A DNA stretch of 48,317 bases from an uncultured Spartobacteria bacterium (GCA_903933715.1 CAIZLD010000039.1:1-48317); one strand, 5' to 3'. Positions 1 to 48,317 are shown, counted from the first letter of the stretch. Translations and numbers: made by a program. The notes: generated by a model not told the origin, from the sequence alone.

Positions 1-16
1 CCCATGGTCGCGCGCA

Positions 17-63
17 AGCGTGAACTTCCGCTCCGGGCTACGCCCTCCGCTCCAGTTCACGCT
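17..63. repeat. 10-bp inverted repeat hairpin
   Basis: AGCGTGAACT (17-26) and AGTTCACGCT (54-63) are exact reverse complements. Between them two copies of TCCGCTCC flank a GGGC-TAC-GCCC mini-hairpin, so the whole stretch can fold into a long stem. It lies just downstream of the leftward hypothetical gene that stops at 106 and could end its transcript. There is no U-tract, so a terminator role is only a guess. Confidence 0.45.
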
Positions 64-105
64 TTCCAAATCAACCCAAACCAGTAAAACACACCCCTCA
101 GACTC

Positions 106-639
106 TCATTCAATTCTGTCCAGTACCAGGGGCCCGATCAGTCGCCCTTTGTCTTTTCGACTTCCCATTAGCGGACGGAGCCCACAGACGGTTTGCAGCG
201 CGTCGTCCAATTCGCGTTTGTCGACCACGCCTTGCGTCCTGACTTTCTCCATCAAGTCGAATAGCTGTAGCGCGACTGTTGCAGGGGCAGCCATGCTCTT
301 GAACCGCTTGCCCCCGCTGATTCTGAACGGCAGGGCGGTGCCTAAGCCAAGCTCCTTGCGGATGATCTCAATCACCTCATTTCCGGCGTCATGTGCAGCC
401 GGAAGCGCAACCGGGATTTCAGGGAGTTGTTTGATAAGCTCACGGATAGCGTCGTATTTACTTTCCGGCTTTCGCGCTGCCCCCATAAGCGCAAGTGCAA
501 TGGTTACGCCTATATCCGCAAGTTCAAGCGCAGCATTGGGGTCTCCATCCTCCCAGACGGCAAAAACAAGTTTTGCAATGTCTTCGGGTTGCTGCGTCAC
601 CGTAATTGCATTGAAGTTCTCGGCTTTGTTATCTGGCAT
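106..639 (-). CDS. hypothetical protein downstream of integrase
   Basis: This encodes a soluble 177-residue protein that I do not recognise. It is rich in Ala, Glu and Leu, has no signal peptide or membrane segment, and looks mostly helical; a hydrophobic helix lies near residues 40-56. Its ATG overlaps the last 11 bases of the integrase gene, so the two are very likely translated together. That makes it cargo or an accessory gene of the left-hand mobile element. The opposite-strand frame over the same bases is low-complexity and is taken as a shadow. Confidence 0.6.
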   Translation of the reverse strand: MPDNKAENFNAITVTQQPEDIAKLVFAVWEDGDPNAALELADIGVTIALALMGAARKPESKYDAIRELIKQLPEIPVALPAAHDAGNEVIEIIRKELGLGTALPFRISGGKRFKSMAAPATVALQLFDLMEKVRTQGVVDKRELDDALQTVCGLRPLMGSRKDKGRLIGPLVLDRIE

Positions 640-2002
640 GGCGCTTAGTCTTGGTGGGGAGTTTCTCTGTAGGCTCTGCGATGGGTTGTTCCAGTTCGAT
701 CACATTCTCGGGCTTAAGAAATGAACCCATTGGGATAGTGACGCGCTCCTTGTGGTCGGCATAAACAGCTGCGGTTATTCCGATATCATGGTGACGCAAG
801 AACTTGCTGGCAGCATGGATGCCATGCGCGGTTGCTATGAGGCTCCCGGCTTCCTTGCGGAGAGTATGAAGGGGGGTGCGGGTGTCCACTCCATTTTCAC
901 GCAACCAAGCGTTCAGCTTTTCAAATGTGCCATCTGCGCGGTATCGGTGGCCCCATTTCCGGGATGATTCCTCGGAATTGCCTCCAGTGAGAACGTGGGC
1001 GCCAGTGGCGAGAGCATGAAAACCGCGTAGCATTCCAACCATTGTCGCATCAATGGCAACGTCGGCTTGGGAATCGGCGCTTTTGAGGCCGCCTGCCTCG
1101 GTGACTTCCAGGTGGATCACGCCCTTGTCGAAGTCAACCTGCCCCCACAATAATCGGTCGATTTCTCCCCGGCGCAAGCCGCAGCCAAGGGCGAGCAAAA
1201 GGGCAATGTAGGCGTCGGGCACTGCAATCTGCAATTCGCTGGTGGCCTTTTGCAGGAGTTTTGCCGGATCGATCTTGGATTGATACTTCATGCTCTCGCG
1301 GGGGAAGAATTCAACGGACGAGAACGGCAACGGTTGTGGCAGATTCAGGCCGGTGATGTATCTGGTGATGCGCTTGCCGAATAAACTCCTTGCTTGGCGT
1401 AGAAGGCTGTTGGCGGTGGTTCGTGCTGATTTCTGCGCAGCAGGGTTCTTTCCAGCCTTGGCAACATGGGCCAATCTCCACGCTTGTATGCGCTCGGGCG
1501 TAAGAACGTCCAATGGGACAATATCGACTTTTCGGCGATAGTCGGTCTTTCCACCCGGCTTGAACCGCTTACTGGTCTTGAGGGTGCCCTGCATGTCTCC
1601 GGCTATGCGGCGAAGCGCGAGGGCATATCCGCCGAACGTGCGAGGCTCGCCAGAAAAGACCTTCTCAGCAGCGGCGATGTATTCACCCACGGTGGCGACG
1701 GAAACGGGCTTCTCCGGGGCTTGTGGGCGCTGCTTAATGAGCGTTGCGTCTACTCCGTGTTTTACGATGTTTAAATAAATATCAGCCGCCTTCCGTGCGG
1801 CTAGTTCCTTTTCACCCACATCAAGAGTGAATGCCAAGCGCCTGCCCTTGTAGGAGACCCGCATCGAGTAATTGACGGACTCCTGGCCTCGGTCGTTAAC
1901 CGGCTTGAAAATACGCGAGAGCCAATAGCGGGAATCGGTCTTTGGGAATCTCCCGCCAGCAGGCTTGGCATTTTGGTTTGGCAGAGGTTTGGCAGTTTTC
2001 AT
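629..2002 (-). CDS. tyrosine recombinase (integrase), left element
   Basis: This is a site-specific recombinase of the phage-integrase family, expected to insert and excise the element whose right end is in this window. An N-terminal arm-binding region is followed by a core-binding domain and a C-terminal catalytic domain with the expected residues: Arg in CGLRRGEI, the HTLR box, and the late His and Tyr in LRHHDIGITAAVYADH. I chose the ATG at 2,002 because AAGG sits about six bases upstream; an in-frame ATG at 2,068 would add 22 unremarkable residues. It reads away from a tRNA-Arg remnant about 140 bases behind its start, the usual layout for a tRNA-targeted integrase. The next gene overlaps its stop. 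Confidence 0.9.
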   Translation of the reverse strand: MKTAKPLPNQNAKPAGGRFPKTDSRYWLSRIFKPVNDRGQESVNYSMRVSYKGRRLAFTLDVGEKELAARKAADIYLNIVKHGVDATLIKQRPQAPEKPVSVATVGEYIAAAEKVFSGEPRTFGGYALALRRIAGDMQGTLKTSKRFKPGGKTDYRRKVDIVPLDVLTPERIQAWRLAHVAKAGKNPAAQKSARTTANSLLRQARSLFGKRITRYITGLNLPQPLPFSSVEFFPRESMKYQSKIDPAKLLQKATSELQIAVPDAYIALLLALGCGLRRGEIDRLLWGQVDFDKGVIHLEVTEAGGLKSADSQADVAIDATMVGMLRGFHALATGAHVLTGGNSEESSRKWGHRYRADGTFEKLNAWLRENGVDTRTPLHTLRKEAGSLIATAHGIHAASKFLRHHDIGITAAVYADHKERVTIPMGSFLKPENVIELEQPIAEPTEKLPTKTKRHAR

Positions 2003-2138
2003 GATTAGCCTTGTTGCGATTTGTTTCGTATTGACCCGATCACCCACTCCATGCAAGCCTGTATCCATCAGCTATGCGAGGACTTAAGAGCGATCACACG
2101 AGAACATTACAGCACACAGCAGAACACGCAATCGTAAA

Positions 2139-2182
2139 GATTTCTAATCCGTGGGTCGCTTGTTCGAGTCACGCCGGGCGCA
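2139..2182 (+). other. tRNA-Arg(UCU) 3'-half remnant, probable attR
   Basis: The stretch reads as the 3' half of a tRNA-Arg: anticodon loop with TCT, the 3' side of the anticodon stem (AATCC), a variable region, a T-loop (TTCGAGT) and an acceptor strand (CGGGCGC). D-arm and 5' acceptor sequence are absent, and one T-stem base is mismatched (CACGC where CAAGC would pair). A 3' tRNA half beside an integrase is the classic scar of integration. The intact tRNA should lie left of the window. The rest of 2,003-2,410 shows only a TTGACA hexamer near 2,267 without a good -10 partner; I see no gene there. Confidence 0.7.
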
Positions 2183-2410
2183 TCTCTCTGACGCAAACGA
2201 GAGTCTTGAAAGAAACATCGGCAGAGCGGGGATCGCTGGCTGAGCATCCCCTGAGTTGCCGGTTTTTGACAATTACTGCCCTTTTTTGGTGGTTTTATCT
2301 TCGACTTTTAGCCCGCTTTGTGCAACCTGTTCCATAGAGAAAGCGCCTGGCGCCTCTTCCTTGGGTGCGTTTGCTTTCTCCCGAATCAATTTTGTGACCG
2401 CCACCTCCTT

Positions 2411-2851
2411 ATGATCAGAATCACCGATGCCCTCGTTGTGGAACACCGACTTTTGTTGGGCGTGTTTGAACAGATCGAAAATATTTTACCGGAAATCACC
2501 ACCACGGGAGAGGCAGAACGCTTTGCCAAAATGGTCAAAGAGCTGTTAAACCGGCACGCCGATGTGGAGGATAATCTGGTCTATGTCACCCTGGACCATG
2601 CGTTGGATTTTCAAGGCAAACTCAACCATCTCTTTCAGGAACACCGGGAGGTGGATTTCTGTTTCGATAATGTCCCGTCCGCCGAAGATCTCCCTCACGC
2701 CCGAACCCTTCTTAAGAGGGCATTGAAGGCTTCCCGCGAACATTTTCTGCGTGAAGAGCGTGTGATTTTCCCTTTGATCGAACAGGTGCTGACCAACGAA
2801 ACTCTCATTGAATTGGGCTATCTCTGGGAGCAAAAGCAAATGGCCTCGTAG
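2411..2851 (+). CDS. hemerythrin HHE-domain protein
   Basis: This is a 146-residue four-helix-bundle protein of the hemerythrin family, which binds a non-heme di-iron centre and usually senses or carries O2 or NO, or manages iron. The His/Glu ligand pattern is visible: His in EHRLLL, His and Glu in NRHADVEDN, the EHREVD helix, and REHFLREERVIFP near the C-terminus. The ATG at 2,411 starts directly at the first helix; an upstream in-frame start at 2,318 would add an unrelated Cys-rich stretch. No clear Shine-Dalgarno precedes it. It converges with the cytochrome operon, so a respiratory or oxygen-related role is possible but not shown. Confidence 0.85.
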   Translation: MIRITDALVVEHRLLLGVFEQIENILPEITTTGEAERFAKMVKELLNRHADVEDNLVYVTLDHALDFQGKLNHLFQEHREVDFCFDNVPSAEDLPHARTLLKRALKASREHFLREERVIFPLIEQVLTNETLIELGYLWEQKQMAS

Positions 2852-2923
2852 CGGTCGCGGCGACTCCCCGTCGCTATCTGCACTTGAGGCCAGATCGCCC
2901 CGCTTCAATACCGCTTTAATTTT

Positions 2924-4339
2924 TTAAGGCTTATTTGGCACAGAGTTGGTGCCGCTTACTTGGGCGGCAAGAAAGTCGGTCAGGGCTTCGACTTCAGCGG
3001 TGGTGCCGACCAGCGGAGGCATAAACGGGCGATACGGAGAATCGTCGCTATAGGTGTGGAGGACCGCTATCAAATTCGCTATCCCCTTGTGATCCCGCCC
3101 CAAAAGCAGTTTCCGCATTCCACGGTAACCGTCCAGGGTATGACACGCCATGCATTGCCCCCGGAACATGAGTTCGCCCCGGGAAAGGTCAGGCACGGCA
3201 CTGTTTTGGCCGTGGTCGGGTGACGTCCACCGGGCTCGCTCCTCGGGGCGGACCCAGGCCGCGTTGGTGAGATAACCGTCCCGGTTCATCCTGGCGACTT
3301 CACTCTTGCGAACGCCATTCGAAAACATGTGCTGGCCGACCACATACGGCTTGCGCAGCATTTCCCGGAGCATCTCCATCGAACCGATCGATACATAGGC
3401 CATCGCGGCGACACCCAGCGCACTCCCGAGCCCGAATCCCACCGCGTTGCGCTTGCTGGTAAATAAATAGACGGCCGCGACAACGGCTGCCGAGGAAATC
3501 AAAAAGACCAGCTTCAAACGGGATAGCAACGTGAATAACCCTTGCCCCACAGTGGAATTCCCCAAGTCCAGCAAGGCTCGCTGGGCTGCCGGGACTTCCG
3601 CCAGATACCAGAATAGGGCAATCGGCAGCAGGAGGAACGACGGGAGCAGCCAGCGACGCGCCCATTCGGTCATTTCCGTTTTGAGTTCCGGCTGCCGCTG
3701 GCCATCGATCCGGCTGGCCGTAACCAACGCGAATACCCCGGCCTGCGTCAGGCAGATCAGTGTTCGCACGATCAGGCTTGGCCAAAACGTCGGGTTAAAA
3801 AAAGCCGCCCAGAAGCTGAAGGTTTCGTTGCCCGTCCCGGCCGCATTGAGCCACGCCTGCCCGGGCGTAAGCATGAAGGTGAGAATGCCGTTGATGAGAA
3901 AAAGAGAGAGCCAGGCCGCAATGGCATAAAGCCACCCGAGCCTGATGTGAAGCGGATTGGAGACGCGGCCCCAGAGATAAAAATAGGCGGCCAGAGCCGA
4001 GAGCTCGACGAGAAAAACGACCCATTCGATGCCCCACGCGAACACCCAAAAGTGAATCAACGTGCTGGTCGCTTCCGGGTTGGCGTTACCGATGGCAAAC
4101 CAAATCCCAACGCCTGTCACGGCTCCGAATACGCCGGTCAGGACGAGAAAAAACTTGGAATGTTTTTTGAGTTCCGCGAGCCAGTCGTTGCGGCCTTTTC
4201 TCAGCGCCAGCGACTCGGTCATCGGTAGATAAAACCCGCCGCCCACGGCGAAATGCGATATGAAAACGTGAAAGATGGCGATCAAGGCAATGACCAGCCC
4301 GCTTCCAAGGATCGGCACGTCCCAAACTGGATAATTCAT
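2924..4339 (-). CDS. cytochrome bd-like membrane subunit with C-terminal heme c
   Basis: This is a 471-residue inner-membrane protein. The first ~340 residues carry many transmembrane helices with the pattern of cytochrome bd subunit I: an early HVFISHFAVGGGFYL helix, then a FLVELSALAAYFYLWGRVS segment like that of CydA. The hallmark GRQPW loop of true bd oxidases is not seen. After residue ~370 comes a monoheme cytochrome c domain with one CMACH site and a late Met (FMPP). It is the last gene of a leftward operon behind cytochrome b and Rieske genes. It probably passes electrons from the b/Rieske pair to a soluble carrier, taking the place of cytochrome c1; this is inferred from the operon. 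Confidence 0.75.
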   Translation of the reverse strand: MNYPVWDVPILGSGLVIALIAIFHVFISHFAVGGGFYLPMTESLALRKGRNDWLAELKKHSKFFLVLTGVFGAVTGVGIWFAIGNANPEATSTLIHFWVFAWGIEWVVFLVELSALAAYFYLWGRVSNPLHIRLGWLYAIAAWLSLFLINGILTFMLTPGQAWLNAAGTGNETFSFWAAFFNPTFWPSLIVRTLICLTQAGVFALVTASRIDGQRQPELKTEMTEWARRWLLPSFLLLPIALFWYLAEVPAAQRALLDLGNSTVGQGLFTLLSRLKLVFLISSAAVVAAVYLFTSKRNAVGFGLGSALGVAAMAYVSIGSMEMLREMLRKPYVVGQHMFSNGVRKSEVARMNRDGYLTNAAWVRPEERARWTSPDHGQNSAVPDLSRGELMFRGQCMACHTLDGYRGMRKLLLGRDHKGIANLIAVLHTYSDDSPYRPFMPPLVGTTAEVEALTDFLAAQVSGTNSVPNKP

Positions 4340-4357
4340 GGCGCTATTTTTTCCCTA

Positions 4358-5449
4358 TTACAAAACTTCAATGTACCCGATGATCGTCAGGAGAATCAGG
4401 GCGGCAAGGAACAGCAGACCGAACCAGGTGGTCAACCGTGCCCTTAAACTTGTAGTCACGCGGCTGTCGAACAGCGGGATGGCGGCCCACATCCCCATTC
4501 CGACGCCAAAAACACCCAGCCCGACAAATTCCCCCAGCGTGCCTGGGATCACATGGCCCAGAAGTTTCAAAGCCTCAAACTGGCTCATGAAATACCACTC
4601 CGGGTGAATCCCGACCGGGGCCGGCTTGAGCGCATCAGCCGCCACATCGAGTTGCAGCGGAAAGAGCGCCACCAAAAGCGCAAGGAGATTGAGCGCCATG
4701 AGCCACACCGCCATGTCGCGCATCGCGAAATTGGGGAAGAACGGGATCGACCTGCGTTCCGCCGCCGGTTTGGCCTCTTCGCTGGGCGGAAGGGCGTTCC
4801 CATGCTTTTGGACCAGCCAGAGGTGAAAGCCGAGCAGCGGGACGAAGATTGCCGGGAGCACCACGACATGCAGGGCAAAGAACCGCTGCAGCGTGGCGCT
4901 TGAAACCTCCGGGCCGCCCCGCAGGAGCGCTGAAATCAGTTGACTCATCCCCGGCAATGCGTCGGGAATGGCCAGTCCCACCCGCGTCGCGAAAAAGGCA
5001 AGTTCATCCATCGGCAGAAGGTATCCGCTGAAGCCAAACACCATGCACAACGCCAGCAATGCGAGGCCGCTCCACCATCCGAATTCCCGTGGATTGCGGT
5101 AGGCTTTCATGAAGAAAACCGAAAACATGTGAACGAACACGGCACCGATCATGAGATTGGCGGACCAGGCATGCACGGAACGGATCAACCATCCGAAACG
5201 GATCTCGTATGTGATTTGGCGAACGGAATCGTAGGCATCCGGCCCCGGCCGGTAATAGATCATCAGGAGAATGCCGGTGACGACCTGCACCATGAAGAAA
5301 AACAGGCAGATCCCGCCCCAGTAATACCAGGCGGAGTGCTTGTGATCGGGCACCCGCTTTTTGAGGGCATGATCGATGATGGGACTGATTTCCAGCCGTT
5401 CGTCGATCCACCGATACACCGTTTGCAGCATTGAATTTAGATCACGCAC
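4358..5449 (-). CDS. cytochrome b (b6/bc1-type) of a quinol-oxidising complex
   Basis: This 363-residue membrane protein is the di-heme cytochrome b core that oxidises quinol. The heme ligands are visible as two His pairs: H93 with H107, and H194 with H209. The Qo-site PEWY motif follows at about residue 285 (GIHPEWYFM). The helices of cytochrome b6 and subunit IV are therefore fused in one chain, with a shorter C-terminus than mitochondrial-type cytochrome b. The ATG overlaps the end of the Rieske gene by eight bases, indicating coupled translation. It lies 18 bases upstream of the bd-like/heme-c gene. Confidence 0.92.
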   Translation of the reverse strand: MRDLNSMLQTVYRWIDERLEISPIIDHALKKRVPDHKHSAWYYWGGICLFFFMVQVVTGILLMIYYRPGPDAYDSVRQITYEIRFGWLIRSVHAWSANLMIGAVFVHMFSVFFMKAYRNPREFGWWSGLALLALCMVFGFSGYLLPMDELAFFATRVGLAIPDALPGMSQLISALLRGGPEVSSATLQRFFALHVVVLPAIFVPLLGFHLWLVQKHGNALPPSEEAKPAAERRSIPFFPNFAMRDMAVWLMALNLLALLVALFPLQLDVAADALKPAPVGIHPEWYFMSQFEALKLLGHVIPGTLGEFVGLGVFGVGMGMWAAIPLFDSRVTTSLRARLTTWFGLLFLAALILLTIIGYIEVL

Positions 5450-5915
5450 GGGAGATCACCGCCTTTCCTTGATCAACCACGACGCGATAGGGCGAGAGCG
5501 GCTTGGGGGGTGGCCCCGAAACATTCGCGCCTGTGGCCGGGTCATAAATTCCGCCATGGCATGCGCAGAAAATCTGGTTTTTTTCCGGCGAAAACTGGAC
5601 GGTGCAACCCAAGTGCGTGCATACCGCGCTGAGCGCCGTCCACGAGCTCTCGCCATGCCGGATCAATAAAGCGGGCCGACCTCCGAATTTGAACATCAAA
5701 GCGGAGGGGATCGGGAGTTTATCGATGTCATTGAGAACCACTTCCTTCTGCGCTCCCTCGGCCTCGGCTTTGTGGGCGGCAGTGGCCAGATATTCATAAA
5801 CGGGGTATCCCAATGCCGCCGCATAACAGGCTCCCGCCGCCGCTGCTCCTGCTCGGAGGAACGCTCTGCGTGAGATCGAAGAATTCGGCTCGGGCTCTTG
5901 CGGGCAATCGCTCAT
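5442..5915 (-). CDS. Rieske [2Fe-2S] protein, Tat-exported
   Basis: This is a 157-residue Rieske iron-sulfur subunit. A twin-arginine signal anchor (SRRAFLRAG, residues 15-23) precedes a hydrophobic Ala-rich helix. The cluster boxes are CTHLGC (C99, H101, C104) and CACHGG (C117, C119, H120), giving two Cys and two His ligands plus a disulfide pair. I chose the ATG at 5,915 because it overlaps the stop of the preceding membrane gene as ATGA and starts directly before the Tat motif. It would shuttle electrons from cytochrome b to the heme c of the last operon gene. Confidence 0.93.
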   Translation of the reverse strand: MSDCPQEPEPNSSISRRAFLRAGAAAAGACYAAALGYPVYEYLATAAHKAEAEGAQKEVVLNDIDKLPIPSALMFKFGGRPALLIRHGESSWTALSAVCTHLGCTVQFSPEKNQIFCACHGGIYDPATGANVSGPPPKPLSPYRVVVDQGKAVISRA

Positions 5916-7096
5916 AACGCAATTTCCTGGGTTTTCGATTGGATGGGTTCGTCGTCCAATATCGGCTTTGATTTCAAGGCGATGGAGATCAGCCAGGCGA
6001 TGACCAGCAGCCCGACCACGAACGTGCCCAAAAACAGGGAGACAATCGGCCAATTGGGAACCACTTTCAGATCCCACGCGTTGTATCCGGCATTGATCCA
6101 AAGGGTGCTGTCCCGGATTGCGTCCCGGTAAATCACCATCGTTGCGGTGCCGAGGAAACCGATGATCGACATTCCCGTGGCGAGCCAGCCGGTCGCCTTT
6201 TCACGTCGCACAACCGCCCAAAGGCCCAGCGGGATCAGCCCAACCGCCAACCCGACCCAAACCGAAGGCAGCCATTGATAAAAACGGTTTTCAGCAAGCC
6301 TCGAAAGGACCACGCCCGGCTGGGTTTGGAAAACCTGGAATCCGGCGGCCAACTGAAGCATCGTGCCGAAAGCCATTAACCAGCCGCCCTGCCGAACCAT
6401 AAACGCCTTCACCTCGGCGGTGTTTTTCTGCCAGATTCCAGTGACGACGAGGGTGAGCCCGCCCATCATCACGGAGCTTGCCAGCATCAAAAGCCAGCGG
6501 GGAACGATTGTGGCATCGTGCGGCGGCAGCACCGTTCCCGACGGGTGTAGGCGGAACATTTCCGTCCAAACCGCCGGGCGAAGCATGAGGGTCATATTCG
6601 TGCTATAAATCATGGCAATCGCGATGCCGACGATCAGCGCGCCCGAGCCAAAGCCCCACCACGCCCGGGCTTTCGCCGCTCGTGCATTGCCCGCGTAAAG
6701 CATGGAATAGGCGGCAATGACCAGGAAAACCACACTGATCCACCACGCGCCGATCAGAACACTGCTGCTGTAAAGAAAGTTTCCGTATAAAACCTGGGTG
6801 AACAACAACGGGGGGATTCCGAAATTGATCAGATAGGTCATCAAAACGGGTAAAGAACCGGCGAGCTTTACGGAACTTTCGGTCATCACCGCGTCGCCCC
6901 GGCAACGCCCCAATAAATTCCAAAGGCTGCCAATCAAAATCCAGCCCAGCACCCACTGGACGGTTACGAAATGGAGCGTAAGGACCGCTCCGTGGAGGAG
7001 TTTGAATAACAATACCGGCGCGGGCAGCGGGATGGGGTCGGGCGAGGGAAAGGACAGCAGAGCTATCATGGGAGCAACGAACTTCCCTGTATTCAT
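5912..7096 (-). CDS. polytopic membrane protein, bd-like, first gene of cytochrome operon
   Basis: This 394-residue integral membrane protein has roughly nine hydrophobic helices. Its N-terminal half resembles the bd-like subunit at the other end of the operon: an early helix with GAVLTLHFVTVQWVLGW, then FGIPPLLFTQVLYG. It carries no CXXCH site. It may be a heme- or quinone-binding partner of the complex, but its exact role is unknown. It is followed by Rieske, cytochrome b and the bd-like/heme-c subunit with overlapping or near-overlapping ends, so the four form one unit. The 207 bases upstream are AT-rich and must hold divergent promoters for this operon and the ABC exporter. Confidence 0.7.
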   Translation of the reverse strand: MNTGKFVAPMIALLSFPSPDPIPLPAPVLLFKLLHGAVLTLHFVTVQWVLGWILIGSLWNLLGRCRGDAVMTESSVKLAGSLPVLMTYLINFGIPPLLFTQVLYGNFLYSSSVLIGAWWISVVFLVIAAYSMLYAGNARAAKARAWWGFGSGALIVGIAIAMIYSTNMTLMLRPAVWTEMFRLHPSGTVLPPHDATIVPRWLLMLASSVMMGGLTLVVTGIWQKNTAEVKAFMVRQGGWLMAFGTMLQLAAGFQVFQTQPGVVLSRLAENRFYQWLPSVWVGLAVGLIPLGLWAVVRREKATGWLATGMSIIGFLGTATMVIYRDAIRDSTLWINAGYNAWDLKVVPNWPIVSLFLGTFVVGLLVIAWLISIALKSKPILDDEPIQSKTQEIAL

Positions 7097-7303
7097 TGGG
7101 TTAGATTTTAATTAAATCAAGCTCTTTAGACCGTTCCCTACGAATGAATCCTGTTTTATTGAGAAGAATTGGTAATATAGTAAAGTTTCCTCTCTCCTCT
7201 CCACGTCATTGATTAGTTCAAAGCGGCGGCGTGAAAGCAGCGCTCCATCTTTGCTGGAACTTTTTTCCGGTCGGTGCTCTAATAGATCGTTTACGAGCTT
7301 TGT

Positions 7304-9082
7304 ATGTCCCTTTACCGCCGAACTCTCGCCTACTTCCACCCGTTTCTGGGACAAACCGTTTTCGCGACCGTACTGACGCTCGGCGCGATCGGGTTCAACC
7401 TGCTCAAGCCGTGGCCGTTTAAATACATTATCGACGGGGTGCTCTTCCCGCCGGACGCCACCCATGCCGGGGCGCACGAGCAACTCGCCCACTGGTTCGG
7501 AGCTCTCTCTTCCGAGGCGATCATCATCATTCTTTGCGTGGCGATTGTGGTGATCAATCTGCTCGCCGGGATAATCAACCTCGTCACGAGCCTTATTTTT
7601 GTGCGGATCGGTCTCTCGGCCCTGCTCAAGTTGCGGACGGAGCTCTACGCCTATTTGCAATCGTTGCCGCTCAAGTTCCATGATTCACGCCGCTCGGCGG
7701 ATTCGAGCTTCCGGGTCGCCTACGATTCGCAGGCGATCCAGACGATCTACAACAAAGGGTTCACCAATATTTTTCAATCGGGCATTACGCTGATCAGCAC
7801 CTTTGCCGTGATGGTGGTGCTGGACTGGAAATTGACGCTCATTTCGCTCGGGATCGTGCCGCTGATGGTGGCGACGATCCGCTATTACGCGCTGCGGATT
7901 CGCTCCGAATCGACCACCATCCAGGAGCGCGAAAGCGCCGTGTTGACAGTCGCGCAGGAAGGGCTTGCGTCGGTCCGCATGGTCCATGCTTTCGGGCGCG
8001 AGGACTGGGAAGTGGGCCAGTTCCACCAAAGCGCCCGGCAAAGTCTCGAGGCAAACCTCCGGCTGACCGGCACCAATATGCGGTCGGCGCTGGTGATCAG
8101 CACATTGATGGCTTTTGGAACCGCGGCGATGTATTGCCTGGGATCGCTGCATGTCGTCGGCGGGACGCTCTCGCTCGGCACGCTGATTATTTTTGCCGCC
8201 TACCTCCAAGCGCTCTACACGCCGCTCGAACAGTTGACCTACACGGCTTGGGCGCTGGAGGGAGCCGCCGCCGGGATGCAGCGCTGTTTCGAGGTGCTCG
8301 ACCGCGAGGACGACGTCAAGGACGCCCCGGATGCGGTCGAGATCACCTCCACCGAAGGGTTGATCCGCATGGAAAATGTTCAGTTCGGCTACGACGAGGC
8401 GCGGATGATTTTGAAAGGGGTGAACGTCGAAGTGAAACCGGGCCAGACGGTCGCGTTCGTCGGGGGCACGGGGGCGGGCAAGAGCACGCTCATTTCGCTG
8501 GTGCCGCGGTTTTATGACCCCAACGCGGGGAAGGTCTTCCTGGATGGCCGGGATGTGAAGTCGATCCGTAAAAAATCGCTGCGCAACCAGATCAGCATCG
8601 TTTTGCAAGACACGCTCCTTTTTTCCACCACGATCCGCGAGAACATCGCCTACAGTCGCCCCGGAGCCACCGAAGCCGAGATTATCGAGGCCGCCAAACG
8701 CGCACAAGCCCACGAGTTTGTCATGGCGATGCCGGACGGGTATGCCTCGCAAGTGGGCGAGCGGGGCGGGCATTTGAGTGTCGGCCAGCGCCAGCGGCTC
8801 GGGATTGCGCGGGCATTTTTAAAGAACGCCCCCATCCTTTTGCTCGACGAGCCGACCAGCGCGCTCGATCCCACTACTGAAGCGGCCATTATGGATACGA
8901 TTAAAGAGCTGATGCGGGGCCGGACGACGCTCATCATCACCCACCGGATTGCGACCGTTCACGACATGGAAAAAATCGTGGTGCTTAAAAACGGATGCGT
9001 CGCCGAGCAAGGCACCGGGCCGGAACTGGTCGCTCGGGGCGGGGCTTATGCCGAACTCTACCACTCGGCCAACCTGGGCTAA
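7304..9082 (+). CDS. ABC exporter, MsbA-like half-transporter
   Basis: This 592-residue chain joins a six-helix transmembrane domain (residues ~1-320) to an ATPase domain in the order found in MsbA and other type IV exporters. Visible motifs are Walker A GGTGAGKST (about 387), signature LSVGQRQR (the usual second Gly is Val), Walker B ILLLDEPTSALD and the switch His in ITHR. It would work as a homodimer in the inner membrane. The substrate is unknown; lipid, lipopolysaccharide or a polysaccharide precursor would fit the acyltransferase that follows about 110 bases later. Confidence 0.9.
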   Translation: MSLYRRTLAYFHPFLGQTVFATVLTLGAIGFNLLKPWPFKYIIDGVLFPPDATHAGAHEQLAHWFGALSSEAIIIILCVAIVVINLLAGIINLVTSLIFVRIGLSALLKLRTELYAYLQSLPLKFHDSRRSADSSFRVAYDSQAIQTIYNKGFTNIFQSGITLISTFAVMVVLDWKLTLISLGIVPLMVATIRYYALRIRSESTTIQERESAVLTVAQEGLASVRMVHAFGREDWEVGQFHQSARQSLEANLRLTGTNMRSALVISTLMAFGTAAMYCLGSLHVVGGTLSLGTLIIFAAYLQALYTPLEQLTYTAWALEGAAAGMQRCFEVLDREDDVKDAPDAVEITSTEGLIRMENVQFGYDEARMILKGVNVEVKPGQTVAFVGGTGAGKSTLISLVPRFYDPNAGKVFLDGRDVKSIRKKSLRNQISIVLQDTLLFSTTIRENIAYSRPGATEAEIIEAAKRAQAHEFVMAMPDGYASQVGERGGHLSVGQRQRLGIARAFLKNAPILLLDEPTSALDPTTEAAIMDTIKELMRGRTTLIITHRIATVHDMEKIVVLKNGCVAEQGTGPELVARGGAYAELYHSANLG

Positions 9083-9169
9083 AATCAGAGGTTTTATCCG
9101 CAGATTTATAACCTATGGTTCTCTGCAATAAGTGCTTCGCATATCAACAACCGCTATCGCGGAGGCAGT

Positions 9170-9190
9170 CGCAGATGAACGCAGATTTTC
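9170..9190 (+). repeat. CGCAGAT-type interspersed repeat fragment
   Basis: CGCAGATGAACGCAGATTTT sits immediately before the acyltransferase start. A degenerate partner (ATCCGCAGATTT) lies at about 9,099. The sequence has the look of a short intergenic repeat (CGCAGATTAACGCAGAT type) that I recall from many unrelated bacterial genomes. It explains why an upstream in-frame extension of the next gene is not believable. Confidence 0.45.
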
Positions 9191-9191
9191 T

Positions 9192-9791
9192 ATGACAAAT
9201 ATCCTTCCCGACCGCACTGTCGAACAAGACTGGTTCATCAAGCCGATTCCGAACGGGGTCGAGTGGGGTGATGGCTGTTATTTCGAAACGGCGCAAATCT
9301 TTCGTTTATACCGGTCTCGCCAAAATCCTGGCCTGGTTTTTGGCACGGACTGTTCATGCTACTCCGGATGCTCATTTTCCATTGGCAGAGAGGGCAAATG
9401 CACCATCGGTAATTACACGCTGCTGAATGGCGCGCTGATCATGGCCGAGGAATTGATCGAGATCGGCAATTACTGCATCATCTCATGGAATGTCGGGATC
9501 GCGGACAGCGATTTTCATCCGATTGACCCTGCGCTGCGGATCCAGGACGCCATGGCCATTGCCCCCTACGGCGAAAACCGCCCTCCCCGCCCGCCCATCG
9601 CCACCGCGCCCGTTCGCATTAAAGACAACGTCTGGATCGGCATGGGAGCCGTCATTTTGAAAGGCGTCACCATCGGAGAAAACTCCGTCGTGGCTGCCGG
9701 AGCCATCGTCACCAAGGATGTGCCGCCCAACGTGGTCGTGGCTGGGAATCCGGCAAAAATCGTCAAAGAGTTGGAAGCGCCCGCGAAATAG
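9192..9791 (+). CDS. hexapeptide-repeat acyltransferase
   Basis: This is a 199-residue left-handed beta-helix acyltransferase of the LacA/WcaF/NodL type, which acetylates or acylates sugars. The C-terminal third shows clear hexapeptide periodicity ([18 protein letters not shown], then [17 protein letters not shown]) ending in [18 protein letters not shown], typical of the family. A conserved DSDFHPID segment near residue 100 holds the expected catalytic His. The ATG at 9,192 was chosen because the upstream frame runs through a repeat. Together with the ABC exporter it may serve cell-surface glycan or lipid modification. Confidence 0.88.
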
Positions 9792-9840
9792 AGCATTTTT
9801 TAAAAATACTGTGGCCAGTGGCTTGGGAGCGCCGAGGATC

Positions 9841-9927
9841 GGTGGACGGGGCGATTTGGGACGGGCTTCGAGTCCGTAAAATGGTGGGCTCACCTCTATC
9901 GCGCCCGGAGCAAGGTCGCGATCCACC
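9841..9927. repeat. REP-like intergenic repeat, copy 1
   Basis: The left arm (GGTGGACGGGGCGATTTGGG, 9,841-9,860) and the right arm (9,898-9,927, ending GCGATCCACC) share words with the repeat at 11,528-11,611, partly in reverse orientation. The arms are partly complementary, so the stretch can fold. It abuts the stop of the leftward L,D-transpeptidase gene, where it could act as a 3' stabiliser or terminator. No gene is present here. Confidence 0.5.
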
Positions 9928-10413
9928 TCATGCCTCGATGGTAACGGGCAACCCCGGCTCGACCTGGGCAAAAAGCTCGACCATATCGGCGTTGCGCATC
10001 CGCACGCAACCGTGGCTGCTCGGCTCGCCAATCCGCTCTTCGTGGTTGGTGCCGTGAATATAAATATAACGGTCGCGCGTGTTGGCGTTGTGCGGCTCGA
10101 GACCTTCCAGCCAAAGGATGCGCGTCAGCACCAGATCACGCGGATCATAGAGGCTTACCGAACTGGCAATTTCGCCGGTCGGCTCGCGGCTCACAAAAAC
10201 CATCCCCACCGGAGCCCCCGCGCCGATCATCTCCCCGATCGTGAATTTTCCCACCGGCGTACGGTGACTCCCAGGCTCGGAGCCAATCCCAAAAACAGAG
10301 GTGGAAACAGGATAGCCGGCGACGATCCGCTCTGAGCCATTACCGGAAGATTCCAGTAATTCAAGGCGTTGCGCGGCGATGGAAACCCGAATTTTACGCG
10401 GTAAAGATTGCAT
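9928..10413 (-). CDS. L,D-transpeptidase (YkuD domain)
   Basis: This 161-residue protein is almost entirely a YkuD-type L,D-transpeptidase domain, the fold that makes 3-3 peptidoglycan cross-links or attaches proteins to the wall. The active-site block is intact: H120 in IHGTN and the SHGCVRM motif with nucleophile C136. No signal peptide, membrane helix or LysM domain is seen, which is unusual because the substrate is periplasmic; a non-classical start or export route would be needed. It diverges from asd, 53 bases away, and that gap holds the palindrome TTCTTAAGAA. Confidence 0.88.
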   Translation of the reverse strand: MQSLPRKIRVSIAAQRLELLESSGNGSERIVAGYPVSTSVFGIGSEPGSHRTPVGKFTIGEMIGAGAPVGMVFVSREPTGEIASSVSLYDPRDLVLTRILWLEGLEPHNANTRDRYIYIHGTNHEERIGEPSSHGCVRMRNADMVELFAQVEPGLPVTIEA

Positions 10414-10466
10414 GGTGCTGCGGTCTTGATATACGATTACGGACTTTTCTTAAGAAGTCTACTACC

Positions 10467-11465
10467 ATGAGCCGCCAATATACAGTCGCCGTCGTCGGAG
10501 CCACAGGAGCCGTCGGAGTGGAAATGATCAAAGTCCTCGAACGCCGCAATTTTCCCGTCGGGAAGCTGGTGCTGCTTGCCTCGGCCCGTTCCGCTGGCAA
10601 GACACTCCCGTTCAAGGGGGAACTCGTGACGGTTGAAGAACTCACCGAAGATTCTTTTGTGGGAGTGGACATCGCTTTGTTCAGCGCGGGCTCGGGAATT
10701 TCCCGTAAATTCGCACCGCTGGCGGTCAAATCAGGCGCGGTCGTGGTGGACAACTCCTCGGAGTTCCGCATGGACCCGGACGTGCCGCTCGTCGTCCCGG
10801 AAATTAACGGCGCTGACGTGAAGCTCCACAAAGGCATCCTTGCCAACCCGAATTGCACCACCGCCATCACGCTGATGGCGCTCAACCCGCTGCACCAGGC
10901 ATTCGGCGTCAAGCGCGTGATCGCGTCGAGCTACCAGGCCGTTTCGGGCACCGGAGCGCAAGCCATTGCCGAGCTTCGCAGCCAGGTCGAAGCGATCGCC
11001 GGGGGGCGCCCCGCCGAAAAGAGCGTCTACCCGCACCAGATCGCCTTTAACGTCCTGCCGCACATCGATTCGTTCCTCAATAACGGCTACACCAAGGAAG
11101 AGATGAAGATGCAGAACGAGGCCCGGCGCATCCTGCACCTGCCCGATTTCAAAGCCTCGGTTACTTGCGTGCGTGTCCCGGTTTATCGGGCGCATTCCAT
11201 CGCCGTGACTGCCGAATTTGACCGGCCCGTCTCGGTGGATGAAGCCCGCAAAGTGCTTGCCAGCGCGCCCGGTTTGGAGTTGGTCGATGATCCCGCCAAA
11301 AACAGCTATCCCTTGCCGCTTTATGTGGCGGAGAAGGACGATTGCCAGGTGGGCCGCATCCGGATTGACTGCGCGTTTGAAAACGGGCTGGCGTTCTGGG
11401 TGGCCGGAGACCAGTTGCTCAAAGGGGCTGCGCTTAATGCTGTGCAGATCGCGGAGCTGATTTAA
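10467..11465 (+). CDS. asd: aspartate-semialdehyde dehydrogenase
   Basis: This 332-residue enzyme reduces aspartyl-4-phosphate to aspartate semialdehyde with NADPH, the branch point to lysine/diaminopimelate, threonine and methionine. The N-terminal dinucleotide-binding loop GATGAVG is at residues 11-17, the catalytic Cys is C130 in NPNCTT, and the catalytic His lies in RVPVYRAHS near residue 239. Length and motif order match the usual bacterial enzyme. It appears monocistronic: a divergent L,D-transpeptidase precedes it, and trpB converges from the other side across a repeat. Confidence 0.97.
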   Translation: MSRQYTVAVVGATGAVGVEMIKVLERRNFPVGKLVLLASARSAGKTLPFKGELVTVEELTEDSFVGVDIALFSAGSGISRKFAPLAVKSGAVVVDNSSEFRMDPDVPLVVPEINGADVKLHKGILANPNCTTAITLMALNPLHQAFGVKRVIASSYQAVSGTGAQAIAELRSQVEAIAGGRPAEKSVYPHQIAFNVLPHIDSFLNNGYTKEEMKMQNEARRILHLPDFKASVTCVRVPVYRAHSIAVTAEFDRPVSVDEARKVLASAPGLELVDDPAKNSYPLPLYVAEKDDCQVGRIRIDCAFENGLAFWVAGDQLLKGAALNAVQIAELI

Positions 11466-11527
11466 GGCACCCGTTTCACAACTCCCAAGGCACGCCTGAA
11501 AACGGCACATAGCCGCGCGACATCCCA

Positions 11528-11611
11528 TCGCGCCCGGAGGTCGCGATCACCTATTCCCGGAGCATCGCGATCACCTATTCCCGACCGGTGGATCGACCGC
11601 TCCGGGGGCGA
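11528..11611. repeat. REP-like intergenic repeat, copy 2, with tandem unit
   Basis: The left arm (11,528-11,551: TCGCGCCCGGAGGTCGCGAT then CACC) is an imperfect reverse complement of the right arm (11,587-11,611: GGTGGATCGACCGCTCCGGG then GGCGA). Between them TCGCGATCACCTATTCCCG occurs twice, at 11,541-11,559 and 11,565-11,583, a 24-bp tandem step. It lies between the convergent ends of asd and trpB and could act as a bidirectional terminator or transcript-end structure. The related copy is at 9,841-9,927. Confidence 0.6.
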
Positions 11612-11631
11612 TTCGGGACGACGCGCGAAGC

Positions 11632-12825
11632 TTATTTCAGCGACCAGTCGGCGACTTGCGCCACGTCTTTGTCGCCCCGGCCCGAGAGGTTGACGATGAT
11701 AATCTCGTCCTTGCCCATTTGCGGTGCGACTTTGATGGCGTGCGCCACGGCATGAGACGATTCCAGCGCCGGGATAATCCCTTCGGTTTTCGAGAGCAGA
11801 TGGAACGCGGCGAGCGCCTCGTCGTCGGTTGCAAAGTCGTATTGCGCCCGGCCCAAGTCGCGCAAATAAGCATGTTCCGGGCCGACGGCGGCGTAGTCCA
11901 GCCCGGCGGAAATGGAATGCGTGAGCTGGATTTGCCCGTTCTCGTCGGCAAGGAGGAACGTCTTGGTCCCTTGCAGAACTCCCAGTTTGCCCCCTTGGAA
12001 CCGCGCCGCATGCCGCCCGGGGATGATCCCCTCGCCGCCTGCCTCGATGCCCACCATGCGGACATTCGTGTCGTCGAGAAAAGGATGGAAGAGCCCAATC
12101 GCGTTGCTGCCGCCCCCAACGCAGGCAATGAGCAAGTCGGGGAGCCGACCCTCGGCTTCCAAAATCTGTCGCCGCGCTTCCACGCCGATGACCCGCTGGA
12201 AATCGCGCACCATCATCGGGAACGGGTGGGCTCCGTAAGCCGTCCCCAGGATATAATGCGTGGTGCGGACATTGGTGACCCAGTCGCGCATCGCTTCATT
12301 GACGGCCTCCTTCAATGTCGCCTGCCCCACCGGAACCGGAACGACCGTCGCGCCGAGAAACCGCATCCGGGCGACATTGAGCGCCTGGCGTTCCATATCG
12401 ACCGACCCCATATAAATGACGCATTCCAGCCCAAACCGCGCGGCAACTGTGGCGGTGGCAACGCCGTGCTGACCCGCCCCGGTTTCGGCGATCACGCGCT
12501 TTTTTCCCAAACGCCGGGTAATGAGCGCCTGCCCGAGGGCGTTGTTGATCTTGTGAGCGCCGGTGTGGTTGAGGTCTTCGCGTTTGAGGTAAATTTTGGC
12601 CCCGCCGAGCGCTTCGGTGAGGCGTTCCGCAAGATAGAGCGGCGACGGGCGACCCACGAAATGGGCAAAAAGGTCGTCCAGTTCAGCCTGAAACGCCGGA
12701 TCTTGACGCGCTTTTTCGTATTCGGCGGTCAGCTCGTTGAGCGCGGTCATCAGCGTCTCGGGCACGAACATTCCGCCGTAAGGACCAAAATGGCCGTGAG
12801 CATCAGGAAGCGTTTCAGGTTTCAT
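11632..12825 (-). CDS. trpB: tryptophan synthase beta chain
   Basis: This 397-residue PLP enzyme joins indole and serine to give tryptophan. The PLP lysine is K92 in the HKINNALGQ motif, and the phosphate-binding loop [10 protein letters not shown] follows at about residue 236. The start at 12,825 gives the usual beginning ([20 protein letters not shown]); an upstream extension lacks family similarity. No trpA, trpC or trpF lies beside it, so it is separated from the rest of the pathway here. The other strand carries the divergent RND operon. Confidence 0.97.
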
Positions 12826-12957
12826 GGGAATTGGAAAATATAGGGGGAATCGCGGCGCGTGAAAAGCGGGAAAGCGGTTTGCAAAAAGCCGGTGGCAATT
12901 TCTGCCTCGTGCAGATTCCCGCCCGGTTTCGATACTTCGGTTGTGGGAACTCGAACA

Positions 12958-14133
12958 ATGTACGGGCACAACGCAAAAATCGCTTTCTTTGCGCCTTTGC
13001 GTCTTTGCGTGAGGTCATTCCTTTTTGTACTACTGACGTTTCTGGCTTGGGGGTGCAGGAAACCCCAAGGCCCGGAGATGCGGGGACCCCCGCCTGAAGT
13101 CGAGGTCACGCGGGTGATTCAGCGCGATGTGCCGATCTACAAGACGTGGATCGGCAATCTGGACGGTTCGGTGAACACGCAGGTGCGCGCGCGGGTCACG
13201 GGATACCTCGTTTCGCAAAACTATAAAGAAGGGGCGCAAGTGAAAGAGGGGGATCTCCTTTTTCAAATCGATCCCCGCCCGTTGCAGGCCGCGCTGGATC
13301 AAGCCCGGGGAGATTTGGCCCGGGCTGAAGCAACGGAGCGTCTCGCCTCGGCCAATCTGAAACGGGCCAACGAGTTATTTGCCGGGAAAGTCATCAGCGC
13401 CCAGGAACGGGACACGAGCGCGACCAATTACAACACCGCCAAAGCCGATTTGAAAGCGCAGCAGGCCGCTGTGGAAACCGCGCAATTGAATCTCGAATTT
13501 GCCCGGATCATCTCGCCGGTGGATGGGATCGCCGGAATCGCCACGGCCCAAATCGGCGATCTCGTGGGGCCCAACTCGGCGCAAACCGGGCCGTTGACCA
13601 CCGTCTCGACGATTGATCCGATCAAGGCTTATGTCACGATCACCGAGCAGGATTATATTGAGTTCGCAAGACGGCTGGCCCGGGGCAAGGAGCAGAGGGA
13701 TCACGATCTGGAATTGGAGATGATCCTGGCCGACGGTTCGATTTATCCGCACAAAGGAACCTTCTACTTTGCCGATCGCCAAGTCGATGTGACGACCGGC
13801 GCGATGCGCGTTGCGGCGTTGTTTAAAAACCCCGATGCGCTGCTGCGTCCCGGTTTGTTTTGCCGGGTGCGAGCCAGGCTCACCGTCCAGGAAGGGGCGT
13901 TGCTGGTCCCGGAACACGCCATCGCGGAATTGCAGGGAAACTATCAAGTGGCCGTGGTGGGACAGGATCGGAAAACCAATCTGCGCTCGGTGACGCTGGG
14001 GGAACGGGAGCCACCATGGCAGGTCGTCCAAACAGGGCTTCATGCCGGAGAAACCGTCGTGGTGGAGGGGCTTCAAAAGGTGCGCGAAGGAACGGAAGTG
14101 GAACCCAAACCGTGGCCAATCCCGCCGCAATGA
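12958..14133 (+). CDS. RND efflux periplasmic adaptor, probable lipoprotein
   Basis: This is a membrane-fusion protein of the AcrA/MexA family that couples an RND pump to an outer-membrane channel. A lipobox (FLAWGC) follows a hydrophobic stretch; then come the first half-lipoyl domain (RARVTGYL), a helical hairpin (residues ~125-190), the second lipoyl half (ISPVDGIAG) and a C-terminal beta-barrel. The ATG at 12,958 is used, but an in-frame GTG at 13,009 would give the compact lipoprotein signal [16 protein letters not shown] and may be the true start; the bases between contain a repeat (12,987-13,010). The pump gene starts three bases after the stop. Confidence 0.9.
12987..13010 (+). repeat. 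CTTTGCG 8-bp tandem repeat at adaptor N-terminus
   Basis: CTTTGCG occurs three times in steps of eight bases (12,987, 12,995, 13,003). I recall this type of repeat from intergenic regions of many bacteria. Here it falls in the first codons of the RND adaptor if translation starts at 12,958, encoding FAPLRLC. Confidence 0.6.
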
Positions 14134-14136
14134 ACC

Positions 14137-17100
14137 ATGTACCGCTTCTTTATTGATCGGCCCATTGTGGCGATGGTGATTGCCATTTTGATGGTGATGG
14201 TCGGGACGATTTGCGCGCTTTATCTGCCGATTGCGCAATTCCCTCAAATCGTGCCGCCGGAAATTCTGGTCAGGGCGACTTACATCGGCGCGGACGCCGA
14301 GACGATCGAACAAGCCGTGGCCGCGCCGATCGAGCAGCAAATGAGCGGGGTCGATAACATGAGTTACATGGTTTCGACCAATTCGAATAACGGGCAGATG
14401 TCGCTGCGCGTGACGTTCGGGGTGGGAACCGATCCGAATATCGACCAGATGCTGACCCAGTTGCGGGTTTCGCAAGCCGCCTCGCAACTGCCGCAAGAAG
14501 TGACCAACTACGGAGTGACGATCCAGAAATCGCCCTCCGCGCCGCTCATGCTGGTCGCGCTCTATTCGCCCAAGGGAACTTATAGCAATGTCTTTCTGGC
14601 CAACTACGCTTACATCAATTTGATCGATCCGATGGTGCGCCTCCCCGGCATTTCCAATATCAACGTCTTTGGCGCGGGGCAGTATGCCATGCGGCTCTGG
14701 GTCAGGCCGGACCGGCTCGCGATGATGGGGATCACCGTTCCCGAAATCATTGCCGCCATCCGGGCTCAAAACGCCCCCAATCCCGGAGGGCAAATCGGCA
14801 GCGAACCGATGACCCCCGGCCAGGCGTTCACGATGAACATCCGCACGCAGGGACGGCTGATCACGGCGGAAGAATTTGGCAACATCGTCTTGCGCGCCAC
14901 CCCCCTCGGCGCTTCGGTGCGAATCAAAGATGTCGGTCGCATTGACCTGGGGGCGCAGAATTACAATCTGCGGGGGCGCTTTAATGGCGAGCCGTCGGCG
15001 GTGCTGGCGTTTTATCAACTCCCCGGCACCAACGCGCTCGACGCCGCCGCCGGGGTAAAAGCAAAGCTCGCGGAACTGGCCAAACGTTTTCCGCCGGACA
15101 TGGATTATACCGTTTCGCTCGATACCACGCTCGCAGTAAAGGAAGGGATGCGCGAGATCGTGCAGACGCTGGGCGAGGCGTTGCTGCTGGTCGTCTTGGT
15201 TGTGTTCGTTTTCCTGCAAGGCTGGCGGGCGACATTGATCCCGCTCTGCGCGGTGCCGGTCTCGCTGATCGGCACGTTTGTGCTGTTCCCGCTTTTTGGC
15301 TTTTCGATCAATACCCTCGCGCTTTTTGGGATGGTGCTGGCGATCGGGATTGTCGTGGACGATGCCATCGTCGTCGTGGAAGCGGTGGAGCGGCAAATCG
15401 AACATGGCCTCCCCCCTCGTGAAGCGACGCTCGCCGCGATGGAAAAAGTCTCCGGGCCGATCATTGGGACGACGCTGGTGCTTTCGGCGGTATTTGTCCC
15501 GACCACGTTCATCCCCGGGATCACGGGGCGGCTCTATCAGCAATTCGCGCTCACGATTGCGATCTCGGTGATTCTCTCCGCGTTCAATGCGCTTTCGCTC
15601 AGCCCCGCGCTTTCGGCGTTGCTGTTGCGGCCTCGAAAGCCCACGCGAGGGCCGCTGGGGTGGTTTTACCGGCGGTTCAATGCCGGATTTGAAAAGACCA
15701 CCGACTCGTATATTCGCCTGAGCCGCCTGGCGATCCGCAAAAGCGGCTTCAGCTTTTTGTTTTTGGGGCTGTTCGCCGTGGCAGCCTGGTTTTTTGCCGG
15801 TAAACTTCCAACGAGTTTTTTGCCGGAGGAGGATCAGGGCTACTTGTATGGGGCGATCCAGTTGCCCAACGCCTCCTCGCTTCAGCGGACCGAGGATGCC
15901 TGCAAGAAAGTGGAGGAGGTTTTACGCGCCACCCCCGGCGTGAAGTATGTCACCACCGTGGTCGGGTTCAATTTACTGAGTTCCGTCCAGACCACTTATA
16001 ACGGGTTCTTTTTCATTCTATTGGAAGAATGGAGCAAGCGGAACAAACCGGAGGAACAATTTGGCGCAATTCGGGCGCATCTGGGGCGCGAGCTTTCGCG
16101 TATTCCCGAAGGGGTGGCGTTCACGTTTGCGCCCCCATCGATCCCCGGCGTCGGCGCCTCGGGCGGGTTCACGTTCGCGCTGGAGGACCGGTCGGGAAAG
16201 GGAGTCCCGTTTCTTGCCAAAAACGTCCAGACATTTGTCGAAGCCGCGCGCAAACGGCCAGAACTCTCAGGAATCAACACCACTCTTTTACCTGCGGTCC
16301 CCCAGGTATTCGCGAGGGTGGACCAGGACAAGGCGCTCAAGCAGGGAGCCAGTCTCGCGGAAGTCTATCAGACTTTGCAGAGTTACCTGGGCGGCTATTT
16401 TGTCAATTACTTCAACCGCTTCGGACGCCAATGGCAGGTCTACGTGCAGGCAGAATCGGAATTCCGCGAAGACCCCAAAGCCCTCGATTCGTTTTACGTC
16501 CGCAACTTCTCCAACCAGATGGTGCCGTTGGGATCGCTCACGCAGTTGGAACCGTACACCGGCCCTGAATTTACGGCCCGCTACAATCTCTACCGATTTG
16601 CTCAGATTAACGGCGCCGCCGCGCCCGGATACAGCTCCAGGCAGGCGATGGCAGCATTGGAGGAGACTTTCAACCAAACCATGCCCCCGGAGATGGGGTT
16701 TGATTACATGGGGATGTCGTTCCAGGAAAGGCAGGCGGAACAAGGCGTTTCAGCCGGGGTCATTTTTGCGATCTCGCTCGTGTTTGTGTTCCTGATCCTG
16801 GCGGCGCTCTACGAAAGCTGGTCCCTGCCGTTGAGCGTCTTGTTGGGCGTGCCGATTGCCGTCGCGGGCGCGCTCGCCGCGCTGGCTGCACGGCAATTGG
16901 AAAACGATGTGTATGCGCAAATCGGCCTGATCCTGCTGATCGGGCTCTCGGCAAAGAACGCGATTTTGATCGTGGAATACGCCCGCAATGAATACGGGCA
17001 CGGAAAGCCGCTCCTCGACGCCGCGCTGGAGGCGGCGCGCCTGCGGTTGCGCCCGATTTTGATGACCTCGTTCGCCTTCATCCTGGGATGTGTGCCGCTC

Positions 17101-17274
17101 TGGACGGCGACCGGCTCAGGGGCGGTGTCTCGGCAGATCATCGGGACGTGCGTGATCGGCGGGATGCTCGCAGCCAGCGTGATCGCGATTTTTTTGATCC
17201 CGGTGACGTTTTATATTGTGGAACGGTTGGCCGGCGCAAAACCGGATGCGCCTCAGAAGCTGTCTAAAAATTGA
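14137..17274 (+). CDS. RND multidrug efflux pump, HAE1 family (AcrB/MexB-like)
   Basis: This 1,045-residue inner-membrane transporter uses the proton gradient to expel hydrophobic or amphiphilic compounds. It opens with the family start (MYRFFIDRPIVAMVIAI) and has two halves, each with a large periplasmic loop followed by a helix bundle. The proton-relay pair lies in TM4 as D408-D409 (GIVVDDAIVVVEAVE). The second-half helix bundle ends with GLSAKNAILIVEYA and GAVSRQIIGTCVIGGM, as in AcrB. The length equals that of AcrB. No outer-membrane channel gene follows, so a TolC-like partner must be elsewhere. It converges with queA, leaving only five bases. Confidence 0.95.
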   Translation: MYRFFIDRPIVAMVIAILMVMVGTICALYLPIAQFPQIVPPEILVRATYIGADAETIEQAVAAPIEQQMSGVDNMSYMVSTNSNNGQMSLRVTFGVGTDPNIDQMLTQLRVSQAASQLPQEVTNYGVTIQKSPSAPLMLVALYSPKGTYSNVFLANYAYINLIDPMVRLPGISNINVFGAGQYAMRLWVRPDRLAMMGITVPEIIAAIRAQNAPNPGGQIGSEPMTPGQAFTMNIRTQGRLITAEEFGNIVLRATPLGASVRIKDVGRIDLGAQNYNLRGRFNGEPSAVLAFYQLPGTNALDAAAGVKAKLAELAKRFPPDMDYTVSLDTTLAVKEGMREIVQTLGEALLLVVLVVFVFLQGWRATLIPLCAVPVSLIGTFVLFPLFGFSINTLALFGMVLAIGIVVDDAIVVVEAVERQIEHGLPPREATLAAMEKVSGPIIGTTLVLSAVFVPTTFIPGITGRLYQQFALTIAISVILSAFNALSLSPALSALLLRPRKPTRGPLGWFYRRFNAGFEKTTDSYIRLSRLAIRKSGFSFLFLGLFAVAAWFFAGKLPTSFLPEEDQGYLYGAIQLPNASSLQRTEDACKKVEEVLRATPGVKYVTTVVGFNLLSSVQTTYNGFFFILLEEWSKRNKPEEQFGAIRAHLGRELSRIPEGVAFTFAPPSIPGVGASGGFTFALEDRSGKGVPFLAKNVQTFVEAARKRPELSGINTTLLPAVPQVFARVDQDKALKQGASLAEVYQTLQSYLGGYFVNYFNRFGRQWQVYVQAESEFREDPKALDSFYVRNFSNQMVPLGSLTQLEPYTGPEFTARYNLYRFAQINGAAAPGYSSRQAMAALEETFNQTMPPEMGFDYMGMSFQERQAEQGVSAGVIFAISLVFVFLILAALYESWSLPLSVLLGVPIAVAGALAALAARQLENDVYAQIGLILLIGLSAKNAILIVEYARNEYGHGKPLLDAALEAARLRLRPILMTSFAFILGCVPLWTATGSGAVSRQIIGTCVIGGMLAASVIAIFLIPVTFYIVERLAGAKPDAPQKLSKN

Positions 17275-17279
17275 GCTTC

Positions 17280-18260
17280 TTATAACACCAACATGCAATC
17301 GCCGTAGCTGTAAAAGCGGTAGCCTTCGCGGATCGCCTCGGCATAGGCTTCGAGAACAAACTCCCGGCCCGCAAACGCCGATACGAGCATCAGGAGCGTC
17401 GATTTGGGCAAATGAAAATTAGTCAGGAGCGACCCGACGGATCGGAACTCATACCCGGGATAGATGAAAATATCGGTACTCCCCTCGCCCGCCGTGATGC
17501 GCCCCTCGTCCCGCGCCCGCGATTCGAGCACGCGCATGCTGGTCGTCCCCACCGCGATCACGCGCCGCGCCGCGGTAATGGCTGCCGCCGCCTCCGGTGA
17601 AATCGAGTAGCGTTCGCGGTGCATGACGTGGTCGGTAATGCATTCCGCCTGCACCGGTTTGAAAGTTCCCGCGCCGACGTGCAACGTCACAAAAGCGTGC
17701 GGAACCCGCGCCAGAATTTCGGGCGTGAAATGGAGCCCGGCGGTCGGGGCGGCCACGGCTCCCGGAGCATCGGCATAAACCGTCTGGTAACGCTGCTCGT
17801 CCTCCGGCTCGCATTCGCGCTCAAAATAAGGCGGCAACGGCATGTGGCCCACTTTTTCGAGATCCACGGGGGCGGCGAATTTCACCAATCGCTCGCCGGT
17901 TTCCAATACATCCATAACGGTGCCTTCAACGCCGCCGACCGCCACAGTACGGCCCACGCGCATCCGGCGGCCCGGCTTGACCATGCACTTCCAGGTGTTC
18001 TCCCCGGCAGCTTCCAAAAACAGGAGCTCTATTTTCCCGTCGTCGGAAAACACCCGCGCCGGGATGACCTGGGTATTATTCAGAACCACCAGGTCGCCCG
18101 CGCCAAGGAATTTTGGAAAATCACGGAACCCGCAATGCTCAATCCGGCGCTCGGCCCGGTGCAACACCAGCATCCGGGAATCGTCACGATGAGGCAACGG
18201 GTACCGGGCGATCTGCGCCTCTGGCAACGCAAAATCGTAATCGCTCGTAACGAGACTCAT
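17280..18260 (-). CDS. queA: S-adenosylmethionine:tRNA ribosyltransferase-isomerase
   Basis: This 326-residue enzyme transfers the ribosyl part of SAM to 7-aminomethyl-deazaguanine in tRNA, giving epoxyqueuosine. Family blocks are clear: DYDFALPEAQIARYPL at the start, GDLVVLNNTQVIPAR, the central GAVAAPTAGLHFT, HVGAGTFKPV, VGTTSMRVLES, and LLTNFHLPKSTLLMLVSAFAG near the C-terminus. The length matches the shorter family members (about 340). It starts three bases after the stop of the hydrolase-glycosyltransferase gene and probably shares its transcript, although the functions look unrelated. Confidence 0.97.
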   Translation of the reverse strand: MSLVTSDYDFALPEAQIARYPLPHRDDSRMLVLHRAERRIEHCGFRDFPKFLGAGDLVVLNNTQVIPARVFSDDGKIELLFLEAAGENTWKCMVKPGRRMRVGRTVAVGGVEGTVMDVLETGERLVKFAAPVDLEKVGHMPLPPYFERECEPEDEQRYQTVYADAPGAVAAPTAGLHFTPEILARVPHAFVTLHVGAGTFKPVQAECITDHVMHRERYSISPEAAAAITAARRVIAVGTTSMRVLESRARDEGRITAGEGSTDIFIYPGYEFRSVGSLLTNFHLPKSTLLMLVSAFAGREFVLEAYAEAIREGYRFYSYGDCMLVL

Positions 18261-18263
18261 TCC

Positions 18264-20885
18264 TCAATTCCCCGCCGGAACCGGCTTGCTCTTTTGGCCC
18301 GTAACGCGGGTCAAACCACAACGGTTCGCGGCGGCAGTGACCAAAACGGCCACCCGCCGTTTGAGCCGGTAGGCGCGATGGGCGAGCCACAGCACGTAGA
18401 CCAGATAGATTCCCCGCAGCAGATCGTGCCCGAGCCCGGTGGCGTGGACGTTGTAGAGGAGAATGGCCAAGGCGATGAAGTTCGAAAGCACCGTCGTCAC
18501 CACCGGCTTGTATTTAAGCCGGACCCGCGTCAGGCACTTTGGCCCGCCGTGGTATTCGGTGACGGTCCCCAGAGCGATGCTCCAGAACTGATTGCCGTAA
18601 ATCTGAACATCCCAGCTTTTCCACCCGGTGTCTGCGGAATAACGCCAGTCCTCGGTTTCCAGGAGGGCGAAGATTTCCTCCAACAGCTTTTCGCGGCCCA
18701 CGCCGGTCTCGTTCCAGAAGTTGAGCTTGGAGATCGAACCGCGGAACCCGACGGTCTGGCCATCCTTGGGCAGCGCGATGACCGCCTGCGGCGTCTGTTT
18801 GTATTTGAGCCAGGTAAAATAGCGGGCGTAACCGCGCGACAGCGGCTGCACGAGCGCGAGAAACGCCACCAGCAAACGGGCGCGAATCGTGTCGTGCTTG
18901 GGCTCGATGCGAGCATGGATCATGTAGGAGAGCGCAACCGCCAGCGTTGCGCCAAACATGACGTAGGCCACCATCCCCAGCGAGCGGAACGGGAACGAGA
19001 GAAGCAGGATGCAAGTCGAAAGCACAACCCATTCAATACTGCTGACATAAGCCGCCACGTCGGATTGCGGCGTCGGGTAGATCGACTGGAAGAGCCCCTG
19101 GCCAAACACGCCGTGGTAAATGATCGGGCGGTTGAAAAGCCAGGTGAACCGCGGGGAGCCGTAGATTTGCCCCTTCCATTTAGCCGTCCCGGTGGGGCCA
19201 AAGAAAATGAGATGCTTGAACCGCAACATCGATTCCGCCTCGCCATAGCCGTCCTGCTGTTTCTTGAACGCGTCGAGCGTGAACCGGCGGTAATGCCACA
19301 CGATCGCCGACGGGCTGAACGCGATCACGCCGCCATTGGTTTGCAAACGCCAGCAAAAATCGACGTCGTCCCCGGCCTTGCGATATTCGGTATCAAACCC
19401 GCCAACGCTCATGAAAGCCCAGCGGTGGAACGCCATGTTGCAGCCGGGGATATGCTCGGCCACGGTATCCGTCAAAAGCACATGGGACGGGCCGCCTGGC
19501 GCGGCGGCCACAGCAGCCTGCACCCAGTTGACGGCGGGCGGAGAGACATTCGGGCCGCCAACGCCCGCGTAATCGCCGCTCAAAAGCGTGCTGACGAGGT
19601 AAAAGAGCCAGTCGGGATCGGCCATGCAATCCGAGTCCGTATAAGCGATCACGTCCCCCTTGGAGGCGTATGCGCCGACGTTGCGCGCATAACTGAGCCC
19701 CATATTTTTCTGAACAATGTTCGTAAACTCAGGGAGCTTGCGGCCATCGGCGGCGGCTTGCACCACCCGCGCTTTTTCAAACGCCGCAACCAGTTCCTCG
19801 GTGTTGTCCTTGGACCCATCGTTAACCAGCACCACCTCGTAATTGGGGTAGTTGAGCAAGTCGAGCGATTCAAGGCACTCCTTGAGGGTATTGGCGCCAT
19901 TGTAAGAGCAAACGATGATCGAGACCATCGGGTAGCTCTTCAATTTGACCCGTTCGGTCTGCGAGCCCGAGCCGCTCAATTTCGCTTTGAGAACATGGAA
20001 CGATTTCTTCGGTTGCCGGTCGCGTGTGACGAGCCCGAACTCCCAATCCTCGATCTCGTGTCCGCCCGTAAACCATTCGTCGGTCCACGAAAAGAAAATC
20101 GTCCCGGCCGCGCCGCCCAAGACCACGCAATCGAAATGCCAGTCGAGCACCTCGGCCTGGGCATCCTCCCCCTTGCGCATCGTGTCCATGCCAAACTCGC
20201 CCATGATCAGCGGCTTGTCTTCAGCCAGGTTTTGGAGCCGCGCGAGGTAACGCTCGAAATCCGGCCTGCGTTCCAAATAGACATTGAACGTGTAGAAATC
20301 GACATTGGAAGGAAGCAAATACTCCGTCGGCGGGTAACTCGCGTAGGAATACATCGGCAGCGGGTCCACCGAGCGAGCCACGTTAATAAGATGTTCGACA
20401 AAATAAGTCACCCGTTTGGCACCCAACCAGCGCACCATCGTCGTCGGGATCTCGTTTCCAACCAAATAAGCGAAAATCGCCTCGTGCCCCTTGTTGCGGG
20501 CCACGGCGTCCCGGATCGTCTGGACGATCTGCTTGCGAATCTTGGGATTATTGAGGAACTCGACGTGTTCGGCCCAGGGAATCGAAATGATCGCCCGCAT
20601 CCCGTGATCGCGGCAGACATCCAGGAACCACTTGGGCGGGACGTGGTAAATGCGGATGATATTCACCCCCATCTCGCGCATCAGCTCGAAATCCTGCGCG
20701 GCGCGTTCGGGAGAGGGGAGAAAATCGCCATCGTCATTCGGTCGGAACGGGCCGTAGGTGACGCCTTTGAGGAAGAATTTTTCGTCACCGGCGAAGAAAA
20801 ACTTCGCACGGGGGCGCACGCGCTCCATTTTGTGGGCACTCGTTAAGCGAAAAGAAACCGGTAAATCATCCAAAGCCTGAGACAT
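18264..20885 (-). CDS. glycoside hydrolase-like / GT2 glycosyltransferase fusion
   Basis: The N-terminal ~300 residues form a TIM-barrel domain like GH2/GH5 enzymes, with the acid/base Glu in LVGNEIP (E145) and the nucleophile Glu in IMGEFGMDT (E230). From residue ~318 a GT2 domain follows (SIIVCSYNG, LVNDGS, the TDSD metal site, then a GDDVDFCWRL segment), and then several membrane helices and a cytosolic tail. It probably builds and trims, or transglycosylates, a surface glycan. I chose the ATG at 20,885; one at 20,927 adds 14 residues, and neither has a good ribosome site. The substrate is unknown. Confidence 0.88.
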   Translation of the reverse strand: MSQALDDLPVSFRLTSAHKMERVRPRAKFFFAGDEKFFLKGVTYGPFRPNDDGDFLPSPERAAQDFELMREMGVNIIRIYHVPPKWFLDVCRDHGMRAIISIPWAEHVEFLNNPKIRKQIVQTIRDAVARNKGHEAIFAYLVGNEIPTTMVRWLGAKRVTYFVEHLINVARSVDPLPMYSYASYPPTEYLLPSNVDFYTFNVYLERRPDFERYLARLQNLAEDKPLIMGEFGMDTMRKGEDAQAEVLDWHFDCVVLGGAAGTIFFSWTDEWFTGGHEIEDWEFGLVTRDRQPKKSFHVLKAKLSGSGSQTERVKLKSYPMVSIIVCSYNGANTLKECLESLDLLNYPNYEVVLVNDGSKDNTEELVAAFEKARVVQAAADGRKLPEFTNIVQKNMGLSYARNVGAYASKGDVIAYTDSDCMADPDWLFYLVSTLLSGDYAGVGGPNVSPPAVNWVQAAVAAAPGGPSHVLLTDTVAEHIPGCNMAFHRWAFMSVGGFDTEYRKAGDDVDFCWRLQTNGGVIAFSPSAIVWHYRRFTLDAFKKQQDGYGEAESMLRFKHLIFFGPTGTAKWKGQIYGSPRFTWLFNRPIIYHGVFGQGLFQSIYPTPQSDVAAYVSSIEWVVLSTCILLLSFPFRSLGMVAYVMFGATLAVALSYMIHARIEPKHDTIRARLLVAFLALVQPLSRGYARYFTWLKYKQTPQAVIALPKDGQTVGFRGSISKLNFWNETGVGREKLLEEIFALLETEDWRYSADTGWKSWDVQIYGNQFWSIALGTVTEYHGGPKCLTRVRLKYKPVVTTVLSNFIALAILLYNVHATGLGHDLLRGIYLVYVLWLAHRAYRLKRRVAVLVTAAANRCGLTRVTGQKSKPVPAGN

Positions 20886-21029
20886 TGCGAAGGAATCTCT
20901 AAATGGGTTCAGGCTTCTTGGCAACATCGGCGTGAACTTTTGCCCCGCTGAAAGGCGCGTTTTTAGGAAATTTTAGCGAGAGCGGAAATTAAGTCCCTGG
21001 AAAAAGAGGGGATTTAGCGAAAAAACTGA

Positions 21030-21058
21030 TTGCAGCCGAAGCGACATCCCGCTACTTT
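21030..21058 (+). promoter_or_regulatory. candidate promoter of tRNA-Asp
   Basis: TTGCAG (21,030-21,035) and TACTTT (21,053-21,058) are separated by 17 bases and lie 36 bases before the mature tRNA start. Both hexamers are weak matches to the sigma-70 consensus, so position is the main support. The rest of 20,886-21,094 shows no gene. Confidence 0.3.
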
Positions 21059-21094
21059 CTGCCCTCCCGACCCGCAAGGGTTACCAAAAGCAAA

Positions 21095-21171
21095 GGAGTC
21101 TTAGCTCAATCGGTTAGAGCGCCGCCCTGTCACGGCGGAGGTTGCGGGTTCGAGCCCCGTAGACTCCGCCA
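21095..21171 (+). tRNA. tRNA-Asp (GUC)
   Basis: A full cloverleaf is visible: acceptor GGAGTCT paired with AGACTCC, D-arm GCTC/GAGC, anticodon stem CCGCC/GGCGG around the loop CTGTCAC (anticodon GTC), T-arm GCGGG-TTCGAGC-CCCGT, discriminator G and an encoded CCA (21,169-21,171). It is the insertion target of the element that begins immediately downstream with an integrase gene. Confidence 0.97.
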
Positions 21172-21190
21172 CTCTAAAGCCTAGAGTGGC
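21168..21190. other. 9-bp inverted repeat at tRNA 3' end, candidate attL core
   Basis: GCCACTCTA (21,168-21,176) and TAGAGTGGC (21,182-21,190) are perfect inverted repeats around AAGCC, and the left arm includes the tRNA's own CCA. The stem could end tRNA transcription or form part of the recombination site. There is no U-tract, which slightly favours the second idea. No second copy of the tRNA-Asp end was found in the window. Confidence 0.5.
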
Positions 21191-21266
21191 AAACACTTAC
21201 GAGGAAAACAGCCCATCCTCGTCATGCAAAAAATCATGCAACGCTTTGACACCCCCGCGATGTCAT

Positions 21267-22454
21267 ATGCATCGCGTTCAGATCGTCGGCCATGGGGATG
21301 CCGAGGTGAAGATCTACCCCATTCGGCGCAAAGCCACCAAGTATCGCTTCTTCCAGATCGCTTGGTATGAACTGGGCGTGCGGCGCACCAAGACGCTCGC
21401 AGACCCGCTCAAAGCCAAGGCCTACGCGCAGCAAGTCCATGTCTCGCTGCTGAATCTGGGACGGGCCGTCGAGGTTACTCCACAGGATGTGCAGATGCTC
21501 CGGGATGCCGAGACCATCGCAGCCAAGTTCGGCGTCTCCCTCCCCTTCGCCATCCGGGAATGGGCCGACACCAAGGAAATGCTTCGCGGCACCCCGATGC
21601 TTGCTCAGGCGAAAGGACTGGCGGATGCGCTCCGGGACGTTTCTGCAATCAACGCGCAAACCGCCGCGAAAGAATATATTCGCATCAAAGAGCGAGCCCG
21701 ACATTCCAAGCGCCACACTGAAACAGTGCGAGCCCTGCTGGACACCTTTGGCCGAAAATTCCCTGACCAGATGCTTCACGAGCTTACCGTCAAAGACCTG
21801 CAACGCTTCATCGACGGCATCAAAGGAGCCCCGCGCACGAAAAACAATTTCATGTCCTGCCTGAAGACCTTCTTCATCTGGGCGCAAAAGCAGTCCTACG
21901 TTCGGCAGGATCGTCAAACGGCAGCCAACGCCCTCAACAAAGAACGCGAGGCATATCTCAGTCCGGAAATTTTTACGCCGGAAGAAATGCGCAAAATCCT
22001 CACCCACTGCGAACCGGCAATGATCCCCTACATGACCATCGGCGCGTTCGCTGGACTGCGAAGCGCAGAAATCGCTCGGCTCGATTGGTCCGCCATCGAC
22101 TTCGATTCCGGCTACATCAAAGTCTCGGGCGAGATCACAAAAACGCAACAGCGCCGCCTCGTCCCCATACTACCCAGCCTGCGAGCCTGGCTGTTTCCGC
22201 ACAAGAAAGCTTCCGGCTCGGTGACATTCTTCACTTTCCGCAAAGGCATCCACCGCTGCACCAAAGCCGCAGGAATCGCGTGGAAAGCCAACGCCCTGCG
22301 CCACAGCTTCGGAAGCTACCGACTGGCAGAGGTGCAGGATGCTGCGAAGGTCAGCCTCGAAATGGGCAACTCCCCGGCCATGCTCTTCAAACATTACCGG
22401 GAACTGGTCACGCCCGAACAGGCCAAGCAGTGGTTCGAGATCATGCCGCTGTAG
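21267..22454 (+). CDS. tyrosine recombinase (integrase), right element
   Basis: This integrase of about 395 residues should insert the right-hand element at tRNA-Asp. A short N-terminal DNA-binding region is followed by a SAM-like core-binding domain (residues ~130-220) and a catalytic domain with Arg in FAGLRSAEIARL, the ALRHSFGSYR box (His and second Arg) and the final FKHYREL (His and Tyr). The ATG at 21,267 is preferred; an in-frame GTG at 21,186 lies inside the inverted repeat and would add 27 polar residues. It is followed by an AlpA-like gene, a common integrase/excisionase pairing. It is not closely similar to the left element's integrase. Confidence 0.9.
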   Translation: MHRVQIVGHGDAEVKIYPIRRKATKYRFFQIAWYELGVRRTKTLADPLKAKAYAQQVHVSLLNLGRAVEVTPQDVQMLRDAETIAAKFGVSLPFAIREWADTKEMLRGTPMLAQAKGLADALRDVSAINAQTAAKEYIRIKERARHSKRHTETVRALLDTFGRKFPDQMLHELTVKDLQRFIDGIKGAPRTKNNFMSCLKTFFIWAQKQSYVRQDRQTAANALNKEREAYLSPEIFTPEEMRKILTHCEPAMIPYMTIGAFAGLRSAEIARLDWSAIDFDSGYIKVSGEITKTQQRRLVPILPSLRAWLFPHKKASGSVTFFTFRKGIHRCTKAAGIAWKANALRHSFGSYRLAEVQDAAKVSLEMGNSPAMLFKHYRELVTPEQAKQWFEIMPL

Positions 22455-22465
22455 TGTCAGATACT

Positions 22466-22481
22466 CGTTGACCGGTTGACA
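22466..22481 (+). repeat. tandem GTTGAC repeats before the AlpA-like gene
   Basis: CGTTGACC and GGTTGACA lie side by side, 14 bases before the AlpA-like start. The same GGTTGAC word occurs three more times at 36,813-36,842. They may be binding sites for a protein of the element. Confidence 0.35.
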
Positions 22482-22494
22482 CCGCGCGTGGCGC

Positions 22495-22716
22495 ATGGAA
22501 ACCACAAATCAAGAACCGCAATTGCTAAAAAAGCGCGATGCCGCGCGTCTTCTTTCGATCTCACCTCGGACACTCGACGACTGGGTCGCCAAAGGGATCG
22601 TTCCGTATTTGGCCATCAGCCCCCGGCTACATCTCTTCGACATGGGGCAGGTCAGGGCCGCGCTTGCGGAAAAGTTTGGCGTTCGCACAAGGCGGGCGCA
22701 GGCTGCTGCTGGATAG
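22495..22716 (+). CDS. AlpA/Xis-like DNA-binding protein
   Basis: This 73-residue protein has a winged-helix/MerR-like DNA-binding fold: LLKKRDAARLLSISPRTLDDWVAKGIVP is a typical helix-turn-helix of the excisionase and AlpA families. Such proteins direct integrase toward excision or switch on mobile-element genes. It lies 40 bases downstream of the integrase on the same strand, with tandem GTTGAC repeats just before its ATG. The role is inferred from family and position. Confidence 0.8.
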   Translation: METTNQEPQLLKKRDAARLLSISPRTLDDWVAKGIVPYLAISPRLHLFDMGQVRAALAEKFGVRTRRAQAAAG

Positions 22717-22809
22717 TGCAGCGGGTGAAGCCGCGATCATTAGATGGAGCGGAGGCCAGGATACAAGCAAGTTGTTGTTTCATCGGATGCGATCTGATAC
22801 ACCGCATGC

Positions 22810-23727
22810 ATGGCCGTTCCCGATTTTCAGACATGTATGCTCCCTCTTCTGCGCTTGGCCCAGGGGCGCGTAGATTCCCCCGTTTCGATCCGCGAAGCCG
22901 TCGAGAAACTCGCTGATCAATTTCAGCTTACCCCGGAAGACCGCGCTGAACTTCTCGACAGCGGCAAGCAGCGGCGGTTCGACAATCGGATCAACTGGGC
23001 GGGTTCGCATCTTCGCAAGGCTGGGCTTCTTGAATCCGCTGGGCGTGGCCTGTTTCGGATTACCGAACGAGGATTAGCTGTTCTGGCGCGCAAGCCGGAA
23101 CGCGTAGACCTCCGGTTGCTCAATGAATTCCCGGAATTCCAAGAGTTTCGACAACGCAAAGAATCCACCCAAGATTGTATCGAAAAGTTGACCGAAACGG
23201 CGACGACCACACCGGAGGAAGCGCTGGAAGCTGCCTATAAGGAACTCCGGGCGGCATTGGCATCCGATATTCTTGAGAAACTGAAAGCATGCAGTCCTGG
23301 ATTTTTCGAGCGGACGGTCGTGCAACTGCTGGTTCAAATGGGCTATGGCGGATCATTTGCTGACGCCGCCAAGGCCGTTGGAGGAAGCGGAGACGGCGGA
23401 ATCGACGGGGTCATCAAACAGGATCGGCTGGGGCTCGACGCCGTTTACCTGCAAGCAAAGCGCTGGGGAGACAACACGGTAGGAAGACGCGAAATCCAAC
23501 AATTTGCAGGAGCCCTGCAAGGTCAGAAGGCAAACAAGGGCGTTTTTATCACCACATCCACCTTTACCCGGGAAGCGGTGGAGTTTGCGCGTCACCTTAG
23601 CATCAAGATCGTCCTGATCGACGGCTACCAACTCTCCGAACTGATGATCGACTACGGGCTTGGTGTATCAGAAGCGGCTTCCTATTCAGTGAAGCGGATT
23701 GATTCGGATTATTTCGCGGAGGAATAA
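22810..23727 (+). CDS. mrr: Mrr-type restriction endonuclease
   Basis: This 305-residue protein has an N-terminal winged-helix Mrr_N domain (residues ~1-95), a helical linker, and a C-terminal Mrr_cat nuclease of the PD-(D/E)XK fold. The catalytic set is visible as D199 in GDGGIDG and Q215/K217 in YLQAKRW, the D...QxK form used by Mrr enzymes. Such enzymes cut DNA carrying foreign methylation. The start (MAVPDFQTCMLPLL) is typical of the family. It converges with hsdR and opens the defence block of the element. Confidence 0.93.
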   Translation: MAVPDFQTCMLPLLRLAQGRVDSPVSIREAVEKLADQFQLTPEDRAELLDSGKQRRFDNRINWAGSHLRKAGLLESAGRGLFRITERGLAVLARKPERVDLRLLNEFPEFQEFRQRKESTQDCIEKLTETATTTPEEALEAAYKELRAALASDILEKLKACSPGFFERTVVQLLVQMGYGGSFADAAKAVGGSGDGGIDGVIKQDRLGLDAVYLQAKRWGDNTVGRREIQQFAGALQGQKANKGVFITTSTFTREAVEFARHLSIKIVLIDGYQLSELMIDYGLGVSEAASYSVKRIDSDYFAEE

Positions 23728-23749
23728 CCTCAACCCGGGAAAGAAAGAA

Positions 23750-23792
23750 CCCGCCACATTTGAGCGTGGCTTTTGGCCAGAGGCTTGGCGGG
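23750..23792. terminator. possible bidirectional terminator between mrr and hsdR
   Basis: CCCGCCA (23,750-23,756) pairs perfectly with TGGCGGG (23,786-23,792), and smaller complementary words (GCCAC/GTGGC) lie inside. It sits between the convergent ends of mrr and hsdR. Neither side has a strong U-tract, so termination is only suggested. Confidence 0.35.
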
Positions 23793-23836
23793 TATGCTGC
23801 GCCGATAGTGCGGCTTCCGCTCGAAAGTTTCAACAC

Positions 23837-26800
23837 TTATGCTGCCACGTCGATATCTGAAACTCTGCCTGCCGCACTACGTTGCCAAACGTAATTGTAA
23901 ATCCGGTCCGCAGCCTGGGCGGCTTCCTCGTCGGTATAGGGAGGTTGCGGCAGCGACTGGAGGACGTGGTCGAGAATAAATACCTTTACGTCGGCTTGAG
24001 TCTGTTCCTTGCTGATCCAGTCCTCAAAAGCTTTAAGATGCTCATTCACCGAGGCAAGCAAGCTCTTGCTCGCGTTTTTAATCCGTTCTCGATCCACCTT
24101 GCTGATCTCCCGCTTAAGCAGCAGATCGAACAGAGCAAGTTCGTTGTCGGTCAACCCCTCCTCAACCGCGCGCCGTTGCTCGGCGTCGAGGCTCTGCGCC
24201 AAAGCCAAGAGTCTTGCGAAGGTTTCCTCAATCGTCACTCGATCTTTCTCCCGGTTGTAGTCGGCGAGAATCTCCTGGTATTTTTTATAGAAGTCCATCC
24301 GAAGCGGATTGGTAGACATCATCTGTTGGAGCTTCTTTTCCACGACCTCGCGGATGTCCTCAAGGGCGGTGCGTTTGCGACGAACTTTCTTTTCAAATTC
24401 GTCGCGCAGCTTTTCGAAGTCGATCAGACTTAGATCGTAGGTCTTTCCTTGGGATTGGTCCGCGCCGGTGTCCATCCCCTGAATCGCCTGATTAACGATC
24501 CGGTGGAGTTCCTTAAGAACCTCGGTTACGTCTGCCGTATCGCGTTTTTCCTGAAGCTTTTTGTAGATCGCCTCAATGTTGTCATGCCGTTCGGCGTAGG
24601 CAAAAACCGAAGGTTCCATAAGCAGAGCCTTGAAACGCATGAATATCTGCCGAGAGATGATTTCAAATCGGCGTTTGGCATCCTCAGAGGTATACAGCGC
24701 CTCGACAGCATCCCGGAGACCCGTAATGCGGTCGAAGCCTTTGGCTCCAACCAGCAGGTTCGGCTCGAAGCCGAGGGAACGGAGATGTTTTTCGCCTTCT
24801 TCAATGGCGGCAACAAGTCCCGCGAGTAATTCTTCGATGGGCGCAACGATTTCCTCTCCCCCGGTTTCGTTATCGTCACCGAGAGCATACTGAGCAAGCG
24901 CCTCTCGGAGGCTTTTGAGCATCCCATTGTAATCCACGATGACCCCGCAATCTTTGTCGGGGTAAACGCGATTTGCCCGGGCGATGGCCTGCATCAGGCT
25001 GTGGGCTCTCATTGGCTTGTCGATATAAAGCGTAGAGAGACACTCCACATCGAATCCGGTTAACCACATGGCGCAAACAATCGCGACTCGGAAAGGGTGC
25101 TCGGGATTCTTGAAAGCCGTCTCAACATCCACCGTCTTGCCATCCCCTGCCTCGAAGCCGTTCTTGATGAGAGCGCGGTGTGGGCGGATATCGAACCCCC
25201 ACTTGTTGAAATCTTTCACCTCGTTTTGGCTTTCGCTGATGATGATTTCTATCAGCGTGCCTTCCATCCATTCTGCGCGGGCTTGGAGGTACGCGGCATT
25301 CTTTTCGAGAGCCTCGCGTTCATCTCCTGTCGCTTGAGTCGCAGCGACGGCGGCACTTTCTGACTCGGCCCGCACGCAGGCAGCCTTGGCCTGCCAGCGC
25401 GGAATGATTCGCTGATGCATCCTGGCGCATGTCACCTTGTCGATGCAGACGAGCATGGATTTTCCCGACTCCCAACGGGTGGAACAATGCTCCACAAAAT
25501 CAGCTGCTATGCGTTCCAGCCGGTCATCGGCAGTGATGATCTCGTAATCTTTCCCCAGCAATTTCTCCAGCAGGGCAATCTGATCAGGATCGAGTTCTGC
25601 CTCCTCAACCTTTTCGGCGATCCGGTCATTGAGGTCGATGGTCGTCAGTCCGAGCTTCTCTCCACGGTTTTCATAAACCAGCTTAACGGTAGCCCCGTCC
25701 TCTTCGGCGCGTTTGAAGTCGTAACGGGAAACGTAGCTGCCGAAAATGCGCCGAGTCAGTTCATCATGCTTAAAAAGCGGCGTTCCGGTAAAGCCGATGA
25801 ACGAAGCGTTTGGCAAAGCGAGGCGCATATTCCGGGCCAGCTTTCCCGCTTGGGTGCGGTGCGCTTCATCGGAAATGACGATGATGTCGTCGCGCAAGCT
25901 GTAGGGTTGGTGCGGATTCACGTCCTGATTAAATTTATGAATCAAGCTGAAAATGAATCGATGATCTTCTTGGAGGAGTTCCTTGAGGCGCTTGCCGCTG
26001 TCCGCGCGGGGCGTCGTTTTCGGGTCAACTATCCCGCAACCGACAAAGGTCTTGTAAATCTGATCGTCCAAATCCTCCCGATCCGTCATCACAACGAACG
26101 TGAAGTTACCTCGCATCGTCCGCCGCACCTTCTCGGTGAAGAACAACATTGAGTATGACTTGCCACTTCCCTGCGTGTGCCAGAACACTCCAAGCCGTCC
26201 CAGATCCGGGTGAGCGCGCTTTACCAGCGCAAGCTCGCGCGGCTTCTCAGGGGCCTCGGCAGCCACGGCAAGCGCCGCATCCCCTTCGGGCTTTTCCGGG
26301 TAGTAGGTTACCAACCGGCGATCTGGCGGGAACTCCTTTTTCAGTTCCTCTTGATATTGCATCGACGCTACCGCCTTGTTGACCCCGAGCACCTGATGGT
26401 TGAGCGCCACGATCTTGCGGGTGCCACCCGACTTGCTGTCGTCAAAGAGAACAAAGTTTTCCAGCAGGTCGAGCAAACGGTCCTTCGCCAGCATGCCGTC
26501 CAAAAGGATTTCCGCCTCCAAGCCGCCCTTCTCCTTTTCGTCGTTGCGCTTCCATTCAGCAAACCGTTCCCAATCCGCCGTGATCGAGCCGTAGCGAGCA
26601 CGGTCCCCATTACTCACCACCACGAACGCATTGTGGTGAAAGACGTGCGGCACAGTGTCGAAATAATCGGACAGGTTGCCGTCGTAAGCGGCACGGATAT
26701 TGACGTACACGGCCTTCAACTCGATGAAAACCACCGGCAGCCCGTTCACGAAACAGACGATGTCGGCCCGACGGTTGTAGTGCGGGGAGCGGAGCCCCTG

Positions 26801-27223
26801 TATCTTTAGCTCCCGCACGGCCAGGAATCGGTTGTTCTCCGGGTTACGGAAATCAATGACCTTCGCACGCGCATTCCGCTGATTCTTTTTTTCGTCGCGA
26901 AAGCTCACCGGCACGCCGTCACGAATGAGGCGGTAGAATTCACGATTATGCTGCACGGTCGAGCGCGCAAAATCACTCTGGGTGAGCTTAATGACAACGG
27001 TCTCGACGACCGAGGCCGGTAAATCCGGGTTCAGCTTCTCTATGGCGCAGCGCAGGTCGCGCACGAGCACCACGTCCCGCTCGCTCAGACGCCCGAGCGT
27101 TCCGTCCGGCCCAAACGTCTCATCGTTCCAAGCGTAAACGCTGTCCCAGCCGAGCTTGTTCTGGAGATGCTCGGCAAAGGTCTTTTGGACTAGCCGATCT
27201 TCGGAGTTAAGGTTCGTGAACAT
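23837..27223 (-). CDS. hsdR: type I restriction enzyme, R (motor and nuclease) subunit
   Basis: This 1,128-residue subunit translocates and cleaves DNA in a type I restriction complex with HsdM and HsdS. The N-terminal nuclease has D154 (ADIVCF) and E168-x-K170 (FIELK). The SF2 motor shows Walker A WHTQGSGKS (about 350), the DEAH box VISDEAHRTQ (about 450), FIGFTGTPL, and later helicase motifs (ALMQAIARANRVYPDK-like region near 740). A long helical C-terminus follows. It is the last gene of the leftward cluster, 27 bases after the HIRAN gene, with AAGGA upstream of its start. Confidence 0.96.
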   Translation of the reverse strand: MFTNLNSEDRLVQKTFAEHLQNKLGWDSVYAWNDETFGPDGTLGRLSERDVVLVRDLRCAIEKLNPDLPASVVETVVIKLTQSDFARSTVQHNREFYRLIRDGVPVSFRDEKKNQRNARAKVIDFRNPENNRFLAVRELKIQGLRSPHYNRRADIVCFVNGLPVVFIELKAVYVNIRAAYDGNLSDYFDTVPHVFHHNAFVVVSNGDRARYGSITADWERFAEWKRNDEKEKGGLEAEILLDGMLAKDRLLDLLENFVLFDDSKSGGTRKIVALNHQVLGVNKAVASMQYQEELKKEFPPDRRLVTYYPEKPEGDAALAVAAEAPEKPRELALVKRAHPDLGRLGVFWHTQGSGKSYSMLFFTEKVRRTMRGNFTFVVMTDREDLDDQIYKTFVGCGIVDPKTTPRADSGKRLKELLQEDHRFIFSLIHKFNQDVNPHQPYSLRDDIIVISDEAHRTQAGKLARNMRLALPNASFIGFTGTPLFKHDELTRRIFGSYVSRYDFKRAEEDGATVKLVYENRGEKLGLTTIDLNDRIAEKVEEAELDPDQIALLEKLLGKDYEIITADDRLERIAADFVEHCSTRWESGKSMLVCIDKVTCARMHQRIIPRWQAKAACVRAESESAAVAATQATGDEREALEKNAAYLQARAEWMEGTLIEIIISESQNEVKDFNKWGFDIRPHRALIKNGFEAGDGKTVDVETAFKNPEHPFRVAIVCAMWLTGFDVECLSTLYIDKPMRAHSLMQAIARANRVYPDKDCGVIVDYNGMLKSLREALAQYALGDDNETGGEEIVAPIEELLAGLVAAIEEGEKHLRSLGFEPNLLVGAKGFDRITGLRDAVEALYTSEDAKRRFEIISRQIFMRFKALLMEPSVFAYAERHDNIEAIYKKLQEKRDTADVTEVLKELHRIVNQAIQGMDTGADQSQGKTYDLSLIDFEKLRDEFEKKVRRKRTALEDIREVVEKKLQQMMSTNPLRMDFYKKYQEILADYNREKDRVTIEETFARLLALAQSLDAEQRRAVEEGLTDNELALFDLLLKREISKVDRERIKNASKSLLASVNEHLKAFEDWISKEQTQADVKVFILDHVLQSLPQPPYTDEEAAQAADRIYNYVWQRSAAGRVSDIDVAA

Positions 27224-27250
27224 CGGCTTGGCGATTCCTTGCCGTAATCG

Positions 27251-28000
27251 TTAATCCACCAAGGGCTGAAACTCCTCATCCGTCATCGGTTCGTAGTCCG
27301 GCCAATGTCCGCGCAGTTCCACCAGAATCCGCTGTTTCGATGGGGCTGGCATTGGGTTAACCCTCACCACCTGCGCTTCGTAATCTCCGGGCGATTGGAC
27401 TATTGCGGCCACCAGATCGGAAACAAGATACCGAGGTGCCCAGCCGATCATGGAATAATCCTCTGTCTGGAGTTGCACCGCCGCCCGCGTCACAGGGTTC
27501 GTGAGTTCAAGGGCCACAAAGAGCTTCTCGCCAGCCGTCAACGCTTCTATCCGCTTTTGGGCGGGTTCGCTAACATGCCGCCATCCATGCAGAAAGAACC
27601 GGCACCGGAATGCGCCATCTTCCAGGCGTTCGATCTTTGGGAACACCTCGAAGCTATCAGTAGCGCGGAAGCCGCCATCGACCGAAAGGATTTCGATGGG
27701 GTCGGCCAACTCAGAGAGATCGAGTTGCTTTAAATAGCTCTGAAAATCAGGACGCCCTGGGGTTATTACGCGGTTTTTGAAAAGAGGAAAAAGCTCGTCA
27801 GCCTCGTAGTTCCGATGCAAATCCGGGAAGTCGATCAAAGCCGGGAAACCAGCCTGTTCGCGCGCACTGTCCGCCCCGTGGGTGTACCGGAACCGGTAGG
27901 GGTGGTGGTGCGGCTGATTGACGTCCAAGCGGCCCACGGGGAACCATCGCCGCGTCCGGACCTTGTCCTGCCACGCTAGAAAGAGGGTTTTGGTGCTCAT
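27251..28000 (-). CDS. HIRAN-domain protein, partner of HipA-like kinase
   Basis: This 249-residue protein has an N-terminal ~130 residues (MSTKTLFLAWQDKVRTRRW, then FPDLHRNYEADELFPLFKNR) that look like the small domain at the front of HipA proteins. Its C-terminal ~90 residues resemble a HIRAN domain (FVALELTNPVTRAAVQLQTE, then MIGWAPRYLV), a fold that binds DNA ends or damaged DNA. Its ATG overlaps the stop of the kinase-like gene by four bases, so the two are coupled and probably form a complex, like a HipA split into two chains. The HIRAN call is from memory of the motif. Confidence 0.7.
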   Translation of the reverse strand: MSTKTLFLAWQDKVRTRRWFPVGRLDVNQPHHHPYRFRYTHGADSAREQAGFPALIDFPDLHRNYEADELFPLFKNRVITPGRPDFQSYLKQLDLSELADPIEILSVDGGFRATDSFEVFPKIERLEDGAFRCRFFLHGWRHVSEPAQKRIEALTAGEKLFVALELTNPVTRAAVQLQTEDYSMIGWAPRYLVSDLVAAIVQSPGDYEAQVVRVNPMPAPSKQRILVELRGHWPDYEPMTDEEFQPLVD

Positions 28001-28902
28001 ATTGGGACTTCGCGCAACTGTCCTACACTATAGCACATAAAATCAAGAGCGAATTGACGCGCATGTGCGCTCATCCACTCCGGCGGCACGCGCTCCACGA
28101 TGTCCCCCAGCAAAGCCAAATCCAGTTTATGGACCTTCTCAAGGGCTGGTCGGAAAATCTCCTTGTTGGCAACCGCCGCATACCGCACCAACGTCAAGGG
28201 ACTTGCTCCGCGCCGATCATCCTCCTTCAGAAAAATGGCTCCAGGGGCCTTTTCGGCATACTTACCCACCCGGTGCTCTGCCAGAAGACGCTGTCTGGCT
28301 TCATCCAGCAGCTCACGGCCAAGGGATGAGGCGTGGTCAAAAGAAGGCGCGATAGAACCTTTCCACACCTCGCCGGACCGCTTTCGCAGTAACCCCCAGT
28401 TTTCATGGTGCCGGTCGGTATTGCCAACGATGGCATCCAAAACCAGATACTCAGCCATCCTTGTTTTCGCACGAACCGCACCATCTGGGGTAACGAAGGT
28501 TTTGTCTATCGCAAGCCAGATGTTTTCCAGGGTGTGCTTGGACTGGCGGAATTTTGTCTCCGGGTCGTATTCACTGACGGCACCGGCCATCACCTGGTTC
28601 CCGTGAACAAGCTCGCGGCCATCACGAGCAAATGATTCCGTGGTCGAGCCTTTGTCGCCTTGGAATTCGGCCAACTCCACTCGTGCGTGGTAAATCTTGA
28701 GGCAATGCGCCACCTCTGCGGCAATCTTTTCCGCCCAGTATTCCCCCGTGGTGGTTCGGGCGTATTTGAAAAGCCAGTCCGATTCTTCCTCGTGCTCCCC
28801 TTTTGACTCCCGGTACCAAAACTTATCTTTGCTTCCCATTGCTTCCGACTCCAGCACCCATTCTGGCTGGATGGAAATGATGGGATAAGGATCGGGATGC
28901 AT
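27997..28902 (-). CDS. HipA-like Ser/Thr kinase-fold protein
   Basis: This 301-residue protein has the kinase core of HipA/PI3K-like proteins: an ATP-lysine candidate K46 (WLFKYAR), the catalytic loop GNTDRHHENW with D163 and N168, and the metal-binding Asp in SFDHASSLG (D189). HipA kinases phosphorylate tRNA synthetases or other targets and act as toxins; target and toxicity here are unknown. No HipB-type antitoxin is adjacent. It is encoded between the small Cys-rich gene and the HIRAN gene, inside the type I restriction cluster, which suggests a role linked to it. Confidence 0.82.
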   Translation of the reverse strand: MHPDPYPIISIQPEWVLESEAMGSKDKFWYRESKGEHEEESDWLFKYARTTTGEYWAEKIAAEVAHCLKIYHARVELAEFQGDKGSTTESFARDGRELVHGNQVMAGAVSEYDPETKFRQSKHTLENIWLAIDKTFVTPDGAVRAKTRMAEYLVLDAIVGNTDRHHENWGLLRKRSGEVWKGSIAPSFDHASSLGRELLDEARQRLLAEHRVGKYAEKAPGAIFLKEDDRRGASPLTLVRYAAVANKEIFRPALEKVHKLDLALLGDIVERVPPEWMSAHARQFALDFMCYSVGQLREVPI

Positions 28903-28956
28903 GGGTGGGCTTTCGGGAAGTTTATTTTGATTGGAGAGCGGTGAGGAAAAAACGAT

Positions 28957-28989
28957 TTACACTGCGATTTCTCCGCTCATCAGGCGCGG
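28957..28989 (-). pseudogene. scar of a second hsdS 3' end
   Basis: Read leftward, these bases encode PRLMSGEIAV and a stop, nearly the same ending as the intact HsdS (QLMSGEIPV). The bases after the stop (AAATCG) also match those after the real hsdS stop. It is too short to be a gene. It suggests that a former hsdS end was duplicated or exchanged, leaving the small Cys-rich gene between the two copies. Confidence 0.65.
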
Positions 28990-28992
28990 AGT

Positions 28993-29229
28993 TTATAGTT
29001 TCTCCTGACTATGTTTCTTGGTCGTTCCTTCTTCCAGTTTGAGTTTCTGGAACTGCTTCGGCCACGATACTGGTGGAGCAAGGCATTTTTTGTCAGCACG
29101 CGCATAGGCGCAGACCTTCCTCATGTGGTGCTTCGCACAAATATCTGGATTAGTGTGGCGGCATCCGAAGGTCTGCTTCTCCGTGTCTAGCGGATGCAGC
29201 GGTGCGTGGTAGGCGTTGACGTTTCGCAT
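28993..29229 (-). CDS. small Cys/His-rich protein, possible zinc-binding
   Basis: This 78-residue protein has C23, H25, C31, H34, H35, C40 and C49 spaced like a zinc-binding domain (GCRHTNPDIC, KVCAYARADKKCL), followed by a PPVSWPKQFQKL segment and a charged tail. The ordered Cys/His pattern makes it look like a real conserved gene; I do not know a function. It starts seven bases after hsdS stops and is followed by the hsdS scar, so it may have been carried in with an hsdS exchange. A regulator or small partner of the restriction complex is possible. Confidence 0.65.
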   Translation of the reverse strand: MRNVNAYHAPLHPLDTEKQTFGCRHTNPDICAKHHMRKVCAYARADKKCLAPPVSWPKQFQKLKLEEGTTKKHSQEKL

Positions 29230-29236
29230 GACGATT

Positions 29237-30367
29237 TCAGACAGGTATCTCCCCGCTCATCAACTGTGGCAACAGCAGGTCGCGGGCGGCGCGGAGCTTT
29301 TGGTTTTGGTAGTGAAGATTCAGCAATTGGTCAAAGACTGGCTTCAGAGAATCGTTGAAAGACTCCAGCAGACGCGATGTGGGCATAACCATCGGATAGG
29401 AACGGATAATTTGCTGATTTATGTTATTTTGTGCCGCGCCCATCGAAAGTCCGACCAGTTTATCCTTGTTCTCGCGAAAAAAAAGGAACGCGTGAATAAA
29501 GCTATATTTTGGTTTTCTCGGGATAATTGCACAGCATGCCTGATTTGATGATGCAGGACTCGCTATAATTCCAATCTGACCGATTGTCGCTCCATACATT
29601 GCGACCAGCAAGGTTCGCTCCGGAAACAGTTTCGCAGCGGATTTCTTCAATGCGTCTTCTGTAATCTTCTCCTCCGTGTCGGCCACAAATCCGTTGAGTA
29701 GTTCACCTGTTTTTACCCAAAGAATTTCACCCGTGAAGAAATCAGGATTCGTCCTACTTGGAGTACCACCGGATGCGGTGTCGTAGAAATCAGATACGTT
29801 TCCACGTTCCCACCCATCCGGCACACCATTGATTATGTGGGTATGCTCGTGGCCGGGGAAGCGGAGGCGGACAAACCATTCCCGGTAAAGCAGCCGTGCT
29901 GATTCTTCCAGCAACGCCATCCGACGCCAGTTGTTCTCGATCAGATCATCGTAAGCGGAAAGAATCTCAGCAATGCTCTCTTGGATCTTTGTGTCTGGAA
30001 CTCGGACTTTAACCTCATGAAGAACATTCCTATCGACGCCAGGTACCGCAGCTTTATCGCTCTGATACCCCCTCAAAACATTCTTCAAAAAGTAAGCTGC
30101 AAACTTTGGATGAGTGTCTTTAAAATCGACCACGTAAAGCGCCGTGTTAAGCGGCCAGTAGTCTTCATCAAGGTAGAATACCTCGCCGATGGTGCCATAT
30201 CGGCCTGTAACTACACCAGGAGCCTTTGCTTTCGATTCGTTGTGGTGGCCGGTAATTCCCGATGACGAGACAACAGGGACATCACCGTCATGGCGCAAAT
30301 CACTTGGCAAGTCGTGACCACGCTTCAGGGTGAAAAGATCGCCAAGCCTACAACTTCGCCACCTCAT
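29237..30367 (-). CDS. hsdS: type I restriction-modification specificity subunit
   Basis: This 376-residue subunit recognises the split DNA target for HsdM and HsdR. Two target-recognition domains (residues ~1-120 and ~185-320) are each followed by a conserved helical region: IQESIAEILSAYDDLIENN with ALLEESARLLYREWF, and the C-terminal repeat ending LRAARDLLLPQLMSGEI. The second TRD carries GGTPSRTNPDFFTGEILWVK, common in HsdS. Its ATG overlaps the hsdM stop by four bases. Base composition is more AT-rich than hsdM, as is usual for exchanged specificity genes. Confidence 0.94.
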   Translation of the reverse strand: MRWRSCRLGDLFTLKRGHDLPSDLRHDGDVPVVSSSGITGHHNESKAKAPGVVTGRYGTIGEVFYLDEDYWPLNTALYVVDFKDTHPKFAAYFLKNVLRGYQSDKAAVPGVDRNVLHEVKVRVPDTKIQESIAEILSAYDDLIENNWRRMALLEESARLLYREWFVRLRFPGHEHTHIINGVPDGWERGNVSDFYDTASGGTPSRTNPDFFTGEILWVKTGELLNGFVADTEEKITEDALKKSAAKLFPERTLLVAMYGATIGQIGIIASPASSNQACCAIIPRKPKYSFIHAFLFFRENKDKLVGLSMGAAQNNINQQIIRSYPMVMPTSRLLESFNDSLKPVFDQLLNLHYQNQKLRAARDLLLPQLMSGEIPV

Positions 30368-32520
30368 ATCCCCATCTCCTCAAAGTTTTCCTGAATCTTC
30401 CCTGCCAGATCAACGGCCTCCTTGTTCAAATCCGCCAACTCGATGTGAATATCCCGTAGCGTCTGCTCAAAATCAAAATCTTCGTCCACATCCGGCGGGG
30501 CAACGCCGACGTAGCGTCCGGGCGTAAGACTCCAGTCGGCAGCCTCGATTTCCGCACGGGGGACGGCTTTGCAAAGGCCCGCGACGGCCTGAAACTCGGC
30601 ATTGGGGAAGCGATCTTGGAGCCAGACGATCTGACGATGGAAATAGACAGCCTCTTTGAGTTGTTCGACGGCGGCTTTTCGCTCCTCTTCAAGCTGCTTG
30701 AGGCGTTTTGAAGCGGTGCGGCGGTCGTAAAATTTTGCGGCAGCGGTCTCGGTTGCCAGCCCGGCGGCGGCTTGGGCCAGAGTCTCGGCTAACTGCCCGG
30801 CCCGCGCGGCGAGCTTGTAGAGCGCGTCCACCTGTTTGACCAACCCCTTGATCTGTTCTGCCATCGAATCGAATGTTTTGCGATAGGCAAGCTGCGCGCC
30901 GCAGGTTGAGGGTATGAGCGCGGCGGTTTCCTTGTGGAAGCATTCCAGATCGCGTTTTAATACTTTCCGGTCGGACTTATACGCCGCAGCTGCCTCTTGC
31001 CACTCCGTGAGTGCTTCGGTGAGCGGCGTCTTTTCGGCGTCCGGGAGCAGGAGTTTTCCAGCAACCTGAGCGAATGCCTGCAATTGTTCCCGAGACTCAT
31101 TGAGCGTCGTATCAAAGGCATCAAGGGCAACGGGAATCGCCGCGCACTCCTCGGAGATACTCCCAAAGTAGCTTTCCACCAACCCGAGGAACCGTTCGCG
31201 TTGGCCACGGTAAAGCCAGACGATGGCGGTCAGGTTTTTCAACTGCTCCGGCGAGAAGTCAAAAACCTTGCGCGTGACCTTCCGGTAAATATTGCGCGCA
31301 TCAAGCATCAGCACCGTGTCCCGCTGCTCGGCTGGCTTGCCTTTATCAAAGAACCAGAGTTCGCACGGCACGGTGCGGGTGTAGAAGAAGTTCGAGCGGA
31401 TGGAGATCATCACATCCACGTCGCCGGTTTCGACGATCCGGCGGCGCACTTCGGCTTCGCCGTGCCCGGCGCTGGAAGCTTGCGACGACATGACGAAGCC
31501 CGCGCGGCCCTTCGGCCCGAGGTAGCTGTGGAAGTAAGAAATCCAAAGATAGTTGCCGTTGGAGACTTTCTTGGCTTTGTTTACTCCGGGCAGGCCGAAC
31601 GGCAACCGGGGGTCGTCTTTGATCTTCTCCGCATCCACCTGATCCACGTTGAAGGGAGGATTGGCCATGCCAAAGTCGCAATTTCCCCACAGCAGGCGTC
31701 CGTCGGGCAAACGGTGGACGTCGTCGTAAAACGTATTGGCCTCGCGAATGTCCCCTTCCAGCCCATGCACGGCGAGGTTCATCTTGGCGAGTCGGATGGT
31801 CGTGGCGGTTTTTTCCTGACCGTAAAAAGTCACCCGCTTCATGGTGTCCTGACCCTGATCCTCAATGAAATGGCTGGACTGGACAAACATCCCGCCGGAG
31901 CCGCAGGCGAGGTCGGTGACCACACCGTGGTCCGGCTCAATGACGTTGACGATGGTCTGCACGAGCGAGGGCGGCGTGAAAAACTCGCCGTTGTCCTGCG
32001 CTCCCTGCATGGCGAACTTCATGAGGAAGTATTCGTAAATGCGCCCGAAAACATCGCCGGACGCCGAGCGCAATGATTCGCGATTGAAGATTTTGAGCAG
32101 GTCTTCCAAGACCGAGCGCTCGAAGATGGAGAAGTCCCTAGGCAGAACGCCGCGTAACGGCTCGAAGGAATCCTCGATAGCCGTCATCGCATCAATGAGC
32201 GCCATCCCGAGATCGGTTTCCTTCGGCGTCGCCAGAATCTTTTCGTACCGGGCAGCCTCGGGCAAATACAGACAGCGCCGCTTCACATAGTCAGCGGCGA
32301 TGGGCGTGCGCTTCGGCGTGCGCCCGGATTTCTGATCATACTCGATCTCGCGAGTTGCATCTTCAAAGCGGTTGGCGGCGTGGCGCAGGAAAATGACGCC
32401 GAGCACAGGCATGCAATACTCGGATGAGGTGAGCTTGGAATTGGCCCGGAGATTGTCCGCCGCCTCCCATAGGTCCTTTTCCAGTTTTTCAATATTTCCG
32501 AGTGATCCGTTGGTGGTCAT
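30364..32520 (-). CDS. hsdM: type I restriction-modification DNA N6-adenine methyltransferase
   Basis: This 718-residue subunit methylates adenine in the HsdS target using SAM. The N-terminal helical HsdM_N domain contains FLRHAANRFED, and the gate to the catalytic domain has NGEFFTPPSLVQ. The SAM site is DLACGSGGMF (residues 203-212) and the catalytic motif is NPPF (287-290). After residue ~480 there is an extra ~230-residue C-terminal extension rich in helices and charged repeats, found in longer HsdM variants. TAGGT precedes the start. Only 19 bases separate it from the subtilase gene upstream, so cotranscription with that pair is likely. Confidence 0.96.
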   Translation of the reverse strand: MTTNGSLGNIEKLEKDLWEAADNLRANSKLTSSEYCMPVLGVIFLRHAANRFEDATREIEYDQKSGRTPKRTPIAADYVKRRCLYLPEAARYEKILATPKETDLGMALIDAMTAIEDSFEPLRGVLPRDFSIFERSVLEDLLKIFNRESLRSASGDVFGRIYEYFLMKFAMQGAQDNGEFFTPPSLVQTIVNVIEPDHGVVTDLACGSGGMFVQSSHFIEDQGQDTMKRVTFYGQEKTATTIRLAKMNLAVHGLEGDIREANTFYDDVHRLPDGRLLWGNCDFGMANPPFNVDQVDAEKIKDDPRLPFGLPGVNKAKKVSNGNYLWISYFHSYLGPKGRAGFVMSSQASSAGHGEAEVRRRIVETGDVDVMISIRSNFFYTRTVPCELWFFDKGKPAEQRDTVLMLDARNIYRKVTRKVFDFSPEQLKNLTAIVWLYRGQRERFLGLVESYFGSISEECAAIPVALDAFDTTLNESREQLQAFAQVAGKLLLPDAEKTPLTEALTEWQEAAAAYKSDRKVLKRDLECFHKETAALIPSTCGAQLAYRKTFDSMAEQIKGLVKQVDALYKLAARAGQLAETLAQAAAGLATETAAAKFYDRRTASKRLKQLEEERKAAVEQLKEAVYFHRQIVWLQDRFPNAEFQAVAGLCKAVPRAEIEAADWSLTPGRYVGVAPPDVDEDFDFEQTLRDIHIELADLNKEAVDLAGKIQENFEEMGI

Positions 32521-32539
32521 GTTTACCTAAATGGTTGTT

Positions 32540-34843
32540 CTATCGTGTAGCACGGATTCGAACACCTTCCCTGACTTGGAGGTTCTGCGTAATCCAACCA
32601 GAGCGATTCATCATCTGCACAACTTCGTCGTAAACCGGGCGCTGCTTATCTGGATCGCGAATGGTTGCGATAAGGGCGACAGGTTGACTTCCAGGATTTG
32701 ATGAGGGCTTTCTGGAGCTCATTTCAAGCGTGATACGCCAGGTGTCGCGCGAGTCAATCCGGGAAAAACATTTCCGGAAAACTTTGACGGGTGACCACTT
32801 GAAACCGTGTTCGATCTGGTTCTTCTCGAAAAGCTCGCTGTAATCCTTTGGATATGGAATGATCTTCCGACCGCTGTAGTCTTCAACTCCTTCGGCGTCG
32901 ATCCAGCATGTGCCGAGCGAGGCATCGACGTTAACCTGGCTATAAGATGCACCGTCGAAAGGATCGACAGGGGGATCGTAAACAAGAGTGAGGATGATCT
33001 CGCCGAACGCCTTGTCATTCTTATGCAGGCAGGGGGGCACAGGGAAGTCCGCCTTGTGGAAATGCCGCTTCGAGTATGGGAGGTCAATGTCGAACACAAG
33101 GGTTGCCTCCCAAGGACGACAGCGCAGAATGTCCTCAACGGTTGGGGGTTTGCCAAATCCGCGATAGGGTAGATCCTGTGCGGTGATCTCTGGAGAATTT
33201 AGCACTGCCGAGTGAATCACAAAGGCTTTCAGAAGGTGCCGCGAGGGAGGTTCTTCCAATGCCGCCGCGAGTTGGGCTGCAGTCAGTGCGACCGAGGGTG
33301 CAGCAAAACTGGTTCCAATCGTCTCGGCTATGTTTCCCGACCCATCAATCGAAAGCACTCCCATCTGCGAGTATTGCAGATTTCGTGTCGAATTTCCTCC
33401 AAAATGCGTCACGTCCGGCTTCGGAACAAATGCCGCACCAGGCTCTTTTCGAGAAAACGGGGATGGTTCGCCGGGGGCAGCACAGGCGTTGTTTCGGGAC
33501 AGGTGCGCAACAGAGCCTACGGTTAGGGCGCGCAGAGAGTCCGCCGGTGCGACAATCCGATCACTGTCGCTGAGGTCAGGTCGTCTCCACGGATGGAGCG
33601 GAGCGTTATTGAAATTCCCAGCGCTGTTTACGATCATCACTTTGAACTCGTCCTGAAGAGCATCCAGAGCGATTGCGAACTCCGAGAATCTATCATTCTG
33701 GCAAAGTCGTTTGGAGTTGATCGACATATTCCAAATCCGGGGCTCGGGATGGCGCTCGAAAGCGCTCCGAAGGAGATCAACAAGATCGTCCTCAGTCACG
33801 GAGCCGCTTGACGGAAGCGCCACGAAATCGACGATTTTTGCCCGGCCAGAAGGAAAACCATCGTGTCCGTGGTTGATTGCTCGACCATTGATAATCAAAC
33901 CAGCTACCAGACTGCCATGGGTGTTGTCCTGGTCAATGCGGGGGACCTCGCTTTCGTCGCGAGCGACAACCCACGCTTGAAGACGGGCATTGTTCGGATC
34001 TGTGCCAGTGTCGATGATCCCGACCAGCGGATACTCGGTATCCACACTCGGAGAAGGGATGTCATCGGCAGACATCGGCTGAACGGGTGTCGATTGAGCG
34101 CTTACCGTGAACTGTTCAAACACATCAACACTCTGCGTTCCAACAAACGCGGCCAAATCAGAAATAATCGCCCCGTTTTCTGCGATCCCCCCGTCACCGG
34201 CGACATGAAAGCGGTATACACGAAGTTGCTGCCCATACCGAAGAGCGTCTGGAACCTCAACTCCAGCCTTTTGAGCCAATTTGCGCAGTTCCGTTAGGAT
34301 GCGGTCATTCAGCTGCGGGTCCCTGTGATTAAAAAGGCGAAGTTTCAGGGTTGATAAGTGATGTTCTGAAAGAAATGCCTTCAAGTCAGAGGAAGTCCAG
34401 TTCCCAAGGGCGTCTTGAGCGGAAAACGGCTGTATCGAAAGTATTTTGGAAACATCGTTCTGCATCGTGAATGCCGTGCTTCTGCTAATCGTAGCCTCCA
34501 GGCGTTTAAGTGAGTCGGGACGAACGCTAATAAGCAACTGACCAAAATTTTCGGAACCGATGATGGGGCAAGTTCGGTCACTCAGCAATGCGTCGGGGCG
34601 ATGACTCTTGGCAAGTGCTTCCTCTCGGAGAGTTATCCGGGCTACGGCTGGAAGATTTGACGCGGTAAAAATGCGATCAAAATGCGCATGAACCTTGGAA
34701 AGATCAGTGAGCAGTGCGTCTCGCGTCTGATCAAAAACGTCGGTAAAATCCTTTGGTGGGCCACCGCCCCCACGCGGGGGACGCAAATCTTCTTGGTGTG
34801 GTATTACAACCTTGATCGGCAGATGCTCTCTTGATTCAGGCAT
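32540..34843 (-). CDS. ietS: subtilisin-like serine protease (IetS-like)
   Basis: This 767-residue S8-family protease has its catalytic triad at D278 (GIIDTGTD), H309 (NTHGSLVAG) and S512 (GTSFAAPS), with the oxyanion Asn at N410 (NSAGN). A ~260-residue N-terminal region and a ~240-residue C-terminal domain flank it; no signal peptide is seen, so it should act in the cytoplasm. Its start overlaps the stop of the upstream AAA+ gene (TAATG). An AAA+ ATPase plus cytosolic subtilase is the composition of IetAS, first described in plasmid incompatibility and later reported as anti-phage. The family name rests on this pairing. Confidence 0.88.
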   Translation of the reverse strand: MPESREHLPIKVVIPHQEDLRPPRGGGGPPKDFTDVFDQTRDALLTDLSKVHAHFDRIFTASNLPAVARITLREEALAKSHRPDALLSDRTCPIIGSENFGQLLISVRPDSLKRLEATISRSTAFTMQNDVSKILSIQPFSAQDALGNWTSSDLKAFLSEHHLSTLKLRLFNHRDPQLNDRILTELRKLAQKAGVEVPDALRYGQQLRVYRFHVAGDGGIAENGAIISDLAAFVGTQSVDVFEQFTVSAQSTPVQPMSADDIPSPSVDTEYPLVGIIDTGTDPNNARLQAWVVARDESEVPRIDQDNTHGSLVAGLIINGRAINHGHDGFPSGRAKIVDFVALPSSGSVTEDDLVDLLRSAFERHPEPRIWNMSINSKRLCQNDRFSEFAIALDALQDEFKVMIVNSAGNFNNAPLHPWRRPDLSDSDRIVAPADSLRALTVGSVAHLSRNNACAAPGEPSPFSRKEPGAAFVPKPDVTHFGGNSTRNLQYSQMGVLSIDGSGNIAETIGTSFAAPSVALTAAQLAAALEEPPSRHLLKAFVIHSAVLNSPEITAQDLPYRGFGKPPTVEDILRCRPWEATLVFDIDLPYSKRHFHKADFPVPPCLHKNDKAFGEIILTLVYDPPVDPFDGASYSQVNVDASLGTCWIDAEGVEDYSGRKIIPYPKDYSELFEKNQIEHGFKWSPVKVFRKCFSRIDSRDTWRITLEMSSRKPSSNPGSQPVALIATIRDPDKQRPVYDEVVQMMNRSGWITQNLQVREGVRIRATR

Positions 34844-35958
34844 TATTCGCTCCTTGTTTTTAGCTTCCTTGAAATCGTTGCGGTTGAAGTGTTAAGCATT
34901 TCAGCCAATCGCTTGCCATTAAAAAATACAGGATTGAGCGCTTGAATGGCGCGTAAATCCTCCGGCGTCAAGTCGCCTGGAGAAACATCGCGTTTAATGC
35001 GGATTGCAATGAGCCGCCAGATCAAGCGCTCTTGGTCAATCGTCTTCTGCTTCCGAATCACGGCGTCTCGTATCGCATCCTGCGCCAGGGTTTTGATATC
35101 AGAACCCGTCACTGTTTCAGCAAGGACGGAAAGAGCGGAGAGATCAAGGTTGGTGGCGTAATCACCAAAAAACAACCTCATCATCTGATCGCGTTCATTT
35201 GGCCCCGGCGGACTTAGTGGAATCTTGAAAGTAAATCGTCTCCAAATTGCAGGATCGAGCAGGTGCTCGTGATTTGTAGCCGCAAGTAGAACTGTTTGCG
35301 GGTTCATATTATCAAGATTCTGCAAAAGGCTCACGACCACCCTTTTCAGTTCACCAAGCTCCTGCTGGTCATCACGCAGCTTGGCAAAGGCATCTAATTC
35401 ATCCAGAAAAAGAATACAGCGCCTGGCAGATACGTGATCAAACAAGGTGCGGAGGTTTTTTGATGTGCTTCCAAGATAGGAAGAGATAAGCGTGTCCGCA
35501 CGGGCGACAACCAGCGGCATATTCAACCGCCCGGCGATATATCGGGCGAGCTGCGTCTTTCCTGTCCCCGGAGGGCCATAAGTAATTAGCGATGGGGAAC
35601 CGCCAACTCCATGAGCCTCCAATTCATCAGAATTCTTAACGAAGGAAATGAATTCTTCGACACGCCTCGATGTCCCCCCGTCAAGCACCACGGGAAACCC
35701 TGCCTCAGTTGGAATCTCTTCATCTGCGAGCGCGAGCCGTGACTCACCATCGACCGGAAGGCGGGGGCGTGAGCCGATTCCACTCGTTTGGACAGTCGAT
35801 CCAGATGCATCCAACAGCTCCTTCAGGCGCAGGACATCTTTTTTATCCCCTTCCGCCTCTAATTTATCGATAAGCTGGTTCAGGTAGGCCGCGACCCTCA
35901 CGGCGTCCTTGCGGAGGCCCCATTCGGCGATCTTTGTGATTTCTCTAATATGTTCCAT
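34843..35958 (-). CDS. ietA: AAA+ ATPase (IetA-like), partner of subtilase
   Basis: This 371-residue protein has a helical N-terminal region (to ~90), an AAA+ core with Walker A GPPGTGKT (128-135), Walker B LFLDELDA (about 183-190), sensor-1 Asn in ATNH (229) and an Arg finger pair (WRRF, 240-241), and a C-terminal helical lid. The last ~30 residues look like a helix-turn-helix (GKRLAEMLNTSTATISRKLK). It probably controls or feeds the downstream protease. It is the first gene of the leftward defence cluster and diverges from the helix-turn-helix gene at 36,192. Confidence 0.88.
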   Translation of the reverse strand: MEHIREITKIAEWGLRKDAVRVAAYLNQLIDKLEAEGDKKDVLRLKELLDASGSTVQTSGIGSRPRLPVDGESRLALADEEIPTEAGFPVVLDGGTSRRVEEFISFVKNSDELEAHGVGGSPSLITYGPPGTGKTQLARYIAGRLNMPLVVARADTLISSYLGSTSKNLRTLFDHVSARRCILFLDELDAFAKLRDDQQELGELKRVVVSLLQNLDNMNPQTVLLAATNHEHLLDPAIWRRFTFKIPLSPPGPNERDQMMRLFFGDYATNLDLSALSVLAETVTGSDIKTLAQDAIRDAVIRKQKTIDQERLIWRLIAIRIKRDVSPGDLTPEDLRAIQALNPVFFNGKRLAEMLNTSTATISRKLKTRSE

Positions 35959-36028
35959 TGATGGCGTTCTGAAATTTCAGCGGCAGATTGCGATATTTGA
36001 GCCCGTCCGTCAATGAAAACTTGAAATA

Positions 36029-36078
36029 ATTTCACGAATCTTGCAATACTTGCGCCTCAAGCATGTTTTTCGTGAAAT
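36029..36078. promoter_or_regulatory. perfect 10-bp inverted repeat, candidate operator
   Basis: ATTTCACGAA (36,029-36,038) and TTCGTGAAAT (36,069-36,078) are exact reverse complements 30 bases apart, in the region between the divergent ietA-hsd cluster and the helix-turn-helix gene. TTGAAA and CAATAC with 17-bp spacing lie next to the left arm (about 36,021-36,049) as a possible rightward promoter. A dimeric regulator binding both arms could control both directions. Confidence 0.5.
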
Positions 36079-36131
36079 CCGAGCCACCTTTACTGCAACG
36101 TCAACGCGTGGGTTCATCCGACCCCGATTGC

Positions 36132-36166
36132 GCTGCCTTCGCAGCACCAAGTTTAGCGTGGTGCTG
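36132..36166 (+). promoter_or_regulatory. two overlapping leader hairpins
   Basis: GCTGC-CTTC-GCAGC (36,132-36,145) and CAGCACCA...TGGTGCTG (36,142-36,149 with 36,159-36,166) are both perfect stems but share bases, so only one can form at a time. They lie 25-60 bases before the start of the helix-turn-helix gene and could affect its expression. No U-tract follows. Confidence 0.35.
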
Positions 36167-36191
36167 GGATCGAATTCAAGTAAAGGCTCTG

Positions 36192-36803
36192 ATGTTGTCG
36201 GGGAGAATTATCGGTGAATTTTCACGCGATATCTCGTCGGCTCAGCAAAAACCGGTAGCCACATCCGAATGCGATGAATGTCAGGGATTGACCGAGCGCA
36301 TGTCGCGCATAGAGGAAAAGCTCGATACTTTGCTCCGAATGCAACTCGGTGCTGGTGAGATGCCCGGGTGGTTCGCAAAAAGCGAAGGTCGCCTGCTGAC
36401 CGCTGTTGCTGAGATGGCTGGATCATTCAGTCATATTTCAAGCACATGTAATTCGTTGCGCAAAAATGTTGAAGACATGGCAGATGGGGCTGACCGCTTT
36501 TTGGCAGGCATCAAGGCGAAATTAACAAAACCCGAGAGCGACCTCTTTTTCGAGATGATCGCCACGGTTCATGATGGCAGTAATCGAAAAATTCAGACCT
36601 ATTCTGATATCGGGTCGAAACTGGGCGTGAGTAAGCAGGCTGTACAAAAGCGTTACAAAAAACTGTGCACCTCTCACCCCGCCATTGCCGAATACATCGG
36701 AGCAATTCGGACTCCGCAAAAGGCAGACAACTTTTCCGAACTATCTCCTACTGAGCGTCGGAAGCGCGGAGTCGATGAATCTTACAATTATGATGAGCGC
36801 TAG
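36192..36803 (+). CDS. helix-turn-helix protein divergent from the defence cluster
   Basis: This 203-residue protein has a central helical region (residues ~35-140, coiled-coil-like: LTERMSRIEEKLDTLLRMQ) and a C-terminal helix-turn-helix resembling sigma-70 region 4 (YSDIGSKLGVSKQAVQKRYKKL, about 157-181). A CDEC pair lies at residues 27-30. The ATG at 36,192 was chosen for the AAAGG about five bases upstream; a longer in-frame start at 36,063 runs through the leader hairpins. It is likely a transcription regulator, perhaps of the divergent ietA-hsd genes. Confidence 0.7.
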   Translation: MLSGRIIGEFSRDISSAQQKPVATSECDECQGLTERMSRIEEKLDTLLRMQLGAGEMPGWFAKSEGRLLTAVAEMAGSFSHISSTCNSLRKNVEDMADGADRFLAGIKAKLTKPESDLFFEMIATVHDGSNRKIQTYSDIGSKLGVSKQAVQKRYKKLCTSHPAIAEYIGAIRTPQKADNFSELSPTERRKRGVDESYNYDER

Positions 36804-36812
36804 ATTTGCGTG

Positions 36813-36842
36813 GGTTGACGGAGGTGGTTGACGGGGTTGACG
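36813..36842 (+). repeat. three GGTTGACG direct repeats
   Basis: GGTTGACG occurs at 36,813, 36,826 and 36,835, just before a strong terminator and the replication module. The same core is found twice before the AlpA-like gene (22,466-22,481). The repeats could be protein-binding sites or iterons. Confidence 0.45.
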
Positions 36843-36861
36843 AAGTTACATCGCTCGAAAT

Positions 36862-36895
36862 GAGGTGGTTGCAAAAGCAGCCGCCTCTTTTTTTT
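36862..36895 (+). terminator. rho-independent terminator
   Basis: GAGGTGGTTGC (36,862-36,872) pairs along its full length with GCAGCCGCCTC (36,877-36,887), two pairs being G-U wobbles. The loop is AAAA, and eight T residues follow at once. It ends the transcript of the helix-turn-helix gene and separates the defence and replication modules. Confidence 0.88.
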
Positions 36896-36968
36896 GACAG
36901 GGCTGCAAATGCGTTGGGTCTGCTCGGCATTAAGCGGAACAGGCTCCATCCACCTGAAAGGAAATGAA

Positions 36969-37112
36969 ATGAGCATTAACGCAACGCAACCAACCGACGA
37001 TCAAAGTCCACGCTTCCAGCAACTACTGCAGTTGGCGACGGACGGACATGAGTCCGCTATCAGCGATCTTTGGCACGAATTCGCTTTCCAGTTTGAGTCC
37101 CAGCAACGCTGA
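36969..37112 (+). CDS. small hypothetical protein, 47 residues
   Basis: This short acidic protein begins MSINATQPTDDQSPRFQQLL and ends in a Gln-rich stretch. It has no membrane segment or known motif. It is supported by a good ribosome site (GAAAGGAAATGAA before the ATG) and by its position as first gene after the terminator, ahead of the replication genes. The function is unknown. Confidence 0.6.
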   Translation: MSINATQPTDDQSPRFQQLLQLATDGHESAISDLWHEFAFQFESQQR

Positions 37113-37199
37113 CAACCTTCCATCGCCTCCGGAGGTGGTCGCACCGGGGACGGCTCATCAATCAAGCGACCTCATTGAAAAAACATCTGTATCACCATT

Positions 37200-37928
37200 A
37201 TGAAAATCACCAAGAAATCCCAATCGTTTGACCCCTGCCCTGAATACAGCGGCCAGGCTGTTGTTGTCGACGTCACTCCCCTGAAGAAAACCGAGACGGC
37301 CTACGGCCCAAAAGAAGTTTTCCGGGTTGTCTTTGAAACCAAGGCGCTCCGCCAAGACGGCTCGCCGTTTTGCGTCTGGAGCCGTGGGTTTACCCCGAGC
37401 TTGAATGAAAAAGCGGCGTTTTCCCAGTTCTTGAGAAAATGGTTCGGACGGGCTCTCACGGAAGCGGAAGCCTCCGAGTTCGACACGGAGAACCTGATTG
37501 GCAAGACCGCAGATATCACCGTGGTTCATGAACAGGGCCGCAACGGGGAAACCTACGCCAATATTGGCCTCATCCGCCCCGACCGCACTGGCAAACCGAT
37601 GCAGGCCAGCGGGAAATACACCCGCGCCAAGGATCGTGAGGCCAATAAGGACGCGGAGTATCGGCGCGCCGATCAGGAGAACGCCTCTGGCACTGAGGAC
37701 AATTGGCGGCACACGAAGGTCCACGTTGGGCGCAACAAGGGAATCGATCTTTGTGATCTTGACCGTGAAGCAGTCCAGGCGTTGATCGATAATTGGCTCC
37801 CTACCGCGAAGGCGAACCCGAAACCCCTGGCTGACGACCGCCGCCTCATCGCGGCACTGGAGCAGGCTGCCGCTGAACTTGCAGCGGAGGCCGACGATCA
37901 GATCCCGATGGGTAACCAGCCTTACTGA
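37200..37928 (+). CDS. putative phage-type ssDNA-binding protein
   Basis: This 242-residue protein starts with a beta-rich region (residues ~5-130, with GQAVVVDVTPLKKTETAYGP and VFRVVFETKA), compatible with an OB fold. It continues with a charged middle and ends in an acidic, Ala-rich tail closing with DDQIPMGNQPY. An acidic tail with a hydrophobic tip is typical of single-stranded DNA-binding proteins that recruit partners. Position directly before nuclease, helicase and polymerase genes supports the idea. I could not place it in a named family, so the call is tentative. Confidence 0.55.
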   Translation: MKITKKSQSFDPCPEYSGQAVVVDVTPLKKTETAYGPKEVFRVVFETKALRQDGSPFCVWSRGFTPSLNEKAAFSQFLRKWFGRALTEAEASEFDTENLIGKTADITVVHEQGRNGETYANIGLIRPDRTGKPMQASGKYTRAKDREANKDAEYRRADQENASGTEDNWRHTKVHVGRNKGIDLCDLDREAVQALIDNWLPTAKANPKPLADDRRLIAALEQAAAELAAEADDQIPMGNQPY

Positions 37929-37941
37929 GGAGAACCGCACC

Positions 37942-38760
37942 ATGATTCTCGTCAGACGTGAAAGCGCCAGTCACTGGTATTTGCAGGATCGCACCCCGTT
38001 CCACGAAGTAGTGCGGGCAGACGGTAACGGGATGCGCCCGGTCACCTTGCGGGACGCCCGCAAAGTCCGGGCATACCCGAGCGTGACCAATGTGTTGTCG
38101 GTCTTGGCGAAGCCCGGGCTTGATGCATGGAAACAAGAGCAGGCGATCCTTGCAGCGCTCACGCTCCCCCGCAGCGAGGGCGAAACGGAAGACGCCTTCG
38201 CCCGCCGGGTGGTAGGCGACATGGGCGAGCAAGTCAGTAAAGCCGCTGATTTGGGCAGCGCCATCCATGCGGCATGCGAGGTGTATGCGCAGTCGGCGGC
38301 ACTTCCCGAGAGCCAGGATGTCGCCCGCCTGTTCCAGCCGGTACGGGAATGGTTCGACGCCGAGGTGGAGCGGATTGCGATGGTCGAAACCGTGGTGGCC
38401 CACCACGAATTCGGCTACGCGGGCACCGTGGACCTTGTTGCCAAGCTTCGCTGCACTGGAGATTGGGCCGTCGTGGATTTCAAGACGCAGCGCATCAAGG
38501 CCGATACCAAGGGGCAGCCCAAGCCCAACTTCTACGAGACGTGGCCGCTGCAATTGGAAGCCTACCGCCAAGCCATTCTGCACAGCGGACAGGGCAAACA
38601 GCCGCGTGACGTTGTTTCCCTAGTCATCAATTCGGAATCGCCCATGCCGGTGATCCCGAGGATCTGGCCGCGCGAGGAATACGACGGCTACTGGCAGGCG
38701 TTCCTCAACGCCCGGAACCTGTGGGTCTGGATCAAGGGGTATTGCCCCATCGAATTATGA
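37942..38760 (+). CDS. PD-(D/E)XK nuclease, RecB/Cas4-like
   Basis: This 272-residue nuclease shows the full motif series of the RecB/Cas4 branch: H109 in LGSAIHAACE, D164 in GTVDLV, D179-x-K181 in VVDFKTQ, and the late Q204...Y208 in LQLEAYRQA. It may resect DNA ends for recombination or process replication intermediates. GAGGAG lies about ten bases before the ATG at 37,942. Its stop overlaps the helicase start (ATGA). No iron-sulfur Cys cluster is seen. Confidence 0.82.
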   Translation: MILVRRESASHWYLQDRTPFHEVVRADGNGMRPVTLRDARKVRAYPSVTNVLSVLAKPGLDAWKQEQAILAALTLPRSEGETEDAFARRVVGDMGEQVSKAADLGSAIHAACEVYAQSAALPESQDVARLFQPVREWFDAEVERIAMVETVVAHHEFGYAGTVDLVAKLRCTGDWAVVDFKTQRIKADTKGQPKPNFYETWPLQLEAYRQAILHSGQGKQPRDVVSLVINSESPMPVIPRIWPREEYDGYWQAFLNARNLWVWIKGYCPIEL

Positions 38761-39992
38761 TCGACGACGGCACCACCTTTGAACGGCTGGTCGAGGCAGG
38801 CGACAATGTCTGCCTGACCGGCCCTGGCGGGACGGGCAAAAGTTTTCGCACCCGCAAGTTGATCGCCAGCGACCCGGACTGCTTCGCCGTGACCGCATCC
38901 ACCGGAATCGCCGCGATCAATGTCGGCGGGCTGACGTTGCACCGCTGGAGCGGGATGATGCTTGGGCCACAGAACGGCGAGAGCGACGAGGAATGCCTCG
39001 CCCATCTGATGCATGACAAACGCTTCAGTGTCCGGGCCGGTTTCGACCGGATCAGAAACTGCCGGACGCTGGTGATCGACGAAGTCTCGATGCTCAACGG
39101 GCGCACCCTGGACTTTCTTGATTTCCTCTGCCGACGTCTCCGGGCCGAGAACCGGCCCTTCGGCGGCATCCAGATGATTGTCACGGGCGACTTCCTTCAA
39201 CTGCCGCCTGTGAAAAAAGACCCGAGTGCCCCGTATGATTGGGCATTCCAATCCCGCGCATGGACCGAGGCGGATTTCAAGGTGGTTCACCTTACCAAGA
39301 TTCACCGCCAAAATGACGTCCACTTTATTGGCGCGCTCTCGGATTTCCGTTTCGGGTGCGTGGAAGGCGCGAATGCGCGTTTGCTACGCGCTAGGGTCGC
39401 GCGGTTCCCGGACGCGAACCTCACCCGGCTTTTCACGCACAACGCCCAGGTGGACAAGTGGAACCACTATCGGCTCGACGCCATTGAAAGCGAGCCGCGC
39501 TTTTTCGATGCCGAACTCAACGGTCCCGAGGCCCAACAACAGTTCCTGATCGATAACCTGCTCACGCCGCAGCGACTGGAACTAAAACGCGGGGCACGAG
39601 TGATGTTCACGGTCAATAGCGCCGAGGGTGGCTACGTCAATGGACAGACCGGCACAGTGCTGGACTTTGGATGTGATTCCATTTCGGTGGAATCCGACTG
39701 CGGACGCGACCTCACCGTGGAACCGTTCACCTGGAGCTATGACTCCCGCGATCCCCGCAGCGCTACGTTCACCCAGTTTCCCCTGCGGCTTTCCTACGCG
39801 GTCACCATCCATAAAGCGCAGGGGTTGACGCTCGACTCAGCCTACATCGACGTGCGTGCCGCCCGCGAGCCGGGACAGGCTTACGTGGCTCTCTCGCGAG
39901 TGCGGGCGCTGGACGGTCTGCACCTGAAGGATTGGTTCGCGGGCGTGTTCGTGAGCCGCGCCGCAGTTGACTTCTACCGCATTGCATCATGA
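38757..39992 (+). CDS. Pif1/RecD-like SF1B DNA helicase
   Basis: This 411-residue helicase has Walker A GPGGTGKS (22-29), motif Ia (TASTGIAAINVGG), Walker B LVIDEVSML (about 105-113), motif III (IVTGDFLQLPP), and late motifs with AVTIHKAQGLTLD and YVALSRV. This is the Pif1/RecD2 signature of a 5'-3' helicase. The start overlaps the nuclease stop as ATGA, and its stop overlaps the polymerase start by four bases, so all three are coupled. It probably unwinds DNA for the element's own replication. Confidence 0.92.
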   Translation: MIDDGTTFERLVEAGDNVCLTGPGGTGKSFRTRKLIASDPDCFAVTASTGIAAINVGGLTLHRWSGMMLGPQNGESDEECLAHLMHDKRFSVRAGFDRIRNCRTLVIDEVSMLNGRTLDFLDFLCRRLRAENRPFGGIQMIVTGDFLQLPPVKKDPSAPYDWAFQSRAWTEADFKVVHLTKIHRQNDVHFIGALSDFRFGCVEGANARLLRARVARFPDANLTRLFTHNAQVDKWNHYRLDAIESEPRFFDAELNGPEAQQQFLIDNLLTPQRLELKRGARVMFTVNSAEGGYVNGQTGTVLDFGCDSISVESDCGRDLTVEPFTWSYDSRDPRSATFTQFPLRLSYAVTIHKAQGLTLDSAYIDVRAAREPGQAYVALSRVRALDGLHLKDWFAGVFVSRAAVDFYRIAS

Positions 39993-42900
39993 GCTTTTCA
40001 ATTCCCGCTGACATCAATACATGGGATCGTCTCCGCACGGTCGAGTTCTACCACCGGGAGTTGGGCTGGGCTGTGCATGCCCTCTACTCTCCCCATAAAG
40101 GCCAGGATCATGAACGCGGGAAAAAACCGCTCGCCAAGGGCTGGCGCTCACATACCGCCGCTGAAATAACACCCGATTATCTCCACGAACATTTTGCCAA
40201 CGGCTCCAGCCACAACATCGGCGTCGTTGTTCGCGGCCCGTTCGTTCATGTCGATCTCGATTCGAAGCCCGACCGGGGCGACTCCGTGAGGGCATGGCTG
40301 GCCTCGCAACCTCAGCTTTCCAGCGTTCCCCGCGAACGCACTGGGGGCGGCGCGCATCTGACTTTCATCTGCCGCGATCTGCCGCAGGTTGTCGCGCAAT
40401 CCAAGAAAGCGATCACTGCCCAGATCAACGACGCCGTTTCCTGTGAGCTTTACACCGACGGCCTCAACCTCGTCGTCTCCCCTTCGGTTCACAAAAGCGG
40501 CACCCGCTATGAATGGGAGGTAACCGGCACTATTCCTGAGGTTCCGTGGGAGCAGATTCGCCAGTGGTTTGGGTTTGAGGAACCCGAAGCCCGCAAACGT
40601 GGACGGCCCTCAAAGGAAAAACCGTGGTGGGCGCGTTTCAAAGGTTCCCTGCATACTCTGGATGCCGTGGCGCTCTTTCGCGAGGCAGGGATGCTCGGCG
40701 ATGCCATCGCCCCCGATGAAGGGAAATGGGCTGTGCGGTGCCCATGGGAACATGAGCACTCCGACGGCCAAGGAGGCAACGGGCGAAAATCCGACACGGT
40801 CATTTTCCAAGGGCAAGCAGCTGACTGCCCGCCCGGGTTCAAATGCCTGCATGCCCACTGCGCCGAACGGGAATTGAAGGATGTTCTCGTATTTTTTGAT
40901 GAGCGCACGCCCGGCATCGTGGATCGGCATTGCCGCGAGATGCGCGTTTGGGAAGAGGGACAGGCAGCAAAGGACGGTCGCCCGCGGGTCATCCTGCCGG
41001 AAATGGGAAGGCCCGATTCCGAGTTCGCTGCTGAGATGGGCCAGCATCTTTCCCCCCGCGATATCTGGTTCAGTAAAGCAGACACAGTGGTATCCGTGGC
41101 TTTTCGGCGGTTCAGCGAGAAGATCAACTCTCTTTGCTTTCTTCCAGTCCAGCCGGTCGAAGCCTGTACTTCGGCGGAACAGTTCGTGGAAACCGGCGTG
41201 CTGCGCGAAGACAAAGCCACGGGCGATCTGGCGTTCGTCAAGCACACCATGACTCGAGAGTGTGCGTCCAAGCTGATCGCAGCCCCGCAGTTCCGCCGCA
41301 CCCTTCCCGAGATTATCCGCATCTTGGATATTCCACTCCCCATTCGGCAGTCCGGCGGGCGGATCGTTTTCCCGGAGCCCGGCTACGATCCACGTTTCCG
41401 CAGTTACCTTGATCCCTCCGCGCCGGTGATTCGTCCGGTTCCATTCGAGCGCGCCGTGGAGTTGATTTCTGAAGTCCATGCCGATTTTGGCTGGAAGGAC
41501 AATCAAAGCCTCGTTCATGCATTGGCCAGCATCATCACGCCATTTTGTCGTGGACTGATGGGGTGGGACGCCCGCTTTCCGCTCTGGCATTACAGCGGAA
41601 ACCGGCCCCGCGCCGGGAAGGATTATCTCGCCGGGGTTCGCCAGATTTTATACGAGGGCCGCACCTGCGAGGACGCGCCATTGGAGCGCGAAAGCGAGGA
41701 AACGCGCAAACGTATCACGGCTGCACTCATGGCTGGACGGCGCTCCATGCACTTCGCCAACTGCCAGGGGCATATCCAGGATGCGGCGTTCATCGGAGCC
41801 ATCACCAGCAAGACATTCGCTGCACGCAACCTCGGCAGCACCGAGGCGAAGGCGGATTTGGTTCTGCCCAATGAAATCGAGTTCAGCATTTCGGCCAACG
41901 TGGGCCTCACGTTCCGCGAGGATGTGGAGCCGCGCACGCGCCGAATCAGCCTGGTGTTTTTCGAGGAAAATCCCAACGGGCGCATTTTCTCCAAGCCCGA
42001 TCTCCACGGCTGGGTGCTGGCGCATCGCTCCGAACTGCTCAGCGCCGTGGGCGCTCTGGTGAAACGCTGGATGGATGCGGGCTGCCCCGATGGCCCATCG
42101 CCTTTCAATACTGCGCCCGAATGGGGCCGGGTGGTCGGCGGCATCATGCACGCCTGCGGTTTGGGCGACCCGTGTCTCCCCCACATTGAGGATGGAGCCA
42201 TCGGCGGCGATCTGCTCGAAAAAGCCATGAGGGCGCTCTATCGCCTCGGCTTTGAAAATTACCCGGATACCTGGGTGGAAAAGGGCGATCTATTCCGGCT
42301 GGTGGCGACCTCCGATGACGATGATCTGATGTTTTTTGGCTCCTTCGGCGATGAAACGGGGGCTCGTGAATCCAAAAAACGCATGGGCCGATTCATGGGG
42401 CAATACCGAGGCCGCGAATTGGCGGGCATCGTGATGGAAATCGACACCCGTGCGAAAGGCGAACGTCAGCGCGTGCGTTTCAGCAATTTCGATGCTTCAA
42501 CACGGCATCCCAATCAAATCCTGTTCTCCATTTTTGGAAACAGTGGAAACAACGGAAACACCACAGGTTGTATGAAAGCTCCCGACGAAAAATTCGGAGA
42601 GAAAAATAAAAAAAGAGAAGAATTAAAAAGGGAGAGAATAGAGAGAGGGGGCAGTATTTCCACTGTTTCCGTTGTTTCCACAATCACTGACCGTTCGGTG
42701 TTCCCCGACATCGCGGAGGCGATTGAGTCGGCTGGCTCGGTCGCTCTCGATTTGGAGACGTTTGGGGCTCGCAAATCAGACGCGTTGAATCCCTGGCGGG
42801 GCGATATCCGGCTCCTCACGCTCAAAGTTGAAAATGCCGACACCTGGATCATTGATCTGCAAGCCACCGGCTACGATTTGGGGCCGTTATCAAAAGCCCT

Positions 42901-44389
42901 CGAATCCAGCGCCGTTATCGCCCACAACGCCAAGTTCGATCTGCTCTGGTTGGCGGTGAAATGTGGGTGCCACCCGAAACGCATTTTTTGCACGCTCACC
43001 GCCGCACGCCTTCTCAGCGCCGGGACAAAGCCGGGCAACAATCTCGATCAGTGCCTCCGACGCTACCTTGGCATCCTGCCTGCCTCCGACCACAGCACTT
43101 CCGATTGGGGTGGGATGCTGCTCACCCCCGACCAACTCGCCTACGCCGCACGGGATGTTCAACATCTCCATGCTCTGCAAGACAAGCTGAAGGATGAAGT
43201 TGCCGGTGCGAAGCTGGATGCGGTTTGTGAAATGGAGATGGCGCTCGTGCCAGTGGTGGTTGCGATGGAAGAAGCAGGTTTCGCGGTCGACGTCCAGAAA
43301 CTCCAGGAACTCCGTGACGGCGCACGGGATACCGCCCGGCGCATGAGCGATCAGCTTCGGGATGTGCTGGGCAATCGGGGGATCAATCCCGCCAGCCCCG
43401 ACCAGCTCAAAACAGCCCTCGCCCGAGCCGGTATCACCGTCCCCAACACGAACGAGGAAACGCTCAAAGCCGCCAACGACGGGCGCATCATTCCGGCTAT
43501 TCTTGAATTCCGTGGCGCGGAAAAGAGCGCCCAGCAGGCCGAGACGCTTCTTGAGTGTGTGGAGATGGATGGTCGCATTCACGGTCGTTTCGAGCCGACC
43601 GGGACGGACACGGGCCGATTTGCCAGCAAGTCGCCCAATCTCCAGAACATCGGACGGGGTTCGCTCCGCGACTGCTTCGTGGCACCGGAGGGACACGCGC
43701 TGATTGTTGCGGACTACTCACAGATTGAATTGCGTGCTGCTGCCGCCATCGCTGAGGAAACAAAAATGATTGAGGCATACAACCGGAGCGCTGACTTGCA
43801 CCGGCTGACGGCCTCCACTGTGCTTGGAAAAAATGTGGACGATGTGACCAAGGAGGATCGGCAGATGGCCAAGGCAGTAAACTTCGGATTGCTTTACGGG
43901 CAATCGGCCAAGGGACTGGTCCGCTACGCCGCCACTTCCTATGGTGTGACGATTTCAGAGGAAGATGCACAGTCGATTCGTTCTGCGTTCTTCCGATCCT
44001 ACGGCCATCTGCGCCAGTGGCACGGTGAAAGCCATAATCAAGCGGAACGGGGCGTGAAGGAAATTCGCACGGCGCTCGGTCGCCGCCGGTTGATTCCGCC
44101 CGAGGCAACGGCGTGGGAGCGGTTCACGGCATTGGTGAATACGCCAGTCCAGGGTGGTTGCGCCGATGTGATGAAACGCGCGATCCTGCTGCTGGCCGAG
44201 AGATTGCCCCAAGGGGCGCGGATCGTCAGCACGGTTCACGATGAATTGATCTTGGAGGCACCGGAATCCGATGCGCCTGCTGCACTTGCGCTCGTTGAAT
44301 CCGCGATGATTGAAGCCATGACCACACTCTTTCCAACGGTGCCGGTCGAGGTCGAAGCCAAGATTTGCAAACGATGGGGGGAGAAATAA
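39989..44389 (+). CDS. PrimPol - P-loop-like - exonuclease - family A DNA polymerase fusion
   Basis: In this 1,466-residue chain, residues 1-200 form an archaeo-eukaryotic primase/polymerase: D89/D91 in FVHVDLD, GGGAHLTF at ~119 and H168 in SPSVHKSG. A Cys/His cluster follows (CPWEHEH ~250; CLHAHC ~285). The middle (about 380-840) holds a Walker A-like loop, GNRPRAGKD (~537), with Asp where Ser/Thr is expected. After a low-complexity linker (~850-890) comes a 3'-5' exonuclease (D921, E923; HNAKFD; YAARDVQ) and then polymerase motif A (VADYSQIELR, D1242), motif B (RQMAKAVNFGLLYGQ) and motif C (VHDE, D1418). It likely primes and copies the element. Confidence 0.92.
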   Translation: MSFSIPADINTWDRLRTVEFYHRELGWAVHALYSPHKGQDHERGKKPLAKGWRSHTAAEITPDYLHEHFANGSSHNIGVVVRGPFVHVDLDSKPDRGDSVRAWLASQPQLSSVPRERTGGGAHLTFICRDLPQVVAQSKKAITAQINDAVSCELYTDGLNLVVSPSVHKSGTRYEWEVTGTIPEVPWEQIRQWFGFEEPEARKRGRPSKEKPWWARFKGSLHTLDAVALFREAGMLGDAIAPDEGKWAVRCPWEHEHSDGQGGNGRKSDTVIFQGQAADCPPGFKCLHAHCAERELKDVLVFFDERTPGIVDRHCREMRVWEEGQAAKDGRPRVILPEMGRPDSEFAAEMGQHLSPRDIWFSKADTVVSVAFRRFSEKINSLCFLPVQPVEACTSAEQFVETGVLREDKATGDLAFVKHTMTRECASKLIAAPQFRRTLPEIIRILDIPLPIRQSGGRIVFPEPGYDPRFRSYLDPSAPVIRPVPFERAVELISEVHADFGWKDNQSLVHALASIITPFCRGLMGWDARFPLWHYSGNRPRAGKDYLAGVRQILYEGRTCEDAPLERESEETRKRITAALMAGRRSMHFANCQGHIQDAAFIGAITSKTFAARNLGSTEAKADLVLPNEIEFSISANVGLTFREDVEPRTRRISLVFFEENPNGRIFSKPDLHGWVLAHRSELLSAVGALVKRWMDAGCPDGPSPFNTAPEWGRVVGGIMHACGLGDPCLPHIEDGAIGGDLLEKAMRALYRLGFENYPDTWVEKGDLFRLVATSDDDDLMFFGSFGDETGARESKKRMGRFMGQYRGRELAGIVMEIDTRAKGERQRVRFSNFDASTRHPNQILFSIFGNSGNNGNTTGCMKAPDEKFGEKNKKREELKRERIERGGSISTVSVVSTITDRSVFPDIAEAIESAGSVALDLETFGARKSDALNPWRGDIRLLTLKVENADTWIIDLQATGYDLGPLSKALESSAVIAHNAKFDLLWLAVKCGCHPKRIFCTLTAARLLSAGTKPGNNLDQCLRRYLGILPASDHSTSDWGGMLLTPDQLAYAARDVQHLHALQDKLKDEVAGAKLDAVCEMEMALVPVVVAMEEAGFAVDVQKLQELRDGARDTARRMSDQLRDVLGNRGINPASPDQLKTALARAGITVPNTNEETLKAANDGRIIPAILEFRGAEKSAQQAETLLECVEMDGRIHGRFEPTGTDTGRFASKSPNLQNIGRGSLRDCFVAPEGHALIVADYSQIELRAAAAIAEETKMIEAYNRSADLHRLTASTVLGKNVDDVTKEDRQMAKAVNFGLLYGQSAKGLVRYAATSYGVTISEEDAQSIRSAFFRSYGHLRQWHGESHNQAERGVKEIRTALGRRRLIPPEATAWERFTALVNTPVQGGCADVMKRAILLLAERLPQGARIVSTVHDELILEAPESDAPAALALVESAMIEAMTTLFPTVPVEVEAKICKRWGEK
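42536..42681. repeat. 9-bp iterated inverted repeat at the PrimPol/PolA junction
   Basis: GGAAACA starts three 9-bp units at 42,536, 42,545 and 42,554. A mirrored array of TTTCC units lies at 42,657-42,681. The 18-mer GTGGAAACAACGGAAACA (42,543-42,560) and its exact reverse complement (42,664-42,681) flank a purine-rich spacer with an A7 run (42,608-42,614). The array sits exactly between the primase/P-loop and exonuclease/polymerase halves of the fused gene. Confidence 0.85.
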
Positions 44390-44973
44390 TGAACGATAAC
44401 GACTACGCACGGCGGCAGGCCGAGAAGGATCGGGAATACCAACAATACTATCAAAGCCCGGAGTTTCTGCGGTATGTGGAAAGCCTTTCTCCAGAAGAAC
44501 GACGTCGTTTGGAAACTGAGGGCCTGCTCAAGCCGATGATCGACCGTTCCGGCTCTACCCTTCGCGACGAGGACGCTTCGGAATCGAGCATGGCTTGCGA
44601 AAAACCGGATTTCGCCGCTGCCATCGACCATGAACCGCTCGCCCCGGCATTCCAACAATCAGCATCCGCTGCGGGTGACGTGCTCGCCTCGTTCTGCGCC
44701 AGGATTCGGGGACGTGCAAATCCCGCCCTCGTGTTCGATGCGGTCTGCTACGCCACCGGCGTGACTGACGTTGAAGGCGTGAGCGCCACGGAACTCGCCG
44801 CCCGCCACGGCATCACCAAGCAAGCTTTTTCAAAGATCGCCGTGGAGTGGTGCCAGACATTCGGGCTCCAGCCCTCGCGCTCCATGAAGTCCAAGACGGC
44901 CCGAAAAGTTTACCGCGAACGCGCCACGCGGGTTCATCAGCGGCGCAAATTGACAACCTCTCAACCCACATGA
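44389..44973 (+). CDS. hypothetical protein with C-terminal helix-turn-helix
   Basis: This 194-residue protein has a charged helical N-terminus (ARRQAEKDREYQQYYQSPEF) and a C-terminal DNA-binding-like segment, TELAARHGITKQAFSKIAVEW (about 150-170), similar to sigma-factor or recombinase helix-turn-helices. The tail is basic. GGGGGGAG precedes the ATG, which overlaps the polymerase stop as TAATG, and its own stop overlaps the next start. It is probably a replication-linked regulator, but no family is recognised. Confidence 0.72.
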   Translation: MNDNDYARRQAEKDREYQQYYQSPEFLRYVESLSPEERRRLETEGLLKPMIDRSGSTLRDEDASESSMACEKPDFAAAIDHEPLAPAFQQSASAAGDVLASFCARIRGRANPALVFDAVCYATGVTDVEGVSATELAARHGITKQAFSKIAVEWCQTFGLQPSRSMKSKTARKVYRERATRVHQRRKLTTSQPT

Positions 44974-45509
44974 ACGATCAACTCGAACTCAACTTCGCAC
45001 CGCAAATCCGTGATGCCCACCAGGAAGCGATGAAACTTGCTGACGTGGCGAAGGAATACGCAACCCTAGCCGTGAGCAAAGCGGTGGAATGCGGTGGACT
45101 GCTTCTCCAACAGAAAACATCCCTCGGTAACGCAAGCTGGACAGAGTGGCTTCAGCAGCATCTCCCCGACATTCCGAACGAAGTGCTGGCCCGTTACATG
45201 CGTGCCGCAAAGCTCTCTTCGCTCGTTTCTCAGGCACCCACGGATGGTGCGGCTCCAGCATCCTTGCCCGAAGCGCCAAACAAGCAGGCGCTCATGGCGT
45301 TGGGCATCATTCCATCGCCGGAAATCAAACAGCCCAGCCTGCTCGATCCGCAGCGAGGGTGGGTGCGCTACGTGCGCTTCATCGACGGCTTCAGGAAATG
45401 GTTCAACAAACGCATTGAAGATGAACCGCTCAACACTTGGGACGAGCAGCCCCGGCGTCTGCTCAAGAATGAACTGCGCTGGATCGCAGAGCTTTACCAG
45501 CGGTTGTGA
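44970..45509 (+). CDS. hypothetical phage-type protein
   Basis: This 179-residue soluble protein starts MNDQLELNFAPQIRDAHQEA, followed by a helical region (AKEYATLAVSKAVECGGLLLQQKTSLGNASWTEWL split by a turn) that recalls the DUF3102-like proteins of phages and plasmids, in which an N-terminal helix bundle precedes a W-x-x-W segment. The resemblance is loose. The C-terminal ~60 residues are charged and aromatic. It is the last gene of the coupled replication run; the start is fixed by an ATGA overlap with the previous gene. Confidence 0.65.
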   Translation: MNDQLELNFAPQIRDAHQEAMKLADVAKEYATLAVSKAVECGGLLLQQKTSLGNASWTEWLQQHLPDIPNEVLARYMRAAKLSSLVSQAPTDGAAPASLPEAPNKQALMALGIIPSPEIKQPSLLDPQRGWVRYVRFIDGFRKWFNKRIEDEPLNTWDEQPRRLLKNELRWIAELYQRL

Positions 45510-45548
45510 TCCCCCCCAGACGGAGTTGACAGCAACACACCTATCAAT

Positions 45549-45659
45549 ATGAAAACACAAGATCACATCATCCATTTCTTCGCGGCCATCGGCTTTGTTA
45601 TCAGCTGCATGCTCGCGGGCGCTTTCCTTGGCAAACTCGTCTGGTGGACTTTTCATTGA
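45549..45659 (+). CDS. small single-pass membrane protein, 36 residues
   Basis: This short frame encodes MKTQDHIIHFFAAIGFVISC followed by MLAGAFLGKLVWWTFH: one hydrophobic helix with a short polar N-terminus and an aromatic C-terminus, typical of tiny phage or toxin-like membrane proteins. No strong ribosome site is seen. It lies 40 bases after the previous stop on the same strand. Holin-like or type I toxin-like roles are possible but unsupported. Confidence 0.45.
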   Translation: MKTQDHIIHFFAAIGFVISCMLAGAFLGKLVWWTFH

Positions 45660-45816
45660 GCGCACACGCGCCAACGTGGCACGAATGCGGGCGATTCTGC
45701 TCGCGGCGTGGTTGAGTTGCCATCCACCCAAGAAAAAGGAATCTTTTAATGTAAGTCCTTGAACTTGGGGTCGTTGCGTCCAGTGGTCAATTTGTGTGAG
45801 GACTTATTTTCCTAGC

Positions 45817-45880
45817 TTCCCACATTTTGCAACCTCGCCAACAGGGTAAACGAGGGTTTCCCATGTGGGAAGTTTCCCAC
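45817..45880. repeat. TTCCCAC repeat cluster in a 320-base gene-free region
   Basis: The region 45,660-45,983 has no convincing gene. It holds TTCCCAC at 45,817 and 45,874, its reverse complement at 45,865-45,871, and the near-palindrome TTCCCATGTGGGAA at 45,858-45,871. The local sequence is AT-richer than its surroundings. It could be an origin or a regulator site for the rightward small genes. A 25-codon frame at 45,685-45,762 with a lipoprotein-like beginning is noted but not accepted. Confidence 0.55.
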
Positions 45881-45983
45881 TTTTTGGGTTAATCAAATCG
45901 TGTGCCTGATGCGCCTATCGGGCCGCAGATAAAGTCAGATAGATAAGTGGATGTAATTCGGAGAAAGAGCGAATACAGCGTCA

Positions 45984-46232
45984 ATGAAAACGCAATCGAC
46001 CACCACCGCGAAAGCACCACGCAAGAGCAGCAAAGACCAGGCTCGCGATGCATTTCTCCACAACGTCGGCAGCGCCCGCGAATTGCTGACGCTGATCCGC
46101 CGCCACGTTGAAGACCACATGGGCGTCGATCCCGACGAACTCCACTGGGGCCACGTTGGGGATGCAGGACAGCTGGTAGAGATGCTCAAGGAAGCGGCTC
46201 GCGGGTGCAACCTGATCAACGAGGAGGAATAA
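45984..46232 (+). CDS. hypothetical protein, 82 residues
   Basis: This small soluble protein has a basic, Thr/Lys-rich N-terminal tail (MKTQSTTTAKAPRKSSKDQA), a helical middle (SARELLTLIRRHVEDHMGV), and an acidic end (DELHWGHVGDAGQLVEMLKE then EEE). It is the first of four small rightward genes separated by 3-19 bases. No known domain is recognised. Codon use and spacing make it a likely real gene. Confidence 0.65.
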   Translation: MKTQSTTTAKAPRKSSKDQARDAFLHNVGSARELLTLIRRHVEDHMGVDPDELHWGHVGDAGQLVEMLKEAARGCNLINEEE

Positions 46233-46235
46233 GCG

Positions 46236-46637
46236 ATGAAGATCGAAAAGAGTATCCCAGTTCCCCGCCAATGGGCCATGGGCCTGACGACAGCCATGAG
46301 TCGCCTCGAAGTGGGGGATTCACTCCATTTCGATGGGCCGCTCTCATCGCCGCATGTGATTGCGGATCGTTTAGGCATTACGGTCGTTTGTAGGACTGAG
46401 AAAAATGGCTGCCGGGTCTGGCGTGTTGCCGGGGAAACCGCCCGGGCTTTAGCTCAGCTCCCGCGCCGGGGAAGTATGAATGCCGCAATCAAAAGAATCG
46501 CCCGGGAAATTCTCGATTTGGAAACGCTCAAAACCCGAAAGATGGACAGTCTTGATTTCCACGAGCTGGCGGTCTGGCAAATCCGCAAGGCGCTCGAGGC
46601 CGCTTACAACGCAGGGCGCGAGTCACTGAACCAGTAA
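46236..46637 (+). CDS. hypothetical protein with DUF6900-like C-terminus
   Basis: This 133-residue protein has an N-terminal ~65 residues (MKIEKSIPVPRQWAMGLTTA, then VWRVA) that look like a small beta-rich domain seen in phage proteins. The C-terminal ~55 residues (IAREILDLETLKTRKMDSLD, then FHELAVWQIRKALEAAYNAG) closely resemble the DUF6900 domain of phage and plasmid proteins. The domain name is from memory of the pattern and no function is known. It starts three bases after the previous stop. Confidence 0.7.
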   Translation: MKIEKSIPVPRQWAMGLTTAMSRLEVGDSLHFDGPLSSPHVIADRLGITVVCRTEKNGCRVWRVAGETARALAQLPRRGSMNAAIKRIAREILDLETLKTRKMDSLDFHELAVWQIRKALEAAYNAGRESLNQ

Positions 46638-46650
46638 GAAAACAAAAACT

Positions 46651-46911
46651 ATGAAAAAAGCATCAACCACCCTCAATGAGAACTATGCGAGATTCCGCGC
46701 CAATCCGAACCGCATCGAAGGCGCAATCCAAAACACAGCGGTTGCCCGCGCGGGCGCAGCCTTTAGTTGGAGCGCGATGCAAGCGGTTCCTGCCGTCGAG
46801 ATCGCCTTCAACAATGAACCGCTCGGCACCACGCGCTATTTGATGGTGGTCGACATGGAAGCGGCAAAGGCATTGCGGAACCACCTGAACGAAATTCTCG
46901 GATCGAAATAA
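46651..46911 (+). CDS. hypothetical protein, 86 residues
   Basis: This small soluble protein has a polar N-terminus (MKKASTTLNENYARFRANPN) and a likely beta-alpha C-terminus (RYLMVVDMEAAKALRNHLNEIL). No domain is recognised. It is 13 bases after the previous gene and 19 before the next, in the same small-gene operon. Confidence 0.62.
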   Translation: MKKASTTLNENYARFRANPNRIEGAIQNTAVARAGAAFSWSAMQAVPAVEIAFNNEPLGTTRYLMVVDMEAAKALRNHLNEILGSK

Positions 46912-46930
46912 ACCCAAACCACCAAACAAC

Positions 46931-47491
46931 ATGAACATCAAAATCTTATCCAACGCCACCACGGCATCCATCAAAAACGCGCACCCGGTTCCACGGGGAG
47001 CAACGCATTTCTGTTTCACGGAAGGGCGTCGCAACCCGGTTGTTGACAAGATCGAGAACCTCGACACCCTCGCGGGCTGCTCGGGGAGGCTTGAATATGG
47101 CAAAGTTGAATTCGAGGGCCGGGGGCGGCACGCCAAGATCAAAGCATTCACCGTATTTTCCACAGCTAGCACCCGCGCACCGCGAGCAACGCCAGAGCCG
47201 CCCGCACCAGAAGCGCCGATGGTTCTTGCAGCCAGTCGGCCCAAGGGAACCAAGCTCAACAGGATCATGGGATTTTCGGCCTGTGCGGTGGCCAAGGCGC
47301 TCGGCAAAGCCGGAGTGAAGCACGATGAAGCCGCTAGCATCTTCCTGGCCCACGGGATCACGATGCCAAAGGCCAGCCTCTCGGTTCAGCTTGGGTTTGG
47401 CCGGAACCCTGCCGCATGGGAACGCCACGGCAAACCCGCTGAATTGACCGATTCACAGATCGCGGAACTGCGAGCGGGAGCCGTAGCGTGA
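46931..47491 (+). CDS. hypothetical two-domain protein
   Basis: In this 186-residue protein the N-terminal ~75 residues (PRGATHFCFTEGRRNPVVDK) look beta-rich. A Pro/Ala-rich linker (residues ~78-100) follows, then a helical C-terminal domain with FSACAVAKALGKAGVKHDEA and ASLSVQLGFGRNP. The second domain may be DNA-binding, but that is a guess. The linker implies two independently folding parts. Its TGA overlaps the GTG of the next, broken small frame. Confidence 0.65.
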   Translation: MNIKILSNATTASIKNAHPVPRGATHFCFTEGRRNPVVDKIENLDTLAGCSGRLEYGKVEFEGRGRHAKIKAFTVFSTASTRAPRATPEPPAPEAPMVLAASRPKGTKLNRIMGFSACAVAKALGKAGVKHDEAASIFLAHGITMPKASLSVQLGFGRNPAAWERHGKPAELTDSQIAELRAGAVA

Positions 47492-47611
47492 AACTCTCGC
47501 CCCCAGCAACAGGCTGCGCTCGCCCAAGCGCTCCATGCCCTGGAAGGCTCAAATGAACACTGGGAGGACGCGAAGTGCTACCCCAAAAGGCTGGCGGTCT
47601 GGATCAATTAG
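47488..47611 (+). pseudogene. small frame interrupted at a C5 run
   Basis: A GTG overlapping the previous stop (GTGA) opens a frame that dies after 22 codons. Removing one base of the C5 run at 47,500-47,504 would give a coherent 40-residue protein, MKLSPQQQAALAQALHALEG then SNEHWEDAKCYPKRLAVWIN, ending at the TAG at 47,609. It is either a real small gene with a sequencing or assembly error, or a recent frameshift. Its stop overlaps that of the convergent HEPN gene. Confidence 0.5.
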
Positions 47612-48207
47612 CGACCGCCGCGAAATAGAATCTCTGAATGAAACTCATCAAGTGCATTTTGACCCAACATTGCCGCTTTCCGCAGTTGTTCATTTTCACA
47701 CCACACATTCGCGACTTTTCGCAAAATGTGGTCCGCTTGTTTAGTTAGCACTATTAGATTAGGGACATCGGCCTTCTTGATTGAGTCACCATGAAGAAAT
47801 GCTGACCGTATCGAATATAGTTTCTTTACAAGATTGTATATTGACTTTCGACTGGATGGATTATCTCCAAGCATGAATGCCACCCGTTCAGAAACGCGAT
47901 GAGTCAGCTCCGAACTTCCAGTCGAGAAAATACTCTCCAAGGCTGAACAAGTCAAAGCTATCCTCATCGCTGGATCAGGCGTCCTCCTTGTATAAGACAA
48001 GAAAGCAGCAAATCTACTTCCCAAATCCACGGTCGGGATTGACGGGGTCTTCTCTCCGCCTAACGCATGCGCACTTTCAGGTAAAATATAATCCTCCGAT
48101 ACCCCTTTGGAAAAAAATCGGAATAAGCATTTCGCACCTTCAAGATGTGCCCGCGAAACTTTCGTGGAAGTTCTTTCCGTGCTTATCCGCTTGACGAACA
48201 CAACCAC
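47608..48207 (-). CDS. HEPN-domain (Apea-like) protein, probably frameshifted upstream
   Basis: This 199-residue fragment has a helical HEPN-type domain: FAAFLSYTRRTPDPAMRIAL, ALESIFSTGSSELTHRVSER, then the R-x4-H signature RSAFLH (R134, H139), the RNase motif of HEPN proteins. Such proteins are often toxins or defence effectors. The GTG at 48,205-48,207 is only the first available start. A reading frame entering from the right edge (LLGIASSVRAPTYAELYSGD, 48,258-48,317) would join it after a one-base insertion near 48,230, so the gene is probably longer, broken or misassembled, and runs out of the window. Confidence 0.65.
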   Translation of the reverse strand: MVVFVKRISTERTSTKVSRAHLEGAKCLFRFFSKGVSEDYILPESAHALGGEKTPSIPTVDLGSRFAAFLSYTRRTPDPAMRIALTCSALESIFSTGSSELTHRVSERVAFMLGDNPSSRKSIYNLVKKLYSIRSAFLHGDSIKKADVPNLIVLTKQADHILRKVANVWCENEQLRKAAMLGQNALDEFHSEILFRGGR

Positions 48208-48317
48208 AACATATTGTGGTCTCCCTAAAATGGTGCGTCCACCTTATCGGGCACCCAGTCTCCTGAGTAAAGTTCGGCATACGTGGGTGCTCTGACCGAA
48301 CTCGCAATGCCAAGCAA

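What the first reader, a model, noticed from the sequence alone, without database searches (positions are those of the whole stretch)
39989..44389. Single-chain PrimPol, degenerate P-loop, exonuclease and family A polymerase
Motifs for an archaeo-eukaryotic primase (D89/D91, H168), a Zn-type Cys cluster, a Walker A-like loop, a DEDD exonuclease and all three PolA motifs occur in one open frame of 1,466 residues. PrimPol-helicase and exonuclease-PolA proteins are each known; I do not know this three-part order as a described family. It would let a mobile element prime and copy DNA with one protein plus the adjacent Pif1-like helicase.
Basis: partly seen in the sequence, partly recalled or inferred. 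Interest (0 to 1): 0.85.

Follow-up and report, generated by a model that had tools for sequence, protein, structure and literature searches.

The report
One-gene phage replication machine
A prophage in an uncultured bacterium carries one gene that joins a DNA primase, a ring-helicase domain and a proofreading DNA polymerase in a single protein, and a sequence that looks like its own replication start site lies inside that gene; related genes in other bacteria show the same layout.

Summary
Window 39989-44389 (+) is one open frame of 1,466 aa: an archaeo-eukaryotic Prim-Pol, a Cys/His zinc-type cluster, a superfamily-3 (SF3) AAA+ helicase-fold domain, a DEDD 3'-5' exonuclease and family A polymerase. 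It is not a frameshift or chimaera: three other complete frames and two contig-truncated ones in other genomes carry the fusion (one complete frame has a different primase domain). It sits in a tRNA-Asp integrated tailed prophage whose structural genes lie on a second contig.

Two features go beyond the finding. (1) The P-loop belongs to a clade (99/95) where Walker A GK[TSGN] became GKD and the Walker-B Asp was lost; coding constraint is strong (dN/dS about 0.04). (2) The DNA encoding the helicase-exonuclease linker (42536-42679) holds inverted arrays of three 9-bp iterons around a 90-bp A+T-rich spacer, unique in the 2.8-Mb genome. Such period-9 arrays lie at the 3' end of 12 of 41 relatives' helicase regions, fused or not, and in none of 8,200 shuffled regions. 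This is the SaPI-type origin position, here enclosed in the coding sequence.

Single-chain primase-helicase-PolA proteins are known in kind (Plasmodium Prex, Pyrovirus polyprotein; phiAsp2 Pas55, found here). I found no description of this combination: a new variant.

The parts
39989..44389 (+). Fused gene: Prim-Pol / zinc cluster / SF3 AAA+ helicase-fold domain / DEDD exonuclease / family A DNA polymerase, 1,466 aa
   Evidence: One open frame; Pfam; three other complete frames and two contig-truncated ones carry the fusion in other genomes
40052..40546 (+). Archaeo-eukaryotic Prim-Pol domain (aa 22-186); invariant D89, D91, E153, H168
   Evidence: PF09250 E 5.5e-14; conserved residues; fold best matched by pRN1 ORF904 prim-pol Z 6.4 and NrS-1 Z 5.8, low-confidence model
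40736..40861 (+). Zinc-type Cys/His cluster RCPWEHEH...FKCLHAHC (aa 250-291)
   Evidence: Invariant in six diverged relatives
40976..42538 (+). SF3/D5-like AAA+ helicase-fold domain (aa 330-850)
   Evidence: Profile relatives in phages and prophages; fold match to SF3 primase-helicases, Z up to 11.5
41597..41623 (+). Walker A GNRPRAGKD (aa 537-545), Asp in place of Thr/Ser
   Evidence: GKD in 9 of 9 tree rows of one clade, support 99/95
41747..41764 (+). Walker-B position MHFANC (aa 587-592), acidic residue missing
   Evidence: (A/S)N in all GKD members; D, E or Q followed by N, D or E in the others
42536..42562 (+). Left iteron array, 3 x 9 bp: GGAAACAGT GGAAACAAC GGAAACACC
   Evidence: tandem pair found nowhere else in the genome
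42563..42652 (.). A+T-rich spacer (90 bp, 61% AT) that overlaps the lowest-GC 60-mer of the whole ORF (28% GC at 42585); candidate DNA unwinding element
42653..42679 (-). Right iteron array, inverted: AGTATTTCC ACTGTTTCC GTTGTTTCC (reverse complements GGAAATACT, GGAAACAGT, GGAAACAAC)
42680..43201 (+). DEDD 3'-5' exonuclease domain (aa 898-1071)
   Evidence: PF01612 E 3.4e-22
43295..44383 (+). Family A DNA polymerase domain (aa 1103-1465), motifs A, B and C intact
   Evidence: PF00476 E 9.9e-81; nearest solved structures 8jrb and the apicoplast polymerase; tree
38721..39992 (+). Pif1/Dda-like SF1 helicase; its stop overlaps the start of the fused gene (ATGA)
   Evidence: PF05970 E 4e-29, phrog_325 E 2.1e-64; junction sequence; 81% identical in G014
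37942..38760 (+). PD-(D/E)XK exonuclease (probable start 37942; ORF from 37879)
   Evidence: PF12705, phrog_298 E 4e-33; 73% identical in G014, 64% in L024
37200..37928 (+). NGO0469-family phage replication initiation protein (SSB-like)
   Evidence: NCBIfam NF046043 86.6 bits, cut-off 75; conserved in G014 and L024
44365..44973 (+). Conserved protein of unknown function downstream, overlapping the fused gene's end
   Evidence: 32-33% identical homologue in the same place in G014, 31% in G172
21095..21171 (+). tRNA-Asp(gtc), integration site
   Evidence: ARAGORN
21149..21173 (+). attL: 25-bp tRNA 3' end, repeated exactly at G000:C22:34452-34476 (attR)
21186..22454 (+). Tyrosine integrase of the element
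   Evidence: PF00589 E 1.1e-10

Best explanation
The gene encodes a single-chain replicase-initiator of a tailed prophage, with its own replication origin inside the coding sequence. Proposed mechanism: (1) the SF3 AAA+ domain with its C-terminal part binds the two inverted iteron arrays (42536-42562 and 42653-42679) and opens the A+T-rich spacer, as SaPI Rep and SCCmec Cch2 do at origins just downstream of their genes. (2) The N-terminal Prim-Pol makes primers de novo on the exposed strand, helped by the zinc cluster. (3) The exonuclease-PolA half, tethered by a flexible linker that is the translated origin, extends them with proofreading. (4) The ring domain and/or the coupled Pif1/Dda-like helicase drive the fork, with the SSB-like and PD-(D/E)XK proteins as accessories. 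Shown here: domain content, fusion in several genomes, purifying selection, prophage context, conserved repeats and their uniqueness. Inferred: origin function, DNA binding, priming, unwinding and extension. The GKD/no-Walker-B-Asp site is read, by inference only, as moving the metal-binding acid from Walker B to Walker A rather than as a dead site.
For: Pfam and motif evidence for all catalytic modules. SF3 primase-helicase fold for the middle, prim-pol fold for the N-terminus. Fusion conserved in G110, G092 and G014, partly in G172 and G009. dN/dS 0.036 over the helicase domain between G014 and G009 (dN 0.009, dS 0.257). Inverted period-9 iterons around an A+T-rich spacer in the linkers of the window, G014, G110 and G172, weaker by eye in G092. 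Across 41 SF3-helicase regions, 12 have such arrays at period 9, none at periods 7, 8 or 10-15, and none in 200 dinucleotide shuffles of each region (the period-6 count there, 17, is uninformative because two mismatches in six are allowed). In unfused relatives the arrays lie at or just after the gene's 3' end (L006, L007, L111, L068, L100, L102), the place of SaPI and Cch2 origins (PMC7581432). Synonymous resampling of the window linker never reproduces the arrays (0 of 3,000), and the tandem pair is unique in the genome. Phage context: integrase and tRNA-Asp attL, attR plus terminase, portal, head protease, major head, tape measure and tail fibre on contig C22.
Against: No biochemical data. 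Walker B lacks its acidic residue, so the ring may not hydrolyse nucleotide. The structure models are of low to middling confidence (mean pLDDT 57 and 55; six and seven sequences). 29 of 41 SF3-helicase regions show no such array at this stringency, so the arrays are not universal; G092's right arm is degenerate. Contigs C39 and C22 are joined by the att match and gene content only, not by sequence overlap.
Confidence: 0.66

Rival explanations
1. The SF3-like ring has lost ATPase activity and is only an origin-binding and oligomerisation platform. Unwinding is done by the separate Pif1/Dda-like helicase encoded just upstream.
For: Walker-B Asp missing and Walker-A Thr/Ser replaced by Asp in the whole clade. 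Pif1/Dda gene translationally coupled (ATGA) in the window and present in G014, G009 and L024.
Against: The catalytic Lys of Walker A, the sensor-1 region and the C-terminal Arg residues are kept. Purifying selection is very strong. No Pif1 relative was found near the fused genes of G110 and G092. NrS-1 polymerase hydrolyses NTP and unwinds with a non-canonical GKG Walker A (PMC7102993).
Confidence: 0.3
2. The chain is a polyprotein: it is cut in the linker (aa about 851-897) into a primase-helicase and a free exo-PolA, as Plasmodium Prex is.
For: Linker of low similarity (dN 1.13 against about 0.3 in the domains). The exo-PolA relative in G048 is a separate 591-aa protein. Prex and its domains are proteolytically matured (PMC7689252; reference cited in PMC8113025). 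Pyrovirus has fused and unfused versions.
Against: No protease or cleavage motif was identified. The fusion is kept across distant genomes (about 48% identity). The linker sequence is explained by the iterons it encodes.
Confidence: 0.2
3. The inverted repeats in the linker are not an origin but an autoregulatory operator, a transcription terminator or a recombination hot spot that lets primase and polymerase modules be swapped.
For: Primase modules are indeed exchanged among relatives (PF09250, BT4734-like, TOPRIM), and inverted repeats could serve regulation.
Against: The primase swap point is at the zinc cluster (aa about 204), not in this linker. Tandem period-9 iterons in opposed arrays around an A+T-rich spacer at the 3' end of SF3 helicases is the SaPI/Cch2 origin layout. 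Unit sequences differ between relatives while the layout stays.
Confidence: 0.15
4. The gene serves DNA repair, gap filling or defence in a host without its own Pol I, not element replication.
For: The host lineage lacks a Pol I gene: PF00476 in 4 of 28 relatives, and in this genome only in the fused gene; lack of Pol I in many Verrucomicrobia is published (PMC12926913). Ppol of ICETh2 is not needed for replication of its element (PMC7693054 abstract).
Against: Located in a prophage replication operon with phage-type initiator, nuclease and helicase genes. Carries an iteron array. G092 has a fused copy as well as a chromosomal PolA.
Confidence: 0.1
5. Assembly or sequencing artefact that joins two genes.
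For: The genome is a fragmented assembly (77 contigs).
Against: The same fusion in one frame in other, separately assembled genomes at about 48-61% identity.
Confidence: 0.01

Closest known systems
Prex (plastid replication-repair enzyme) of Plasmodium and Toxoplasma
   Same: One polypeptide with primase, helicase, 3'-5' exonuclease and PolA in that order (PMC8113025). The PolA half of our protein groups with apicoplast polymerase, PDB 8jrb and cyanobacterial plasmid PolA, apart from the phylum's chromosomal Pol I (100/100).
   Different: From general knowledge, Prex has a TOPRIM primase and a DnaB/Twinkle-type helicase and is nuclear-encoded. Ours has an archaeo-eukaryotic Prim-Pol, an SF3 ring domain and a phage setting, with iterons in the gene.
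Pyrovirus (TOSV/OS3173) ORF36 polyprotein, source of 3173 Pol
   Same: Viral single chain: N-terminal region with primase/helicase-like motifs and DUF927, then exo and PolA. Neighbours are a PD-(D/E)XK nuclease and a helicase (PMC7689252).
   Different: N-terminal part described as DUF927/COG5519, with no Prim-Pol reported. I could not retrieve the sequence, so sequence relation of the N-terminal halves and presence of iterons were not tested.
Actinoplanes phage phiAsp2 Pas55 (YP_024841.1)
   Same: 1,415 aa single chain with a homologous ATPase module (31% identity) and exo-PolA.
   Different: Primase-type domain is DUF3854 (TOPRIM-like); Walker A GKN with intact Walker-B DE; no period-9 array found.
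GP55 of lactococcal phage 1706
   Same: Shown to be a four-in-one replicase: helicase, AEP primase, polymerase, 3'-5' exonuclease (PMC12205980).
   Different: Family B polymerase and a helicase-AEP-PolB order; not homologous in its polymerase.
NrS-1 and pRN1 ORF904 Prim-Pol-helicases
   Same: Prim-Pol plus SF3 ring helicase in one chain; best structural matches of the N-terminal model, and NrS-1 among those of the middle.
   Different: No exonuclease or PolA; the Prim-Pol itself is the replicase.
SCCmec CCPol-MP-Cch2 and SaPI Rep systems
   Same: SF3 or D5/MCM-like initiator helicase with an iteron origin directly downstream of its gene; CCPol is a family A polymerase (PMC7581432).
   Different: Separate proteins; CCPol lacks the exonuclease; origin outside the coding sequence.
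TV-Pol fused to D5-like helicase (Sputnik V13)
   Same: A family-A-related polymerase fused to an SF3/D5 helicase (PMC2579912).
   Different: TV-Pol is N-terminal and minimal; no AEP or exonuclease in the same chain.
Lambda O gene with ori-lambda
   Same: Iterons and an A+T-rich region inside the initiator gene (PMC7466680).
   Different: O is only an initiator; here the gene also encodes primase, ring and polymerase.

Membership tests
PF09250 Prim-Pol (archaeo-eukaryotic primase superfamily) | Profile match above curated cut-off | tested here: met
   53.3 bits, cut-off 22.8
PF09250 Prim-Pol (archaeo-eukaryotic primase superfamily) | Conserved acidic pair, further acid and His of the active site | tested here: met
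   D89, D91, E153, H168 invariant in six relatives; H123 is not conserved (Arg in L026)
PF09250 Prim-Pol (archaeo-eukaryotic primase superfamily) | Prim-pol fold | tested here: inconclusive
   Top entries are pRN1 and NrS-1 prim-pols, but Z only 6.4 on a pLDDT-57 model
SF3 / D5-like AAA+ helicase | SF3 ring-helicase fold | tested here: met
   Z 11.5-9.4 to AsfvPrimPol, SaPI5, Cch, D5/E5, NrS-1, E1
SF3 / D5-like AAA+ helicase | Canonical Walker A GK[ST] and acidic Walker B | tested here: not met
   GKD and FAN, clade-wide; I therefore call it SF3-fold, not a proven helicase
Family A DNA polymerase with DEDD proofreading | Profile, motifs A/B/C and DEDD residues | tested here: met
3173/Prex-type PolA clade | Groups with apicoplast polymerase and mobile PolA apart from bacterial Pol I | tested here: met
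   100/100 split from 13 chromosomal PolA; best PDB hits 8jrb and Prex. The 3173 sequence itself was not available
Prex / Pyrovirus polyprotein (as a full-length family) | Homologous primase and helicase modules in the N-terminal half | not tested
   No sequence of those halves in hand; Pfam finds neither DUF927 nor TOPRIM in the window protein
SaPI/Cch2-type replication origin | Iterons around an A+T-rich region at the 3' end of the SF3 initiator gene | tested here: met
SaPI/Cch2-type replication origin | Initiator binds iterons and replication starts there | not testable with these tools
   Needs DNA-binding and origin-mapping experiments
Tailed prophage (Caudoviricetes) | Integrase and att sites plus terminase, portal and head genes in one element | tested here: met
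   the contig join is by att match, not by sequence overlap

The most novel reading that the evidence does not exclude
The gene is a complete one-gene replicon: initiator, primase, ring helicase with a relocated metal-binding acid (Walker-B Asp moved into Walker A), proofreading replicative polymerase and the origin itself, created when an exo-PolA gene was read through the helicase's 3' origin whose 9-bp (three-codon) period kept the frame open. It represents a family of such cassettes with exchangeable primase domains.
Probability: 0.33. Interest if true: 0.85.

Novelty: new variant of a known kind. Interest (0 to 1): 0.68.

Why it matters
It would be a proofreading family A replisome core with de novo priming in one chain and its own origin, usable as a test case for one-protein DNA amplification. 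It also bears on an open question: where the fused primase-helicase-PolA of the malaria apicoplast came from, because its PolA half falls in the same clade while the primase and ring modules differ. The period-9 iteron arrays at the 3' end of many Prim-Pol/SF3 genes give a simple way to find replication origins in uncultured phages. The GKD P-loop clade offers a natural test of whether a P-loop can work with its acid moved.

Tried and rejected
Frameshift or chimaera: rejected by homologous fusions. Host identity: no named 16S comparison was made; Verrucomicrobiota is inferred from a relative's title and from the lack of Pol I, so it stays an inference. Strict dependence on Pol I-less hosts: not supported, since G092 carries both a fused gene and a chromosomal PolA. 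First PolA tree was distorted by very long branches and duplicates; rebuilt without them. A run with overlapping groups failed. The search for related loci with PDB 8jrb and with the broad ATPase alignment gave nothing, and a phage search with 8jrb did not bring up Pyrovirus. An unspaced 8-mer repeat score was too weak for G110, G092 and L111 and was replaced by the tandem, inverted period scan. Lack of Pfam hits in the middle domain was not taken as absence of a known fold.
Full report
Observation. The ORF 39989-44389 (+) is real and exact: ATG, 1,466 codons, no stop. Pfam finds PF09250 Prim-Pol (aa 22-186), PF01612 exonuclease (898-1071) and PF00476 polymerase (1103-1465), all above cut-off. 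PHROGs places the C-terminal half in phrog_17 (DNA polymerase, E 2.1e-117) and the middle in phrog_10537 and phrog_29234, both of unknown function.

Is it one protein? Searching 57 relatives and 388 genomes of the phylum gave the same single-frame fusion in G110 (1,493 aa, 49%) and G092 (1,462 aa, 48%). G014 (1,591 aa) is 61% identical from aa 204 to the end but has a different N-terminus. G172 and G009 are cut by contig ends. The Prim-Pol half was found in only 3 of 388 genomes, each time in a fused gene. Between G014 and G009, dN/dS over the helicase domain is 0.036. A sequencing error or chimaera is excluded.

Modular primase. In G014 the N-terminus is a BT4734-like AEP domain (PF08800, E 1.7e-22) behind a basic segment that looks like a helix-turn-helix (my reading). 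The MAG contig JAGKWZ010000089.1 (Verrucomicrobiaceae, L024) has our Prim-Pol and zinc cluster (57% identity) joined to a D5_N/DUF5906 helicase instead; its frame runs off the contig, so any PolA beyond is unknown. G237 and G211 join zinc-finger/TOPRIM-like primases (my reading of the sequences) to the same ATPase clade without PolA. Phage phiAsp2 Pas55 has DUF3854-ATPase-exo-PolA. So primase domains are exchanged around a ring-plus-polymerase core.

The middle domain. A model from seven aligned sequences (core pLDDT about 70-80, overall 55) matches SF3 primase-helicases best: AsfvPrimPol Z 11.5, SaPI5 11.1, Cch 9.9, D5/E5 about 9.8, NrS-1 9.7. The N-terminal model (pLDDT 57) matches pRN1 ORF904 (Z 6.4) and NrS-1 (5.8) first; those Z values are modest. 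The P-loop is GNRPRAGKD. In the tree of 31 ATPase domains the nine GKD members form one clade, 99/95. All of them lack the Walker-B acid (FAN, FSN or ISN), whereas the others keep D, E or, in one case, Q at that position. As this is one clade, the two changes may have happened once; compensation is an inference.

The polymerase half. DEDD and PolA motifs are complete. Best solved relatives are 8jrb and the apicoplast Prex polymerase. In a tree with 13 chromosomal Pol I proteins of the phylum, the fused PolA halves, a stand-alone relative (G048, 591 aa), 8jrb, Prex and cyanobacterial plasmid PolA are on one side of a 100/100 branch. The host genome has no other PF00476 protein, and 24 of 28 relatives searched have none, in line with published lack of Pol I in many Verrucomicrobia (PMC12926913).

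Where it sits. The element starts at tRNA-Asp (21095-21171) with an integrase, then restriction (Mrr, type I), HipA-like and subtilase/AAA genes, then the replication operon: NGO0469-family protein, PD-(D/E)XK nuclease, Pif1/Dda helicase, fused gene. A 25-bp copy of the tRNA end lies at C22:34452. C22:1-34452 carries terminase, portal, head protease, major head protein, tape measure and tail fibre. The two contigs do not overlap in sequence, so the join is probable, not shown. In G110 and G092 the fused gene sits by a tRNA and a recombinase-like gene (my reading of the ORFs), without a Pif1 relative nearby.

Origin inside the gene. The linker DNA between helicase and exonuclease holds GGAAACAGT-GGAAACAAC-GGAAACACC (42536-42562), a 90-bp spacer (61% AT, overlapping the lowest-GC 60-mer of the ORF) and the inverted array (42653-42679). 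The tandem pair occurs nowhere else in the 2.8-Mb genome. G014, G110 and G172 have the same layout with different 9-bp units; G092 has a degenerate version. Scanning 41 SF3-helicase regions from 100 bp before to 600 bp after the domain end, period-9 inverted arrays occur in 12, no arrays at periods 7, 8 or 10-15, none in 8,200 shuffled regions, and none in the gene-internal control windows. In unfused relatives the arrays fall at or just after the stop codon (L006, L007, L111, L068, L100, L102). Synonymous resampling never recreates the window's arrays (0 of 3,000). This is the position and build of SaPI/Cch2 origins (PMC7581432); lambda ori is a precedent for an origin inside an initiator gene (PMC7466680). 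Nine bp is three codons, so read-through keeps frame; this may be how the fusion arose (inference).

Known or new? Single-chain primase-helicase-polymerases exist: Prex, Pyrovirus polyprotein with PD-(D/E)XK and helicase neighbours, GP55 with PolB. Kazlauskas et al. 2018, the AEP survey read here, shows no AEP-PolA fusion in the passages found, and ten full-text searches found none. Only open-access papers were searched, so absence is weak evidence. I rate it a new variant of a known kind.

Noticed in passing
L006:8499-8633, L007:5142-5266, L111:8609-8702, L068:3659-3782, L100:2983-3117, L102:1057-1149: Inverted 9-bp iteron arrays around an A+T-rich spacer lie at the 3' end of unfused Prim-Pol/SF3 helicase genes in phage contigs and bacterial genomes, a likely general origin signature.
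   Followed up: yes
L009:655-960 (G014) and L024:9659-10000: A second set of repeats, many copies of GGGGACAT/ATGTCCCC in G014 and GGGAACA/TGTTCCC in L024, lies in the N-terminal linker between an HTH-like segment and the primase domain; possible operator or second origin.
   Followed up: partly
G000:C18 (L080:7567-9192 and 13329-15824): The same genome has another prophage-like region with a stand-alone SF3-like ATPase (541 aa, Walker A GKS) upstream of portal and head-protease genes.
   Followed up: partly
whole genome G000 and relatives: No chromosomal Pol I (PF00476) in this genome or in 24 of 28 relatives searched.
   Followed up: partly
window 22810-35958: Defence-type cargo near the integrase: Mrr-like endonuclease, type I restriction-modification set, HipA-like kinase, AAA-subtilase pair.
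   Followed up: no
G000:C22:16943-18423: AbiEii-type toxin gene with its partner inside the prophage's structural region; 55% identical in G211.
   Followed up: no
window 33922-34012: ARAGORN calls a tRNA-Arg on the + strand inside the subtilase gene of the - strand, probably a false call.
   Followed up: no
window 46236-46637: DUF6900 protein downstream of the replication operon.
   Followed up: no
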